From: Mangrovicella endophytica | GTDB taxonomy: Bacteria > Pseudomonadota > Alphaproteobacteria > Rhizobiales > Rhizobiaceae | DNA: 64,000 nucleotides | Reading direction: 5' to 3' | Assembly: GCF_002893625.1 (NCBI RefSeq) | Contig: NZ_PKMZ01000003.1 | Location: forward strand, 124,001 to 188,000 | Shown here: one piece after another, positions 1-64,000 of the stretch | Layout of the letters: each line of letters begins with the position of its first letter | Numbering within the stretch: position 1 is the stretch's first letter | Translations under genes and position numbers: made by a program | The notes under the pieces: generated by a model | Told to the model about the DNA's origin: nothing | The model's database searches: none | The model's input: the letters and a program-made list of their open reading frames with translations, nothing else

Positions 1-109
1 TCCTGACGTTGGCGCGCCCCGTTCCGTCGAGATCCACCCGCACGCGGATCTTCGTCTCGCTGGTGCCGCGCTCGACGCTGGCATCACGCCGCCCCGCCGT
101 TTCGCCCAT
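1..109 (-). CDS. hisB: Imidazoleglycerol-phosphate dehydratase, N-terminal part (runs off the window)
   Basis: Only the first 36 codons lie in the window. The N-terminus reads MGETAGRRDASVERGTSETK and continues into IRVRVDLDGTGRANV, the HisB opening with its IxVxxxLDGxG strand. HisB dehydrates imidazole glycerol phosphate in histidine biosynthesis in the cytoplasm. An AAGGAG sequence lies just upstream of the ATG. The gene is divergent from hslV with about 200 bp between them, a layout common in Hyphomicrobiales. The rest of the his operon should lie to the left of the window. Confidence 0.88.
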   Translation of the reverse strand, partial: MGETAGRRDASVERGTSETKIRVRVDLDGTGRANVR

Positions 110-306
110 CAAACCGTCTCCTTGCCGATGTTTCGGGCTCTTAGCACATCCGTGCGGTCGATAAAGCGTGACAGAGCTGTTGGGTCAGGTGTCGGCGCAC
201 GTCCTGCGCCGTTGGCATGGTGCGAGCCAAGCCCCACATGTGGGCCGATCGGCCGCGGCCGCTGCTTGGATGAAGGGCGGCGCGGACCGGATGAGAAGGA
301 CAGAAG

Positions 307-870
307 ATGAGCATGGAAAAGCACGATCCGGCGCAGATGTACTCCACCACCATCGTTACGGTGCGCAAGGGCGGCAAGGTGGTGATCGCCGGCGACGGCC
401 AGGTTTCCCTCGGCAACACCGTGATGAAGGGCAATGCCCGGAAAGTTCGCCGCATCGGCAAGAACGGCCAGGTGATCGCTGGCTTTGCCGGCGCAACGGC
501 CGACGCCTTCACGCTCCTGGAGCGGCTGGAGGCCAAGCTCGAGCAATATCCCGACCAGCTGATGCGCGCCTGCGTCGAACTCGCCAAGGACTGGCGCACT
601 GACCGCTATCTCCGGCGCCTGGAGGCGATGATGATCGTCGCCGATCCCAAGGTGACGCTGACGCTGACCGGCAATGGCGACGTTCTGGAGCCCGAGGAAG
701 GCATCATGGCGATCGGCTCGGGCGGCAACTATGCGCTCGCCGCCGCGCGGGCGCTGGCCGACACCGACTTCGGCGCCGAGGAGATTGCCCGCCGGGCCAT
801 GAAGATCGCCGGCGACATCTGCATCTACACCAACGGTAACGTGGTGATGGAGACGCTCGACGCCGCCTGA
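307..870 (+). CDS. hslV: ATP-dependent protease peptidase subunit HslV
   Basis: This is the proteolytic subunit of the HslUV (ClpYQ) complex, a threonine peptidase related to proteasome beta subunits and driven by the HslU ATPase. The protein has 187 residues. The mature N-terminus should be the first Thr of [13 protein letters not shown] (residue 14), so a 13-residue propeptide precedes the nucleophile; many family members have only Met. The conserved [17 protein letters not shown] and [18 protein letters not shown] blocks are present. A GAAGGA ribosome site precedes the ATG. hslU does not follow: the next gene is a DUF72 gene on the other strand. Confidence 0.95.
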
Positions 871-890
871 GGGTGAGGCGGGCAACGCGG

Positions 891-906
891 GCATGGTGCA
901 CCATGC
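891..906. repeat. Perfect 16-bp palindrome between hslV and the DUF72 gene
   Basis: GCATGGTGCACCATGC is self-complementary over all 16 bases. It lies about 20 bp past the hslV stop, in the gap between convergent genes. A second inverted repeat (TGACGATG and CATCGTCA) follows at about 912-943. No T-run follows either, so these are not standard intrinsic terminators, though they may fold at the 3' ends of the converging transcripts. Confidence 0.6.
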
Positions 907-940
907 AGTCTGACGATGATGGGCGGCACGCCTCGCATCG

Positions 941-1681
941 TCAGCCCTGCGTCCGTTCGGCGAGATGCGCCTCTACCGCCAGCGCGTCACCGAGCGCGGC
1001 GCCCGCCGCCGTGTTGTCGAGGATGATCCATACGGGCGTGCCGGCCGCAGCGTGGCGGCGCGCCTTCTCGGCGAGACGATCCAGCACCTCCGGCTCATAG
1101 GCCGAATAGTAGATGCGCGGCGATCCGTGCAGGCGAAGGTAGACGAGGCCGGGCCAGCCGCCCGGTCCTGCCGCGTCCGGTACCGGTGCAGGGTCGGCTG
1201 CAACGCGAGCGACCCTAAACACGGTGAGGAGTTCATCGACGGCGGGCGTAAACCAGCTGCCGTGGCGTGGCTCCAGCGCCACCAGGCCGTCATGGCGCTC
1301 TCGCAGAATGCGCAGGAAGGCGCCCGCAGCCGCAGCATCGAAGGCAAGGCTCGGCGGCAGCTGCAGGAGCAGGACCCCGAGCTTGTCGCCAAGGCCGGCG
1401 GCCTCGCCGAGGCAGCGCTCCAGCGGCTCTGCAACATCGATCAGCCGCGCCTCGTGCGAGATCGCCTTCGGCAGCTTCACGGCAAAGCGAAAATCATCCG
1501 GCACCGAATCGGCCCAGCGCTGATAGGTCGTGCGCCGGTGCGGCCGGTAGAAGGAGGTGTTGATCTCCGCGGTAGCCATATGGCGGGCGTAGCGCTCGAG
1601 ATGGCTGCCGGCGCCGGGAAAGCGCTCCGCATAGGGAGCCGGGATCGACCAGCCAGCGGTGCCGACGCGGATCAGCCGCAT
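941..1681 (-). CDS. DUF72 (YecE-like) domain protein
   Basis: A 246-residue protein of the DUF72 family, predicted TIM-barrel proteins without an established reaction. The typical opening IRVGTAGWSIP, the AEINTSFYRPHRRTTYQRWA block, the FRFAVKLPKAISHE strand and the YLRLHGSPRIYYSAY block are all present. I chose the ATG at 1681 because GAGG lies six bases upstream. An in-frame ATG at 1714 would add 11 residues but has no ribosome site. The gene is convergent with hslV. Confidence 0.85.
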   Translation of the reverse strand: MRLIRVGTAGWSIPAPYAERFPGAGSHLERYARHMATAEINTSFYRPHRRTTYQRWADSVPDDFRFAVKLPKAISHEARLIDVAEPLERCLGEAAGLGDKLGVLLLQLPPSLAFDAAAAGAFLRILRERHDGLVALEPRHGSWFTPAVDELLTVFRVARVAADPAPVPDAAGPGGWPGLVYLRLHGSPRIYYSAYEPEVLDRLAEKARRHAAAGTPVWIILDNTAAGAALGDALAVEAHLAERTQG

Positions 1682-1831
1682 GTCGGCCTCGATGGGGATG
1701 ACATCGCCGGGCATCCGTCGGGCGAGAGGCGGCTTAGAAAGCGGTCCGAATACATTTCGTCACAAATTCATATGCAACGGTCTGGCTGCCTTACCGCTTT
1801 CGATGCCACCAGAACAGCAGCAGGAAATCTC

Positions 1832-2083
1832 ATGACCAAGTTCATGTCCATCGCGCTCGCCGCGGCTCTCCTTGTTCCCTCCATTGCGAGCGCCGAGACC
1901 GTGACGCGCATCGTTCGCCACCACAACAGTGCCGGCATCACGCATGTTCGCGATATCAAAGTGAAGCCGAAGGTGGTGAAGCAGCATTGCGAGACGCGGC
2001 GGATCAAGGTGCGCAGGCATGGCCGTGTCGTCATCAAGACCGAGCGCGTCTGCAAGCCGGTGTCCCGGCATCATCACCGCTGA
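1832..2083 (+). CDS. Small exported basic protein, function unknown
   Basis: An 83-residue protein. Residues 1-21 (MTKFMSIALAAALLVPSIASA) form a signal peptide with an ASA cleavage site. The mature part is rich in Lys, Arg, His and Val, has two Cys, and ends in HHHR. Its periplasmic role is unknown. An AGGA sequence eight bases upstream supports this ATG; the same frame is open far upstream, but that part is antisense to the DUF72 gene. I do not recognise a family. Confidence 0.7.
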   Translation: MTKFMSIALAAALLVPSIASAETVTRIVRHHNSAGITHVRDIKVKPKVVKQHCETRRIKVRRHGRVVIKTERVCKPVSRHHHR

Positions 2084-2124
2084 GTCGTGGCCGCGTCGCG
2101 CCGCATGATCAGCTAAAGCTGCCG

Positions 2125-2157
2125 AAAACAAAAAGGGGCCGGCGCGAGCCGACCCCT
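2125..2157 (-). terminator. Intrinsic terminator of tRNA-Ala
   Basis: On the minus strand a GGGGTCGGC / GCCGGCCCC hairpin with a TCGC loop (2135-2156) is followed by TTTTTGTTTT. It lies just downstream of the tRNA-Ala 3' end and also separates it from the convergent small exported protein gene. Confidence 0.8.
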
Positions 2158-2168
2158 CTGAAGAGAAA

Positions 2169-2244
<76 letters not shown>

Positions 2245-2403
2245 ACGTGGCCGGCTGAACCGGCCTGCGGTGCGGGCCGTTTGGGGCGGCCTGCTTCGCG
2301 GTTGGGCGGGTCTTAATGAAGCCCGCCGGCAAGATCAAGCGAATTTCCGCCGGCGCTGGAGCGAAGCTGTCGCGCCGGTCCATGACAGTGCGGTGAAAGG
2401 CCC

Positions 2404-2793
2404 TTAAGCCTCGTCGTCCTCGTCGCGGCCACCGCCAATGATGTCGGTCATGTCGTCGTCTTCCTCATCCTCTTCCAGGAAGACGTCGTCATCGGCCGCT
2501 TCGTCGTCGCCGTCATCGTCGATGTCGCTGATGTCGTCGCCGCCGGCTTCTTCATCGGCCTCGACCTCGGACAGCGAAACCGTGTTCGGCGTCGCCTCAA
2601 CCTCGACGGTCTCGGTCTCGGCCTCCTCGTCATCGTCGGGAGCCGCGGAACGGCTGGCCGAGACGCCTTCGAAGAAGGAGATCGGATACGACTTGCCGGT
2701 ATAGGGCGAGACGATCGGGTCCTTGTTCAGGTCGTAGAACTTGCGGCCCGTTTCTGGGTCGACGCGTTTGGTGCCGAGTTCGGTCTTTGCCAT
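2404..2793 (-). CDS. TIGR02300 family (FYDLN acid domain) protein
   Basis: A 129-residue protein of the alphaproteobacterial TIGR02300 family. The N-terminus MAKTELGTKRVDPETGRKFY continues into DLNKDPIVSPYTG, the FYDLN signature. From about residue 50 onward it is an extremely acidic, low-complexity Asp/Glu tail. Its function is not established. Its place beside aroA-cmk-rpsA is conserved in Hyphomicrobiales. Confidence 0.92.
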   Translation of the reverse strand: MAKTELGTKRVDPETGRKFYDLNKDPIVSPYTGKSYPISFFEGVSASRSAAPDDDEEAETETVEVEATPNTVSLSEVEADEEAGGDDISDIDDDGDDEAADDDVFLEEDEEDDDMTDIIGGGRDEDDEA

Positions 2794-2931
2794 GGTTGCC
2801 TCGTCTGGATCGGCGGGACGGCGCCTGCCGAAGGCGGCCCCTTGCGCATGCTCGTGTGCCCGAAATGCCGCCGGCGGGGCCGGAACGCGCGGCTGAACGC
2901 GCCGCAGGGCCGTGCCGGGAAAAACGGTGGT

Positions 2932-2960
2932 CCCTTACGGCCTCGTTTACGCCTTGTCAA
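2932..2960 (-). promoter_or_regulatory. Candidate sigma-70 promoter of the TIGR02300 gene
   Basis: The minus strand carries TTGACA (2960-2955), a 17-bp spacer and TAAGGG (2937-2932). The -35 box is perfect and the -10 box is weak, as is common in alphaproteobacteria. It would leave a leader of about 130 nt before the gene. The rest of the 325-bp gap (2794-3118) up to aroA shows nothing else I can support. Confidence 0.4.
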
Positions 2961-2998
2961 AGCAGGCTCGGCGGCAGAATCAGTGCGGGTGCACGTGA

Positions 2999-5141
<2,143 letters not shown>

Positions 5142-5142
<1 letters not shown>

Positions 5143-5173
5143 GGGCAGCCTTCACGGAAGGCCTGCCCTTTTC
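5142..5173 (+). terminator. Intrinsic terminator after cmk
   Basis: A stem of AGGGCAGCCTTC against GAAGGCCTGCCCT, with one bulge and an ACG loop, begins at the last base of the cmk stop and is followed by TTTT. It separates aroA-cmk from rpsA. The remaining roughly 240 bp to rpsA hold no gene. Confidence 0.65.
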
Positions 5174-5416
5174 GTCTGTGCGGAAGCGGGCGCCGATCGT
5201 GCCTCAATCCCGTGCCTGACCGCTTCGCGCATTGAATGAACTCTGCTTACCGGCCGGTCCGCCGCGCCGAACGCCGTCCGTTTCCGCCCTTGGCGAAGGA
5301 CGGCGGGTCCATCTGGAGCCTTCGTGCGACCGCTGGACCGGACTGCCGGCAAGCACCCGCAACGCTGACCCAAGGCGCGCCGCCTTCCCAATGTGGAGGG
5401 CCTTCAAGGAGAAAGA

Positions 5417-7114
5417 ATGTCTAACGCAAGCCCGTCCCGCGATGATTTCGCGTCGATGCTCGAAGCCTCGTTCCATGACAACGATGTCGCCGAAGGCGCC
5501 GTGGTCAAGGGAACCGTCGTCGCGATCGAGAAGGACATGGCCGTCATCGATGCCGGCCTGAAGGTCGAGGGCCGTGTCGCCCTCAAGGAATTCGGCGGCC
5601 GCACCGGCGGCGAGCTCAAGGTCGGCGACATCGTCGAGGTCTATGTCGAGCGCATCGAGAATGCCCTCGGCGAGGCCGTCCTGTCGCGCGACAAGGCTCG
5701 CCGTGAGGAGAGCTGGGTCCGCCTCGAGGTCAAGTTCAACGCCGGCGAGAAGGTCGAAGGCCAGATCTTCAACCAGGTCAAGGGCGGCTTCACCGTCGAC
5801 CTCGACGGCGCCGTGGCCTTCCTGCCGCGCTCCCAGGTCGACATCCGTCCGATCCGCGACGTGACGCCGCTGATGAACACGCCGCAGCCGTTCCAGATCC
5901 TCAAGATGGACAAGCGCCGCGGCAACATCGTCGTGTCGCGCCGCACCGTGCTCGAGGAGAGCCGTGCCGAGCAGCGCTCCGAGATCGTCCAGAACCTCGA
6001 AGAGGGTCAGGTCGTCGAGGGCGTCGTCAAGAACATCACCGACTACGGCGCGTTCGTCGACCTCGGCGGTATCGACGGCCTGCTGCACGTCACCGACATG
6101 GCCTGGCGCCGCGTCAACCATCCGACCGAGATCCTGCAGATCGGCCAGACGGTTCGCGTCCAGATCATCCGCATCAACCAGGAAACCCACCGCATCTCGC
6201 TCGGCATGAAGCAGCTCGAGGCGGATCCTTGGGAAGGCATCGGCGTCAAGTACCCGATGGGCGTGAAGGTCTCCGGCCGCGTCACCAACATCACCGACTA
6301 CGGCGCGTTCGTCGAGCTGGAGCCGGGCATCGAAGGCCTGATCCACGTTTCCGAGATGAGCTGGACCAAGAAGAACGTCCATCCGGGCAAGATCCTGTCG
6401 ACCTCCCAGGAGGTCGAGGTGGTCGTGCTCGAGGTCGATCCGGTCAAGCGCCGCATCTCGCTGGGCCTCAAGCAGACCCTGCAGAACCCGTGGGAAGCCT
6501 TCCGCGATCACTTCCCCGTCGGCGCGATCGTCGAGGGCGAGGTCAAGAACAAGACCGAGTTCGGTCTGTTCATCGGTCTCGACGGCGACGTGGACGGCAT
6601 GGTGCACCTGTCCGACCTCGACTGGAACCGTCCGGGCGAGCAGGTCATCGAGGAGTTCAACAAGGGCGACATGGTCAAGGCGCAGGTTCTCGACGTCGAC
6701 GTCGAGAAGGAGCGCATCTCGCTCGGCATCAAGCAGGTCGGCGGCGATCCGTTCGTCGATGCGGCTGAAGCCGGTGAGATCCGCCGCGGCGCCATCGTCA
6801 CCTGCGAGGTCACCGACGTGAAGGACGGCGGTCTCGAGGTGAAGATCGTCGACAGCGACCTGACCTCGTTCATCCGCCGCGCCGATCTCGCCCGCGATCG
6901 CGACGAGCAGCGCCCCGAGCGCTTCTCGGTCGGCCAGAAGGTCGATGCACGCGTCACGCAGTTCGACAAGAAGGCCCGCCGCATCGGCGTGTCGATCAAG
7001 GCGCTGCAGATCGCGGAAGAGAAGGAAGCGGTCGCCCAGTACGGCTCGTCCGACTCGGGCGCCTCGCTCGGCGACATCCTCGGCGCCGCCCTCAAGGGCC
7101 GCGACTCCGAGTAA
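5417..7114 (+). CDS. rpsA: 30S ribosomal protein S1
   Basis: S1 binds mRNA and brings it to the 30S subunit during initiation. The protein has 565 residues with six S1 (OB-fold) repeats. The repeats at about residues 200-270 and 285-360 share the NITDYGAFVDL/VEL signature, and later repeats have KNKTEFGLFIGL and similar. AAGGAGAAAGA precedes the ATG at 5417; an in-frame ATG at 5393 lacks a site. Strong codon bias fits a highly expressed gene. Confidence 0.97.
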   Translation: MSNASPSRDDFASMLEASFHDNDVAEGAVVKGTVVAIEKDMAVIDAGLKVEGRVALKEFGGRTGGELKVGDIVEVYVERIENALGEAVLSRDKARREESWVRLEVKFNAGEKVEGQIFNQVKGGFTVDLDGAVAFLPRSQVDIRPIRDVTPLMNTPQPFQILKMDKRRGNIVVSRRTVLEESRAEQRSEIVQNLEEGQVVEGVVKNITDYGAFVDLGGIDGLLHVTDMAWRRVNHPTEILQIGQTVRVQIIRINQETHRISLGMKQLEADPWEGIGVKYPMGVKVSGRVTNITDYGAFVELEPGIEGLIHVSEMSWTKKNVHPGKILSTSQEVEVVVLEVDPVKRRISLGLKQTLQNPWEAFRDHFPVGAIVEGEVKNKTEFGLFIGLDGDVDGMVHLSDLDWNRPGEQVIEEFNKGDMVKAQVLDVDVEKERISLGIKQVGGDPFVDAAEAGEIRRGAIVTCEVTDVKDGGLEVKIVDSDLTSFIRRADLARDRDEQRPERFSVGQKVDARVTQFDKKARRIGVSIKALQIAEEKEAVAQYGSSDSGASLGDILGAALKGRDSE

Positions 7115-7151
7115 GAGGCCGGCCGGGCAACCGGCCCCTCAACGCCATAAG

Positions 7152-7185
7152 AAAGGGCCCGCGGGAGCGATCCCGCGGGCCTTTT
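7152..7185 (+). terminator. Intrinsic terminator after rpsA
   Basis: GGCCCGCGGGA pairs with TCCCGCGGGCC around a GCGA loop and is followed by TTTT. A second GC-rich hairpin (GGCCGG / CCGGCC, about 7118-7137) lies between it and the rpsA stop. Confidence 0.85.
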
Positions 7186-7307
7186 GCTGTCGGCATCATG
7201 CCGCCTATCGCCGCTCCATAACCTCGGCCATGCGGCAGTCAGAGAGCGATGGACTTGCCGCTGCGACAAGGCGGATCAGCCGCTGACATATGACAGCTCT
7301 AAGCCGC

Positions 7308-7475
7308 TCAGCCGCCGACGTCCGACGGCTTGGAAACGGCCGCTGCGGCCGCGGCGACATCGACGCCCGGATCGGCGGCGCCTGGCTTCTTGCCCGGCTT
7401 CTTGCGCGCCATCTCCATGTTCTGCGCCTCCATCGGCGTCACCTGCGTATCGGGTTTCTTCGGAACCTCGCCCAT
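7308..7475 (-). CDS. Small Ala/Pro/Lys-rich protein, function unknown
   Basis: A 55-residue frame opening MGEVPKKPDTQVTPMEAQNM, followed by a Lys/Pro-rich stretch and an alanine run. No signal peptide or membrane segment is seen. Support comes from a strong AGGAGG ribosome site six bases before the ATG at 7475; an upstream in-frame ATG at 7556 lacks one. I do not recognise a family. It could be a short soluble protein of Hyphomicrobiales. Confidence 0.5.
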   Translation of the reverse strand: MGEVPKKPDTQVTPMEAQNMEMARKKPGKKPGAADPGVDVAAAAAAVSKPSDVGG

Positions 7476-7724
7476 GGCGTCCTCCTGCCGTGCCCTGCCG
7501 GAAAGACGCGAGGCGCCCGCGACGGGTTCCGCGATCCACGGTCGAGCTGCCGGCACGCGTCAGACGCGACGCCGCAGCGATGCGTTAACGCCGTGTTGAC
7601 CATGGCGCGCAATTTGCGCCGTTCCGCCCTGCAACCGCGGTTCTACCGGCCCGTTTCCCGCCGAAGCTTAACCGAGGCTTGAGCCACCCCCGTCAGGATC
7701 GCGCTCAAGGCACAACCGGACGGC

Positions 7725-8246
7725 ATGCGCGTGGACACCGCCTCGACCTTCAAGGACGATCTCGACTTCGGCGAGGTACTCGACCAAGTGGCGCGTGCCG
7801 CCCGCGACGAGGAACCCGTCATCAATCTCGCCGTGCGGCGCCCATCCGGCGTCTGGCGTATCGTCGGGGCGGCTGCAGGCCTCTTTGCGGTCCGGCGCGA
7901 AGCCGCCGATCGGGCCTATTTCGCCGATCGCGAGGTGCCGCCGATCGACGCCGATCCGGTGCCGCTGGACGAAGTGGTCCCGCCGGCAGGCGAGAGTGAG
8001 CCGGCCGAGCCTCCGCTTGCGGCTGCGGCCGAGATCGACCCCTCCCGCTTCAGCACCAATGCCGAGGACGTGGCGCGCGAACTGGGCCTGAAGCCGGAGC
8101 TGAAGCTGCGCGACCTTCGCCGCATCCGCCGCACCTTTGCGGCGGACAATCACCCGGACCGCGTGCCGGCCGAGTGGCGCGAGGCCGCCAACCGCCGCAT
8201 GACCATCGCCAATATGATGATCGACGAGGCAATTGGCAGGAAATAG
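7725..8246 (+). CDS. Protein with a C-terminal J-domain-like segment
   Basis: A 173-residue protein. The first half is not recognisable. From about residue 110 it reads as the end of a DnaJ J-domain: AEDVARELGL, LRDLRRIRRTFAADNHPDRV with the HPD tripeptide, then REAANRRMTIANMMIDEAI. J-domains stimulate Hsp70 ATPase, so a DnaK co-chaperone role is possible. There is no Gly/Phe or zinc region. It lies convergent with the SelA-like gene. The ribosome site is weak. Confidence 0.65.
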   Translation: MRVDTASTFKDDLDFGEVLDQVARAARDEEPVINLAVRRPSGVWRIVGAAAGLFAVRREAADRAYFADREVPPIDADPVPLDEVVPPAGESEPAEPPLAAAAEIDPSRFSTNAEDVARELGLKPELKLRDLRRIRRTFAADNHPDRVPAEWREAANRRMTIANMMIDEAIGRK

Positions 8247-8329
8247 CCGGCCCGCCCCCGCCTGCCGTCGCCGGTCGGGCGGAGCACTCCGAACGCGCTA
8301 CCCCCCTCAGCTTGGCATCGGCATAGCGC

Positions 8330-9523
8330 TCAGTCCGGCCAGGCGAGCAATGCGGCGCTGTTTTTGCGCGGCACCATCATGGCATTGGCTGGTCTCGTCG
8401 GCGCTTCCAGGAGCGCGACGAGCGCCTCGGCCACCGTGTGTTCCTCGCCGGGATGCAGATTGCACGGATCAAGGAAGAAATGGCCGCGCTCCACCTCGTG
8501 GTTGCGCACCATGATCGGCGGCGAGGCGCTCGCGAGCGCCGCCGCCAGGCCGGCGGCGGTGTAGCCGCTGTCCGGACCGACATCGACCTGCAGCCGGTCG
8601 AGCGGGTTGTTCGTCGGGTCCGGGATCACATAGGCATCGATGCCCGGTCGTCCGGCGAGAGCGGCCCGCCACACCTCGAGCGCCGCCTCCTCGCGACGGC
8701 GGATGCCAGCATGGTCGCGCTTTTCCCAGGCCTCCAGCGCGGCCATCGCGCCGGCGACCGTCTCCTTGCCGACCTTCATCGCCCGCGCCAGCCCGCGGTT
8801 CTGCAGATAGGCCGCGCGGACCAGATCCTTGCGGCCCGCGACGATACCGCTGGTGGGTCCCCCCAAGAACTTGTGGCCGCTGTAGATGACGACATCCGCG
8901 CCGCGCGCGAGAAAGCCGGTGAGGTCGTATTCCGACGCCGCGTCGACGATCACCGGCACGCCCTTCTCGTGGCAGATGGCCGCAAACTCCTCCAGCGACA
9001 GCATGCCGTACTGCACCGAATGATGGGTGACGACATAGAGGCCGGCCGCAGTGCGGTCCCGGATCGCCTCACGCACATGATAGTCCTGCGTGATGCTGAC
9101 GGTGCCGGCGGGCACCACGGTGGCGCCGGCAAGCCGCGCCGACTGATCGACCGGCGCGCCGTAGTTCACGATGTGGCCGAGCTGGACGATCACCTCGTTC
9201 TTCAACCCCTCGATATCGTCCGGCAGACGCTCGATGGCGAGGAGGTTCGTGCCCGTCATCGTGCCGGCGACAGCCATGGAGATGCCGGCCGCGCAGCAGG
9301 CGGTGATGAAACCGGCCTCGCCGCCGGTCAGCCGTGCGACGACCGTGTTGGCCTTGCGCTGCAGGTCGTCCATCTCAACCCACTGGCTGGCGATCTCGCT
9401 CATTGCCTCGATCGCTTCAGGGACGATGATCGAGGCGCCGAGCGCCGTCATTGTGCCAGAGACGTTGATGATCGGCCTGAGGCCGAGGCGCTGGCGGATC
9501 GGTTCGTTCGGGCGGTAGGTCAT
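8330..9523 (-). CDS. SelA-like PLP-dependent enzyme (fold type I)
   Basis: A 397-residue relative of selenocysteine synthase (SelA) and of PLP-dependent ammonia lyases of the DgaE type. Near the N-terminus is [14 protein letters not shown]. The likely PLP lysine is in [12 protein letters not shown] (about residue 219), with VDAASEYDL upstream as the Asp strand. True SelA is unlikely: the gene sits last in an amino-acid ABC transporter operon, just after ridA, and no selenocysteine genes are nearby. A beta-elimination or deamination reaction releasing an enamine that RidA hydrolyses would fit. The exact substrate is unknown. Confidence 0.8.
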
Positions 9524-9562
9524 AGTGGCGGTCCTGGTTCGATGAGGACGGTCGAGCGGGCT

Positions 9563-10057
9563 CTACGCCGCGATCTCGATCACGGCCTCGATTTCGACGC
9601 TGATATTGCCGGGCAGCGAGCCGACGCCGATCGCCGAGCGCGCATGTGCGCCGATCGGGCCGAACACCTCCATGAAAAGGTCCGAGCAGCCGTTGATGAC
9701 CCGCGGGTGGTCGCCGAAGTCCGGTACGGCATTGACGAAGCCGAGCAGCTTGACGATCCGGGTGACGCGGGAGAGATCGCCGAGCGCGGCATGCATCACG
9801 CCGAGGAGGTTCAGCCCGGTCAGACGGGCATGGCCATAGGCCGCCTCGATCGAGACCTCGCCGCCGACCTTGCCGGTTTGGAGAACGCCGCGTGCATCGA
9901 GCGGCCCCTGGCCGGAGAGGAACAGCAGCTGCCGGCTTTCCACGAAGGTGACGAAGTTGGCGATCGGGCTCGGGGGCGCCGGAAGGTCGAGCCCGAGGGC
10001 GGCGAGCTTGGCGTAGGGCGACGGCGCTGCCGCCGTCTCGGGGGTCGAGGCTTGCAA
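9563..10057 (-). CDS. RidA/YjgF family enamine/imine deaminase
   Basis: A 164-residue RidA-family protein. RidA proteins hydrolyse reactive enamines and imines such as 2-aminoacrylate. Visible blocks are LFLSGQGPLDARG, the LTGLNLLGVMHAALGDLSRVTRIVKL helix and ARSAIGVGSLPGN, with the arginine equivalent to the catalytic Arg of RidA. The start is TTG at 10057, 13 bp after the ATPase stop. It is translated between the transporter ATPase and the SelA-like enzyme, suggesting it detoxifies that enzyme's product. Confidence 0.88.
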   Translation of the reverse strand: MQASTPETAAAPSPYAKLAALGLDLPAPPSPIANFVTFVESRQLLFLSGQGPLDARGVLQTGKVGGEVSIEAAYGHARLTGLNLLGVMHAALGDLSRVTRIVKLLGFVNAVPDFGDHPRVINGCSDLFMEVFGPIGAHARSAIGVGSLPGNISVEIEAVIEIAA

Positions 10058-10070
10058 CGGATTTCAGCTT

Positions 10071-10877
10071 TCAGAAGTGCGAGGCGCGGAAGCGGGCCAG
10101 GAAGGCGCCGAGCCGCTGGTTGTGCGAGGCGGCGGCAAGCACCTCGGACGGCGGACCGGCGGCAGCGACCTTGCCATCGGCCATGAAGACGATGCGGTGG
10201 CTGGCATCCCGGGCAAAGGCGATCTCGTGCGTCACCATCAGCATGGTCATGCCTTCGGCGGCCAGACTCCTCACCACCTCCAGCACCTCGCCGACGAGCT
10301 CGGGATCGAGCGCCGAGGTGATCTCGTCGAGAAGCAGGATCTTCGGCTCCATGGCGACGGCGCGGGCGATGCCGACGCGCTGCTGCTGGCCGCCGGAGAG
10401 TTCGCCCGGCAGGCTGTCGGCCTTGTGGCCGAGACCGACGCGCGACAGCCAGTGCTCGGCCGCGGCGCGCGCCTCCGCCTTGCTCTTGCCGCGCACCTTG
10501 CGCAGGCCCAGCATGACGTTCTCGGCGGCGGTGAGGTGCGGGAAGAGGTTGAAGCTCTGGAACACCATGCCGGTGTCGGCCCGGATGCCCGCAAGCTCGC
10601 GCTCGCCGCGGCGAACGCGGCCTCCGGCGTCCTTGTAGCCGACCTCCCGCCCGTCGATCCGGATGGAGCCGCTGTCGTAGGTCTCTAGGAAGTTGACGCA
10701 GCGCAAGAGCGTGGTCTTGCCGCTGCCCGAGGGGCCGATCACGGTGACGACCTCGCCTTTGGCGACGCCGAGATCGACCGAGCGCAGCACCTCCACCTTG
10801 CCGAAGGATTTGGTCAGGCCCTCGATGGCGAGAAGCGGAGCATGTGTCGCCGCGCCGCCCTGTGTGGACTGGATCAT
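10071..10877 (-). CDS. Amino-acid-type ABC transporter ATPase
   Basis: The ATP-binding subunit of a polar amino acid importer (GlnQ/HisP type), 268 residues. Walker A is GPSGSGKTTLL (about 48-58), the Q-loop lies in MVFQSFNLFPHLT, the signature is LSGGQQQR, and Walker B is ILLLDEITSALD. The ATG at 10877 has GGGAG nine bases upstream; another in-frame ATG at 10901 would overlap the permease gene. It lies 4 bp after that gene in the same operon. Confidence 0.93.
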   Translation of the reverse strand: MIQSTQGGAATHAPLLAIEGLTKSFGKVEVLRSVDLGVAKGEVVTVIGPSGSGKTTLLRCVNFLETYDSGSIRIDGREVGYKDAGGRVRRGERELAGIRADTGMVFQSFNLFPHLTAAENVMLGLRKVRGKSKAEARAAAEHWLSRVGLGHKADSLPGELSGGQQQRVGIARAVAMEPKILLLDEITSALDPELVGEVLEVVRSLAAEGMTMLMVTHEIAFARDASHRIVFMADGKVAAAGPPSEVLAAASHNQRLGAFLARFRASHF

Positions 10878-10881
10878 CGGC

Positions 10882-11532
10882 TCACTCCCGGATGAAGGCA
10901 TAGCGTCGCTCCAGCCGCCGGCTGAGCGAGGACAGCGCGTAGTTCACGAGAAAATAGATGACGGCGCCGAGGAGGTAGAGCGGCAGCGCGTCGTAAGTCC
11001 GGCCGATCACCTGGTTGATCGCGTGCATCAGGTCGGTGACGCCGAGCAGCGAGACCAGCGCGCTGCCCTTCACCGCGTCAGTGACGCCGTTGACGAAGGG
11101 CGGCAGAAAGCGCCGCGTCGCCTGTGGGAAGATGACGTAGCGAAGCCGCGCCGCGAAGGTGAGGCCGATGGCCTTTGCCGCCTCCGCCTGCCCGGCGGGG
11201 ATCGAGGCGATGGCGCCGCGCACATATTCTACGACTTGCGCCACCTTGAAGAGGGTGAGCGCCAGGACGGCCGCGGCAAAGGCGTCGAGCTGCAGCCCGA
11301 TTGCCGGCAGGCCGTAATACACGAAGAAGATGAGGACGAGGATCGGGATGCCGCGGATCGTGTCGCTGAAGATGCGCACGGCAAGGCGCAGCGGCAGCGG
11401 CCCATAGACGAGGCCGACGCCCAGCGCGACGCCGACGACGAGCGAGATGACGACGACCAAGCCCGACACGGCAAGGGTGATCAGGAAGCCGTGCCAGAGG
11501 AAGGGCAGCGCGTAGAGGATCTGGCCGATCAT
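10882..11532 (-). CDS. Amino acid ABC transporter permease
   Basis: A 216-residue inner-membrane permease of the HisM/GlnP family. It has about five membrane segments; the N-terminal one spans LITLAVSGLVVVISLVVGVA. The cytoplasmic EAA-like loop reads QAEAAKAIGLTFAARLRYVIFP. It should pair with the neighbouring permease and the ATPase. Its start is 1 bp from the stop of the upstream permease gene, so the two are translated together. Confidence 0.92.
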   Translation of the reverse strand: MIGQILYALPFLWHGFLITLAVSGLVVVISLVVGVALGVGLVYGPLPLRLAVRIFSDTIRGIPILVLIFFVYYGLPAIGLQLDAFAAAVLALTLFKVAQVVEYVRGAIASIPAGQAEAAKAIGLTFAARLRYVIFPQATRRFLPPFVNGVTDAVKGSALVSLLGVTDLMHAINQVIGRTYDALPLYLLGAVIYFLVNYALSSLSRRLERRYAFIRE

Positions 11533-11533
11533 C

Positions 11534-12196
11534 TCAGCGCACCCTGAACCGGCGCTCGACCAGCCGCAGGGCGAAGAGCAGCCCGTAGCCGGTGACGAGA
11601 TACATGGCGGTGACGACGAGATAGACCTCGACGATGCGGAACGTGTTGAAGTTGATCCACTGCGCGCCGTAGGTCAGCTCCGGCACGGCGATGACCGAGG
11701 CGACGGACGTGTCCTTGAACAGCGAGATGAAGGTGTTGGAGAGCGCCGGCAGGGTGATGCGGATCATCGTCGGCAGCCGGACGTGGAAAAAGCGCTGCCA
11801 TGGCGTCAGGCCGATGGCCTTGCCGGCGTCAAGCTGGCCGCGCGGCACAGCCTCCAGCCCGGAGCGGAACACCTCGACGAGATAGGCGCCGCTATAGATG
11901 GACAGCGTCGCGACGAAGGAGGTCGGCGCGTCATAGGCAAGATTGAGCGCCTTCGGCAGGCCATAGAAGACGAGATAGACGAGCAGGATCAGCGGCACGT
12001 TGCGGATGAATTCCACATAGGCGCCGATGACGGCTCGCGCGACGCGGCCGGCCGAGACGTACCAGGTGGCCAGCACCAGCCCGATCACGATGCCGATGGC
12101 GATCGACAGCACGGCCAGCTCGAGGCTGAGGATGAGGCCGCCCCACAGCTTGTCGAAATGCCGCCAGATCAGGTTGAAGTTGAGATGGTAGCCCAT
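11534..12196 (-). CDS. Amino acid ABC transporter permease
   Basis: A 220-residue permease of the same family as its neighbour. The EAA loop is RGQLDAGKAIGLTPWQRFFH, and RNVPLILLVYLVFYGLP is the conserved second-segment block. The two permeases probably form the heterodimeric channel of one importer. The gap to the upstream binding-protein gene is 83 bp with no terminator seen. Confidence 0.92.
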   Translation of the reverse strand: MGYHLNFNLIWRHFDKLWGGLILSLELAVLSIAIGIVIGLVLATWYVSAGRVARAVIGAYVEFIRNVPLILLVYLVFYGLPKALNLAYDAPTSFVATLSIYSGAYLVEVFRSGLEAVPRGQLDAGKAIGLTPWQRFFHVRLPTMIRITLPALSNTFISLFKDTSVASVIAVPELTYGAQWINFNTFRIVEVYLVVTAMYLVTGYGLLFALRLVERRFRVR

Positions 12197-12279
12197 GCGC
12201 CCCCGAGATGAGCCCTAAAGCCGTGCGATCGGCCGGCGCTGCCTGCGCCGGCCGCTGGATGAGCGGGTCGGACCCGCCG

Positions 12280-13161
12280 TCAGATGGTCGGGAAGCCCGG
12301 CACGCGCGCCGGCGCCTCGAGGCCGAAGAAGTCCTTGAAGGCCTTGTCGTAGAGGGCGGTCTCGTGGCCGAACATGCCGACCGTGAAGGCGGTGTTGACG
12401 AAGCTCAGCCAGTCGAGATCGCCCTGCCGGAGCGCTGCGCCGTAGAGCATGGTGTTCCACTGCTTGCCGGCGTCGAAGTAGCGGTCGGGGTTGCGGGCGA
12501 CGAGCCAGCGCACGGTGGACAGGTCGACCGCGGCGGCATCGACGCGCTGCGACTCCAGCGCCTGCAGGACGTTGGCCTGGGTGTCGATCTGCATCACCTG
12601 CGCCTCCGGCAGGACGGCGTGGACGGAGTTCTCCGCATCGACGTTCTGGAGGATCGAGATGCGGGCCTCCGCGCCCTTGGCCTTCATCTGGTCGAAGGTC
12701 TTCACCTCGGCATCCGGCCGCGACAGGAGGGCGACGCCCTCGACATAGTAGGGCCGGGAGAAATTGATGAGCTGGGCGCGCTGCGAGCTCATGGTCATGA
12801 ACTGGATGGAGACGTCGACCTTGCCGGTGGTGACGTTCGGGATGCGCTGTGCCGGATCCTGCAGCACGAACTCAACCTTGCTCTCGTCGTCGAACAGCGC
12901 CTTGGCGAGGATGCGGCCCATGGTGATGTCCATGCCGACGAGCTCGCCCGCCTCGTTCTCGAAGTGCCAGGGCGCATTGGTGCTGCCCGTGCCGACGAGA
13001 ATGGAGCCTCGGTCAAGGACGGTGCGAAGGAGACTGTCGGAGGAGGCCTGCGCCGCCGCCTGACGCACGGAGGTCGTCGAGGCCGCCGCAGCAAGGCCCG
13101 CCGTCGCGAGGCCGGCCGCACCGAACTTGAGGAATTCCCGTCGCTTCGAGACGTCGTTCAT
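12280..13161 (-). CDS. Amino-acid-type ABC transporter substrate-binding protein (Tat signal)
   Basis: A 293-residue periplasmic binding protein of family 3. The N-terminus MNDVSKRREFLKFGAAG is a twin-arginine motif followed by a hydrophobic stretch and cleavage after QAAAQ. The mature part has the PWHFENEAGELVGMDITMGRIL opening typical of amino-acid receptors. The ATG at 13161 has GGAGG just upstream; the frame stays open to 13458 but antisense to the IclR promoter region. It is the first gene of the operon, and its substrate is unknown. Confidence 0.92.
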   Translation of the reverse strand: MNDVSKRREFLKFGAAGLATAGLAAAASTTSVRQAAAQASSDSLLRTVLDRGSILVGTGSTNAPWHFENEAGELVGMDITMGRILAKALFDDESKVEFVLQDPAQRIPNVTTGKVDVSIQFMTMSSQRAQLINFSRPYYVEGVALLSRPDAEVKTFDQMKAKGAEARISILQNVDAENSVHAVLPEAQVMQIDTQANVLQALESQRVDAAAVDLSTVRWLVARNPDRYFDAGKQWNTMLYGAALRQGDLDWLSFVNTAFTVGMFGHETALYDKAFKDFFGLEAPARVPGFPTI

Positions 13162-13241
13162 GCCAACCTCCATGCGCCTGAGCAAGCAAGGTCGTTCCGC
13201 TCGATGGCGCGATCGAGCCGGCTTGCCGAATGGTGTTGTCT

Positions 13242-13276
13242 CTTGTAATGGACAAGTGTCCGTTGTTAGGGACAAG
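13242..13276. promoter_or_regulatory. Two tandem 15-bp dyads, probable IclR operators
   Basis: CTTGTAATGGACAAG (13242-13256) and GTTGTTAGGGACAAG (13262-13276) share the pattern YTTGT-N5-ACAAG. They start exactly 20 bp apart, so both face the same side of the helix. They lie in the 135-bp gap between the divergent transporter operon and the IclR gene. Their position points to autoregulation and control of the operon by that IclR protein. Confidence 0.6.
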
Positions 13277-13296
13277 CTTACCACTGGGAAAATCCG

Positions 13297-14124
13297 ATGC
13301 AAGAGCCTTTGGTGCTGCAGCAGCAGGCAGGGAGCGCCGATCGTGCCCCCGTGCCGGCGGCGTCGAGCCGCGAGCGCAGTCTCGACCGGGTGGTGCAGAT
13401 GCTGGATTTCCTCCATGCGCACGGCTCGCCCATCGCTGTCGCCGAGCTGTCGCGGCAACTCGGCGCGCCGCGGTCGACGACCTACAACCTGGTGCGCTCG
13501 CTGACAGAGGCGGGGCTGCTGGAGGAGACGGACGGCCGCGTCTTCTTCGGTAAGAAGCTCTACCTCTACGGCATGGATTACAGCCGGGAGAACGCTCTGG
13601 TTCGGCGCGGGCGCGAGGCGGTGGACCGGCTGTCGCGCGAGACCGGCGAGACCGCCGAGCTCTGCACGCTGCAGAACGGGCGCTATACGATCATCTACAT
13701 GTGTCCGGGCACACGGCCCTTCCGCATCAGCTCGGCGGTCGGCCTGCAGATTCCGCTGCCCTGGACAGCATCCGGGCGGCTGCTGCTGGCGGGCTCGGAC
13801 CGCGCGGCGGTGGAGGCGCTGGTGCCGGAGGCCGACCGCTTCCTGCCGGACGGCCGGCGCGTCGAGCTCGACGATTTCATCGCCTCGATCGAGGAGGCCG
13901 ACCGGCTCGGCTACTGCATCACCTCAGGTCTGGTCGACGCCGTCACCATGTGCCTGGCGGCACCTGTCTATGACGAGAAAAGCCGGGTGGAGGCGACGCT
14001 CTGCTTCGTGGTGCCGATCGATACGTCGAAGACGCGCACCGACGAGCTGCTGTCGCGGCTGCTTGCAGAAGCCCGCCAGGTCTCGCTCGGCAGCCGCGAG
14101 GCGCAAGGCAGGCGAGGCAGCTGA
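13297..14124 (+). CDS. IclR family transcriptional regulator
   Basis: A 275-residue IclR-family regulator. The winged helix-turn-helix is at about residues 27-90 (AVAELSRQLGAPRSTTYNLV with the wing GRVFFGKKLY). The C-terminal effector domain follows, with LPWTASGRLLLAG and the LVDAVTMCLAAPVYDE block. It is divergent from the transporter-RidA-SelA-like operon and most likely controls it through the two dyads between them. The effector is probably the transported compound or its product. Confidence 0.92.
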   Translation: MQEPLVLQQQAGSADRAPVPAASSRERSLDRVVQMLDFLHAHGSPIAVAELSRQLGAPRSTTYNLVRSLTEAGLLEETDGRVFFGKKLYLYGMDYSRENALVRRGREAVDRLSRETGETAELCTLQNGRYTIIYMCPGTRPFRISSAVGLQIPLPWTASGRLLLAGSDRAAVEALVPEADRFLPDGRRVELDDFIASIEEADRLGYCITSGLVDAVTMCLAAPVYDEKSRVEATLCFVVPIDTSKTRTDELLSRLLAEARQVSLGSREAQGRRGS

Positions 14125-14153
14125 GAAAGGTCGGTCGGGGTTGCGGGGTCGCC

Positions 14154-15536
14154 TCAGTCGGTGAACTCGATCCAGGCGACGTCGGCCGGATCCTGCGGCG
14201 TCGTCTGCGCCGCGATCGCCTCCAGCGCGAAGTTGGCTTCCACACTTCGCGCCGGTCCCGGCACGGCAACGGCGGAGATCCAGACCGAGGGCGCGGGGTC
14301 GCCTGCGGGGCGCCCTGCCAGCGGCTGCCCGTCGACAAGCGCAGTGTCGTCGACGCCGAAATAGCCAAGCGGCCGCATAATTCCGACTGTCTCGCCGGCG
14401 AGCACCGCGCCATTCACCGTAGCGGCCGCCGCCGGGAAGAGGCGGAGGTCGACAACCCGCGATGAGCGGGGGAAGGGCGAGCGATAGATCCGCGTGAGCG
14501 GGTAGCCGGCGGCGGTGACCACGAATTCGTAGGTCTGCCCCGGCAGCGCGGTGAACGGACCCCATTCGCCGTTCGGGCCGGCCTTCTCGTCCAGCACCGG
14601 CTTGCCGATGCGCTCGCCTGTCAGCGGATCGACGGCATGGATGGTCAGCTGCGCACCGGGGAGCCCGAGATTGGTCGGCGCGCCGTTCTCCCATCCGGTG
14701 ATGGCGCCGCTGAGCACGGGCTGGTCTTCCGGCAGCAGCGCGACCTTGCCGGGCGGCGTGCCGGTCACAGCCTTGTAGATGGCGATGAAGGCTTCGAGCG
14801 AGGTTGCGGTCTCGCGGCCATCGGCGCCGGGCAAGACCACCGTCTCCGCACCCTTCAGCTCCTGCCCGTCGAAGGAAAGGCCGGTCGCCGCCCCGGGGCG
14901 GCCGGCGAAACGCCCGTCCGGCTGCGCATAGAGATCGGCAGCGTCGGAGCGGATCACCGTCACGGGGATGCCGGCTGGAACTTCCGGCGGTGCGTTCAGC
15001 GCGGTGAGGAAGGCGCCGGCACCGTTGTATTCCGAGCCGAGCCTGTCCGCGGGATCGACGAAGAGGCCTTTGTGGGTGCAGCCGGCCAGCACCATGCGCG
15101 CGACCTTCGCAGCGCCGCCGCCGTTGCGCACGTAGTTGCGCGCCGTCTGGCAGCCGCGGCCGCTCGCCACGATCACCGCCTTGGCGCCCGGCGCACTGAC
15201 TGCCAGCGCATCGTCGACCGCGGTCCGCACCGCATCGGCGGCCTCGGCGGTCGAGGAGCGGTTTACCTCCTCGACCGCATCGTCCGTGCGGGCAACGGGG
15301 TGCGGGATGGCGACGGAGAACAGCCGGTCACTGGGATAGCCGTTCACCTCGAAGCGCCAGATCTGCGTCATCCAGAAGCCGCGCCCGTCGCCATCACCCG
15401 GCACGAAGACGATCGGTGCGGTCGTGTCGCTCGCCGCGGCTACCGGCTGCGTCGGCGCCGCATGGGCGCCGATGCTGAAGGTGAGCCCAAGGGCGCTCGC
15501 CAGCCCGATCAGGCAGATCCCGGCCCGCTTCTTCAT
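14154..15536 (-). CDS. Exported alpha/beta-hydrolase-fold protein without the nucleophilic serine
   Basis: A 460-residue protein with a signal peptide (MKKRAGICLIGLASALGLTF, cleavage near GAHA). IVFVPGDGDGRGFWMTQIWR and the ARNYVRNGGGAAKVARMVLAG block place it with secreted lipase or PHA-depolymerase-like hydrolases. In that family the nucleophile elbow reads GHSRGG or GNSRGG; here the aligned stretch is VIVASGRGCQ, so Gly stands where Ser should be. The C-terminal third looks like a carboxypeptidase-regulatory-type beta-sandwich (LSGAITGWENG). It may bind rather than hydrolyse. It is convergent with the IclR gene. Confidence 0.7.
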   Translation of the reverse strand: MKKRAGICLIGLASALGLTFSIGAHAAPTQPVAAASDTTAPIVFVPGDGDGRGFWMTQIWRFEVNGYPSDRLFSVAIPHPVARTDDAVEEVNRSSTAEAADAVRTAVDDALAVSAPGAKAVIVASGRGCQTARNYVRNGGGAAKVARMVLAGCTHKGLFVDPADRLGSEYNGAGAFLTALNAPPEVPAGIPVTVIRSDAADLYAQPDGRFAGRPGAATGLSFDGQELKGAETVVLPGADGRETATSLEAFIAIYKAVTGTPPGKVALLPEDQPVLSGAITGWENGAPTNLGLPGAQLTIHAVDPLTGERIGKPVLDEKAGPNGEWGPFTALPGQTYEFVVTAAGYPLTRIYRSPFPRSSRVVDLRLFPAAAATVNGAVLAGETVGIMRPLGYFGVDDTALVDGQPLAGRPAGDPAPSVWISAVAVPGPARSVEANFALEAIAAQTTPQDPADVAWIEFTD

Positions 15537-15595
15537 CGCCTCACATCCGCTTTCCGAAAGCCTCGGGTCTGCAGCGCTGTCGTTGCCTGTGACGC

Positions 15596-16213
15596 TCAGA
15601 CCGAGTGGGAGAAGATGTCCTCTTCGCCCCAGCCGAGAAGGTCGAGCCGCACGCGGGTCGGCAGATAGGCAAAGGACGCCTTGGCGAGATCCATGCGGTC
15701 CTCGCGATCGAGCCGCTTGTAGAGAACGCCCATGATGTCGTGCAGGTAGAGGACGTCGGAGGCGGCATATTCGAGCTGCGCCGGGGTCAGCGTCTCCGCC
15801 GCCCAGTCGGAGGACTGCTGCTGCTTGGAGAGATCGACGCCGATCAGCTCGCGGGCGAGGTCCTTCAGCCCGTGGCGGTCGGTATAGGTGCGGGTCAGCC
15901 GCGAGGCGATCTTGGTGCAGAAGATGCCGTCCGTCATGACGCCGAAGGCATGGTAGAGCGCCGCGACGTCGAAGCGGGCATAGTGGAAGATCTTCGTCTT
16001 CGAGGCGTCGCGCAGGAGGGCTGCGATATTGGGCGCCTCCCGCTGGCCCTTGGATATCTGGACGATGTCGGCGGTGCCGTCGCCGGGCGAGAGCTGCACC
16101 ACGCAGAGCCGGTCGCGCCGCGTGTCGAGGCCGAGCGTTTCGGTATCGATGGCAACCGGTCCGGTGTAGCGGGCAAGATCGGGCAGGTCGCCCTTGTGGA
16201 CACGGATCGTCAT
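15596..16213 (-). CDS. nrnC: Nano-RNase C, a DEDDy 3'-5' exonuclease
   Basis: A 205-residue, single-domain RNase D-like protein without the HRDC domains of true RNase D. This matches NrnC, the alphaproteobacterial enzyme that degrades short oligoribonucleotides in place of Orn. The DEDDy residues are visible: AIDTETLGLD (Asp-x-Glu), FHYARFDVAAL (Asp), and YAASDVLYLHD (Tyr-x3-Asp). The motif LTRTYTDRHGLKDLARELIG is conserved in the group. It lies in the same direction as the exported hydrolase-like gene, 59 bp upstream of it. Confidence 0.88.
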   Translation of the reverse strand: MTIRVHKGDLPDLARYTGPVAIDTETLGLDTRRDRLCVVQLSPGDGTADIVQISKGQREAPNIAALLRDASKTKIFHYARFDVAALYHAFGVMTDGIFCTKIASRLTRTYTDRHGLKDLARELIGVDLSKQQQSSDWAAETLTPAQLEYAASDVLYLHDIMGVLYKRLDREDRMDLAKASFAYLPTRVRLDLLGWGEEDIFSHSV

Positions 16214-16357
16214 CTCGGCAGGCCCTCTGTCTCCAGTCTCGGCGCAGTGCCGAGGCTTGCCCGGGAAAGAGCCTGATCAGCCCGTGGGGTCAAGGCCCAA
16301 GGTTTGGAGCGATTGCGGCCAAATGGCTCCGCCCTGTCATGTGGATGCGCAGCCCGA

Positions 16358-16756
16358 TCAGGCGGTCTCCAGGTCGGTGCGGGCAAAGCCGCCGCCCTTG
16401 TGCAGCAGCGGCTGGCGATAATAACGCGCGCAGGCATAGGCGAAGCAGTCGGTCATGCTGAGATCGGCCGGATGCCCCTGGCCCTTGCCGAAGCGCCGGA
16501 AGGCCTCCAGCGCCAGCGGTGTGATCTGGGCGGGCAGCGACATCACCTTGACGCCGGCAAGCTCCAGGAACTCGTCCATCGCAGCCTCCGCCTCGCCCAT
16601 CGGCAGCTTCAGCACCAGCGACACGGCGGCGGCAGCATGGCAGACCGCGAGCGGCGAGGTCAGCCGCGTCTTGGTGCGCTGCAGGCGGGATGCGAGGTTG
16701 CGCGCCTCGTCCTCGCTCGTCATCATGGCGATCAGCGCCGAGGCGTCGAGGAACAT
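16358..16756 (-). CDS. VapC-type PIN-domain toxin
   Basis: A 132-residue PIN-domain ribonuclease, the toxin of a type II VapBC module. The first acidic residue is in MFLDASALIAMM, a Glu lies in the middle helix, and the distal Asp is in LSMTDCFAYACAR. The start codon overlaps the antitoxin stop by one base (TGATG), so translation is coupled. VapC toxins usually cut tRNA or rRNA; the target here is unknown. Confidence 0.88.
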   Translation of the reverse strand: MFLDASALIAMMTSEDEARNLASRLQRTKTRLTSPLAVCHAAAAVSLVLKLPMGEAEAAMDEFLELAGVKVMSLPAQITPLALEAFRRFGKGQGHPADLSMTDCFAYACARYYRQPLLHKGGGFARTDLETA

Positions 16757-16980
16757 CAGCGCGGCCGGGTGGAACTGCCGGCTTCCGCCCGGGCCTGGGC
16801 CTTCTTGCGGAGGTCGCGGCAGAAGGCTGCGACGAGATCCGGCAGCAGCGGCTTTTCGCGTTCGCGGTCGAGCTCGGCCTGAAGCGCGGCGTGCACAGCT
16901 TCGGTGAGACCGGTCTTGCGCTTGGCGGCGAGTTCACGCGCCAGTGCGTCGGTCTCGGGGTTCTTGATATGGAAGGCCAA
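16756..16980 (-). CDS. VapB-type antitoxin (PSK transcription factor family)
   Basis: A 74-residue antitoxin. The N-terminal MAFHIKNPETDALARELA and the KRKTGLTEAVHAALQ helix match the Rv0623-type VapB family, a ribbon-helix-helix DNA-binding domain. The C-terminus is charged and would wrap the toxin. It lies directly upstream of vapC, and the complex probably represses its own promoter in the region just after 16980. Confidence 0.85.
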   Translation of the reverse strand: MAFHIKNPETDALARELAAKRKTGLTEAVHAALQAELDREREKPLLPDLVAAFCRDLRKKAQARAEAGSSTRPR

Positions 16981-17310
16981 GGCATGCTCCAGCCGCAGCG
17001 GGCCGCTGAGGCTAGCCCGGATCGATCTGCAGTGTAGCCGGTAAAGCGCCGTCGTTCTAGACAGCTAGATCGCTATGGATAGACCGGGTGTACACCACTG
17101 GAACTCTGCTTCTAGACGGAGTGGACGTCGACGCTCCAACTCAGACTGGGCTGCTCTTAAAGCTCTGAAGACGATGGTGTCTTTCCCAGAGGTGACGAGC
17201 GCCTCTTGAGAGGTATGAGCTTTTTGCAAGGCTTCAGCGGCGCCTCCGGAGCTTTTGAAGCGCAGCCGCACACCGGCACAACCCGCACGACTGCCTTCGA
17301 CCCGCCGCGC
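16981..17310. other. Gene-free stretch between vapB and the DUF1236 gene terminator
   Basis: About 330 bp. It holds the presumed vapBC promoter at the left, with no clear boxes. An open frame of 96 codons at 17065-17355 on the minus strand has no ribosome site and no recognisable protein. I see no RNA gene here. Confidence 0.4.
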
Positions 17311-17345
17311 AAAAAGCAGAACGGCCGGCGGAGTGCGCCAGCCGT
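17311..17345 (-). terminator. Intrinsic terminator of the DUF1236 gene
   Basis: On the minus strand CGGCTGGCG pairs with CGCCGGCCG (one G-T pair) around a CACTC loop, followed by TTCTGCTTTTTG. It lies about 40 bp past the stop of the DUF1236 gene. Confidence 0.7.
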
Positions 17346-17382
17346 CTATCCTCACCTGAGGAAGAGTCTAGACCGTTAAGGC

Positions 17383-17709
17383 TCAGTCGTAGACTTCGAT
17401 GACGTTGTGCGTCTTGGCGTCGACGATGACGCGCTGACCGTTGACCACGGCATAGGCATAACCGTCATTGTCGGGGATGACCTGATAGGTCACCGTGTCC
17501 GGCAGCACCTTGCCGACCACGACCGGGCCTTCCAGCGTGACGGACGGGACTTCCTGCTTGGTCACATAGGTGCGGACTTCTGCCGGAACCTCGACCACCG
17601 TGGTCGTGGTGGGGGCGGTTTCCTGGATCACCGTGGTGGTGGTGGTCTGCGCCAGGGCGGCGGGCGTGGCGAGGCCGATGGCGGCCACGGCGAGCAACAG
17701 ACTGCGCAT
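17383..17709 (-). CDS. Exported DUF1236 domain protein
   Basis: A 108-residue protein with a signal peptide (MRSLLLAVAAIGLATPAALA). A Thr-rich linker is followed by the DUF1236 domain: VRTYVTKQEVPSV, LPDTVTYQVIPDND, then YAYAVVNGQRVIVDAKTHNV. DUF1236 proteins are small periplasmic or envelope proteins of Hyphomicrobiales without known activity. The ATG at 17709 follows an AGGAG; the upstream extension to 17814 has no site and would hide the signal peptide. Confidence 0.88.
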   Translation of the reverse strand: MRSLLLAVAAIGLATPAALAQTTTTTVIQETAPTTTTVVEVPAEVRTYVTKQEVPSVTLEGPVVVGKVLPDTVTYQVIPDNDGYAYAVVNGQRVIVDAKTHNVIEVYD

Positions 17710-17875
17710 TGCGAACTCCTGTGTTGGTTGGCCGATCAACGCGAGGAGTAGCGATTTCGTTGCACCGCCACAGAATGCGAGTTTACAGGTACCGAGACTC
17801 ATCCTGCAGTCCAACTGCGCCGGAGCCGTGGACCCCGGACCGTATTGACAACCATTGAGGCTAAGGCCGGGCAGT

Positions 17876-18343
17876 TCAGTCTCGGATGCTGAGAGGCTGG
17901 CCTATTACCGGTTTAAGCACTCTATCGAGATAGATCTCCTCGGAATGCCGCAGGCTAACCGGATGAACCTCGCCCAAGTAGCTCAATGAATGCTCTTCGG
18001 CTGTCTTGATCCAGACCGTGAGCAACCGGCCCCTCAGGTTCTTCCTTATCGTCTCCATGTCCTTGATTTCATTCGGACGGATCGGTCGGCGAACACTGTC
18101 AAGATCGAGCCACGACAGAGGAGTGCTCCATCGTTCGGCGAAGGTCCGTCCAGTCTGCCCGACGCGCAGGACGGCGCCCACGTCGTCCGCCATGACGTAG
18201 ACGATCTTGGCCTGCTTTTCCGCAGCGTCTGTCAATTCGATCGCACGGAGTCCGCCCGGAACGATCTGCGCAACAGCTCCGAGAATGAAGCTATCCGGTA
18301 GGAGTACGGGACGATAGCGAACGTAATCCTGATGCTGGATCAT
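17876..18343 (-). CDS. GIY-YIG-like protein, function unknown
   Basis: A 155-residue protein starting at the ATG at 18343 (the frame is open to 18523). KIVYVMADDVGAVLRVGQTGRTFAERW resembles the GIY-YIG nuclease core, with VYV for GIY and RVGQT for YIG. SEEIYLDRVLKP could supply the catalytic Glu. The match is by eye and partial, and the activity is not proven. It lies just outside the probable island repeat, in DNA of lower GC than the core, so it may itself be acquired. Confidence 0.45.
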   Translation of the reverse strand: MIQHQDYVRYRPVLLPDSFILGAVAQIVPGGLRAIELTDAAEKQAKIVYVMADDVGAVLRVGQTGRTFAERWSTPLSWLDLDSVRRPIRPNEIKDMETIRKNLRGRLLTVWIKTAEEHSLSYLGEVHPVSLRHSEEIYLDRVLKPVIGQPLSIRD

Positions 18344-18964
18344 CGGTTGCCTGGATTGTAGACTGGACGCAGGGTTGCCGTTAATTGCGGCAACCGATCC
18401 AGTCTGCTGACGTTGCCATGGACGCTGAGCAGCTCTCCACCTGCCGCAGGCCTTACATACGCCCAAGACGACGTAGGGCTCTCTGTCTATGACACTCGGA
18501 TGTATCAGCGGGGCAGCCTTCACGGCACGACACCGCGTCGCTGCAGGCCAGCACTCATTATCGCGATGTCGCTGGAGTTTTGGCTTCCTGAACTAAAGGT
18601 CCAGGGAATTGGTGCCAGGAAAGGCGTCTCATCTATTTGGTAAGTGGTTGTTAATGTGGAGTTTCTTCTGAGAATAATTTGCAAAGTACCAACGGATATA
18701 CCAACAAGTGAGTACGCTAGGAACGCTTCCCCCGCATCGCTCGCAAATACGTGGGCAGTTTCGATGGCCAGTCGCTCATAAGAACGAGAGCGCATTCTAC
18801 AGTCTCTCGCCGTTTGTCATCGCCATCGCCAGAGTGCCGGCCGGCGTGAAAGTATCTCAGGGCGATGTGATCGGAGACGCGACGCTGCGGGCCAAGTAGA
18901 TGGACGGCATCGTCGAGCACGTCGACACTACCGGCGGAGCTGGTCATCATAGTGTGACGGAACT
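18344..18964. other. Gene-poor stretch at the left end of the island
   Basis: About 620 bp holding the degraded att-like repeat at 18606-18624. Short open frames on both strands have no ribosome sites. One plus-strand frame (18708-18899) ends with a segment reading AGVKVSQGDVIG that recalls M23 peptidases, followed by a stop. It is too short and too diverged to call. Confidence 0.4.
18606..18624 (+). repeat. Degraded left attachment-site copy
   Basis: GAATTGGTGCCAGGAAAGG matches 27888-27907 in the same orientation, apart from one missing C. The matched segment covers the last 16 bases of tRNA-Leu plus four bases beyond it. Direct orientation and the tRNA 3' end are what an integrase-made duplication would leave. 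Confidence 0.5.
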
Positions 18965-20281
18965 CTAAGGCATCGGTGTAGTATGGTTACGCCACACCGA
19001 GCGAGGAAGCGTGTATTGAAAAACTAGTCGTTTCGTCATCTGTAGATGAGCGGGGTCCTCGACCCACTGGATCGTTGCAGGAAGTGATGGGTCGTAGTGT
19101 TCCACGATCGCCAGCACGAAATCATTTCTCACCGCCAGTGCCTGTTGGTATTCCAGATCGGTCAGCGTAGCGGTGCAGATGCCCACCGAACTTTTGACTT
19201 CGACCATCTTAACCTGACCGGCCTTGATAATCTTGAAGTCATATCCGACTTTCTTGCCGCTAACGTCGACTACCAACCACCCTGCCGTTTCCAAGGTTGT
19301 CCTCACAGCCTGCTGTGCGTTCCACCATCCGCTTGTCGCTGGCGGTGGTGGTGATGTGGTCAACCCGATCGAGCTATGGTGCGGTAAGGCCTTCGCCTTT
19401 TTTCCGGCAACCGTTTTCGGAGTTGGTGCCGGAGGGACACCAGGCAACGTCACTGCAGGAACCGCTACCGCGGGACCGGTTGATAGACGCGTCCACGTCA
19501 CCCCTGCCGCGACCAGCGCCAGAGCCTGATGTGCAGCTGACCCTGGGTCATCGTCGAAATAGGCAGCAGCTTCCGCCGGAGTGAAACCGAAATCCGTCAG
19601 GAAATCGGGGACGTCCACATGATTTCGCCCAGCCGCCAGAATGCCGTCATAGTAGATCGCGATGATCAGGGGGGCTATCGGCAGCTTCACGCCGCTGGCT
19701 GGCCTGATTATTCCGGAATAGAAGGTCACGTCCTGGGGATCGTGGACCGTGTATTCGCCGGTGACTGGATCCTTCCGGAACATCTTGGGATTATCCTCAC
19801 CACGATATACCGGCGGCTTCCCCTTGAATTGGCACCATGAATTCGCCAGTGTCTTGGTGCCCACCGGGCGCAGATGCGGACACTCCTTTCGTGAAGCGGC
19901 GACGAAACCCCGTGTCTGCATTTCTTGCACCGAAGCGTAGCAGACGAACCCCTTCTGTAGATTGAGATTGTTGCGCCAGATATTCGAGGGGACGGTCAGG
20001 ATGCCGCCGGTGGTACCGGTGGGAACCTTGTGGTCATCATCGAAGATGATCGCGATCTTATCAGGCGTGCTCCGATTCGGCTTGCTGTATAGATCATCGA
20101 GCAGCTGCTGCAGCTGCCTGGAGTCGATACCGATAGCCGAGCCGACCATCGGAATCTGATTTCCATAGTGCTTGCAGGCGAGGAATATCTGCGCGGCGCG
20201 TCCGCGGAAGCCACTGCCGCCTGCAGCTTCGAGAATCTCAAGCGCCTTGTCGTAAACTGCTTTGGAATTGATCGGGATCAT
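18965..20281 (-). CDS. Candidate restriction endonuclease with a C-terminal PD-(D/E)XK-like domain
   Basis: A 438-residue protein, last gene of the methyltransferase operon, its ATG overlapping the cytosine methyltransferase stop by 4 bp (ATGA). The N-terminal 250 residues are not recognised. A Pro/Ala/Thr linker (about 275-310) leads to a C-terminal domain with GYDFKIIKAGQVKMVEVKSS, an Asp followed by Glu-x-Lys as in DUF3883 or Mrr-like nucleases. Position and motif suggest the endonuclease of the system. Its recognition sequence cannot be read from the DNA. Confidence 0.6.
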   Translation of the reverse strand: MIPINSKAVYDKALEILEAAGGSGFRGRAAQIFLACKHYGNQIPMVGSAIGIDSRQLQQLLDDLYSKPNRSTPDKIAIIFDDDHKVPTGTTGGILTVPSNIWRNNLNLQKGFVCYASVQEMQTRGFVAASRKECPHLRPVGTKTLANSWCQFKGKPPVYRGEDNPKMFRKDPVTGEYTVHDPQDVTFYSGIIRPASGVKLPIAPLIIAIYYDGILAAGRNHVDVPDFLTDFGFTPAEAAAYFDDDPGSAAHQALALVAAGVTWTRLSTGPAVAVPAVTLPGVPPAPTPKTVAGKKAKALPHHSSIGLTTSPPPPATSGWWNAQQAVRTTLETAGWLVVDVSGKKVGYDFKIIKAGQVKMVEVKSSVGICTATLTDLEYQQALAVRNDFVLAIVEHYDPSLPATIQWVEDPAHLQMTKRLVFQYTLPRSVWRNHTTPMP

Positions 20282-21468
20282 GCCGCCAACTTCGTGCTGG
20301 AACCGCGTGCCTTAGCGAGATAGCTGACTGGCGTTATCTCCCCACGCATCAGCGCCTGGTATGACGATGCAGGTCTTTTCGCATATTCTAGATCAGATCC
20401 GTCCTGGCCCGCGGTCAAACGAGGCAGATCCCCAATGGCCTCGTCGACGGTAACGACCGGCTCCGCATCGAGAAGCCCTCCGGCCGAGAGCGAACACCAT
20501 TCGAGAGGCTTCCGTGGCGGCGCCATGCCTCCCCGTCGAACACCGACGATCACCACCCTAACGCGTCTTTGGGGAACGCCGAACTCGGCGGCGTTCATCT
20601 TCCAAACCTGGGCGTCGTATCCAGCCTTCTCGAATCCGGCGAGAATGCGCTGAAGGAATGCACCGCCCGACATGCTGAGCAGCCCAAGGACGTTCTCAAA
20701 TACGAAAACGTCGGGCTTCATGCGATCCAGGAGGATGGAATAGCGTGCATGAAGATGATTACGCGCATCATCTTCTGACCGCTTCTTGCCGCCAGTCGAG
20801 AACCCCTGACAGGGAGGACCGCCAACGAGAGCGAGAGGCCTGACGCGGTCCCGGCCTTCCGTCGCCGCCACCAGATGCTCGATCACCAGGTCGTCATTCA
20901 TGTCGCCGACGATCGCAAGCGGGGCTACGTTCTGGTTGAATGCGTGCACCGCGAACTTGTCAAAATCCGTAGCCGCGAGGGTCTTCCACCCCTGCCACTT
21001 GAAGCCGAGGGACAGGCCACCGCAACCGGCAAACACGTCTACCATGTCGCCGGCCGTGCCGAGCGTCTCGGCAACCTGCATAGCCAGCAGCGGCGGGACT
21101 GCGTTGCCGATCTGCTGGCAGACGGCACGCTGCGATCCATTGAAGACAAAGCTGTCGGGGAAGGATTGCAATCGTGCCGCTTCGCGGTGCGATATGGTTC
21201 TATCCTGGGATGCATCCGGATGCATGAAGCACCCGTTGCCGGGTCGGGTGTAGTAGGTTCCGATCGTGTAGCTCGGAGCATCGGGACGCAGGCGACCGTA
21301 ATAGGTCGATCGCGATCCCTTGCCCGCCGCATAGCTCTCCCTGATCTGCGCCAGGCGAGCAGAAGGCACGCTAACGGGAATGTCCTGCCAATTGCCGCCA
21401 GGCGGCACGGAGCGGGCGAATTGAAGGTCGAGCTCACTCAGCGTGGCGCTTTGATGATTGGAGATCAT
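20278..21468 (-). CDS. Circularly permuted C5-cytosine DNA methyltransferase
   Basis: A 396-residue m5C methyltransferase whose motif order is permuted. Motif IX (REAARLQSFPD, about 95-105) and motif X (QIGNAVPPLLA, 119-129) come first. They are followed by motif I (DVFAGCGGLSLGF, 144-156), motif IV with the catalytic Cys220 (GGPPCQGFS), motif VI (ENV, 258-260) and motif VIII (QRRVRV, 300-305). The expected target-recognition segment just before IX is N-terminal (STYYGRLRPDAPSYTIG). All catalytic residues are present. The ATG at 21468 is 5 bp after the adenine methyltransferase stop, with GTAAGG as ribosome site. Confidence 0.9.
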   Translation of the reverse strand: MISNHQSATLSELDLQFARSVPPGGNWQDIPVSVPSARLAQIRESYAAGKGSRSTYYGRLRPDAPSYTIGTYYTRPGNGCFMHPDASQDRTISHREAARLQSFPDSFVFNGSQRAVCQQIGNAVPPLLAMQVAETLGTAGDMVDVFAGCGGLSLGFKWQGWKTLAATDFDKFAVHAFNQNVAPLAIVGDMNDDLVIEHLVAATEGRDRVRPLALVGGPPCQGFSTGGKKRSEDDARNHLHARYSILLDRMKPDVFVFENVLGLLSMSGGAFLQRILAGFEKAGYDAQVWKMNAAEFGVPQRRVRVVIVGVRRGGMAPPRKPLEWCSLSAGGLLDAEPVVTVDEAIGDLPRLTAGQDGSDLEYAKRPASSYQALMRGEITPVSYLAKARGSSTKLAA

Positions 21469-21473
21469 GGGCC

Positions 21474-23102
21474 TTACTCGGTCCAGGCCGCGACGCTGGT
21501 CAATGCCTCGCGCTCCCATTCTTCTAGTTTGGGGAAGTCGTCCAGCAGACGCGCCATATCATCGCGATCCAGCCCATATGCCTTGGCCACGGAGATTTCG
21601 AGGCGACGTTCGGCGGGCACGCCACCACCATGCATTGCACCACGTGCCAGCGACGACAGGCTCTTGATCAGACTCGCGTCAAGGGTGGGTATGCGAGCCT
21701 GTCGCACCACTCCTAGCGACATGTGCCCGGTCCTGAGCCGCTCACGGACCTGCGCTTCGACGACAAACGACGACAGCAGCGCATGAAGCGCCAGGGTGCG
21801 GTCAGGATCACCATCCCGGTAGCACGCCACGTGCAGGGAATTGCCCGCCACCCATCCCGCTGGAATGACGGTTCCGATCATACGGCGCTTCGACGTGGCA
21901 CGGGCGACGTCGCGCCAGACGGCACGCGGCCTGGCAGCAGAATGGAAGCCACCGCACAGTGCAGGCCGAACGGACATCGTCGGCTCGTCGACGATGCCGT
22001 GTCGCGCGATCATACGGCCCTTGATGAACGGGTGACTGGAACCAGCGACCAGCTTTTCAGAAATGCGGGTTTCGTCGAGTTCACGACCGAGCCAGAGGTC
22101 CGTTGCCCCTTCGCCTTCGAGCGACTGAAGCGTCGACATCCCAACGAACAGGTCGGCTAGCTCGTGGACGCCTGCAGGACGGCCCGTCGGAATCGTCCAG
22201 CCGCGAGCCTCCATGGCCGGCGCCTTGAGCATGATCGTTTGTTCACCCGCTGGAAGACGATTGGCATCGAAGCAACGGATGCGTCCGCTCGCCGAAACGC
22301 GACCGCCAACCCGCATCGTCAGCGCGACGACCGATTGGTCCACCCGATCGAACAGACGAGCCTCGGACGGATACGCTGCGGCGTCGACGAGCGTACCAGA
22401 ACTGAATGCCTTGCGACGCATGGGGACGGAGGACTGGTCGCCCATGATGGTGGCTGGAAGGATCACACCGACAACGCCCCCCTTCCGCGCGATGGACATG
22501 CACAAGTCCCAGCCACATCGGGCGAGATTCGTGCCCCAACCGCCCCAGGCTCCATCCGCACGTGCGTCGGGGAAGCGATTGTCGAGCACCCGGGAGGCAG
22601 CACGCAGATCCGTTTTATATCGCTCCGCGTCCTTGAGCGTGAGGTGCTTGATCTCGCGACTATCGGGCTTCAGCAACTCCCATGGGGGATTCGTGATGAC
22701 GAAGTCGAATCGCGGCGACAGGTCGCTTGCGAACGTATCGCCCACGATCACGACCGTCTCCACGTCCATGCCCAGACGAAGTGCAGCAGCGCGTACATGA
22801 TCGCCGGCGGTCTTTGCAGCAGCCGCTTCACGATCACGCAGCTCTATAACCCAGGGCAGCTTCGCAAGCTTAGAGTTCCGCGCGGCCACCGACAGCAGGG
22901 CCATCACCAGACGACCATCGCCACAGAATGGATCGGTTGCAACGACCTTGGTCAGCCCGGTCGTCTTCAGCGCGGAAACCATCTGCTCCGCGATGTCATC
23001 TGCCAACTGGGCAGGCGTGTAAAAGCGTCCGGCAACCCTCTCTGTGAGGGTCTTGCCATTGTAGGCGTGCTCGCCGGCAGTGTGGCTCGCAAGATCAAGC
23101 AT
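21474..23102 (-). CDS. N6-adenine DNA methyltransferase of a type II R-M system
   Basis: A 542-residue class I methyltransferase. RFYTPAQLADDIAEQM (26-41) precedes motif I VVATDPFCGDGRLV (53-65); motif IV is NPPW (138-141), the N6-adenine signature. The C-terminal half should carry the target-recognition domain, as in Eco57I- or Alw26I-like enzymes. It is the first gene of a three-gene operon with a cytosine methyltransferase and a candidate nuclease. Its start overlaps the end of an IS1595 transposase remnant, so its original upstream region may have been replaced. Confidence 0.85.
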   Translation of the reverse strand: MLDLASHTAGEHAYNGKTLTERVAGRFYTPAQLADDIAEQMVSALKTTGLTKVVATDPFCGDGRLVMALLSVAARNSKLAKLPWVIELRDREAAAAKTAGDHVRAAALRLGMDVETVVIVGDTFASDLSPRFDFVITNPPWELLKPDSREIKHLTLKDAERYKTDLRAASRVLDNRFPDARADGAWGGWGTNLARCGWDLCMSIARKGGVVGVILPATIMGDQSSVPMRRKAFSSGTLVDAAAYPSEARLFDRVDQSVVALTMRVGGRVSASGRIRCFDANRLPAGEQTIMLKAPAMEARGWTIPTGRPAGVHELADLFVGMSTLQSLEGEGATDLWLGRELDETRISEKLVAGSSHPFIKGRMIARHGIVDEPTMSVRPALCGGFHSAARPRAVWRDVARATSKRRMIGTVIPAGWVAGNSLHVACYRDGDPDRTLALHALLSSFVVEAQVRERLRTGHMSLGVVRQARIPTLDASLIKSLSSLARGAMHGGGVPAERRLEISVAKAYGLDRDDMARLLDDFPKLEEWEREALTSVAAWTE

Positions 23103-23574
23103 GGGCGCTGGCCGTCCGCAGCGCTTGCGCGCCCACGAAAAAATGGATCATCGACATCACCGTCCCTCTTTCGGCTGCGATTTTCTCGGGCTTGATGTAG
23201 CCGCCGAACCAGCCTCCATTGATCTCGACCTCCCCTTCCAGCGTAATATCGTCAATGCAGTGCTTCAGGCCGTCACCGAATTTCTGCTGGAGCAGGAAGG
23301 CCGTCCTATAGTGAATTCCGATGTCCTTCATCAGCGTGCTGGTTGCGTTGCCCTTCGACCTAAGGATGGAGGTGCGCAGCGCCTTGAGCAGGGTCGGCAA
23401 CGGCAGCTTGGTATGGTGGAAGCCCGATCCGCTGGTGAGGGGGCGAAGCGGCACGGAAAGTCGGTGATTATAGACGAATTCCTTACCCCTAAATTCAGTT
23501 CGGTCACGCCGCCCCCGATCGCCCGTCATTGCTGCTTCGCAGCTAATAGAATCAGCCGCCGATTCGGCAGGCAA
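23095..23574 (-). pseudogene. IS1595-family transposase remnant
   Basis: The segment LKALRTSILRSKGNATSTLM, then KDIGIHYRTAFLLQQKF and EGEVEINGGWFGGYIKPEK, match the middle of IS1595 (ISXO2-like) transposases. The N-terminal zinc ribbon and the rest of the DDE domain are missing. The first catalytic Asp (normally VEIDGAYFGG) is Asn here. The frame ends inside the start of the adenine methyltransferase gene. It cannot be active. Confidence 0.75.
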
Positions 23575-23604
23575 TGGCGGATTGCGATTTCCCCTTCAAT
23601 CGCG

Positions 23605-24720
23605 TCAGGCCCCGTTGCCTTGAAGCATCGCCAGAAGTCTTGCCCTCAGATCGGGCTCGAGCACGTCACCTCTGCCGTCCGGCGCCCTCTCCCCGGCGCC
23701 CTTCCGAAGCTCTTCCATGATCTCTTCCTGCCGCTCACGGGCCACGGAGCCGTAGCTTGTGAATGTCGTCATGACGTCGTCGTGTCCGAGATTCTGGGAC
23801 CACGCCTTGAACGCCTCCGCGTCTCCCTTGCACTTCGTCATGCCGAAGCGCGCCAGCGTTTTCCGCAGGCTATGAGGGTTGAAATAGGGTAGGCTAGCGG
23901 TTTCAAAACTCTCGCGAAAAACCCGACGTATCGGATCGGCATTCGACCAATTCGCTCTTTCGAGGCCGGTGGGTGCGAATTGCCCCTCCTCCAGCCCGAC
24001 CTTCGTCTTGGGAAACAGCGGATCGTCGGGACCGAATAATAGCTGCTCTTCGAGGTAGGCTTTCCAGTCCCGAACGATGGCTTCGATATCGTCGCCGATC
24101 GGAAAGAACCAGGTGGGAAACGACTTCCGGTTTTTAGTGCGAACCGTCCGTGCATCCTGATCGAGAAGCCGCCGCTCCATGTCGACGTGCTTTAGGGACA
24201 GCGACGCCACCGCGTCGTCTCTCGCTCCCGTCAGGAAGATGAAGGCAATCAGCGCCCGATCGCGCTTTTCGATTGCCGATTCGGCCGGCATCGATGCGAT
24301 TACGCGGCGCACCTGTTCCATGCTCGGCGCACGTTGTTCGCGGGTCGCCGTCGCGATCCGAGCGTCGTTCGCGGACGGGTTGAAATAGTCGGCATCCGAA
24401 TAGCTGATCTTCGATTTGTAACCCTGTTGCCCTGCCAACCAATGGATAAAGCGACCAACCGCTTTGAGCCGCGCATAGCTCGTCGCCTTAGCGAGCGGCC
24501 GGCCGGTCTTCGGGTTCAAATCCTCTTCGAGCTGCCGCTTGAATTTGCGCGCCTGTTCGATATTGAACCTTGCAAAGTCCCGCCAGCCGGTCGACGCCTC
24601 GAAGCTGGCGATCGCTGCCAAAGCCTGATCGACACTCTTCGGAGCCATACGGTGCGCATCCTCTAGATAGATGGCGTAAGCGCGCTTGATCCGCTCATTT
24701 TTGGGATGGTGTTTTCGCAC
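23605..24720 (-). CDS. Tyrosine recombinase / integrase
   Basis: A 371-residue phage-integrase-family protein. The N-terminal SAM-like domain is followed by a catalytic domain with the first Arg in LTGARDDAVASL, the H-x-x-R box in NPHSLRKTLARFG, and LGHDDVMTTFTSYG giving the second His and the nucleophilic Tyr. It starts at GTG (24720) with GAGGTGA upstream, 4 bp after the HTH gene, so AlpA, HTH and recombinase form one operon. The recombination site it serves is not evident; the tRNA-Leu site is more likely served by the other integrase. Confidence 0.9.
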   Translation of the reverse strand: MRKHHPKNERIKRAYAIYLEDAHRMAPKSVDQALAAIASFEASTGWRDFARFNIEQARKFKRQLEEDLNPKTGRPLAKATSYARLKAVGRFIHWLAGQQGYKSKISYSDADYFNPSANDARIATATREQRAPSMEQVRRVIASMPAESAIEKRDRALIAFIFLTGARDDAVASLSLKHVDMERRLLDQDARTVRTKNRKSFPTWFFPIGDDIEAIVRDWKAYLEEQLLFGPDDPLFPKTKVGLEEGQFAPTGLERANWSNADPIRRVFRESFETASLPYFNPHSLRKTLARFGMTKCKGDAEAFKAWSQNLGHDDVMTTFTSYGSVARERQEEIMEELRKGAGERAPDGRGDVLEPDLRARLLAMLQGNGA

Positions 24721-24724
24721 GGGT

Positions 24725-25198
24725 TCACCTCATCGTTTCCAAGTGATCATTTGGACAGGGGGAACGGCTCTCGCCTATGCGTTCGTCCCCCTGCACGATT
24801 GAAACCGTCACCAGTGCGCGAAGCTCGGGCATGCGGGCGAGCGAAAGCCGCTTGTGCATTACGGTCGCACACCGCCCGCAGAGCGCGCGCATCATCCCGC
24901 CGGTGGTTGTAAGTGGTCGAACTTCGACATCTGCGAAGGCGGGGTCACGCGGTGCGTGGCAGGAGAAGCAGAAGGCTTGATGGAGCTGGCAGGGCTGGCT
25001 TTTCTTCTTTCGTCCATCAAGGAAGGCGATCAACTCGCTGCCCATGATCAGCGCCGGCCGCTGATCGGTGAGAGCCGGCAAGCCGTTCTTCACCCATCGC
25101 CGAACAGTTCCTTTCGAGGCTTTCAGCGCACGCGCCGCCTCGTCGACGGTGTAGCTGCGATGCTTCTTGATCGCCCTGCCGTTGGGGCGCCGGGACAC
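24725..25198 (-). CDS. Helix-turn-helix protein with a Cys-rich C-terminal region
   Basis: A 157-residue protein starting at GTG (25198), 2 bp after the AlpA stop, with GGGAG upstream. KKHRSYTVDEAARALKASKG starts a MerR/excisionase-like helix-turn-helix. The middle has CFSCHAPRDP and LCGRCATVMHKR, two Cys pairs that could bind zinc. Proteins of this build accompany AlpA and integrases in alphaproteobacterial islands; a role in excision or its control is inferred. Confidence 0.75.
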   Translation of the reverse strand: MSRRPNGRAIKKHRSYTVDEAARALKASKGTVRRWVKNGLPALTDQRPALIMGSELIAFLDGRKKKSQPCQLHQAFCFSCHAPRDPAFADVEVRPLTTTGGMMRALCGRCATVMHKRLSLARMPELRALVTVSIVQGDERIGESRSPCPNDHLETMR

Positions 25199-25200
25199 GC

Positions 25201-25407
25201 TTAAAGAGCTCCCGTCTCGATCAGCGCTCGGATGTCTTCGACGCGCCAGACCGTAATCCGGCTGCCGAGCTTTGTCGGCTTCGGGAAGCGTCCGTCGCGC
25301 ACGCCTGCCCACCATGTCGACTTGGACACGGGGATCGGCCCGGCCGGCGCGAGAATGGATCGAAGGCGGAGGAAACCGGTCGCCGGCAGATTTGCGGGAT
25401 GCGTCAT
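25201..25407 (-). CDS. AlpA-family helix-turn-helix regulator / excisionase
   Basis: A 68-residue protein. FLRLRSILAPAGPIPVSKST and WWAGVRDGRFPKPTKLGSRI, then TVWRVEDIRALI, give the AlpA pattern of small Xis-like DNA-binding proteins. AlpA activates integrase or excision genes in known islands. It is the first gene of the AlpA-HTH-recombinase operon. Confidence 0.85.
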   Translation of the reverse strand: MTHPANLPATGFLRLRSILAPAGPIPVSKSTWWAGVRDGRFPKPTKLGSRITVWRVEDIRALIETGAL

Positions 25408-25509
25408 GGTGTAGCCTCGTCGTGGAAGGGACGAGGCAGGCTTAGGAAGGACGTTAGAGACAGTGGGCGAATTCGGTTAAGGCGTTCCCGAAATCGGTTA
25501 CGGCAGGCT

Positions 25510-26493
25510 CTAATCGGCTCCAGGAGACGGCAGGAGTTCGGCCGCTTCATGCAGATATTTGCGGATGGTGTCGTCTGTCAGGGACAGCCCCTGCGTTTGC
25601 AGGTCGGTCGCAATCTGGGCCGCGATTGGCGAACGCGCGGCGCGTGGATCATAGCCATAGCCTCCAACCGCCATGCCGATGACCAGCTTCAACAGGCTGT
25701 CCCGTTCACGCGTCGCCAATTCAGGTTTCGCCGAACTTGCCTGATCGTTGCTTGGTGCATCGGCAACACTGCCATGGCTCCCCATAGCGCGAAGCGAGGC
25801 AAAGTAGGCACGTAGAACTGCGGTCTGCGGATCAAAGGTTTGCTCGATCTTCGCAAGTTCGCCCGAAGCTGCGCTGTCTCCGCGCAGCTCCGCAAGCCTC
25901 TGTAGCTTCCGATTGAAAAGATCGATGATATCTTTGTCGAAATCTAAATCTTCATGCTGGAACCAAGCAATATATGCGATTGGCGGAGCACGTTCCGGAA
26001 GCTGATTGGCTGATCGGGCACGGTTGATAAGCTCATATCGGTCGGCAAAATTGCCGGCGAATTCCGATGCGTGTTGGAAAGGCATTATGTTTTGAATGCC
26101 GATTTTCTTTGGATCGAGTCCAAACGACAGGAGAAGGGCCTCCTCCCATGTCCAGTAAGTCGCTCTTACCCAGAAATCAGGATTTGATCTACATTCCTTT
26201 TGGTTATAGGGGCGCTGCCTCTCGATAGCCTTAGCTAGAGTTTGCTGCCGTTCAGGCTCCCCTCGTACCGCTTCATCGATCAGCTTCGCAATCTGGTCGC
26301 CGTCCGTCTGCTCTAGTTCCGACCGCCAGCGCTCCGCTTCGGATTCCTGCAGCTGAAATTCATGCCGGAGTTCGCCAGGCACGGTGAGACCATTGAAGGG
26401 TGCAAACTCGGCAAGTAAGGGAAAGCGACAGTAGATCAGATATTGTATAGGATTACTGCGCCACAGAGGATCTTTATAGGGTATCTGAGCCAC
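25510..26493 (-). CDS. Island protein of unknown function
   Basis: A 327-residue soluble protein, first 1 bp from the stop of the P4-type integrase gene and so probably in its operon. It is AT-richer than its surroundings. No catalytic motif is recognised. WVRATYWTWEEALLLSFGLD and IAYIAWFQHEDLDFDKDIID are noticeable Trp-rich stretches, and the C-terminus ends with a helical segment (DDTIRKYLHEAAELLP). I cannot assign a function. Confidence 0.65.
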   Translation of the reverse strand: MAQIPYKDPLWRSNPIQYLIYCRFPLLAEFAPFNGLTVPGELRHEFQLQESEAERWRSELEQTDGDQIAKLIDEAVRGEPERQQTLAKAIERQRPYNQKECRSNPDFWVRATYWTWEEALLLSFGLDPKKIGIQNIMPFQHASEFAGNFADRYELINRARSANQLPERAPPIAYIAWFQHEDLDFDKDIIDLFNRKLQRLAELRGDSAASGELAKIEQTFDPQTAVLRAYFASLRAMGSHGSVADAPSNDQASSAKPELATRERDSLLKLVIGMAVGGYGYDPRAARSPIAAQIATDLQTQGLSLTDDTIRKYLHEAAELLPSPGAD

Positions 26494-26494
26494 A

Positions 26495-27706
26495 TCAACG
26501 ATTCCGGCGCCCAGTTTGATCTCCGCGCGTCACGGAAGCGATCTTGGCGGACCACCACTCGCTCATACGAACCCGCTCGTCCCAATACGCCGAACGATGG
26601 TATGCGCGGCGCACCTCGTCGGCACCAACATGGCCCAGCTCGGCTTCAATAGCGTCCGAATGCCAGAGGCCGCTTTCGTTGAGGAGGGATGACGCCGACG
26701 CGCGGAATCCGTGCGAGGTCATCTCATCCTTTCCGAAGCCCATACGGCGAAGGGCTCCGTTCAACGTGTTCTCGCTCATCGGACGCAAGGTCGTATGGAT
26801 CGCTGGGAAGACGAGCCGACCGGAGCCGGAGCGCTTGCGGACGTCTTCGAGGACAGCAACTACCGCACCGGGTAAAGGCTTGCGATGCTCGCGCCGCATC
26901 TTCGTCTTTGCGGCCGGGATGATCCAGACTCGCTTGGCTAAATCGAACTCGCTCCATTCGGCTTGCCGCAGTTCGCCAGGACGCGGATAGAGAAGAGCGA
27001 GAAGCTGAAGCGCCGCCTTCGTATCACTCGAACCTTCGTAAGTCGCGATGGCACGCAAGAGACCGCCGAAGTTCTGCCAGTCGATGAAGGCGGCACGATG
27101 TGTAACGGTTGGCGCCGTCAGTGCGCCGCGCAACCCGTAAGTCGGATCGTTCTCGGCGCGCGCCGTCGCGATCGCGAAGCGGAATACTTGACCGATGAAG
27201 GCGCGAAGGCGGCGCGCGGTCTCAAAGTTGCCCTGGGCCTCTACACGTCGAAGCGGAACGAGAATTTCCGCCGCACTGATCTCCTTGATAGGCCTGCCGC
27301 CAATATCCGACAGGACTTGTCCAAGAAGCCAGCGCTTCTTCGTCAACGTCGCTTCGGCTTTGCCCTCGCGCTCGGCTTTGGATAGCAGCTCGCGGGCAAC
27401 TGCCTCGAAGGTCGTTGCGCGAGATGCCGTCGCCGCGATGCGGTCGAGCTTCGATTTCTCGGATGGATCGACGTTTCGCTTCAGAAGCGTCTTTGCGTCG
27501 TCTCTTCGAGCCCGTGCGTCAGACAGCGAGACAATGGGATAGGCACCGAAGGCAAGAAGCTTCTGTTTTCCGTCGAAGCGATAGGCCAAGCGCCAGAGCT
27601 TAGATCCATTAGGCGATACCAACAGATGAAGCCCGCCCCCGTCGCTATGCTTCCTAGGGCGATCGGATGGCTTCAAAGCCCTAATTTGCAGGTCGGAGAG
27701 CGGCAT
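26495..27706 (-). CDS. P4-type tyrosine integrase
   Basis: A 403-residue integrase with the N-terminal DUF4102 arm-binding domain (MPLSDLQIRALKPSDRPRK, SDGGGLHLLVSPNGSKLWRL). In the catalytic domain the first Arg is in LYPRPGELRQAEW, HGFRASASSLLNE gives H-x-x-R, and ELGHVGADEVRRAYHR gives the second His and the Tyr. It reads away from tRNA-Leu, starting 186 bp from its 3' end, so it is the likely island integrase. I chose the ATG at 27706, where the family opening begins; the frame is open to 27781. Confidence 0.92.
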   Translation of the reverse strand: MPLSDLQIRALKPSDRPRKHSDGGGLHLLVSPNGSKLWRLAYRFDGKQKLLAFGAYPIVSLSDARARRDDAKTLLKRNVDPSEKSKLDRIAATASRATTFEAVARELLSKAEREGKAEATLTKKRWLLGQVLSDIGGRPIKEISAAEILVPLRRVEAQGNFETARRLRAFIGQVFRFAIATARAENDPTYGLRGALTAPTVTHRAAFIDWQNFGGLLRAIATYEGSSDTKAALQLLALLYPRPGELRQAEWSEFDLAKRVWIIPAAKTKMRREHRKPLPGAVVAVLEDVRKRSGSGRLVFPAIHTTLRPMSENTLNGALRRMGFGKDEMTSHGFRASASSLLNESGLWHSDAIEAELGHVGADEVRRAYHRSAYWDERVRMSEWWSAKIASVTRGDQTGRRNR

Positions 27707-27887
27707 CGCGGCATCCGCTTGTTGGTATCGGATCGCCTCAGAAGTGCGATCTGCGACTGATACCAACGAAGCTACCAACAAACTTTTCGGATACCAACAC
27801 CCCTTGTCGGACTAAGTCCGACAAAGAAGCTCGGCTTCTTAGGGGTTTGGGCTGCTATCGAGACCGCTTCGGATCGTCTCGGATAGT

Positions 27888-27907
27888 GAATTGGTGCCCA
27901 GGAAAGG
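27888..27907 (+). repeat. Right attachment site within the tRNA-Leu 3' end
   Basis: GAATTGGTGCCCAGGAAAGG covers the last 16 bases of tRNA-Leu (as complement) and four bases beyond. A near-identical direct copy lies at 18606-18624. The crossover should fall inside this block. Confidence 0.5.
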
Positions 27908-27976
27908 ACTCGAACCTTCACGCCTCGCGGCACACGGACCTGAACCGTGCGCGTCTACCAATTCCGCCACCTGGGC
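27892..27976 (-). tRNA. tRNA-Leu (anticodon CAG)
   Basis: An 85-nt tRNA with the long variable arm of leucine tRNAs. The acceptor GCCCAGG pairs with CCTGGGC; the D-arm has GGCGGAATTGGTAGAC; the anticodon loop is TTCAGGT with CAG; the T-arm contains GGTTCGAGTCC; the discriminator is A and CCA is encoded. Its 3' end is the island insertion site. Confidence 0.96.
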
Positions 27977-28338
27977 ACGGCGGGGACCATTAGAGTCTCG
28001 CCCGCGGGCTGTCAACGCGACTTTTCGGGAATGATCGCGCCGCCAGCTCGCGCCAGCCGCCGACGGGCAGCTGGCCGAGGTCGGCGCCCTCCGGGAGCGC
28101 CCGCAACGCGCGACGTGGTCCAGCGCCGCCCTGGCGCAGGTCGCGGTTTCCCCAGCGCAGAATGGCAGCCAGGGCGGCCTTCGCTGCGATGCAGCGCCTT
28201 CACTCCCTTAGCGTTTGGCGGTAAGAGCGAAGCTGAACGGGGCCGGCGCGGCGATCCGGATCGGCGCGGGGCGCGCCGAGCGCAAACGGCTCCAACGGCA
28301 CGAAGTTTGAAGGCGCGGCTCGGGCCGCGAAAACTGCC
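27977..28338. other. Gene-free stretch upstream of tRNA-Leu and the NDUFA9-like gene
   Basis: About 360 bp of GC-rich DNA between divergent tRNA-Leu and the NDUFA9-like gene. It should carry both promoters, but I see no clear boxes. Long frames here are antisense or mirror frames without ribosome sites. Confidence 0.4.
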
Positions 28339-29337
28339 ATGACGGTCGATACCAAGAAGACGGTGACGGTGTTCGGCGGCGCGGGCTTCCTCGGCCGCTA
28401 TGTCGTGCGGGCGCTCGCCCGGCGCGGCTATCGCATCCGGGTCGCCTGCCGGCGGCCGGATCTCGCCTATCACCTGCAGCCGAACGGCAATATGGGCCAG
28501 ATCATGCCGGTGCAGGCGAATCTGCGCTATCGCTGGTCGGTCGACCGCGCGGTGCAGGACGCCGATCATGTGATCAACCTCGTCGGCATCCTCGCCGAGG
28601 GCGGTCGCCAGAGCTTCGACGCGGTGCATGCGGAAGGGGCGAGGGCCGTGGCGGAAGCCGCCCGCGCCGTCGGAGCGCCGCTGACGCATCTCTCGGCGAT
28701 CGGCGCAGATGCGAACTCGCAGTCCGGCTATGCCCGCACCAAGGCGGACGGTGAAGCCGCCGTGTTCGAGACGCTGCCGGGCGCCTTCGTGCTGCGCCCG
28801 TCCGTGCTGTTCGGTCCGGAGGACCAGTTCTTCAACCGCTTCGCCGGCATGGCGCGGACATCGCCGGTGCTGCCGCTGGTCGGTGGCGGCACGACGCGGT
28901 TCCAGCCGGTGCATGTCGGCGACGTCGCCGAAGCGGTGGCCGGCACGGTGGACGGCGTGGTGGCAGGCGGGCGCATCTACGAGCTCGGCGGCCCGGAGAT
29001 CCTGACCTTCCGCGAGATGATGGAGACGATGCTGCGGGTGATCGACCGCAAGCGCCGCTTCGTCTCCTTGCCGTTCGGTGTTGCCGGCACGCTGTCCAAG
29101 ATCCTGCAATATCTTCCCGGGGCGCCGCTGACGCCGGACCAGGTGGTGCAGCTGCAGAACGACAATGTCGTCTCCGAGGCTGCGCTGGCCGAGGGGCGGA
29201 CCTTTGCCGCCTTCGGCATTGCGCCGCGCACGCTGGATGCGGTGCTGCCGACCTATCTCGTCCGCTTCCGTCCTCTCGGCCAGTTCACCAAGGGCGGTCC
29301 GCTCGCCGACGAGACTGTGGATCGCGAGATCGCCTGA
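28339..29337 (+). CDS. Complex I NDUFA9-subunit-family NAD(P)-binding protein
   Basis: A 332-residue atypical short-chain dehydrogenase. The Rossmann motif is TVFGGAGFLGRYVVRAL (about 10-26), then NLVGILAEGG and THLSAIGADANSQSGYARTK, with YARTK replacing the usual YxxxK. This matches the NDUFA9-like family found in alphaproteobacteria. The homologue in mitochondria is an accessory subunit of NADH:ubiquinone oxidoreductase; whether this one binds complex I is inferred. It is convergent with uppP. Confidence 0.85.
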   Translation: MTVDTKKTVTVFGGAGFLGRYVVRALARRGYRIRVACRRPDLAYHLQPNGNMGQIMPVQANLRYRWSVDRAVQDADHVINLVGILAEGGRQSFDAVHAEGARAVAEAARAVGAPLTHLSAIGADANSQSGYARTKADGEAAVFETLPGAFVLRPSVLFGPEDQFFNRFAGMARTSPVLPLVGGGTTRFQPVHVGDVAEAVAGTVDGVVAGGRIYELGGPEILTFREMMETMLRVIDRKRRFVSLPFGVAGTLSKILQYLPGAPLTPDQVVQLQNDNVVSEAALAEGRTFAAFGIAPRTLDAVLPTYLVRFRPLGQFTKGGPLADETVDREIA

Positions 29338-29436
29338 CATTGGCGGTTCCAGCCGCTGGTGTGGCCGGAACGTTGCGGCGCGGCTTGAAGAGCTCCGCCG
29401 GCCTGCCCCTTTGACGAGGCTCCGGCGCGGCTGGCT

Positions 29437-30243
29437 TCAGCCGATCGTCGACAGGAGCAGGAGGCCCAGGGCGCCGACGCCGATGCGCCACCAGGCGAAG
29501 GGCGTGAAGCCGTGGCGCGACACGAAGTCGAGCAGCGCCTTCACCACCAGGAGAGCGGCGATGAAGGCGACGGTGAAGCCGACCGCGATCAGCCAGATAT
29601 CGCCCGTGCCGAGCGCCTCGTGCGACTTGATGAGGTCATAGGCGAAGGCACCCGCCATGGTCGGCATGGCGAGAAAGAAGGAGAACTCGGCCGCCGAGCG
29701 CTTGTCGGTTCCAAGCAGAAGCGCCCCGACGATGGTCGCCCCCGAGCGCGACGTGCCGGGAATCAGCGCCAGGCACTGGAAGACGCCGATCGCCCCGCAC
29801 AGCCACAGCGGATAGTCCATCACGTCGCGGTAGCGCACGGTCAGCGGCAGCTTGTCGATGACGAGAAGGATCACACCGCCGACGATCAGCGCGGTGCAGA
29901 TCAGCCGCGGCGAATCGAACAGTACCGTTTTGATGAGGTCATGCGCCAGCGCGCCGATGATCGCCGCCGGCAGGAAGGCAAGCAGGATGCCGGCGACGAA
30001 GCGGCGGCTGCGGGCGCTGGTCGGCAGCGTCACGGCGAGCTGCCAGAGCCGCGCGAAATAGGCCGACAGGACGGCCAGGATCGCCCCGAGCTGGATCAGC
30101 ACCTCGAAGCTGTGCGCGGCCGACTTGAAGCCCAGAAAATGCCCGAGCAGCAGGATGTGCCCGGTCGATGAGACCGGCAGGAACTCCGTCAGCCCCTCCG
30201 TCAGTCCGAGAATGATCGCGTCGAAGGTCGCTTTGACGTCCAT
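29437..30243 (-). CDS. uppP: Undecaprenyl-diphosphatase
   Basis: Removes a phosphate from undecaprenyl diphosphate to recycle the lipid carrier for peptidoglycan; overproduction of the family gives bacitracin resistance. The 268-residue protein has about eight membrane segments and both family motifs: [20 protein letters not shown] near the N-terminus and [17 protein letters not shown] in the second half. I chose the ATG at 30243 ([17 protein letters not shown]), where the family N-terminus begins; an in-frame ATG at 30324 would add an unlikely extension. Confidence 0.94.
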
Positions 30244-30584
30244 GATGCAGCCTGCCGCGGGCATGAAAAGAAGGGCGGAAGCGCCGCGGCTGGCGCTTTC
30301 GCCCTGTTGCATGATCACCATCATGCGCCGGAAGCATGACGGACGTTATGGGCCCGCTTGCGTGCCCCATGCTTGCATGCTGACGGATCAGGGCTTGCAT
30401 GACCGCCTGCGCTTGCTATGTGGCCGACTCGCACCTTCTAGCAGGATGCATTTAGGCTCCGTTGACGCTTTGCTGACATTCTCATGATCAAACGCCTCTC
30501 TCCGGTTGTCCCGGTCAGGGCTCATGCTGTCCGCGGTACTCGTCTTCGGGTCGCATGCCATCGAAAGCATCGTTTGCCGCGTCC
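30244..30584. other. Intergenic region between divergent uppP and the GST gene
   Basis: About 340 bp. On the plus strand TTGACG (30462-30467) and TGATCA (30485-30490), 17 bp apart, could form a weak sigma-70 promoter for the GST-queG operon. Nothing else is supported. Confidence 0.3.
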
Positions 30585-31277
30585 ATGCTGAGACTTCACC
30601 ATCACCCGATGTCCGCAGGCTCGCGCTTCGTGCGGCTCGTCCTCGGCGAATATGGTGAGCGGGCCGAGCTCGCGGAGGAGCGCCCCTGGCAGCGCCGCCG
30701 TGAATTCCTGGCGCTCAATCCGGCGGCGACCCTGCCAGTGATGATCGAGGACAATGGTCCGCCGATCGTCGGCGGCACGGTGATCGCCGAATATCTCGAC
30801 GAAACGCGGGGCGCTTTCCAGCGCGACCGGCGCCTCCTGGCGGAAAAGCCGATCGAGCGCGCCGAGACGCGGCGCCTGACCGAATGGTTCCTCGGCAAGC
30901 TCGACAACGAGGTGACGCGCTATCTCGTCAAGGAGCGCGTCTTCAAGCTGGAGATGAAGGCGGACGAGGGTGGTGGCCCGCCGGATGCCTCGGCGATCCG
31001 CGCCGCCCGCGCCAATCTGAAGCATCACATGCGCTATATCGGCTGGCTCGCCGAAAGCCGCAACTGGCTCTCCGGCCCGCGCCTGACCTATGCCGACATG
31101 GCGGCGGCGGCGGCGGTCTCCATCCTCGACTATCTTGGCGAGGTGACCTGGGACCAGGAGCCGGGTGCCAAGGACTGGTACATGCGCGTCAAGTCGCGGC
31201 CGTCCTTCAGGCCGCTGCTCGCCGAACGCATTCGCGGCATTCCGCCGTCCGCCCATTACGCCGAGCTGGATTTCTGA
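30585..31277 (+). CDS. Glutathione S-transferase family protein
   Basis: A 230-residue GST. The N-terminal thioredoxin-like domain reads MLRLHHHPMSAGSRFVRLVL and contains the cis-Pro segment NPAATLPVMIEDNG; the all-helical C-terminal domain has LTYADMAAAAAVSILDYLGE. The start is taken at 30585, where the family begins; an in-frame ATG at 30555 would add ten residues, and neither has a strong ribosome site. It is 13 bp upstream of queG, so the two are co-transcribed. The substrate is unknown. Confidence 0.87.
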   Translation: MLRLHHHPMSAGSRFVRLVLGEYGERAELAEERPWQRRREFLALNPAATLPVMIEDNGPPIVGGTVIAEYLDETRGAFQRDRRLLAEKPIERAETRRLTEWFLGKLDNEVTRYLVKERVFKLEMKADEGGGPPDASAIRAARANLKHHMRYIGWLAESRNWLSGPRLTYADMAAAAAVSILDYLGEVTWDQEPGAKDWYMRVKSRPSFRPLLAERIRGIPPSAHYAELDF

Positions 31278-31290
31278 CTATCTCCCGCCC

Positions 31291-32424
31291 ATGGCGGGAT
31301 TATCGCAGGAGCTGAGGACCTTTCTGGCGGCGGACGCGCGCCGGCTGGGCTTCGACGCGATCGGCGTCGCCGATCCTGCCCGCGACGGCGCCGCCGCGCC
31401 GCGGCTGAAAGCCTTCGTCGAGGCGGGGCGCCACGGCACGATGGACTGGCTGCCCGAGACGCTCGAGCGCCGCGGCTCTGCCCGCTCGCTATGGCCTGAG
31501 GTGAAATCCATCATCGTCCTCGGCATGAATTACGGGCCGGGCGAGGATCCGCTCGCCAGTCACGGACGACCTGACCGCGGCACCATCTCGGTCTATGCGC
31601 GGCATCGCGACTACCACGAGGTGATCAAGGGGCGGCTGAAGGAGCTGGCGGCGCGCCTGATCGCCAGGGCAGGCGGCGGCCATGACGCCAAGGTTTTCGT
31701 CGATACGGCGCCGGTGATGGAAAAGCCGGTGGCCGAGCTCGCCGGCCTCGGCTGGCAGGGCAAGCACACCAACCTCGTGTCCCGCGAGTTCGGCTCCTGG
31801 CTCTTCCTCGGCTCGATCTTCACCACGATCGCGCTCGAACCGGACGAAGCGGGCACGGATATGTGCGGCTCCTGCCGGCGCTGCCAGGATGCCTGCCCGA
31901 CGGCGGCCTTCCCGGCGCCCTACCAGCTCGATGCCCGCCGCTGCATCTCCTATCTCACCATCGAGACGAAGCGGCCCGTGCCGGCGGCCTTCCGCCCCGC
32001 CATGGGAAACCGCATCTATGGCTGCGACGACTGCCTGGCCGTCTGCCCCTGGAACAAGTTCGCCGTCGCGGCGCGCGAGGCCAAGCTCAAGGCCCGCGAG
32101 GACCTGAAAGCCCCACATCTGGCAAACCTGCTCACGCTCGACGATGCCGGCTTCCGCCAGCTCTTCGCGGGATCGCCGGTGAAGCGGGTCGGGCGCGACA
32201 AGTTCGTCTCCAACTGCCTGATCGCCGCCGGCAACAGCGGTGACGCGGCCTTGCTGCCGGCGGTGGCGGAGCGTCTCGGCGATCCCGCTCCGATCGTCAG
32301 GGCGATGGCGGTCTGGGCCCTGGCGCGGCTTTCCCGCGGTGATGCGCTGGAACGGCGCGGCGCGGCTCTCCATACTGAAACGGACGAGACGGTGAGGAGC
32401 GAGTGGGATGCGATCGACGGCTGA
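31291..32424 (+). CDS. queG: Epoxyqueuosine reductase
   Basis: Reduces epoxyqueuosine to queuosine in tRNA, the last step of queuosine synthesis, using a cobalamin and two [4Fe-4S] clusters. The protein has 377 residues. The cluster ligands are CGSCRRCQDACP and CDDCLAVCPWN with a further Cys in RRCISYL. VFVDTAPVMEKPVAELAGLG is the family block, and the C-terminus ends in HEAT-like helices. The ATG at 31291 lies 13 bp after the GST stop. Confidence 0.95.
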   Translation: MAGLSQELRTFLAADARRLGFDAIGVADPARDGAAAPRLKAFVEAGRHGTMDWLPETLERRGSARSLWPEVKSIIVLGMNYGPGEDPLASHGRPDRGTISVYARHRDYHEVIKGRLKELAARLIARAGGGHDAKVFVDTAPVMEKPVAELAGLGWQGKHTNLVSREFGSWLFLGSIFTTIALEPDEAGTDMCGSCRRCQDACPTAAFPAPYQLDARRCISYLTIETKRPVPAAFRPAMGNRIYGCDDCLAVCPWNKFAVAAREAKLKAREDLKAPHLANLLTLDDAGFRQLFAGSPVKRVGRDKFVSNCLIAAGNSGDAALLPAVAERLGDPAPIVRAMAVWALARLSRGDALERRGAALHTETDETVRSEWDAIDG

Positions 32425-32833
32425 TTTCGACGAGGGCTGGAAGGCGCATGATCCGGAGGCTGACCATGCGCTGAAGCGGCGGCTGCATGCCCAGCGCCAC
32501 AAGGCGGAAGACGGGGCGGGCGAGGCTGGCAGCGATGCGACCTCGCCAACCCTGCTGGGACGCGGTTCGGCGAGCCGCCTCACGCAAGCTGTCGGCGCCG
32601 AGGTGACGGGCGCCGAGGCGACGGGCGCGGCGGCGCTGGGTGCGGGGGCGCTGGGCGCACTTGCGATCGGAGCGCTGGCCATCGGGGCCGTGGCCGTCGG
32701 GGCCTTCGCCATCGGCCGCCTCAGCATCGGCAGAGCGCGCGTCCGCGACGCCGCGATCGGGCGCCTGCGCATCGGCCAGCTGGAGATCGGCAACCTCGTC
32801 TATCCCGCGCAACGCGGCGGCGATCGCCGGTGA
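32408..32833 (+). CDS. Protein with about ten period-5 (pentapeptide-type) repeats
   Basis: A 141-residue protein overlapping the queG stop by 17 bp and the SDR start by 4 bp. After a charged N-terminal third, residues about 81-130 repeat every five residues on the pattern G-x-[LVF]-x-[IV]: GALAI, GALAI, GAVAV, GAFAI, GRLSI, then charged versions GRLRI, GQLEI. A period of five suggests a small right-handed beta-helix like pentapeptide-repeat proteins. The alanine-rich part could also be a membrane segment. The function is unknown. Confidence 0.7.
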   Translation: MRSTADFDEGWKAHDPEADHALKRRLHAQRHKAEDGAGEAGSDATSPTLLGRGSASRLTQAVGAEVTGAEATGAAALGAGALGALAIGALAIGAVAVGAFAIGRLSIGRARVRDAAIGRLRIGQLEIGNLVYPAQRGGDRR

Positions 32834-33747
32834 GCCGGTTGCAAGGCGAGGCGATGCGCCTCTTCGTCTTCGGCCATGGCTATTCCGCCGGCCGTTATGT
32901 CGAGACGCTGGGTGACGGTACGATGGTGACGGGCGTGACCTGCCGCTCGGCGGAAAGGGCGGCCAGCTTGCGCGCAGGAGGGCTGCCCGCCCTCCGCTTC
33001 GACGGCAGCCCCGGCGATGACGATGCCGCCATCGAGGCGGCGCTGCGGGAGACGACGCATCTCCTCGTCTCGATCGGTCCGAACGCTGACGGCGATCCGG
33101 TACTGAACCGCTGGCGCGAGACGCTGCTGCAGGCCACGCCCGCGCTCGCCTGGATCGGCTATCTCTCCACCGTCGGCGTCTATGGCGATCACGGCGGTGC
33201 CTGGGTCGACGAGCAAACGCCGCCGCGCCCGGTGTCGCGCCGCTCGGTGGAGCGTGTCGCCGCCGAGGCGGCCTGGCAGGAGCTGGCCGATGCGCGCGGC
33301 GTGCCGCTGGCAACCTTACGCCTCTCGGGCATCTATGGGCCGGGGCGCAATGCCGTCGTCAATCTGCGCGAAGGAACGGCCCGCCGGCTGGTTAAGCCGG
33401 GCCAGGTGTTCAACCGGATCCATGTCGACGACATCGCGGGCGCGCTGCGGCTGCTGGCTGGCGGACGGACTGGCGGCGTCTTCAACGTCACCGACGACGA
33501 GCCGGCGCCGCCGCAGGACGTTGTTGCCTATGCCGCCGACCTCATCGGCGTTGCACCGCCGCCCGAGATCGACTTTGCGAGTGCCGAGCTGACGCCGATG
33601 GCACGTTCTTTCTACGGCGAGAACAAAAGAGTTCGAAATATGAAGCTCAAGAGCCTCTGTTACGAATTTATTTTTCCGACGTTTCGTGAAGGCATCGCTG
33701 CTGTGAAGTCCGACGAACCAAGGAAGAAGGCGCCTTCCCAGTCGTGA
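32830..33747 (+). CDS. SDR-family NAD(P)-dependent epimerase/dehydratase-like protein
   Basis: A 305-residue extended SDR of the YeeZ-like type. MRLFVFGHGYSAGRYVETLG is the dinucleotide-binding start; IGYLSTVGVYGDHGGAWVDE and SGIYGPGRNAV are the substrate-side blocks; INVDD-type IHVDDIAGAL follows. GTG at 32830 overlaps the preceding stop (GTGA); ATG at 32854 is the alternative. The substrate is unknown. This order after queG recurs in Hyphomicrobiales. Confidence 0.85.
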   Translation: MSRLQGEAMRLFVFGHGYSAGRYVETLGDGTMVTGVTCRSAERAASLRAGGLPALRFDGSPGDDDAAIEAALRETTHLLVSIGPNADGDPVLNRWRETLLQATPALAWIGYLSTVGVYGDHGGAWVDEQTPPRPVSRRSVERVAAEAAWQELADARGVPLATLRLSGIYGPGRNAVVNLREGTARRLVKPGQVFNRIHVDDIAGALRLLAGGRTGGVFNVTDDEPAPPQDVVAYAADLIGVAPPPEIDFASAELTPMARSFYGENKRVRNMKLKSLCYEFIFPTFREGIAAVKSDEPRKKAPSQS

Positions 33748-33925
33748 AATGTTTCAGAATGTAACACTTCGTGATGGAACCAGCCCTTTTGTCGCCGAAT
33801 GAGGCGGCGACTGAGCGCCCCGTAACCACGGGGGTCACGAGGGGGTGGCGCGCCGGACGGGGGTCCGGAGGCGTGCCAGCAAGGCTCGGCTCCTGTTGGG
33901 CAGCAACAGGACAAGGAACGGATCA

Positions 33926-34315
33926 TTGTCGAAGACGACGATCCTGGCAGCCATCGCCATCAGCATGACCTCCCTCGTCAATCCCGCCACGATCAGCTCA
34001 GCCGGCGCCAAGACCACCTGCGGCGGCGCCTCCTGGTATTCGCTGCGTTCGCGCACGGCTTCCGGCGAGATGATGAACCCCGCCGCCATGACAGCGGCTC
34101 ACAAGACCCTGAAGCTGGGGTCGAAGGTGAAGGTCACCAACCTGAAGAACGGCCGCTCCGTCGTCGTGCGCATCAATGATCGCGGACCCTTCATCAAGGG
34201 CCGGGTGATCGATCTTTCCAAGGGTGCCGCCCAGAAGCTCGGCTTCATCAAGTCCGGCCACACGCGCGTCCAGATCGAGAATGCCGACGGCTCCAGCACC
34301 GGCGAATGCGCCTGA
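33926..34315 (+). CDS. rlpA: RlpA-like septal ring lytic transglycosylase (short form)
   Basis: A 129-residue exported protein with one double-psi beta-barrel domain and no SPOR domain. [40 protein letters not shown], and [20 protein letters not shown] with AAQKLG are the RlpA signature. RlpA cleaves peptidoglycan strands lacking stem peptides. The start appears to be TTG at 33926, preceded by AAGGA and opening a signal peptide ([15 protein letters not shown]). The frame is open upstream without a site. Confidence 0.85.
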
Positions 34316-34397
34316 GGCGATGAGCCAGGCCGTGCTCTCCGGCCAAGCTCGGGGAGCGGCCGGCCTGGAGCGCTGGAAGGCCTTCGCGGCCTTGATA

Positions 34398-34427
34398 CGG
34401 CGGCGTGCCCGAAACGGGCAGCCGCCG
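34398..34427 (+). terminator. Strong hairpin after rlpA
   Basis: CGGCGGC and TGCCCG pair with CGGGCA and GCCGCCG around an AAA loop with a single bulged G. The tail ATTTCATG has only a short T-run, so it is a probable but weak intrinsic terminator between convergent rlpA and the RimK-like gene. Confidence 0.45.
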
Positions 34428-34482
34428 ATTTCATGTCGGGATGTCAGGGTTCGGCGCCGCAGCTTCTACCTGGGCCGGGCGC

Positions 34483-35964
34483 TCAGCGCTCGATGCGGTC
34501 GATGAACCAGCGGGTCAGCCGGGTGAAGATCTCGTCCTTCTCGGCAAAATCCTCGACGCCATGCTCGAGGTTGGGATTGTCGTTCACCTCGATCAGGAAG
34601 ACACCGTCGTCGGTTTCCTTGAGATCGACGCCATAGAGGCCGTCGCCGATGCAGCGCGCGCCCTTGAGGCCGGCATCGAGGACATGCGGCGGCGCGTCAT
34701 TGAGGGAGAAGGCGCGAAAGCCCCCCTCCACCGGGCGCTTCCCCGCTTCGTGATTGATGATCTGCCAGTGCTGCTTGGCCATCATGTACTGCACGGCAAA
34801 CAGCGGCTGGCCGCCCAGCACGCCGATCCGCCAGTCGAATTTGGTCGGCATGAACTTCTGTGCGATCAGGAGGTCGGTGTCCTCTAGCCACGCCGTGGCC
34901 AAGGTCTCCAGCGTCGCGACGTCATCGACCTTCTTGACGCCACGCGAGAAGGAGCCGTCCGGAATCTTCAGAACCATGGGAAAGCCGAGCTCGTCGGCGG
35001 CTCTCGCAAAATCCTCCTTGCCGCCGATCATCACCGAGGGCGGCGTGGCAACGCCATTCGCCGCCATCAGCTCGTTCAGATAAACCTTGTTGGTGCAGCG
35101 GATCATCGAGATCGGATCATCGATCACCGGCATCCCCTCCTGCATCGCCCGGCGGGCGAAGCGGTAGGTATGGTTGGAGATCGAGGTGGTCTCACGAATG
35201 AACAGCGCGTCGAAATTGGCGAGCCGGGCCAGGTCCTTGCGGGTAATCGGCTCGACGTCGACGCCCATGCGGGCTGCGATGCGCGCCCAGTGCTTCAGCG
35301 TTTCCACCGACGACGGCGGCATCTCCTCCTTCGGATCGTAGAGCGTCGCGAAGGTGTATTTCGCCGGCGTCTTGGCCTTGGCGGCGCGCCATTCGCGCGC
35401 GGTGTAGCGCTCCATCGCGGCAAGCAGCTTTGCGTGCTCGGCCGCGTCCTGCTTGCCGATCTGGCAGAAGGCGATCTTGCGGATCTTGCGCCCGTCCTCC
35501 GGCTGCAGGTGAATCTCCAGCGCCGGCGCGCGGAACCAGTCGAAGACGAGGCGGGCGAAGCGCTCCAGCCGCGGCTCGTCGGCATAGCCGAAATAGACGC
35601 GGATGGGCGAGGTGAAGCTGCCGCGCCCCGGCTTGTCCCCGCCGCGCTCAGCCGTCCTGTCGCAGGCCTTCGCGAGCGCCGCGTCGAGTTCGGGCAGCGC
35701 GTGTTCGTAGAGCTTTTTCTCCGACAGGTCGATCATCGTCTCGACCGAGGGGATGATGCGGTGGCCGCGCGCCTCGGCGAGCAGCGAGGCGTAGTAGCCG
35801 CGGCTCTGATAGGCGTAGGAGCGCGACAGGTTGATGATCTTCGGGCGTTGGCCGCGGAACAGGCCAGGCCGGGCGAGATAATCCCGGCTGGTCATGATCT
35901 TGTGGGGCGTCTCGCCGTTTTCGAGGTCGGAGGCGCGGCCGACGAGGACGACCCATTGGGACAT
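34483..35964 (-). CDS. RimK-family ATP-grasp ligase with N-terminal RLAN domain
   Basis: A 493-residue protein. The N-terminal RLAN domain (to about 200) includes PKIINLSRSYAYQSRGYYAS and IRVYFGYADEP. The C-terminal ATP-grasp has the RCTNKVYLNELMAANGVATP block, lysine-bearing FPMVLKIPDGSFSRGVKKV, and the metal-binding VFLIEVNDNPNLEHG end. ATP-grasp ligases of the RimK type add amino acids to a carboxylate; the substrate of RLAN members is not known. It is read directly after the GNAT/C39 gene, 17 bp away, the same pairing as in many proteobacteria. Confidence 0.88.
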   Translation of the reverse strand: MSQWVVLVGRASDLENGETPHKIMTSRDYLARPGLFRGQRPKIINLSRSYAYQSRGYYASLLAEARGHRIIPSVETMIDLSEKKLYEHALPELDAALAKACDRTAERGGDKPGRGSFTSPIRVYFGYADEPRLERFARLVFDWFRAPALEIHLQPEDGRKIRKIAFCQIGKQDAAEHAKLLAAMERYTAREWRAAKAKTPAKYTFATLYDPKEEMPPSSVETLKHWARIAARMGVDVEPITRKDLARLANFDALFIRETTSISNHTYRFARRAMQEGMPVIDDPISMIRCTNKVYLNELMAANGVATPPSVMIGGKEDFARAADELGFPMVLKIPDGSFSRGVKKVDDVATLETLATAWLEDTDLLIAQKFMPTKFDWRIGVLGGQPLFAVQYMMAKQHWQIINHEAGKRPVEGGFRAFSLNDAPPHVLDAGLKGARCIGDGLYGVDLKETDDGVFLIEVNDNPNLEHGVEDFAEKDEIFTRLTRWFIDRIER

Positions 35965-35981
35965 CGCGAGGTTCCGGAAGG

Positions 35982-37145
35982 TTAGCTGTCTGTTCGTTTG
36001 GCCAGAAACACGGCCGAACGGAGGCCGACCTTACCGAAGCGGGCGATCCGGTCGAAGGTCGCATAGGGGATGGGGAGGCTCGCGGCGTCGGCGATCGACT
36101 CGCCGCGCTCGTCCGCGACCCAGGGGTCATGGATGACGATGTGGCGCCCGTCATCGGCATGGGCGAGCACCCAGTGCGGCACCTTCTTGCCGAACATGTG
36201 GTAGCCGGAGATCAAGACGATCGCCGTCTTGCCCTCGGCAAGCGCGGCCCGCAGCTCGTCCAGCGTGAAGGGGCGGATCGCCACCGGTATGCCGTAGGCC
36301 TCCGCGCGGCGGCGGAAATCCTCCTGCGCCAGGCCCATCACCTTCTGCTTCTCGGCGCTCCGCACACCTTCCAGGAAGAGATCGCCCGGTGTCGAGACGT
36401 GGATCTCGGCGGCGAGCCCCGCCTCATGCGCCGCGACGGCGAGGCCATAGGGCTCGCAACCGCCGGGTCCCGACATCATGAAGATGGTGGTGGCCTCGCG
36501 CCACAGCCGGATCTCCATGACGGGATCGAGTACGAAGCCGGGCACGTCGCGCGCCAGGGCCATCATCAGGCAGCAGGAGCCGCAGGTGAAATCGGTGGTC
36601 TGCTCATAATAGGGAACGCCGCTCTCGACCGGCCGCGTGCCGCGCAGCGTCTTCTCGAAGCGGAGCGCCGGCATATGGTCGGCATAGTAGTCGAGATAGC
36701 GGCCGATCGGCCGATAGCCCTCCGAGCGGTAGAGGCCGATCGCCGCCGCATTGTCCTCGCGCACCTCGAGGCGCAACGCGATGCGATCGCGGTCGAAGGC
36801 GTCGGATTCGGCTGCCTTGAGGAGCCGACGCCCGATGCCGCGGCCGACGGCATCCGGCGCGACGGCGATCGAGTAGAGCCGGGCCAGTGCCGTGCCGGCG
36901 CGAAACAGCAATGCCGCATAGCCCTGGAGCGGCGCGCCGTCGCCGGCCGACGGGTCCTCGGCCACGATCAGCTCGGCGCTCTGCGACTGCAGAAGAGCGC
37001 GGAAGGAGCGCCGCGAGATGCGGTCGCTGGTGAAGGCGAGCGTTTCGAGCTCGACCAGCCGGTCGAGATCGGTAGCCTGAGCGACGCGCAGGCGCGTTGC
37101 GGCATGTCCCTGAGCGTCGGGAAAGGGAAGCGGAAGATCGAGCAT
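35982..37145 (-). CDS. GNAT acetyltransferase fused to a C39-type cysteine peptidase domain
   Basis: A 387-residue fusion. Residues about 15-165 are a GNAT domain with the acetyl-CoA loop VGRGIGRRLL (100-109) and YRSEGYRPIGRYLDYY. Residues about 175-387 are a papain-like C39 peptidase domain: EQTTDFTCGSCC with the probable nucleophile Cys188, and VPHWVLAHA with His324, followed by IHDPW. Both active sites look complete. It lies just upstream of the RLAN/RimK ATP-grasp gene in one operon. The start is taken at 37145; the frame is open to 37295. The joint substrate is unknown. Confidence 0.88.
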   Translation of the reverse strand: MLDLPLPFPDAQGHAATRLRVAQATDLDRLVELETLAFTSDRISRRSFRALLQSQSAELIVAEDPSAGDGAPLQGYAALLFRAGTALARLYSIAVAPDAVGRGIGRRLLKAAESDAFDRDRIALRLEVREDNAAAIGLYRSEGYRPIGRYLDYYADHMPALRFEKTLRGTRPVESGVPYYEQTTDFTCGSCCLMMALARDVPGFVLDPVMEIRLWREATTIFMMSGPGGCEPYGLAVAAHEAGLAAEIHVSTPGDLFLEGVRSAEKQKVMGLAQEDFRRRAEAYGIPVAIRPFTLDELRAALAEGKTAIVLISGYHMFGKKVPHWVLAHADDGRHIVIHDPWVADERGESIADAASLPIPYATFDRIARFGKVGLRSAVFLAKRTDS

Positions 37146-37407
37146 GGCAGAGGGTCCCGCGAAACCCTTTGGGGGTTCGCACCCTCCATATAGGCCCTCG
37201 CGAATGGCGGCGGAATGGCGCGCCCTCCTATGCGACGTGGCACGACCGCCGGGTGCCGGCTCCTCCGACCTGCGACCATCACATGATCGCCGCATCGTGA
37301 TCGTCGGGCCATCCCCTCGGGCGGCCTGTTCCGGCCGCTATACCTCTTCCGCGAAGCTCGCTAGGACTCGGAGCATCCATGCGCGCTGCGCATCATCGGA
37401 GGATGGA

Positions 37408-38859
37408 ATGGCACATTATCTCGGGCTCGATCTCGGCACCTCGTCGCTGAAGGCGCTGCTGGTGGACGAGGCGCAGCGGCCGGTCGCCAGCGTCAGCGTA
37501 CCGCTGAGCGTCGAGCGGCCGCATTTTGGCTGGTCGGAGCAGGACCCGCAGAGCTGGATCGCCGCCTGCGAGACGGCGCTGACGCAGCTGAAGGCCGAGC
37601 ATGGCGCAGAGCTCGCCGACGTCGCCGGCATCGGCCTGTCCGGTCACATGCACGGCGCAACGCTGGTCGGCGCGGACGGGCAGGTGCTGCGGCCCTGCAT
37701 CCTCTGGAACGACACGCGCAGCCATGCCGAGGCGCGCGAACTGGACGATGCTGAGGCACGCCAGATCACCGGCAACATCGTCTTCCCCGGCTTCACGGCG
37801 CCAAAGCTCGTCTGGGTCGCCCGCAACGAGCCGGAGATCTTCGCCAAGGTTCGCCTCGTTCTCCTGCCGAAGGACTATCTGCGCCTCTGGCTGACCGGCG
37901 AAGCGGTCTCGGAGATGTCGGATTCGGCCGGCACCTCCTGGCTCGACACCGGCGCCCGCGCTTGGTCGCCGCGCATGCTGGAGCGCACGGGCCTTTCGGT
38001 CGAGCAGATGCCTCGTCTCGTCGAGGGTACCGAGAACAGCGGCGGCCTCAGGGCCGAACTCGCGGACCAGTTCGGCCTGAAGGCCGGCATCGCGGTTGCC
38101 GGCGGCGGCGGCGACAATGCGGCCTCGGCCTGCGGCGTCGGCGTCGCGGCGCCCGGCACCGGCTTCCTCTCGCTCGGCACCTCCGGCGTTCTGTTCACCG
38201 CGGTGGCCGGCTATGCGCCGGCGCCGGAGACTGCGCTCCACACCTTCTGCCACGCCATTCCCGGCACCTGGCACCAGATGGGCGTGACGCTGTCGGCAGC
38301 CGGCTCCATCGAATGGCTGTCGGGGCTGCTGCATGCGACCCCGCACGACCTCACGGGCGCGCTCGGCGACGAGCTGGAAGGGCCGGGGAATGTGGTGTTC
38401 CTCCCCTATCTGTCCGGGGAGCGCACGCCGCACAACGACGCCGAAGTCCGCGGCGTGCTGGCAGGCCTTGAAGCTGGCAGCGGCCGCCGCGAAGTGGTGA
38501 AGGCGGTGATGGAGGGCGTTGCCTTCTCCATGCGCGACTGCCTCACCGCGGCAGGTCCCGATGCGCGCGTGTCCCGCCTTGTCGCGGTGGGAGCAGGCTC
38601 GCGCTCGCATTATTGGCTGAAGCTGATGGCAACCGTCCTCAACACCGAGATCGCCTTGCCGGCGGCCGGCGACTTCGGTGCGGCGCTCGGTGCGGCCCGG
38701 CTTGGCATCTGCGCAGCGACTGGGGCCGATCCCTTGAGCGTCATGAGCGAGCCGCCGATCGCCACGCGCTTCCTGCCGGAACAGGATCTGGCTGGCGCCT
38801 TCGACGATGCTTATGGCCGCTACCGCGCGCTCTACCCGGCGGTAAAGTCGGCGCTCTGA
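37408..38859 (+). CDS. xylB: Xylulokinase
   Basis: Phosphorylates D-xylulose in xylose use. The 483-residue FGGY-family kinase opens MAHYLGLDLGTSSLKALLVD (phosphate-1 motif), with GLSGHMHGATLV and WNDTRSHAEA near the sugar site, GGGGDNAASACG holding the catalytic Asp region, and SLGTSGVLF. GGAGGATGGA precedes the ATG at 37408. xylA and the xylose transporter are not next to it. Confidence 0.94.
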   Translation: MAHYLGLDLGTSSLKALLVDEAQRPVASVSVPLSVERPHFGWSEQDPQSWIAACETALTQLKAEHGAELADVAGIGLSGHMHGATLVGADGQVLRPCILWNDTRSHAEARELDDAEARQITGNIVFPGFTAPKLVWVARNEPEIFAKVRLVLLPKDYLRLWLTGEAVSEMSDSAGTSWLDTGARAWSPRMLERTGLSVEQMPRLVEGTENSGGLRAELADQFGLKAGIAVAGGGGDNAASACGVGVAAPGTGFLSLGTSGVLFTAVAGYAPAPETALHTFCHAIPGTWHQMGVTLSAAGSIEWLSGLLHATPHDLTGALGDELEGPGNVVFLPYLSGERTPHNDAEVRGVLAGLEAGSGRREVVKAVMEGVAFSMRDCLTAAGPDARVSRLVAVGAGSRSHYWLKLMATVLNTEIALPAAGDFGAALGAARLGICAATGADPLSVMSEPPIATRFLPEQDLAGAFDDAYGRYRALYPAVKSAL

Positions 38860-38895
38860 CGCGCCAGCTTGGCCGCTGGCGGGCGCGGCGACCAT

Positions 38896-38937
38896 GAAAA
38901 AACCGGGCGGTGCATCGGCACCGCCCGGTTCTCTTTT
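38896..38937. terminator. Bidirectional intrinsic terminator between xylB and the RND pump gene
   Basis: AACCGGGCGGTGC pairs perfectly with GCACCGCCCGGTT around ATCG. The plus strand continues TCTCTTTT; the minus strand continues with a T-run from the AAAAAA before the stem. It therefore serves both converging genes. Confidence 0.9.
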
Positions 38938-38967
38938 AGCTGATCTGCGATGCGCGTCAGCGCCGTC

Positions 38968-41900
38968 TCAAACGGCCGCGTGAGCGCCCGTCTCGCCGTC
39001 ATGCTTCGCTGGGGCGGCAGGCGCCGCTCCGCCCCGCCGCTTGGTGCCGCGCGACAGCAGCATGTAGAACAGCGGGATGAAGAAGATCGCGACGAAGGTC
39101 GCGGCCAGCATGCCGCCGATGACGCCGGTGCCGATCGAGTGGCGGCTCGCCGAGCCGGCGCCGGTGGAGATCGCCAGCGGCACCACGCCGAGGATGAAGG
39201 CGAGCGACGTCATCACGATCGGGCGGAAGCGCAGCTTCGCCCCTTCCAGCGCCGCTTCGAAGGCGGTGAGACCCTCGTCGCGTTTGAGCACGGCGAACTC
39301 CACGATCAGGATGGCGTTCTTGGCCGCCAGTCCCACCAGGGTGACGAGGCCGATCTGGAAGTAGACGTCGTTGTCGAGCCCACGCAGCCAGATCGCCAGA
39401 AGCGCACCAAACGCGGCAAAGGGCACGGCGAGGATAACCGCGATCGGCAGTGTCCAGCGCTCATACTGGGCCGCCAGGATCAGGAACACCATCAGGATGC
39501 CGAAGCCGATGGCCGTCACGCCCGTGCCGCCGGTCTCGATCTCCTGATAGGCCGACCCCGTCCAGGCGATCTCGTATCCCTCGGGCAGCACCTCGGCGCC
39601 GACCTGCTGCATGGCGGCCAGCGCCTGGCCGGAGGAGTAGCCCGGCGCCGGACCGCCCGAGACCTTGGCCGCGTTGAAGGCGTTGAAGCGCTCGATGAGG
39701 TCGGGGCCGACGACGCGCTCCACATGGACGAGCGTGTCGAGCGGAATCATCGCGCCCGCCGCCGACTGGACATAGACGAAGCGCAGGTCCGCCGGCGACT
39801 GGCGGAAGTCCGCCTCCGACTGCAGCGACACCCGGTAGTTGCGGCCGAGCAGCGTGAAGTCGTTGACGTAGAGCGAGCCGAACGTCGACTGCATGGTGGT
39901 GAAGATCGACGAGATCGGCACGTTCAGCGCCTTGGCCTTCGCCCGGTCGACGTCGATGCGGTACTGCGGCACGTTCGCCGAGAAGCTGGTGCGCACGCCG
40001 GCGAGCTCCGGCCGCTTGGCCGCCGCCGCGACAACGGCCTCGGCGACCTCCAGAAGCGCAGCCGAGCCCTGGCCGGTTCGATCCTGGATAAACAGGTCGA
40101 AGCCGCCCGTCGTGGACAGGCCCTGGATCGGCGGCGGGTTGAAGGCGAGCACCATGCCGTCCTTCACGCCGGCATTCATACCGATGAAGGGCCCGACGAG
40201 ATTGCGCGCGTCGAGGCTCGGATCGGTCCGCTCGTCCCAGTCCTTGAGCGAGACGAAGGCGACGCCGGCCGAGGACTTCTGGACGCCAGCCAGGAGGTCG
40301 AAGCCGGCAAAGGCGGTGACGTCCTGGACCGCCGGGTGCTGCGACAGGTTCTTCACGACCTGGTTCATGACGTCGGTCGTGCGCTGCAGCGAAGCCGCCG
40401 GCGGCAGGATCGCCACGGCGAAGTTGACGCCCTGGTCCTCGTCGGGGACGAGCGAACCCGGGATGGTCTGGAAGAAGTAGTAGGCCCCGCCGCCCATCGC
40501 GGCGAAGAGCACGAGCGCGACGAAGGCACGGCGCATGATGAAGGCGACGCCTGCCCCATAGGCGCGGGTCAGCCGGTCGAAGCCGGCGTTGAACCAGCGG
40601 AACGGCGCGATCGGCTTACCATGGCTCTGCTTCAGGATGACGCCGCACAGCGCCGGCGTCAGCGTCAGGGCGACAAGGCCGGAAATCGTCACCGAGACGG
40701 CGATGGTGATCGCGAACTGCTGGTACATGGTACCCGCGAGGCCGCCGAGGAAGGCGACCGGCACGAACACGGCGCAGAGCACCAGCACGATGGCGATCAC
40801 CGGTCCGGTCACCTCGGTCATCGCCTTGGCGGTCGCGTCCTTGGGCGAAAGACCTTCGCTCGACATGATGCGCTCGACATTCTCGAGCACGACGATGGCG
40901 TCGTCGACGACGATGCCGATGGCAAGCACCAGGCCGAACAGGGTCAGGAGGTTGATGGAGAAGCCGAGCGCGAGGAGCACGCCGAATGTGCCGATGATCG
41001 AGACCGGCACCGCGAGCATCGGGATCAGCGTCGCGCGGAACGACTGGAGGAAGATGAACACCACCACGAACACCAGCACCATTGCCTCGATGAAGGTGTG
41101 GATGACCTCCTCGATCGAGGCCTGGATGAACTTCGTGGTGTCGAAGGGGATGGCGTAGCTGATGCCGTCCGGAAAGGACCTCTTCAGCTCCGACATGCGC
41201 GTGTTGACGGCTTCCAGCGTCGAGAGCGCGTTGGCGCCCGGCTGGAGATAGATGCCGATCGGCACGGCCGGCGTGCCGTTGTAGGAGCCGTTGAAGCCAT
41301 AATCCTGGGCGCCGAGCTCGACGCGCGCGACGTCCTTCAGGAGCAGCGCGGAGCCGTTCGGGTCGGACCTCAGGATGATGTTCTCGAAGGCCGCAGCGTC
41401 CGGCAGGCGGCCCTCCGTCGTCACCGAATAGGTGAAGGCGAGGGCGTTGTCGTTCGGCGGCGCGCCAAACTGGCCGGCGGCGAACTGGGCGTTCTGTTCG
41501 CGGATGGCGGTGGCCACATCGGTCGGCGTCAGCTTGTACTGGGCGAGCTGGTCCGGCCGCAGCCAGATGCGCATCGAATAGTTGCGCGCGCCGAAAAGCT
41601 GCGCCTCGCCGATGCCCGGCAGGCGCTTCAGCTCGTCGAGCACGTAGAGCAGCGCATAGTTGGAGACGTAGGTGGCGTCGTAGCGCGGATCGGACGACGA
41701 CATCGCGATCACCGCGAGAATCTGCGACGAGCGCTTGGCGACGGTGACGCCGAGGCGCTGCACCTCTTCCGGCAGCGAGGCGGTCGCCTGCTGCACGCGG
41801 TTGTTGACGTTGATGGTCGCCTGGTCGGGATCGGTGCCGCTGGCGAAGGTGACCGAGATCGACGCTGTCCCCGTCGAGGAGTTCGTCGACTGCATGTAGA

Positions 41901-42129
41901 TCATGTCCTCGACGCCGTTGATCTGCTGCTCGATCGGCGCGGACACGGTCTGGGCGAGGGTTTCGGCGCTGGCGCCGGGATAGCTGGCAGTGACGACGAC
42001 CTGGGGCGGAACGAGCTGCGGATACTGCTCGATCGGCAGTGCGCGCATCGCCATGATGCCGCCGATCACGATGATGATCGAGATGACGGCCGCGAAGACC
42101 GGCCGGTCGACGAAGAAGCGCGAATTCAT
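38968..42129 (-). CDS. RND multidrug efflux pump, inner-membrane subunit (HAE1 family)
   Basis: A 1053-residue AcrB/MexB-type proton-driven drug exporter. It starts [20 protein letters not shown] and has twelve expected membrane segments in two homologous halves. The proton-relay pair is in [18 protein letters not shown], and [19 protein letters not shown] is a typical segment. Its ATG overlaps the adaptor stop by 4 bp (ATGA). No outer-membrane TolC-like gene is adjacent, so a separately encoded channel would be used. Confidence 0.95.
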
Positions 42130-43454
42130 CGGGCCGCCTCTGCGGCGTTCGCGCCGCGGCCGCCGGCCGCCGCGGCGTCGTCCGCCGGCGTCGGTGCGCC
42201 CGTGGACGGCGCTGCTTCGCTAGGCCCTGCGTCGGCCGAGCCCTTCTCGGCCGCGTTGGCCGGGGTAACGCCCGTCAGGGCGCCGCCTGTGCCAGGAGCG
42301 GCCTGCGCCGGCGCGGCCGGGTCGGCCGGCGCGCCGCTGGAGGCGGTGGCCGTTCCGTTGTCGATCGTCACGGGGGCGTTCGGGCGCGCCTTGATGACGC
42401 CGCGGGTGATGATGCGATCGCCGCCCTTCAGGCCGGATTCCACGATCAGCCGGTTCTGCATGTCGCGGCCGACCTTCACCGGCGCGACCTGGGCAAGGTT
42501 CTTCTCGTCCACCGTATAGACAAACTGACCCTGGGCGCTCTGCATCAGCGCTTCGGCCGGGATGACCACCGTGTTCGGCAGGGTGATGCCGTTGATGCGC
42601 ACCCGCACGAACTGCCCCGGCAGCAGCCGCTGGTCCGGGTTGGGCAGCACCGCGCGCGACAGGATGGTGCCGGTATTGGCGTCGATCGAGCTGCTGGTGA
42701 AGTCGATGCGGCCCTTCTGGTTGTAGGTCGAGCCGTCGCCGAACAGCACCTCGACGGAGAGCTGGTCGAGCGCGTTGCCGCCGGTCTCCAGGAGCTGGCG
42801 GATCATCGTCGCTTCGGTGTCGGCGGCTGCGAAATTGACATAGATCGGATCGAGCTGAGTGATCTTGGTGAGAAGATCGCCATTGTTGAGAAGGCTACCC
42901 TCCGGCACCTGCTCCAGGCTGGTGACGCCGCTCGCGGGCGCCTGCACCGTCGCATAGGTCAGCGACAGGTTGGCGGTGTCGAGCCGCGCCTGCCCGGCCG
43001 CCACGGCGGCTTCGGCGAGCTCGGTCGCCGAGCGCGCGTCGTCAAGATTGGCCGTGCTGGTGGCGCCGCGCTTGGCAAGCTCGGCGGCGCGCTGCTGCTG
43101 GCGCTGCGCCTGCGACAGTTGCGCCTTGGCTTGCAGGAGCTGCGCCTCCGCCAGTGCCACTTCGGCCTGATACGGCTTCTGGTCAATGGTGAAGAGGACA
43201 TCGCCCTGCTTCACCCGCGCGCCTTCGTCGAAGGAACGTTCGAGCAGAATGCCGCCGACCCGGGCGCGCACCTCCACCTCCCGCGAGGATTCCACCCGAC
43301 CGGCATAATCGAGCGTGATTGGCACCGTCTGCGGCTTGATCTCTTCCACCGTGACCGCTGGCGGGGGCGGCGCCTGCATCTGCGCTGCCGCCGGTACCGC
43401 GAGAAATAGCGCGATTGCCGGCATCAGGAGCCGGACGGAAGCCGATGAATTCAT
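42126..43454 (-). CDS. RND efflux periplasmic adaptor subunit
   Basis: A 442-residue membrane-fusion protein of the AcrA type. It has a signal peptide at the N-terminus, the lipoyl/beta-barrel block [20 protein letters not shown], a coiled-coil hairpin rich in Ala/Gln/Leu (about 100-165), and [20 protein letters not shown]. The C-terminal 65 residues are a low-complexity Ala/Pro tail. It is the first gene of the pump operon, divergent from the TetR gene with the operator between them. Confidence 0.94.
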
Positions 43455-43506
43455 GGGGGAAACTCAAATCCGAGCCGCAAAACGGCCTATTGCAATGCAA
43501 CATACA

Positions 43507-43526
43507 TACATTCATACACGAATGTA
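43507..43526. promoter_or_regulatory. AcrR-like operator of the RND pump
   Basis: TACATTC-N6-GAATGTA is a perfect 7-bp inverted repeat in the 100-bp gap between the divergent adaptor and TetR genes. With its flank it reads TACATACATT ... AATGTAAGCA, close to the E. coli acrAB operator halves TACATACATT and AATGTATGTA, but with wider spacing. Confidence 0.65.
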
Positions 43527-43556
43527 AGCAAGCAAGCGGGCGTTCGGGCAGGTCAT

Positions 43557-44231
43557 ATGAAGCGGAGCAAGGAGGAAGCGCTCGAGACGCGCGAGTCGAT
43601 TCTCGACGCAGCCGAGGACGCCTTCTTCGAGAATGGCGTGTCCGCCACCAGCCTGTCGGACATCGCCCGCCGTGCCGGCGTAACGCGGGGTGCCATCTAC
43701 TGGCACTTCGCCAACAAGCTCGATCTGTTCCGCGCCATGCACGAGCGGGCGCGCCTGCCGCAGGAAACTGTCTTGCTGGAAACGAGCGGGTCCGGCTGTC
43801 TGATCGAACATGTGCATGGCTGTGCACTGGACGCCCTGCGCTTCATCGCCGGCAATGAGCGGGCGCGGCGCATCTACTCGATCCTGCTGTTCCGCTGCGA
43901 GTATGTCGGCGAGATGGAGGAGGCGCTGCGGCGCCTGCGCGGCGCTGATGCCCAGATGCTGGCGCGCATCACCGAAGCCTTCGAGGATGCCCGCTCCCGC
44001 GGCCAGCTGGCGCCCGGCTGGACGGCGGAGAGTGCCGCCGACGCCTATGTCTGCTCCATGCACGGCCTGTTTTCCGAATGGCTGCGGCGCGAGGCGAGCT
44101 TCGATCTCGCGGCGCTCGGTGCGCAGGTGATGACCAGCCTCTTCCGGTCGATCATCAGCTGCCAGGGCGAGCATGCGCCCGGCACGGACAGAACCGGCCT
44201 GCCTGCCCCGCGCGAGACAGCGCCCGCATAG
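43557..44231 (+). CDS. TetR/AcrR family repressor of the RND pump
   Basis: A 224-residue TetR-family regulator. The N-terminal helix-turn-helix is at about residues 10-56: ETRESILDAAEDAFFENGVS, then LSDIARRAGVTRGAIYWHF, with the AIYWHF ending typical of AcrR/TtgR. The C-terminal ligand domain has the ACRR_C-like segment IYSILLFRCEYVGEMEEA. It is divergent from the efflux operon and should repress it and itself through the inverted repeat between them. Confidence 0.92.
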   Translation: MKRSKEEALETRESILDAAEDAFFENGVSATSLSDIARRAGVTRGAIYWHFANKLDLFRAMHERARLPQETVLLETSGSGCLIEHVHGCALDALRFIAGNERARRIYSILLFRCEYVGEMEEALRRLRGADAQMLARITEAFEDARSRGQLAPGWTAESAADAYVCSMHGLFSEWLRREASFDLAALGAQVMTSLFRSIISCQGEHAPGTDRTGLPAPRETAPA

Positions 44232-44331
44232 CGGTCCCAGCAACAGCTGATCAGCTGAGGCCCGGAAACCGGCTCGCAAGGATTTGCGTCCTAGAATTGC
44301 CTTGAGGAAGCGATTCGAGGGAACGCGGCAC

Positions 44332-44910
44332 ATGGGCAGGTTGATCGCAGGCGCGGGCTGGCTCGTCGCCGGAGCCATGGCCGTCGCATGGTGGCAGCCG
44401 CAGGTCGGACCGCTCCGCCTGCCGTTCAGCGGCCCGAGCGGCGCGGAGATCGCCAGCCACTTCCGTGCGATGCGCAAGGTGCCGCAACGCCCGTCGGCAC
44501 CGGCCGTGTCGACCCAGACGACGGCCTCCATCGAGCGTCCGAAGCCGGCCATCCGCCTTGAGGCACCGGTGACGCGAACACCGCCCGCCGCCCCGCAACG
44601 GCGCCAGGCGACGCGCATGCCGAAGAAGCCGGGTGAACCGGCAGAGCCGCGGCGTCAGACCGCCGCCGCCGTTCCGATCCCCCGCCTGAAGCCTGCCGCG
44701 TCCCCACGTCCGGTCCAGCCGGCCGGCAAGGCCTTTGCCGAGGCATCGCCGGTGCCGCCGGGGGCGATCCCGATCCTCAATGCGGCGAAGGCTGTCGCCA
44801 CGGCGCCCGCTGCCCCGCCGCTCAAGACCATTCCTGCCGGCTTCCGCTTCGCGCCGGTGCCGCCCGCACCGCTCTCGGCACCGGGCGCGGCAAGCCAGGC
44901 GAAGCGCTAG
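44332..44910 (+). CDS. Membrane-anchored Pro/Ala-rich protein, function unknown
   Basis: A 192-residue protein with a single N-terminal hydrophobic segment (GRLIAGAGWLVAGAMAVAWW) and then a long Pro/Ala/Arg-rich region that looks disordered. It could be an envelope protein or a spacer-type membrane anchor. The ATG at 44332 follows GAGG. No family is recognised. It lies 100 bp after the TetR gene. Confidence 0.5.
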   Translation: MGRLIAGAGWLVAGAMAVAWWQPQVGPLRLPFSGPSGAEIASHFRAMRKVPQRPSAPAVSTQTTASIERPKPAIRLEAPVTRTPPAAPQRRQATRMPKKPGEPAEPRRQTAAAVPIPRLKPAASPRPVQPAGKAFAEASPVPPGAIPILNAAKAVATAPAAPPLKTIPAGFRFAPVPPAPLSAPGAASQAKR

Positions 44911-45016
44911 GCTCGGTCATCAGCCTCAACCGCAGGCACAGCCGTCCCGAGGCGGTTGCGCGCAGACATTGCCGCCGCGCCGCAGCGTCGGCGATCCGGG
45001 CGACCGCTCGTCGCCG

Positions 45017-45253
45017 CTACTTGGCGCGGCTGCGGGCCGGCGCCTTCTTCGCCTTCGCTTTCGGCTCAGCCGGCGCTGCGGCGACGTCCGCTTCGGCCTG
45101 CGCCATGCGCAGCGCCTTCAGCCGCGCCGTCTTGGCATGCATCGCGTCGTTCTCGGCCTTGATCAATCCCAGCGCCGATCCCTTCTCCGAACGGTTGGCG
45201 ATGTTGCCGAACTGCCGGTCGGCCCGGTCACGGGCGGTATTGAGGTTGCTCAT
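45017..45253 (-). CDS. Small basic protein, function unknown
   Basis: A 78-residue protein starting MSNLNTARDRADRQFGNIAN, with ENDAMHAKTARLKALRMAQA in the middle and an Ala/Lys-rich tail. The sequence suggests one long helix, possibly nucleic-acid-binding. Similar small proteins occur in Hyphomicrobiales without assigned function. AGGA before the ATG at 45253 supports it; the frame is open far upstream without support. Confidence 0.6.
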   Translation of the reverse strand: MSNLNTARDRADRQFGNIANRSEKGSALGLIKAENDAMHAKTARLKALRMAQAEADVAAAPAEPKAKAKKAPARSRAK

Positions 45254-45461
45254 GGGATCATCCTGACTGACCGGCCGGACCATCGAGCCTGCGGATGCGC
45301 AGGAATGTCCGGCATTGCGGGCACGGCCCGCTCCTTTAACTGATGTAGGGCGGAAGGCCGCTTTGGCCACCGCTTGGGGCAGTAGACGCCGAGCCGGCGC
45401 CGGATGATTGGAGCGGGGCCCAGGGCCATAGAGCAGGGTCAGCTGCCCGCCGCCCGGAGGC

Positions 45462-45475
45462 TTGATCGGGATCAA
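45462..45475 (+). promoter_or_regulatory. FNR/FixK-type box upstream of the acyl-CoA synthetase/GNAT gene
   Basis: TTGATCGGGATCAA is a perfect match to TTGAT-N4-ATCAA, the FNR/FixK (anaerobox) consensus. It lies 137 bp upstream of the start codon. Activation from -41.5 would put the transcription start near 45510. The rest of the gap (45254-45612) holds no gene. Confidence 0.6.
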
Positions 45476-45612
45476 GGCTGCGCCCGGCGGCCTGTTCCAT
45501 GGCACCCTCGCGACATCCGCTTCGTCGGATCGTTGCAGCGACCCTATAAAGAGCTGCAGCACCGGCGGGGGGAGGGCACCCGAGCGACGGCTGAGATGCG
45601 AGCGGAGCGACC

Positions 45613-48270
45613 ATGTCGATCAGAAATCTCGATGCCCTGTTCCACCCGGACGCCATTGCGCTGATCGGCGCCAGCGAACGGCCGGGCTCGGTCGGCGCGG
45701 TGCTGGCGGCCAACCTCTTCGGCTCCGGCTTCAAGGGGCCGGTGATGCCGGTGAACCCGCATGCCGGCAGCATCCGCTCCGCCGTCAGCTACCGCTCGGT
45801 CGCCGCGCTGCCGCTGGTGCCCGATCTCGCCGTCATCGCGACGCCCGCACCCACCGTACCCGGCATCGTCGCCGAGCTCGGCGCGCGCGGCTGCCGTGCG
45901 GCGGTGGTGATATCGGCGGGCTTCGGTCAGGACGACCTGCGCCAGCGCCTGCTGGACGCCGCCCGCCCGAACCTGATGCGCATCGTCGGGCCGAACTGCA
46001 TCGGCTTCATCTCCCCGCCGGCCGGCATCAATGCGAGCTTCGCGCATCTGACGCCACGCAGCGGCGATCTCGCCTTCATCAGCCAGTCCGGCGCGATCGC
46101 GACCGCCGTGCTCGACTGGGCCGACGTGCGCGAGATCGGCTTCAGCCATGTCGTCTCGGTCGGCGACATGAGCGACGTGGATATCGGCGATCTCCTCGAC
46201 TATCTCGCCCTCGACGCCAAGACCCGCGCCATCCTGCTCTATGTCGAGAGCATCACCGACGCGCAGAAGTTCATGTCCGCGGCCCGCATTGCCGCGCGCG
46301 CCAAGCCGGTGGTGGTGATCAAGGCCGGCCGCAGCGAGGCCGGCGCCAAGGCCGCGGCGTCCCACACCGGTGCGCTGGCCGGCTCCGACGCCGTCTACGA
46401 CGCCGCCTTCCGCCGCGCCGGCATGCTGCGCGTCGACACGCTGCGTGAGCTGTTCGAGGCGGTCGGCACACTGGCCTCGGGCCTGCGGCCCAGCGGCGAC
46501 CGGCTGGCGATCCTCACCAATGGCGGCGGCGCCGGCGTGCTCGCCACCGACACGCTGTCGGATTATCGCGGCGAGCTGGCGCAGCTGTCGCCGGACACGC
46601 TGGCCAAGCTGGACACGATCCTGCCCGGCAGCTGGTCGCACGGCAATCCGGTCGATATCCTCGGCGATGCGCCGGGGGCGCTCTATGCGCAAGCTCTGGA
46701 GGCGATCCTCGCCGATCCGGGCCAGGACGCCGTGCTGGTGATGAACTGCCCGACAGCCGTCGCCGATGGTCTCGACGCCGCCCAGGCCGTGGTCGGCACG
46801 CTGAAGTCCAATCGGCGCGCGCCGATCCTGACCTGCTGGCTCGGCGAGCGGGCGGCGCGCGAATCCCGCCGGCTCTTTGCCGCCAGCGGCCTGCCGACCT
46901 ACGACACGCCCGATGCGTCCGTGCGCGCCTTCATGCAGCTTGTCGACTACCGGCGCAATCAGGAGCTGATGATGCAGACGCCGCCGGCGGCGCTGATCGG
47001 CGACTTCGACAAGGCCGCCGCAAGCGCCCTGATCGACGCGGTGATGGCCGGCGGGCGCTCCACCCTGACCGAGCCTGAGGCCAAGCGCCTGCTCGCCCTC
47101 TACAACGTGCCGGTGGTGCGAACGCTGACCGCGGCGACGCCCGCCGAGGCCGCGCGTTTGGCCGAGACCATCGGCTATCCCGTTGCCCTGAAGATCCTCT
47201 CGCCCGACATCTCTCACAAGTCGGATGTCGGCGGCGTGCGGCTCGAGCTGGAGAGCGCGGCGAGCGTCGAGGAGGCGGCGACGCAGATGCTCAAGCTCGT
47301 CGCCGAGCGCAGGCCGGATGCGCGGGTCGAAGGCTTCACCGTGCAGGAGATGATCCTGCGCCCGCGCGCTCACGAGCTGATCGCCGGCATCGGCGAGGAT
47401 CGTATCTTCGGTCCGATCATCCTGTTCGGCCAGGGCGGCACGGCGGTCGAGGTGATCGCCGACCGGGCCATCGGTCTGCCGCCGCTGAACCTTTTGCTCG
47501 CCCGCGACATGATCGGGCGCACCCGCATCGCCAAGCTCCTGCACGGCTATCGCGACCGCCCGGCGGCGGACCTCGATGCCGTGGCGACGACGCTGGTGAA
47601 GCTGTCGCAGATGCTGGCCGACCATCCGGAGATTGCCGAGCTCGACATCAACCCGCTGCTGGCCGACGAGAACGGCGTCATCGCGCTCGACGCGCGCGTC
47701 GTCGTGCGGCCGGCCCCGGCCGGCCAGCGCTCGCGCTTTGCCATCCAGCCCTATCCGGACGAGCTCGCCGGCACGATCCGGTTGCGCAATGGCGATGCCA
47801 TCTGGCTGCGGCCGATCCGTCCGGAGGACGAGGCTTCGCTGATCGAGATGCTGGAGCAGTCCGAGCCCGAGGATCTGCGCCTGCGCTTCTTTGCGGCGAT
47901 GAAGCGCATCGGACATGCCTTCGCGGCGCGGCTGACCCAGATCGACTACAGCCGCGAGATGGCCTTCGTCGCACGCGCGGCCGACGGGCCGCAGCACCCG
48001 ATCCTCGGCGTCGCGCGCCTGATCGTCGATCCGGACGGCGAACTCGCCGAGTTCGGCATCATGGTGCGCTCCGACCAGAAGGGGCGGGGCCTCGGCTACT
48101 GCCTGATGCAGCGCATCCTCACTTACGCCCGCGAGCGCGGCATCCGCCGCGTCTATGGCGAGGTTCTCGCCGAGAACACCACCATGCTGGCGATGTCGGA
48201 GGAACTCGGCTTTGTCAGAAGCAGCGTGCCGGGCGATCCCGGCCTGCGCCGCGTCGAGATCGCGCTGTAG
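45613..48270 (+). CDS. Acyl-CoA synthetase (NDP-forming)-like protein fused to a GNAT domain (Pat-like)
   Basis: An 885-residue fusion. It has an N-terminal CoA-binding domain ([16 protein letters not shown]), a ligase-type domain containing [11 protein letters not shown], an ATP-grasp domain (about 480-700; [20 protein letters not shown]), and a C-terminal GNAT domain (about 725-885; [20 protein letters not shown]). This is the layout of the protein lysine acetyltransferases Pat/PatZ that control acetyl-CoA synthetase. The His in SHTGALAG is retained, whereas E. coli PatZ, from memory, lacks it, so an active synthetase is not excluded. Confidence 0.9.
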
Positions 48271-48493
48271 AGCCTGTGACGCGTGCGGTGACGAACCGCA
48301 GAGGGGTCCGATCAACTCGGCGTGGTCGAGTGGCGCGGAGATGTGAGCAAACGCCAGACTGTCCAGCGGCCGCGATCCTGGAGGCTGCGAGGCAAGCTTG
48401 CCGGTTCACGCCGGATCGGCTAGGAACGAGGCACCATACGCCTGGCCGGCCCGATGCGGCAGCCATGGCGAGGCAAACGGCCGCAAGGCCGCG

Positions 48494-48570
<77 letters not shown>

Positions 48571-48596
48571 CTTCTCCGTGTCTGCGACCCAGGGAT

Positions 48597-48636
48597 ATGG
48601 CTGACGGACCCGTTCAAGACCGGGTCTGCCAGCCAT
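48597..48636. repeat. Inverted repeat between tRNA-Arg and the aldehyde dehydrogenase gene
   Basis: ATGGCTG and GGACCCG pair with CGGGTC and CAGCCAT around a short loop, with two mismatched bases in the stem. No T-run follows. It sits between converging transcripts and may block read-through. Confidence 0.45.
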
Positions 48637-48644
48637 CGGCAATG

Positions 48645-50081
48645 TCAGACGCCATACTCCGACACGAGTTTGGTCCGCAGGAACGCTTCGAGCCCCTCAC
48701 TGCCGCTTTCCGAGCCGTAGCCGCTCTCGTTCACACCGCCGAACGGCGTATCCGGGGTCGAGATCACCGTGTGATTGACGCCGACGAGCCCGGCATTCAG
48801 CGCCTCCTCGGTCTTCGCGGCGAGCGTCATGCTGCGGGTGAAGACGAAGGAGGCAAGGCCGTAGGGCAGGGCATTGGCCCGCTCCACCACCTCGTCGAAG
48901 GCGGCGAAGGACGAGATCGGCGCGATCGGGCCGAACGGCTCCTCGGACATGATCCGCGCGTCCTGCGGCATGTCGCTGAGAACCGTCGGCTCGAAGAAAA
49001 AGCCGCGGTTGCCGGCGCGCCGTCCGCCGAGTGACAGTGTCGCGCCGCGGTCGAGCGCATCCGCGACCATCGCCTCCATGACGTCGAGACGGCGCTTGGC
49101 GATCATCGGACCCATCCGTGTTTCGGGATCGAGCCCGTTGCCCAGCCTGATCGTCCGGGCTCTTGCCACGAATCCCTCGACGAAGGCCTCGTAGCGCGAT
49201 TCATGGATGAAGAAGCGCGTCGGCGAGGTGCAGACCTGCCCGGCATTGCGGAATTTCGCCGCCACCAGCGTGTCCATCGCCTGGTCGAGGTCGGCGTCCG
49301 CATGCACGATCACCGGCGAATGGCCGCCGAGTTCCATCGTGCAGCGCTTCAGCGTGTCGGCCGCCTGCCTCTGCAGCAGCTTGCCGACGGCGGTGGAGCC
49401 GGTCAGCGTCACCTTCTTGGGGATCGGCGAGGCGATCAGATGCGACGAGATCGCCGCCGCCTCGCCGAAGACGACGGCAAGGACGCCGGCCGGCAGCCCC
49501 GCCTCCTGGAAGCAGCGGGCGAGAGCCACCGCGGTGCCCGGGGTCTCCTCCGCCGGCTTCATGATGATCGAGCAGCCGGCGCCGAGCGCGCCGGAGATCT
49601 TGCGGATGATGTTGCTTGCCGGGAAGTTCCAGGCGGCAAAGCCGAGCACCGGACCGACCGGCTCCTTGACGACCATCTGCCGGACGCCCGGCGTGCGCGC
49701 GGGAATGATGCGGCCATAGGCGCGCTTGCCTTCCTCGGCATAGAAGCGGGTCACCTCGGCCGCAAAGGCGACCTCGATGACAGCCTCGCCGAGCGGCTTG
49801 CCGTTTTCGAGGGTCAGGATCCGGGCGATCGTCTCCTTGCGATCGTCCATCAGCTGCGCCGCCCGCATCATGATGGCGGAACGGGCATGCGTGGTCATCG
49901 CCTTCCAGACGGCGAAACCCTTGGCAGAGGCCTCCAGCGCCCGGTCGAGGTCGGCGGTCGAGGCATAGGGCACCTGGCCGAGCACCTCCTCGCTCGCCGG
50001 GTTGATCAGCGGCTGCGAGCGGCCGTCGCTGCCCTGGCAGAAGACGCCGTCGATCAGGAGTTCGATCGTCTCGTCGTACAT
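48645..50081 (-). CDS. NAD(P)-dependent aldehyde dehydrogenase (succinate-semialdehyde type)
   Basis: A 478-residue ALDH. GFAAWNFPASNIIRKISGAL forms the coenzyme-binding segment, the general base is in MELGGHSPVIVH, and the catalytic Cys is in FRNAGQVCTSPTRF. It most resembles GabD-type enzymes, but the aldehyde cannot be fixed by eye. AAAGGA precedes the ATG at 50081; the open frame to 50462 lacks support. It lies 152 bp downstream of the GMC gene in the same direction, suggesting that it oxidises the aldehyde the GMC enzyme makes. Confidence 0.9.
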   Translation of the reverse strand: MYDETIELLIDGVFCQGSDGRSQPLINPASEEVLGQVPYASTADLDRALEASAKGFAVWKAMTTHARSAIMMRAAQLMDDRKETIARILTLENGKPLGEAVIEVAFAAEVTRFYAEEGKRAYGRIIPARTPGVRQMVVKEPVGPVLGFAAWNFPASNIIRKISGALGAGCSIIMKPAEETPGTAVALARCFQEAGLPAGVLAVVFGEAAAISSHLIASPIPKKVTLTGSTAVGKLLQRQAADTLKRCTMELGGHSPVIVHADADLDQAMDTLVAAKFRNAGQVCTSPTRFFIHESRYEAFVEGFVARARTIRLGNGLDPETRMGPMIAKRRLDVMEAMVADALDRGATLSLGGRRAGNRGFFFEPTVLSDMPQDARIMSEEPFGPIAPISSFAAFDEVVERANALPYGLASFVFTRSMTLAAKTEEALNAGLVGVNHTVISTPDTPFGGVNESGYGSESGSEGLEAFLRTKLVSEYGV

Positions 50082-50233
50082 GTCGATCCTTTCAGACTTC
50101 ACAAAAATCGCGGCCGTTGCGCATGGCAAAGCGGCGTGTCGGGACGTAAGCGGCGCCGATCGCGCCGGCTCGCCGGGTCCTCCAGCGGTAAGGGTGGCGG
50201 CTCCTTCGCATGGGCTGGACGGACGTCCTGTCG

Positions 50234-51826
50234 TCAGCCATGGCGGATGAAATCGGCACAGCGCTCGCCGATCATGATGCAGTTGGCGTTGAGGTTGGCG
50301 CTGACGATCACGGGCATGATCGAGGCATCGGCGACGTGAAGGTTGGCGATGCCGTGCACCTTCAGGCGGTCGTCGACCACCGCGTCGGCGCCGTGCCCCA
50401 TCCGGCAGGTTCCGGCGGGGTGATAGATGCCGATCGCCGTCTCCCGGACATAGGCACGCCACTCGTCGTCCGATTGGATCTCGCGGCCCGGCTTGAACTC
50501 CGCCTCGACATAGCCGGCCAGCGGGGCGGTCTCGAAGATGCGGCGCAGCATCCGGCCACCGGCCATCAGCGTCTCGACATCCCGCTCATCGGCGAGAAGG
50601 TTCGGCTGGATGAGCGGCTGATCGCGGTGATGGCCGCTGCGCAGGCCGATCCACCCGCGCGAATACGGACGGTGCATGTTGGTCAGGCCGGTAACCGCGG
50701 GGCGGTCGAACAGGATCGGCCCGTCCTCGGCAAGGTCGTAGCCGACGGGCGTGAAGTGGTACTGCAGGTCGCAGCGATCCAGATCCGGGCGCGAGCGGGC
50801 GAAACCGAGCACATGCGTATCCGGGGTCGATCCGGGTCCCCGCCCGGTCAGCAGCCATCGCGCGCCGAAGGACAAGACGTGATGCAGCCTGGTCTGGACG
50901 TTGTATGTCGGCCGGTTGACGAAGGCGCTGTGGTTGATGCCGGGATGATCCTGGAAATTGCGGCCGACGCCCGCAAGGTCATGCACGACCTCGATGCCAT
51001 GGTCCTTGAGGTGGGCGGCGGGACCGATGCCGGACAGCATCAGGATCTGCGGCGAGGCGATCGCTCCCGCCGAGAGGACCACGCCCGCGCCGGCGCGGGT
51101 CTCTTCGATCCGTCCCCCTCGCTCGTAGGCGACGCCGGTGGCGCGCCGTCCCTCCACCAGGATGCGCACGACATGCGCGCCGGTGAGGATGCGCAGGTTG
51201 GGGCGCCGGCGGGCCGGCCAGAGATAGGCCCGCGAGGCGCTGCAGCGCCGGCCGCGCCGCTGCGTCGCCTGGAGAAACCCGATCCCTTCCTGCGGCGGCC
51301 GGTTGATGTCAGCCTTGCGGGCCAGTCCGGATGCGACGCCCGCATCGAGGAAGGCGTCTGAGATCGGGTGCCGGACGCGCAGGTTGGAGACGCCGAGCGG
51401 CCCCCCAACGCCGTGATAGTCGTCGGCGCCGTTCTCATTGTCCTCGGCGCGCTTGAAATAGGGGAGCACGTCGCGGAACGACCAGTTGCGATTGCCGAGC
51501 CGTTCCCAGTCGTCGAAATCCTCCGGCTGCCCGCGCACATACAGCATGCCGTTGATCGAACTCGATCCGCCGAGCACCTTGCCACGCGGCATGTCGTCTC
51601 GCCGGCGATGGCGGGTCGGATCGGCCGCCGCCTTGAAGCGCCAGTCGAAACGCGGATTGCCGATGGCGCGCAGATAGCTCGCCGCCGGCATCTGGATGAA
51701 GAGGCTGCGATCGGAGCCGCCGGCTTCGAGCAGGAGAACGCTGTGCCGGCCATCCTCCGAAAGACGGGCGGCGACCGCCGCGCCGGCCGATCCGGCACCG
51801 ATAATGATATAGTCGGCATTGTCCAT
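50234..51826 (-). CDS. GMC-family FAD oxidoreductase (choline dehydrogenase-like)
   Basis: A 530-residue flavoprotein. ADYIIIGAGSAGAAVAARLS is the FAD-binding start, DMPRGKVLGGSSSINGMLYV is GMC signature 1, and GAIASPQILMLSGIGPA is signature 2. The active-site region has YHPAGTCRMG and, near the C-terminus, SANLNANCIMIGE. It should oxidise a primary alcohol to an aldehyde. The ATG at 51826 lies about 37 nt from the predicted sigma-54 transcription start. Confidence 0.92.
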   Translation of the reverse strand: MDNADYIIIGAGSAGAAVAARLSEDGRHSVLLLEAGGSDRSLFIQMPAASYLRAIGNPRFDWRFKAAADPTRHRRRDDMPRGKVLGGSSSINGMLYVRGQPEDFDDWERLGNRNWSFRDVLPYFKRAEDNENGADDYHGVGGPLGVSNLRVRHPISDAFLDAGVASGLARKADINRPPQEGIGFLQATQRRGRRCSASRAYLWPARRRPNLRILTGAHVVRILVEGRRATGVAYERGGRIEETRAGAGVVLSAGAIASPQILMLSGIGPAAHLKDHGIEVVHDLAGVGRNFQDHPGINHSAFVNRPTYNVQTRLHHVLSFGARWLLTGRGPGSTPDTHVLGFARSRPDLDRCDLQYHFTPVGYDLAEDGPILFDRPAVTGLTNMHRPYSRGWIGLRSGHHRDQPLIQPNLLADERDVETLMAGGRMLRRIFETAPLAGYVEAEFKPGREIQSDDEWRAYVRETAIGIYHPAGTCRMGHGADAVVDDRLKVHGIANLHVADASIMPVIVSANLNANCIMIGERCADFIRHG

Positions 51827-51874
51827 GAAGGCGTTCTTCTCGGCCGGCGACGGGAGCGTTCCGCATTCCGTGCA

Positions 51875-51889
51875 GCAACAGCCATGCCA
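51875..51889 (-). promoter_or_regulatory. Sigma-54 (-24/-12) promoter of the GMC oxidoreductase gene
   Basis: The minus strand reads TGGCATGGCTGTTGC, i.e. TGGCAT-N5-TTGC, one mismatch from the TGGCAC-N5-TTGC consensus. The GG and GC doublets are correctly spaced. Transcription would start near 51863, 37 nt before the GMC start codon. Confidence 0.65.
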
Positions 51890-52053
51890 GTTGGGGGGAC
51901 GCGGGTCGCGAGCGGTGCCGGCGCGGCAGACCCGACGGCGGCGTGACAACCATGCGTGTCATCGGCGACATTGGCGTGCGACGGATTTTCTCGGATGAGA
52001 CGTCCCGGCCACCGCGACTGCGAACCCGGTGTTGTCGCGCTGCTTTCGCCGGT

Positions 52054-52068
52054 TGGCACGCTGCTTGC
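52054..52068 (+). promoter_or_regulatory. Sigma-54 (-24/-12) promoter of the LLM oxidoreductase operon
   Basis: TGGCACGCTGCTTGC matches TGGCAC-N5-TTGC exactly. Transcription would start near 52080, about 30 nt before the LLM gene start at 52110. Confidence 0.8.
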
Positions 52069-52109
52069 CAATTCCCCTCCGACCGATTCAATCGACGGAG
52101 ACCAGAACA

Positions 52110-53210
52110 ATGAAGCTGTCGCTCTTCATGATGCCGATGCACACGATGGGCCGCGACTATGCGGAAGCGCTCGCGGAGGACATCGAGCAGTTCAAGCTGG
52201 CGGACGAACTCGGCTTCGAGGAAGCCTGGATCGGCGAGCATTATGCCTGCGAGATCGAGCAGATCTCCTCACCGCTGATCTTCCTGTCCTTCATGGCCTC
52301 GCAGACCAAGCGCATTAAGCTCTGCACCGGTGTCGTGGCGCTGCCCTACTATCACCCGGCGCAGATCGCCTCGCACATCGCGCTGGTCGATCATCTGACG
52401 CAGGGCCGCCTGATCCTCGGCATCGGCACGGGCGCGCTTGGCTCCGACATCGAGATGCTCGGGCTGAAGGGCAAGGACCGGAACGCCATGATGCTCGAGT
52501 CGCTCGACCTGATGAAGCGCATCTGGACGACGGACGCCCCTTACGATCTGAAGGGCGAGCACTGGTCCGTCACCATCAAGGACAGCCATTGGGCCGACCT
52601 CGGCGTCGGGCCGCTGCCGAAGCCGCTGCAGAAGCCCTATCCGCCGATGGCGATCTCGGTCAGCAGCCCGAACTCCAGCTCGATGCGCCAGGCGGTGCGC
52701 CACGACCTGATGCCGATCTCGGCCAACTTCGTCGCCGGATGGGTCGTGAAGACCCATTGGGACACGTATGTCGACGAGTGCCGCAAGCTCGGCAAGACGG
52801 CCGATGGCGCCAAGTGGCGGGTGGCGCGCAGCATCTACGTCGCCGACACGGACGAGGAGGCGGAGGCCTTCGTCAAGACGGCGGGCGGTGCCTATGACTG
52901 GTACTACGACTACATGTTCCAGGTGTATGCGCGCATGGATGCGGCCGGGCTCCTCGCGCCGCGGCCGGACGCCGATCCGGCGACCATCACGCACCAGATG
53001 GTGCGCGACAATTTCGTCATCTATGGCAGCGTGGAAACCGTCAGCCGCAAGATCCTCGAACTGCGTTCGGAGGTCGGTCCGTTCGAGACGCTGCTGATGA
53101 CCGCGCATGACTGGACCGACAAGGCGGCCATGCGCCGCTCGATGGAACTGCTCGCGACCGAGGTGATGCCCCGCGTCAACGCGGCGCTGGCGCAGGCCGA
53201 AGCGGCCTGA
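52110..53210 (+). CDS. LLM-class flavin-dependent oxidoreductase
   Basis: A 366-residue luciferase-like monooxygenase. The TIM-barrel start is MKLSLFMMPMHTMG; LADELGFEEAWIGEHYACE, IKLCTGVVALPYYHPAQIAS and GRLILGIGTGALGSDIEMLG are family blocks. LLM enzymes use FMNH2 supplied by a separate reductase; a flavin reductase is encoded at 60866-61378 in the same regulon. The oxidised substrate is unknown. The start at 52110 fits the sigma-54 promoter; the frame is open upstream to 52029 but starts before that promoter. Confidence 0.92.
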   Translation: MKLSLFMMPMHTMGRDYAEALAEDIEQFKLADELGFEEAWIGEHYACEIEQISSPLIFLSFMASQTKRIKLCTGVVALPYYHPAQIASHIALVDHLTQGRLILGIGTGALGSDIEMLGLKGKDRNAMMLESLDLMKRIWTTDAPYDLKGEHWSVTIKDSHWADLGVGPLPKPLQKPYPPMAISVSSPNSSSMRQAVRHDLMPISANFVAGWVVKTHWDTYVDECRKLGKTADGAKWRVARSIYVADTDEEAEAFVKTAGGAYDWYYDYMFQVYARMDAAGLLAPRPDADPATITHQMVRDNFVIYGSVETVSRKILELRSEVGPFETLLMTAHDWTDKAAMRRSMELLATEVMPRVNAALAQAEAA

Positions 53211-53221
53211 AGGGATTGAAC

Positions 53222-54496
53222 ATGGACACGATGACGACCGAGGTCGACGTGCTGCAGCCGGGCGCCCTGTGGTGGAACTGGTTCGGCGAGCAGTATTTCG
53301 TGCCGCGTTATACGGCCCGGCCGCGGACCGAGGAGGAGGCGCGCCATGCCGTCCTCGCCGCGCGCAAGCTGAAGCTGCCGGTCCGCGCGAGCGGCGCCGG
53401 CCACTCCAATCCGGCCGTGGTCCCGACGCCGGGCGTCCATGTCGACTTCGACGGCATGCGCGACGTCATCTCGGTCGATCGCGAGAAGCTGCAGGTCACC
53501 ATCCAGCCCGGCATGCGCGTCGGTGAGGTCAGCCGGTATCTTCGGACCGTTGGTATGTCGCTGAACAACCAGGGCGACATCGATACGCAGACGGTGGTCG
53601 GCGCCATCGCCACCGGCACGCACGGCGCCGGTATCACGCTCCCCTGCATGTCGATGCAGATGATCGCCGCCCGCATCGTCACCGCCGACGGCGACTTCCT
53701 CGACCTGTCGGCGGAGAAGGACGGCGAACTATTCCGCGCCTTCCGCTGCTCCATCGGCCTGTTCGGGCTGGTGGTTTCTGTGACGTTGCAGGCCGTGCCC
53801 TCGTACAACATCCACAAGATCTCGTGGAACGCCGATGTCGAGGACTGCATCGGCGGCCTCCACCAGCGTCTGGAGACGAACCGGACCTTCTGGTTCTTCT
53901 GGCTGCCGGTGAAGAAGTCAGCGGAGCTCTACGTGCTGCCGGGCGGGGTCGTGCCGTCGACGGCGACGCGCGAGAACGACATCTGCCACATGCGCGTCTA
54001 CAACGCCGTTCCCGTCGACGAAGCGGCGCCGGCGCTGAAGGAGGGCGAGCAGTTCGACCACTCCTCGGTGATCTTCCCGAACCCCTACATCCCCAACTTC
54101 CGGGAGATCGAATACGCCGTGCCATTCGGCCGCTTCGAGGAGGCCTTCGCGGAGGTCCGCCACCTCTTCCAGACGAAATATCCGGAGGCGCTGTATCCGG
54201 TGGAGTGCCGGCCGGTGAAGGCGGACGACAGCTATATCAGCGCCTATGCCGAGCGTGACGGCTACGCCCTGTCGATCTCCGGTCCGCTGGAGTTTGAGAC
54301 ATGGGGTATGCTCAAGGAGATGGACGCGCTGCTCGACCGCTACGACGCCCGCCCGCATTGGGGCAAGCACCACTTCATGTCGGCCGAGCGACTGGAGCGG
54401 ATCTATCCGCGCTATGACGACTTCAAGCGGACGCGGCGCGAGATCGATCCGGACGGCGTGTTCCTCAACGATCACCTGCGCTCGCTCTTCGCCTGA
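53222..54496 (+). CDS. FAD-linked oxidase of the aldonolactone oxidase (ALO) family
   Basis: A 424-residue VAO-fold flavoprotein. The PCMH-type FAD domain has RASGAGHSNPAVVPTPGVHV, with the His of GHS where ALO enzymes bind FAD covalently, and IATGTHGAG. The C-terminal D-arabinono-lactone oxidase domain ends in HWGKHHFMSAERL and DPDGVFLNDHLRSLF. It could oxidise a lactone or a polyol. The ATG at 53222 has AGGGA upstream, 11 bp after the LLM stop, so both are in one operon. Confidence 0.88.
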   Translation: MDTMTTEVDVLQPGALWWNWFGEQYFVPRYTARPRTEEEARHAVLAARKLKLPVRASGAGHSNPAVVPTPGVHVDFDGMRDVISVDREKLQVTIQPGMRVGEVSRYLRTVGMSLNNQGDIDTQTVVGAIATGTHGAGITLPCMSMQMIAARIVTADGDFLDLSAEKDGELFRAFRCSIGLFGLVVSVTLQAVPSYNIHKISWNADVEDCIGGLHQRLETNRTFWFFWLPVKKSAELYVLPGGVVPSTATRENDICHMRVYNAVPVDEAAPALKEGEQFDHSSVIFPNPYIPNFREIEYAVPFGRFEEAFAEVRHLFQTKYPEALYPVECRPVKADDSYISAYAERDGYALSISGPLEFETWGMLKEMDALLDRYDARPHWGKHHFMSAERLERIYPRYDDFKRTRREIDPDGVFLNDHLRSLFA

Positions 54497-54595
54497 GCTG
54501 CCAGCCCTCGTCTTGCGGTCGCGGCTGCATAACTTGACGGCATCGCATTAAGATGCCCAATTTGTGCTCCACCGCGGCTGACGGGGGAGCTGGAC

Positions 54596-56548
54596 ATGGC
54601 CGATCGTTTCCCTAACGGGGAGATGCCGACGCAAAGGGCGGCACTCGGTGCCGCTCCATCTTCCACAGGTTCGATCTTCGCGCGCCGGCCGGCGCGCCTC
54701 GATGCCTCCTGGCGACGCTGCGCGGAGCGCTACCGGTTCGAAAGATCGGTGTCGCCGCGGTCCGTCACGCTGACGCACCACGAGATGCGCGAGCACCGCG
54801 AGCCTCTCGACGAAGTCATCAACGCCGCGAAGGAGGAGCTCGACTATATCTGGGAGCCGCTCTCGGCGGCCGGCTTCGGCGCCAGCTTCTCCAACACCGC
54901 CGGGCTGATCCTCTACTACCGCTCAGACCGGGAAGCGGGCAACTTCGTGGAATCGGAGCGCTCCGGAACGCTGTGGGCGGAGGGCGTCAGCGGCACCAAC
55001 GGCGTTGGGACATGCGTCATCGAGCGACGGCCGACGCAGGTGTTCAAGAACGAGCACTTCTTCCACGACTACAGCAAGCTCTCCTGCGCGGCGGCCCCGA
55101 TCCTGTCCGCCGAAGCCGAGATGATCGGCGTCTTGAACTTCACCACGGGCAATCCCGACATCCGGCGCGAGACCTTCGATCTCGTCGGCGGACTGGTGGT
55201 GAAGTCGGCCGAGCGCCTCAGCGACCATCTGTTCCGGCACCGGTTCAGGGACAGGACGATCCTGATGGGCCGGGCGGCGAACGGCGTGATGCTGCTGGCG
55301 CTGGACGAGGACAGGATCATCGGGGCGAACTACGCCGCCCGCCAGTCGCTCGGCTGGGACGGTGCCATCCAGCCCGTATCGATCGCCTCCATCCTCGGCG
55401 ATCGTGAGACGACCGCCCCGCTCGCAGGCGGCCGTCCGATCAACCTGCAGATCCGCGACCGATCCGTCAGCTTCGACATTCTCGAAGCCAGGCCGCTGCT
55501 GGCCCGGCGGGCCGGCCGCCCGCCGCTGATCGAAGGCCGCAAGGCCGAACCCGCTGCGGCTGCGAAGCCGGCCAAGCCGTCTCTTCCCGCGGTGGAGGAC
55601 TGCCTCGGGTCCGATCCGGCGCATGCGCCGACACTGCGCCTGCTGCGCAAGATCAGCGGCAGCGCGCTGCCGATCCTGATCCTCGGCGAAACCGGCGTCG
55701 GCAAGGACACACTGGCGCGCGCCATTCACCGCGACGGGAGCCGCCGCGACAAAAGTTTCGTCGCCTTCAACTGTGCCGCGATGCCGGAGACGCTCATCGA
55801 CGCGGAGCTGTTCGGCTATGCCGAGGGTGCCTTCACGGGCGCGCGCCGCACCGGCAACCGCGGCAGGGTGGCGGAGGCGGATGGTGGCATCCTGTTCCTC
55901 GACGAGATCGGCGACATGCCTCTGGCTTTGCAGACGCGCCTTCTCCGGGTGCTGGAAACGGGAGAGGTCAGTCCGCTCGGCTCGGGGACGACGCGGCATG
56001 TCGACGTCCAGGTGATCGCCGCCACCAATCAGGATCTGAAGGCCAGGGTCGCCGCCGGCCTGTTCCGGCAGGATCTTTATTACCGGATCGCCGGCGTCGT
56101 CGTCCTGATGCCGCCGCTGCGGCAGCGCCCCGACGCTTCTTCCATCTTCGATGCGGTCCTCGCCGCCGTCAGCGGCGAGACGCCGATCACCCTGTCGGAG
56201 GCTGCCCGATCAGCGCTGCAGGCGCATGACTGGCCCGGCAATGTGCGCGAGCTCAAGCACGTCCTGCATCGCGCCGTTCACCTCTGCGAGGACGGGGTGA
56301 TCCAGGTCGGCGATCTTGCCCTCGACGGGCCCGCCGCGGGGACGAGGCCGGCCGCCGCCGAGATACCGACCAGCGCACCGGCCGCCACCATCCAGGACGC
56401 GGCCGCCATAGCGGAGCGCGCCCTGATCCTGGAGACGCTGAGGCGCCTCGACGGCAATGTCGATGCGGCGGCCAAGACGCTGAATGTCAGCCGGGCGACC
56501 CTTTATCGCAAGCTCCGCTTCCACAAGCTTCGCCCGCAACGCTTCTGA
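54596..56548 (+). CDS. AcoR-type sigma-54-dependent transcriptional activator
   Basis: A 650-residue enhancer-binding protein. The N-terminal part (about 90-225) contains a GAF-like sensor (VSGTNGVGTCVIERRPTQVF). The AAA+ domain (about 340-570) has Walker A LGETGVGKDTLARAIH, the sigma-54 contact loop GAFTGARR, and Walker B GILFLDEIGDM. The C-terminal Fis-type helix-turn-helix is NVDAAAKTLNVSRATLYRKL. It lies among three -24/-12 promoters and should activate all of them. The effector is unknown. Confidence 0.93.
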   Translation: MADRFPNGEMPTQRAALGAAPSSTGSIFARRPARLDASWRRCAERYRFERSVSPRSVTLTHHEMREHREPLDEVINAAKEELDYIWEPLSAAGFGASFSNTAGLILYYRSDREAGNFVESERSGTLWAEGVSGTNGVGTCVIERRPTQVFKNEHFFHDYSKLSCAAAPILSAEAEMIGVLNFTTGNPDIRRETFDLVGGLVVKSAERLSDHLFRHRFRDRTILMGRAANGVMLLALDEDRIIGANYAARQSLGWDGAIQPVSIASILGDRETTAPLAGGRPINLQIRDRSVSFDILEARPLLARRAGRPPLIEGRKAEPAAAAKPAKPSLPAVEDCLGSDPAHAPTLRLLRKISGSALPILILGETGVGKDTLARAIHRDGSRRDKSFVAFNCAAMPETLIDAELFGYAEGAFTGARRTGNRGRVAEADGGILFLDEIGDMPLALQTRLLRVLETGEVSPLGSGTTRHVDVQVIAATNQDLKARVAAGLFRQDLYYRIAGVVVLMPPLRQRPDASSIFDAVLAAVSGETPITLSEAARSALQAHDWPGNVRELKHVLHRAVHLCEDGVIQVGDLALDGPAAGTRPAAAEIPTSAPAATIQDAAAIAERALILETLRRLDGNVDAAAKTLNVSRATLYRKLRFHKLRPQRF

Positions 56549-56583
56549 CGATGCAGGGCGGCGGCGACAGCGGCAGCGCACAT

Positions 56584-56599
56584 CCTGCGGAATCGCAGG
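56584..56599. promoter_or_regulatory. Candidate upstream activator site: 16-bp dyad
   Basis: CCTGCGGAATCGCAGG is a 6-bp inverted repeat with a 4-base centre, about 200 bp upstream of the transporter sigma-54 promoter. That is a usual distance for an enhancer of AcoR-type activators. A related half, CTGCGAAACCG, follows at 56614, and CTGCGAACCCG occurs at 52018 between the other two sigma-54 promoters. Confidence 0.35.
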
Positions 56600-56800
56600 T
56601 GACGCTTGCAGCGCTGCGAAACCGTCTCACAGTTGATCCGCGTCGCGGCGAGCCTGTGCGAACGGGCGGCCCAGCCCGCCAGCGGCTGCAAGGATGCGCC
56701 AGCACGACCGCTCGCGCCGGCGCCGGCCAGCGCCGACATGCGGGCACGCAAACAGCGATGCCCCGCCGGGCGCGCGAGCTGTGACCGGAGCGCAAGCAAA

Positions 56801-56815
56801 TGGCACGCTCTTTGC
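56801..56815 (+). promoter_or_regulatory. Sigma-54 (-24/-12) promoter of the transporter operon
   Basis: TGGCACGCTCTTTGC matches TGGCAC-N5-TTGC exactly. Transcription would start near 56827, 27 nt before the binding-protein start codon at 56854. The 305-bp gap after the activator gene holds this promoter and the dyad at 56584. Confidence 0.82.
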
Positions 56816-56853
56816 GAGTCCATCTCCGTCATCGCCAACTCGCGGAGCCTGCC

Positions 56854-57954
56854 ATGTTCGAGAAGACCCCCATTCTCAATCGCCGCTCGCTGCTGAAGGC
56901 CGGCGGCACGCTCGGAGCGACGGCGCTCTTCGCGCCGGCCGTCATCCGGAAGGCGTGGGCCGCCGAAACGATCACGCTCCTGACCTGGGAGACCTACCAT
57001 GACGACGCCTGGGTCGAAGAATGGGGCAAGGCCAACAACACCGAAGTGAACGCCGTCCGGATCGGCTCGGAGGACGAACTGTTCGCGCAGCCCTTCTCCG
57101 GCGCCATTCAGCCGGACATCCTCTATGTCGAGACCGGATCGCTGCCCCGCTTCAAGGCCGGCAACCTGATCAAGGAGATCGACGTCTCCAAGGTCCCGAA
57201 CGCCTCGACCATCACGTCGCGGCTGGACTGGAAGGCCTATACCGGCGTCGACGGCGCGACGATGGGCATCCCCTACAACTGGGGCACCCAGCCGCTGATG
57301 TACAATGCCGACAAGGTGAAGGAGCCGGACAGCTGGGCGGCGCTCTGGGACAAGGCCCATGAGGGCCAGGTCAACATGTTCGACGACTGCACCATCACCT
57401 TCCCGATGATCGCGCTCTATGCCGGCGCGAAGGACCCGTTCAACCTCACCGACGCCGAGTTCGACGCCTGCGTCGAGGCGCTGCGGGCGCTGCGCAGCCA
57501 GATCCGCGTCATCGCCAAAGGCTTTGACGACGCGTCCACCATCTATGCCGCCGGTGACGCCGTGATCGGCTACTGCCAGAATGTCGCCGTCGTCACCTCG
57601 CTGCAGCGCAAGGGCTTCAACTTCAAGTACACGCTGCCGAAGGAAGGCACCCCGACCTGGATCGACTGCGCCAGCATCTCGCCGCAGGGCGACCGGCCGA
57701 TCGTCTACAAGTTCATCAACGACAATCTGACCGCCGAGTGGCAGGCCCGCTTCATCAAGGCCTCGACGAACAACGGCATTCTCGACGCCAAGACGGCGCG
57801 TGACGGCGGTCTGACCGAAGACGAATTGAAGGTGACCAACATCCTCGATTCCGAGGCGCCCGACTTCTGGGACAAGCTCGTCGTCTATCAGAAGCCCGAG
57901 GACCTCGACCGGCGCCTGCAGCTCTGGAACGACTTCAAGGCCGGCACGCTCTGA
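56854..57954 (+). CDS. ABC transporter substrate-binding protein (polyamine type, Tat signal)
   Basis: A 366-residue periplasmic receptor of the PotD family. The N-terminus has a twin-arginine motif (NRRSLLKAGG) and cleavage near RKAWAAE. The mature part begins TITLLTWETYHDDAWVEEW and includes GIPYNWGTQPLMYNADKV, typical of spermidine/putrescine receptors. Related receptors bind other amines or opines, so the ligand is open. The start at 56854 lies downstream of the sigma-54 start site. It is the first gene of the transporter operon. Confidence 0.92.
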   Translation: MFEKTPILNRRSLLKAGGTLGATALFAPAVIRKAWAAETITLLTWETYHDDAWVEEWGKANNTEVNAVRIGSEDELFAQPFSGAIQPDILYVETGSLPRFKAGNLIKEIDVSKVPNASTITSRLDWKAYTGVDGATMGIPYNWGTQPLMYNADKVKEPDSWAALWDKAHEGQVNMFDDCTITFPMIALYAGAKDPFNLTDAEFDACVEALRALRSQIRVIAKGFDDASTIYAAGDAVIGYCQNVAVVTSLQRKGFNFKYTLPKEGTPTWIDCASISPQGDRPIVYKFINDNLTAEWQARFIKASTNNGILDAKTARDGGLTEDELKVTNILDSEAPDFWDKLVVYQKPEDLDRRLQLWNDFKAGTL

Positions 57955-57986
57955 AACCCGCCCTCTCGCCCCCGGAGTTCGGCGCC

Positions 57987-59069
57987 ATGTCCATCCGCAG
58001 TGCAGACAGCGTCCTGTCGCTGGAGACCATCGACAAGACCTATGATGGGGCGAGCAAGCCCGCGCTCGACCGGGTGTCCTTCTCGGTCGCGCCGGGCGAG
58101 TTCTTCTCCATTCTCGGTCCGAGCGGATCGGGCAAGACGACGATCCTCAGGATCATCGCCGGGTTCGAGACGCCTGACCGGGGCCGCGTCGTCATGGGCG
58201 GCACGATGGTCAACGACACCCCGCCGTTTCGGCGGGACGTGCGCACCGTCTTTCAGAGCTACGCGCTGTTCCCGCATCTGACGGTGCGGGACAACGTCGC
58301 CTATCCCCTCCGGATGCAGGGTGAGGCGAAGGGGCCGCGGCGCGCCAAGGCCGAGGCGGCCTTGGCGCTCGTGGAGATGAGCCCCTATGCAGAGCGGCTG
58401 CCGCACCAGCTCTCGGGAGGGCAGCGCCAGCGCGTCGCTCTCGCCCGCGCGGTCGTGTCGCGGCCGAAGATCCTGCTTCTCGACGAGCCGCTTGGCGCAC
58501 TCGACCTGCGGCTGCGTCAGCAGATGCAGCACACGCTCGTTCAGCTGCAGAAGGAACTCGGCATCGCCTTCGTCTATGTCACGCACGACCAGGGCGAGGC
58601 CCTGTCGATGTCGAACCGCGTTGCGGTCATGCGCGATGGCCGGATCGCCCAGCTTGCAACCCCGCGCGAGATCTACTTCGAGCCGCGCTCGGAATTCGTG
58701 TCGCAATTCGTCGGCCGGTCCAATCTGGTCCCGATCCGGTTCGAGCCTGCCGGCTCCGACTTCGTGGCGGTGATCGAGGGCACCAGGCTTCCCGCCATCA
58801 CCTCCGACCGCCCGGGCCCGGCACGCATGGCGCTGCGCTTCGAATCCGTCAGGATCTCGCCCCGCAACGGGGTGGCCGGTCCATCCTCCGCCCTGCCGGG
58901 GATTGTCGAGGACATCCTTTTCCTCGGCACCAACTGCGAGGTTGCCGTGCGCTGTGGCGAGCTCAGCCTGATCGGCAGCATTCCGGCCGAACGCGACACG
59001 ACGCTCGCCGTTGGCCAGCCCGTCCATGTCGACTTCGACCTCACCAGCACCCAGGTGTTTCGTGACTGA
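57987..59069 (+). CDS. ABC transporter ATPase (PotA-like)
   Basis: A 360-residue ATPase of the polyamine/iron family. Walker A is GPSGSGKTTILR (about 44-55), the Q-loop lies in TVFQSYALFPHLTV, the signature is LSGGQRQR, Walker B is KILLLDEPLGALD, and a C-terminal TOBE domain follows. It is 32 bp after the binding-protein gene and overlaps or abuts the permease gene. Confidence 0.94.
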   Translation: MSIRSADSVLSLETIDKTYDGASKPALDRVSFSVAPGEFFSILGPSGSGKTTILRIIAGFETPDRGRVVMGGTMVNDTPPFRRDVRTVFQSYALFPHLTVRDNVAYPLRMQGEAKGPRRAKAEAALALVEMSPYAERLPHQLSGGQRQRVALARAVVSRPKILLLDEPLGALDLRLRQQMQHTLVQLQKELGIAFVYVTHDQGEALSMSNRVAVMRDGRIAQLATPREIYFEPRSEFVSQFVGRSNLVPIRFEPAGSDFVAVIEGTRLPAITSDRPGPARMALRFESVRISPRNGVAGPSSALPGIVEDILFLGTNCEVAVRCGELSLIGSIPAERDTTLAVGQPVHVDFDLTSTQVFRD

Positions 59070-59079
59070 GGCGGCGGTC

Positions 59080-60789
59080 ATGGGAGTGCCGACGGTCTAC
59101 CGGCAGAGCCTGGCGCGCCGCATCGTCTCGTCCGTCAATCCCGTCGCGCTGCCGGTCTATGCCTGGCTGGCGCTGATCGTGCTCCTGCCCAACGCGCTGC
59201 TGATCGGCGCGAGCATCCTGAAGACCGCCAACGGCTTCATGGTCTTCGAGCCGTCGCTGGTGAACTATGTCCGGCTGTGGAAGTCCGCCGGCTTCTGGAC
59301 GCTGCTCGGCCGCACCCTATGGCTCAGCTTCTTGGCCTGCGCGCTCGGCGCGCTGATCGCCTATCCGCTCGCCTTCTATGTCGGGCGGGTGGTCCGCCGC
59401 CATAAGGGGCTGCTCGTCGTCCTCATCATCCTGCCGCTGTGGATCAGCCTGCTGATGCGGGTCTTCGCCTGGCGGATGATCCTCGGCCAGTCGGGTATCC
59501 TCAACACCTTCCTGGTCTCCAGCGGACTTCTCGACGCACCCTCGGCGGCCTTTCTGTATACCCCGACATCGGTGCTGCTGGTCTTCGCCTACATCGCCAT
59601 CCCCTTCGTCTTCATCGCTGTCGTCGGCGCCTTCGAGAAGATCCCGCAGGCGCTGCTCGAAGCCTCCGAGGATTCCGGCGCGACGGCGCTGCAGACCTTC
59701 CGGCACGTGATCTGGCCGCTGACCCGGCGCAGCCTTGCCATCGGCTTTGCCCTCGCTTTCCTGGTGACGGTCGGTGACTACGTAACGCCATCGATGATCG
59801 GCGGCATCGACGGCACCACGATCGGCATGGTGATCGCCTCGCAGTTCGGCATGTCGAACAACTGGCCTTATGGCTCGGCGCTCGCCGTCGTCCTCATCCT
59901 GAGCGTCGCGGTCATCCTCGGCATCGTCTTCGCGCTGTGCCCGTCGCGCGGCATCCTTCTCGGCGATGAGGGCGTAAAGACCGCGCGGGCGCCTGAAGGG
60001 CGGACGGAGCGGCTCGGGCGCCTCCTCGGCGGCTGCGGCTTCACCGCCACCGTTCTCTTCCTCTATGCGCCGCTCGCCATCATCATCCTCTTCTCCTTCG
60101 GATCGTCGACGCTGCAGGCCTTTCCGATCCCGTCGCTCACGCTGCGCTGGTACGGGGAGCTCGCCGGCAATGCGGCGCTGATCGCCGCCGCCCAGCGCTC
60201 GCTGCTCGTCGCCCTCCTCGTCGTCCTCGTGTCCAGCGTGATCGGCACGGCCTTCGCGCTGATCCTCCATTACGGACGCGTCGCCGGCTCGCGTGCCTGC
60301 GAGATCGCGCTGGCCCTGCCACTGGCGACGCCCGGCATCGTGCTCGGCGTCGTCATGGTGCTCGGAACGGAGCTGTTCTCGATCCCCTCGGGCATTGCCA
60401 AGACGGTGATCGGCCAGTCGAGCTTCGTCATGCCGGTCACGCTGATGCTGGTCCTGGCGCGGCTGCGGCGGCTCGATCCGAGCCTGATGGAAGCCTCGCA
60501 GGACCTCGGCGCGACGCGGCTGCAGAGCTTCCTCCACGTGCTGCTGCCAATGATCCGTGGTGCCATTATCGGCGGCGCGCTGCTCGGGCTGACGCTGTCG
60601 GCGGACGAGGTGATGGTGACGCTGTTCCTGACCGGATCCTCGCCGACTCTGCCGATCTGGGTCTTCAACCAGATGCGCTTCGGCTTCACGCCCTCTGTGA
60701 ATGCCGTCTTCACGCTGCTCGCCGCCGTCTGTCTCCTCGCAGTCCTCCTCTCGAGCTGGATTGCGGGCCGGCGCAAGGCCGCCGTCTAG
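59080..60789 (+). CDS. Fused ABC transporter permease (PotB and PotC in one chain)
   Basis: A 569-residue protein with two complete MetI-type permease domains in tandem, about twelve membrane segments. Each half has its own EAA loop: EASEDSGATALQTFRHVIWP (first half) and EASQDLGATRLQSFLHVLLP (second half). The halves correspond to PotB and PotC, usually separate proteins. The ATG at 59080 follows GAGG; GTG at 59062, overlapping the ATPase gene, is an alternative. Confidence 0.9.
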   Translation: MGVPTVYRQSLARRIVSSVNPVALPVYAWLALIVLLPNALLIGASILKTANGFMVFEPSLVNYVRLWKSAGFWTLLGRTLWLSFLACALGALIAYPLAFYVGRVVRRHKGLLVVLIILPLWISLLMRVFAWRMILGQSGILNTFLVSSGLLDAPSAAFLYTPTSVLLVFAYIAIPFVFIAVVGAFEKIPQALLEASEDSGATALQTFRHVIWPLTRRSLAIGFALAFLVTVGDYVTPSMIGGIDGTTIGMVIASQFGMSNNWPYGSALAVVLILSVAVILGIVFALCPSRGILLGDEGVKTARAPEGRTERLGRLLGGCGFTATVLFLYAPLAIIILFSFGSSTLQAFPIPSLTLRWYGELAGNAALIAAAQRSLLVALLVVLVSSVIGTAFALILHYGRVAGSRACEIALALPLATPGIVLGVVMVLGTELFSIPSGIAKTVIGQSSFVMPVTLMLVLARLRRLDPSLMEASQDLGATRLQSFLHVLLPMIRGAIIGGALLGLTLSADEVMVTLFLTGSSPTLPIWVFNQMRFGFTPSVNAVFTLLAAVCLLAVLLSSWIAGRRKAAV

Positions 60790-60865
60790 GCAGGTGACAT
60801 CCGCCTGCATCGCACCGGGGCGAGCCGCCCCCGGTGCCGCGGTATGGAATTTTCTGGAGTCTTCG

Positions 60866-61378
60866 ATGATCGACCCCCTTCTCTTCAAACGCGGCATGCG
60901 CCGGCTGGCATCGGGCGTCTCGCTGGTGACGACGATCGAGCCTGGCGGCGGTCCGAAGGGTTTTGCCGCGACCTCGGTAACGGCGGTCAGCGCCGAGCCG
61001 ACGCCCTCGCTGCTCGTCTGCGTCAACCGGCAGGTTTCCTGCCACGGCGCGCTGCATGCCTCCGGCGTCTTCTGCGTCAATGTCCTGTCGGAGCATGACG
61101 CCGCGATGGCGCAGCTGTTCTCCTCGTCCGAGCACCGGGACCGGCGCTTCCTTGATCCGCGCTGGGAAAGCCTGGCGACGGGATCGCCGGCCTTCGCGGG
61201 GGCGCTGGCGAGCTTCGACTGCGAGGTCGTCTCGACCATGGAGGTCGAGAGCCACACGATCTTTGTCGCCCGCACCGTCGAGATCCGGCTCTGGGGAGAG
61301 GACGTGCAGCCCCTCCTTTACGTGGACGGCCGCTTCGACGGCCTCCGCCTCGCCGTGGCGCCGACGGGCACGGCCTGA
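60866..61378 (+). CDS. Flavin reductase family protein
   Basis: A 170-residue FMN-binding split-barrel reductase. The family blocks are FKRGMRRLASGVSLVTTIEP, GFAATSVTAVSAEPTPSLLV, CVNRQVSCHGALHASGVFCV and FVARTVEIRLWGEDVQPLLY. Such enzymes reduce FMN with NAD(P)H for two-component monooxygenases. The LLM oxidoreductase at 52110 in the same regulon is the obvious partner. The ATG at 60866 follows CTGGAG; it lies 76 bp after the permease gene. Confidence 0.9.
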   Translation: MIDPLLFKRGMRRLASGVSLVTTIEPGGGPKGFAATSVTAVSAEPTPSLLVCVNRQVSCHGALHASGVFCVNVLSEHDAAMAQLFSSSEHRDRRFLDPRWESLATGSPAFAGALASFDCEVVSTMEVESHTIFVARTVEIRLWGEDVQPLLYVDGRFDGLRLAVAPTGTA

Positions 61379-61430
61379 GTCGGCACACCGGACGGGACGC
61401 GACGATCAGGACACATTCAAAGGAGACGAC

Positions 61431-62702
61431 ATGCGCATCGGTGTCATCGGCGGCGGCGCCATCGGCGTCGCGGCGGCAAGCTGGATGCAGCGCGACGGTG
61501 CGGAGGTGTTCATCCTCGAGCCGAACGGCATCGGCAACGGCGCCTCCTTCGGCAATGCCGGCTGCTTCAATCCGTCCTCGGTGGTGCCGATGTCGATGCC
61601 GGGCATGCTGCACAAGGTTCCGGGCTGGCTGTTTGATCCGCTGGGGCCGCTCTCGATCCGCTGGCCCTATCTCCCGACCATCGCTCCCTGGCTCCTGCGC
61701 TTCATCAAGGCCGGCAGCCGGGACAGGGTCGAGGGGCAGGCCCAAGCGCTGCGGGCGCTTCTGCGCGACTCGCCGGACGCATGGGCGCCGCTGGTCCGCA
61801 ATGCCGGCGCCGAGCATCTCGTCCGGCGCAACGGCCATCTCGTCGTCTATCGTTCCAAGCAGGCCTTCGAGGGCGACGCGCTTGGCTGGAAGCTGAGGGC
61901 CGACACCGGCATCCCGTTCCAGGTGCTGGGCGAGGACGAGCTCCGGCAGCAGGAGCCGGCGCTATCGCCCGACTACCGGCTCGGCGTCTTCATCCCCGAC
62001 AACGGCCACACCACCAACCCCAATGCCCTGGTCAATGCTCTGGCGGACGCCTTCCAGCGCGATGGCGGTACGCTCATCAAGGGACGGGCGCGGGGCCTCG
62101 CCTTCGAGGGATCGGTGCTGAGCGGCATCGAGACGGATGCCGGCGTCGTTCCGGCCGACCGCGTGGTGATTGCCGCAGGCGCCTTCTCCAAGCCGCTCGC
62201 GGCCGAACTCGGTGACGCCATTCCGCTCGACACCGAGCGCGGCTATCACATCATGATCCGCGATCCCGAAGTCATGCCCCGCACCTCGATGATGGACGCG
62301 GAGGGCAAGTTCGTCTGCACGCCGATGGAGGGCGGGCTGCGCCTGGCAGGAACGGTGGAGTTCGCCGGGCTGGAGGCCGCGCCGGACATGCGCCGCGCCC
62401 ACAATCTCCTGACGCTCGGGCGGCGGCTGTTCCCGGGCCTCGCCTCCAGCTATCCCGAGGAGCGCCTCTCCACCTGGATGGGATTTCGGCCGAGCCTTCC
62501 CGACTCGCTGCCGGTGATCGGTCATTCCCGGCGCAGCCGGGAGGTGGTGTATGCGTTCGGGCACGGGCATGTCGGGATTGCCGGCGCGGCCCAGACGGGG
62601 CGGATCGTCGCTGATCTTCTTGCCGGACGATCACCCTCCATCGACATCACGGCTTTCAGTCCGGCGCGCTTCGGAGCGGCCTCGCAACTCCCGTCGTCAT
62701 AA
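61431..62702 (+). CDS. FAD-dependent oxidoreductase (DadA-like)
   Basis: A 423-residue member of the DAO family. MRIGVIGGGAIGVAAASWMQ is the dinucleotide motif, followed by NGASFGNAGCFNPSSVVPMS, RADTGIPFQVLGEDELRQQE and near the C-terminus FGHGHVGIAGAAQTGRIVAD. It resembles D-amino acid dehydrogenases and related enzymes that oxidise a secondary or primary amine. AAGGAGACGAC precedes the ATG. It is the last gene of the transporter operon, so it likely acts on the imported compound. Confidence 0.9.
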   Translation: MRIGVIGGGAIGVAAASWMQRDGAEVFILEPNGIGNGASFGNAGCFNPSSVVPMSMPGMLHKVPGWLFDPLGPLSIRWPYLPTIAPWLLRFIKAGSRDRVEGQAQALRALLRDSPDAWAPLVRNAGAEHLVRRNGHLVVYRSKQAFEGDALGWKLRADTGIPFQVLGEDELRQQEPALSPDYRLGVFIPDNGHTTNPNALVNALADAFQRDGGTLIKGRARGLAFEGSVLSGIETDAGVVPADRVVIAAGAFSKPLAAELGDAIPLDTERGYHIMIRDPEVMPRTSMMDAEGKFVCTPMEGGLRLAGTVEFAGLEAAPDMRRAHNLLTLGRRLFPGLASSYPEERLSTWMGFRPSLPDSLPVIGHSRRSREVVYAFGHGHVGIAGAAQTGRIVADLLAGRSPSIDITAFSPARFGAASQLPSS

Positions 62703-62785
62703 GGCTGGACTGAGCCGTATAAGGCTGGCCTCAGCCGTCCCCTGCAGGCCGCGGCTCCGGCGGTCTCTGCATCTATCGAACCACG

Positions 62786-62992
62786 CTAAGGCTCGTGCAT
62801 CGCCAGGGCCGCAGCGGCGGTGCGGTTCTCGACACCCAGCTTGCGGAAGATGGTCTCCAGATTCTTCTCGATCGTGCGAGGGCTGAGGCTCAAGATGTCG
62901 GCTTCCAGGACAGCCATGGCCTGACCGCCCGCGAGACGGAGATTCCGACCTCGCTCATCACTTGCTGCTCTCAAGAATAGCGTATGGAGGCC
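62786..62992 (-). pseudogene. LuxR-type HTH C-terminal remnant
   Basis: The minus strand encodes LSPRTIEKNLETIFRKLGVE and NRTAAAALAMHEP before a stop, the recognition helix and end of a LuxR/GerE domain. Upstream of it the first helices are lost in frame: the expected LTxREREVL segment is broken up. No intact gene can be built. It fills much of the gap at 62703-63173, where I see no other gene. Confidence 0.5.
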
Positions 62993-63173
62993 TGTCGATC
63001 CGCTTCTAGCATCGCCTCCCTGTCGGTCTGCGCGCGTGCCAGCTCCAATGCGGTGCGCCTTTCCGCAGCGTGGATAACACAGCACCTCGTTGGCACAGCG
63101 GCTTCGTTCAGCCTATTATTCGTTGGGCGAATAGCTGTTCGAGCCCCGCAGGCAACGGCAGCTTTGGTGCATC

Positions 63174-64000
63174 ATGGAGGAGCGCCGCTTGGCTTCCAAC
63201 GACCCCGTCGGGATCGACCGCTCAGCGCCGGAGTTCGTCGAGGCTCTGGCACGGGGCCTCGCCGTTCTGGAAGCCTTCGACTCCAGGCAGCCGGAGATGA
63301 CCTTCGCCGATCTCGCCCGCAAGCTCGACATGTCGATCGCAACCGTCAGGCGCAATATCCTGACGCTGGAGGCGCTCGGTTTCGTGCGGCGGCACAACAA
63401 GCATTTTCTTCTCGCGCCACGCATTCTCACGCTGGGATCGGCCTATCTGAACGCGTTCAGCGTCGAGGAAGCCGTGACTCCGGAGCTTCACCGGATCACG
63501 TCGCTGTTCGGCGATGCGGCGAACATGGCGGTGCTCGATCGCGGCGACGTCCTCTACATCGCCAATGTGGCGGCCAGCCGTGTCGCTCGGCGAAGCGCGA
63601 CCCTGGGGGTGACCTACCCCGCCTATGCCACGTCGATGGGTCGCGTCCTCCTTGCCGCCCTGCCACAGGACGAGGTCGAGGATTATCTGGAACGTCTGGT
63701 ACCGGTGCCGCTGACGGATCATACGGTGACCGACAAGAGCGAGCTGCGAGCCATCCTCGCGCAGACGCGCTCCGCTGGCTATGCCGTGACCGTGGATCAG
63801 CTCGACTACGGCATCACCGCGATCGCAGTACCGGTGAAGGACATGTCCGGCCGCGTCATCTGCTCGATCAACAGCTCCGGCTACACGCCGCGGCTGTCGC
63901 CGGAAGAGCTGGTCGAAAACCGGTTGCCGGAGCTGCGCGTTGCGGCCGACCGGGTCAGTCAGCTTCTGGCGCGCTTCCCGGCCCTTTTGCACTCGCTGGC
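63174..64000 (+). CDS. IclR family transcriptional regulator (runs off the window)
   Basis: 275 codons lie in the window, nearly the whole of an IclR-family protein of the PcaR/PobR type. The winged HTH is FADLARKLDMSIATVRRNIL (about 45-64), and the effector domain has YPAYATSMGRVLLAALPQDE and VDQLDYGITAIAVPVKD. The start is ATG at 63174, or TTG at 63189, which has GGAGGAG upstream. It reads in the same direction as the transporter operon, 470 bp after it, so its targets may include that operon or genes to the right. Confidence 0.88.
   Translation, partial: MEERRLASNDPVGIDRSAPEFVEALARGLAVLEAFDSRQPEMTFADLARKLDMSIATVRRNILTLEALGFVRRHNKHFLLAPRILTLGSAYLNAFSVEEAVTPELHRITSLFGDAANMAVLDRGDVLYIANVAASRVARRSATLGVTYPAYATSMGRVLLAALPQDEVEDYLERLVPVPLTDHTVTDKSELRAILAQTRSAGYAVTVDQLDYGITAIAVPVKDMSGRVICSINSSGYTPRLSPEELVENRLPELRVAADRVSQLLARFPALLHSL

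Follow-up and report, generated by a model that had tools for sequence, protein, structure and literature searches.

Naturally permuted C5-cytosine (m5C) DNA methyltransferases have been described before: the accessible part of a 2018 paper (PMC5944983) names M.BssHII, M.Alw26I, M2.Eco31I, M.Esp3I and M2.BsaI and adds 22 further REBASE sequences, giving 27 permuted enzymes in all, every one of them broken in the variable region. In the Eco31I system, as set out in the accessible parts of PMC4659465 and PMC3874165, an m6A and an m5C methyltransferase act on opposite strands of GGTCTC; of the two marks, the first paper detected m6A and predicted m5C. The Esp3I/BsmBI methyltransferases are given as fused in the accessible part of PMC3874165.

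We analysed a window of 64,000 nucleotides (the whole stretch of DNA under study) in which a permuted m5C methyltransferase (P0001, M2) forms an operon with a probable m6A methyltransferase (P0003, M1) and a nuclease-like gene (P0002) (Table 1). The original prediction concerned M2, and the two partners were absent from it. P0001 is the m5C partner of a system of the Alw26I/Eco31I/Esp3I type and itself belongs to a family already described. Judged from the sequences, the three genes very probably make up a Type IIS-like restriction-modification (R-M) operon of this kind, with P0002 as its predicted cutter.

Table 1 Features of the operon and of the neighbouring integrase gene, with positions in the window.
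Feature	Position	Strand	Basis
P0002, putative restriction endonuclease, 438 aa	18965..20281	-	NOV_C (DUF3883) domain, residues 323-396
Candidate PD-(D/E)xK residues of P0002: D348, E361, K363	19193..19240	-	Alignment; catalytic role predicted
M2 (P0001), circularly permuted C5-cytosine DNA methyltransferase, 396 aa	20278..21468	-	ORF, Pfam, PADLOC, alignment, rotation test
M2 motif VIII, QRRVR (QxRxR), residues 300-304	20557..20571	-	Sequence, alignment
M2 motif VI, ENV, residues 258-260	20689..20697	-	Sequence, alignment
M2 motif IV, GGPPCQGFS, residues 216-224, catalytic Cys220	20797..20823	-	Sequence, alignment
M2 motif I, VDVFAGCGGL, residues 143-152, SAM binding	21013..21042	-	Sequence, Pfam, alignment
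M2 motif X, QIGNAVPPLLA, residues 119-129	21082..21114	-	Sequence, alignment
M2 motif IX, REAARLQSF, residues 95-103	21160..21186	-	Sequence, alignment
Five-residue insertion in M2 variable/target-recognition region, residues 46-50	21319..21333	-	Alignment, tree rows
M1 (P0003), probable N6-adenine DNA methyltransferase, Alw26I/Eco31I/Esp3I family, 542 aa, NPPW motif	21474..23102	-	TIGR02987, PADLOC PDLC03365
Tyrosine integrase beside tRNA-Leu (27892-27976), likely carrier of the low-GC island	26495..27781	-	Pfam, position beside tRNA-Leu, GC content

A permuted m5C methyltransferase and its m6A partner

The P0001 ORF is free of internal stops; an alternative start, the upstream ATG at 21519, is also open and overlaps the end of the preceding gene. 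The C5-methyltransferase motifs I, IV, VI, VIII, IX and X are all found in the protein. As had been predicted, motifs IX and X lie at about residues 95-129, before motif I, the residue numbers holding on re-reading of the sequence, and sequence and alignment bear out both the intact motif set, including Cys220 in GGPPCQGFS, and a chain break that falls after motif VIII, inside the variable region. Motif VIII is followed by ~90 residues that contain the initial part of this region; the N-terminus begins within the second part. This is the arrangement by which type-H permuted enzymes are defined in PMC5944983 (motif X before motif I, variable-region break after VIII).

The permutation of P0001 is real. 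Pfam DNA_methylase matched the protein in two stretches (E 2.6e-55), and in a genome-wide scan profile positions 235-322 lay upstream of positions 3-164, that is, with the pieces swapped; the host genome's two other C5 methyltransferases gave one-piece profile matches (2-322 and 1-320). In a rotation test whose profile came from 66 conventional ORFs of viral contigs, the score of P0001 rose from 218.2 bits in native order to 332.2 bits when the sequence was rotated at residue 140, and that of the E. coli relative from 210.3 to 336.6 bits. For seven conventional control sequences the native order was best or within 0.1 bit of best, five of the seven being among the 66 profile ORFs, cut back to their matching portion, and L100-L102, which belong to these five, giving identical scores. 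The swapped Pfam pieces and the gain on rotation thus uphold the proposal that P0001 is a circularly permuted C5 methyltransferase.

The match between P0001 and the generic dcm model TIGR00675 is in keeping with a conventional Dcm-like orphan methyltransferase whose motifs had been misread. This reading was rejected on the order of the Pfam pieces, and both the rotation test and the M2 tree, in which 17 permuted rows split from two rotated conventional rows (100/100), argue against it; we see virtually no chance that it is correct. An assembly or frameshift artefact fusing pieces of two methyltransferase genes, an objection raised with the original prediction, would likewise be compatible with a two-piece Pfam match in swapped order, and a Roseomonas relative of P0001 is itself frameshifted. 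However, the same motif order is kept in a single open frame in a Sphingomonas MAG (L005, 95% identity), a viral contig (L085, 78%) and an E. coli homologue (L018, 47%); N4 and H5, two residues close to the breakpoint, do not vary in any of the 10 aligned rows; and dN/dS against L005, calculated by Nei-Gojobori in an implementation written for this analysis, is 0.088 for the whole M2 gene. Because related loci keep the order in one frame and dN/dS is ~0.09, P0001 is not an assembly artefact, and a join of this kind was rejected as close to impossible. Purifying selection is seen across the operon: dN/dS against L005 is 0.047 for M2 residues 1-140, 0.09 for M1 and 0.101 for P0002, and against L085 it is 0.074 for M1, the M2 and P0002 values for this pair being not computable with synonymous sites near or past saturation.

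An AlphaFold model of P0001 built from six sequences (mean pLDDT 62, with residues 1-100 averaging 29-58 per ten residues) has a core with the class I SAM-binding fold, which is shared by other class I methyltransferases. The suggested superposition on M.HhaI succeeded for this core only, with Z 16.3 over 178 residues (model 127-323), and M.HaeIII gave Z 15.5 over 174 residues (model 140-323); other class I methyltransferases reached up to Z 14.8 in the same list, an RNA-cap methyltransferase at 14.8 among them. This structural match does not single out C5 enzymes, and the C5 assignment therefore rests on sequence.

Profile matches and neighbours place M2 in the Alw26I/Eco31I/Esp3I family and make M1 a probable member. 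Residues 1-386 of P0001 matched the PADLOC MTase_II model PDLC03381 (396 positions) at 8-390 in a single stretch, and residues 2-329 matched PDLC03237 (1036 positions) at 655-986, a model that M1 matched too. M1 matched TIGR02987 over its full length (E 7.8e-83) with 279 bits, below the curated cut-off of 353.5, the next best match among 385 genomes of the class scoring 87 bits. Its identity to the M1 annotated in E. coli Nissle is 31.6%. The Nissle M2 (WP_001295727.1, L168; the same M2 as in L018) is permuted like P0001, with the same breakpoint and 47% identity over residues 1-386, and lies between genes annotated as an Alw26I/Eco31I/Esp3I family m6A methyltransferase and endonuclease. The two enzymes share the five-residue variable-region insertion and the type of upstream m6A partner. 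By contrast, M2 in Nissle is followed by a convergent RE_Alw26IDE-type endonuclease gene, whereas the gene after M2 in the window is co-directional, nuclease-like and unrelated. The M.BssHII system is organised differently. M.BssHII itself is like P0001, by its description in the accessible part of PMC5944983, in being a permuted m5C enzyme with its break in the variable region. Fused M1-M2 proteins (L019, L090, L091 and L095), which recall the fusion published for Esp3I/BsmBI, contain permuted m5C and m6A parts, with M2 identities of 37-53%; they are single polypeptides, whereas the window has two genes.

That permuted m5C methyltransferases are rare, with M.BssHII as the known example, was also part of the original prediction and has to be corrected. 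The permuted architecture is known and not rare overall, because the accessible part of PMC5944983 holds five named enzymes and 22 REBASE sequences, and because, of the 5426 complete E. coli genomes, 631 (~1 in nine) contain DNA at least 99% identical to Nissle M2. Most of the permuted m5C methyltransferases examined come from Type IIS-like systems with two methyltransferases. Close relatives of P0001 itself are rare in the genomes sampled: within its class (385 genomes), the best match in any other genome (5.0e-37) covered residues 142-378 only, and its own genome was the single match among 249 of its order (limit 1e-60) and among 349 of its phylum (limit 1e-50), these being overlapping samples with few candidates scored per genome.

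By analogy with Eco31I, M1 would methylate adenine on one strand of an asymmetric site and M2 cytosine on the other strand of the same site, and P0002, if it is the cognate nuclease, would cut that site when unmethylated. In the rotated M2 chain, the N-terminal block (the target-recognition end with motifs IX and X) would pack on the catalytic I-VIII block, the enzyme otherwise working like an ordinary C5 methyltransferase. The insertion at residues 46-50 is found in 11 of the 18 permuted sequences examined, all of them in the Eco31I-like branch, and because P0001 shares it with that branch a GGTCTC-like target is a reasonable guess, and no more than that. GGTCTC is not avoided in the window (48 seen, 45.4 expected), a count that neither supports nor excludes this target; CGTCTC was seen 79 times against 79.2 expected and GTCTC 146 times against 140.2.

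The nuclease-like gene downstream of M2

P0002 matched Pfam PF13020 (NOV_C), which we take to be the former DUF3883, at E 2.5e-10 and 40.7 bits (cut-off 22.1). The remainder of the protein matched no Pfam family at E 0.1, and among Pfam families NOV_C was the only match, with none to RE_Alw26IDE (PF09665). In the Roseomonas record, the stretch homologous to the NOV_C region of P0002 is annotated as DUF3883. The candidate PD-(D/E)xK residues show no variation among the three aligned sequences, one of which is P0002, and a corresponding GYD...EVK is visible in the Roseomonas relative. Comparison with the Nissle endonuclease revealed no meaningful similarity (best E 3.6), an hmmsearch against solved structures found no persuasive match (the top hit, at E 0.021, was a Rab GTPase), and the P0002 model, with a pLDDT of 35, was too low in confidence for use. 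Relatives of P0002 were found in the Roseomonas plasmid only among plasmids, in the L085 contig only among viral contigs (using patterns for close relatives), and in none of the phages; within its order, one of 249 genomes matched, its own.

M1 and M2 could alternatively constitute an orphan epigenetic module, with P0002 as something other than its restriction enzyme (e.g., an unrelated or modification-dependent nuclease). Such modules would have parallels in two archaeal loci (L007, L008) that carry M1-M2 without a NOV_C or RE_Alw26IDE nuclease in the available sequence, and in the phage phiLo (L081) and viral contigs L089, L092 and L093, in which M2 occurs without an M1-like gene or either nuclease; P0002, moreover, has no close characterised relative in the profile libraries searched, and its NOV_C end weakly matches the PADLOC TmtA and HmaA models (best E 4e-06). 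Against this, P0002 shares four bases with the end of M2, and its three relatives (L005, L085 and Roseomonas) all lie directly downstream of M1-M2, two of these neighbourhoods being independent, since L005 was found through M2. DUF3883 has also been called a novel REase domain and counted as a presumed Type II R group (accessible parts of PMC3710099 and PMC10609329, respectively). On balance, we consider the orphan-module explanation unlikely and favour P0002 as the probable restriction enzyme of the operon. If P0002 is indeed cognate, methyltransferase modules and endonucleases can be swapped while their asymmetric specificity is conserved, and there would be, for DUF3883 proteins, a testable partner whose target is predicted.

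Related loci and the nucleases beside them

The window was compared with 19 further permuted or remnant loci, a sample and no census, drawn from search hits of which 5 of 2241 plasmid records and 2 of 694 phage records with a match were opened and 80 of 554 relatives were kept; L085, L087 and L088 are one contig. Most of these 80 relatives (64) were conventional; 8 were permuted, the L085 contig being counted once more among them, 5 were partial and 3 were tandem fusions. An M1-like gene, fused part or remnant accompanied M2 in 16 of the 20 loci, the exceptions being L081, L089, L092 and L093. A NOV_C-type gene lay downstream in four (the window, L005, L085 and L017/L084), an RE_Alw26IDE-type endonuclease was present in eight (L006, L018, L019 and L082 by Pfam; L090, L091, L094 and L095 by similarity), and six had neither in the available sequence (L007, L008, L081, L089, L092 and L093), with only these two kinds scored; L016 (contig end) and L083 (remnant) were set aside from this count. 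The same three-gene set of M1, M2 and a P0002-like gene is found in L005 and L085, and again on the Roseomonas plasmid CP099480, where M2 is frameshifted and the nuclease gene runs across the start of the record.

The split between permuted and rotated conventional rows in the M2 tree fits a single origin of the permutation, short of proof because the outgroup consists of just two rows, one on a long branch. Within the permuted set, the three NOV_C rows grouped together (100/99) as sister to seven Eco31I-like rows (all ten, 100/99). RE_Alw26IDE accompanies four of these seven sister rows, the other three having neither nuclease kind, and it also accompanies four of the seven rows outside the ten. 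The five-residue insertion is common to the ten rows and absent from the other seven; the Roseomonas relative, which is outside the M2 tree, has it too. The M1 tree unites the four NOV_C rows (100/99) and puts Nissle M1 beside them with support that is not strong (83/92); rooted at its midpoint only, it gives no direction of change.

The M2 tree suggests one nuclease replacement as its simplest reading. We incline slightly towards the view that the window represents a nuclease-swapped branch of the Alw26I/Eco31I systems, in which RE_Alw26IDE would have been exchanged for a NOV_C/DUF3883 protein to give a structurally new Type IIS-like enzyme, with a GGTCTC-like site perhaps cut elsewhere. The literature matches listed, REBASE and most subscription journals lying outside their scope, include no report of a NOV_C/DUF3883 protein with Alw26I-type methyltransferases; the swap may thus be new to the literature, while the methyltransferase itself is of a known kind.

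Several of the related loci have features of their own. In the Roseomonas mucosa record (L017, 5944-7239), beside an intact M1, the M2 matches are split between two frames and return to the initial frame at the end; this M2 would be either a pseudogene or the product of sequencing errors. A Vsr gene precedes this operon, in keeping with an m5C enzyme and the repair of deaminated m5C. Viral contigs L096 (3941-6130), L098 (1-2337) and L103 (2363-4579) encode pairs of C5 methyltransferases fused in tandem, with PPCQGFS, ENV and RExARIQ motifs present in both halves, and these look like the duplication stage of the permutation-by-duplication model, as given in the accessible part of PMC5944983. 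In the archaeal MAGs L007 (3545-12012) and L008 (Lokiarchaeota, 4683-11956), M1 and a permuted M2, with no recognised nuclease, are followed in both loci by proteins that are 37% identical to each other and match no Pfam family, with an Arf/Ras-like GTPase gene following as well; these loci hold a conserved methylation pair whose role may be other than restriction. The permuted M2 of Thermus phage phiLo (4986-6185) and of the three viral contigs without an M1-like gene in the available sequence perhaps protects phages against such restriction systems. In L095, two tandem RE_Alw26IDE-like genes (5224-6624 and 6638-8041) lie beside one fused M1-M2.

Genomic setting of the operon

The GC content of 1-kb bins is 0.57-0.63 at 17-28 kb of the window and 0.64-0.72 in the other bins. 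Because this low-GC region coincides with an integrase beside tRNA-Leu, the R-M system probably lies on an integrated island. No exact repeat of at least 14 bases of the tRNA-Leu end was found elsewhere in the window; at 14-22 kb there is one 11-base match to it, at 18606, which could be due to chance. Near the low-GC end of the region is a gene pair for a PIN-domain toxin and an Rv0623-like antitoxin (16358-16980, minus strand). Upstream of M1 lies an IS1595-like transposase fragment (23095-23574, minus strand), to which a longer ORF upstream of M1 in L005 (4132-5175) appears similar by eye. The island also contains a second tyrosine recombinase gene (23605-24720, minus strand), adjoined by an HTH gene (24725-25315) that resembles excisionases below the model cut-off.
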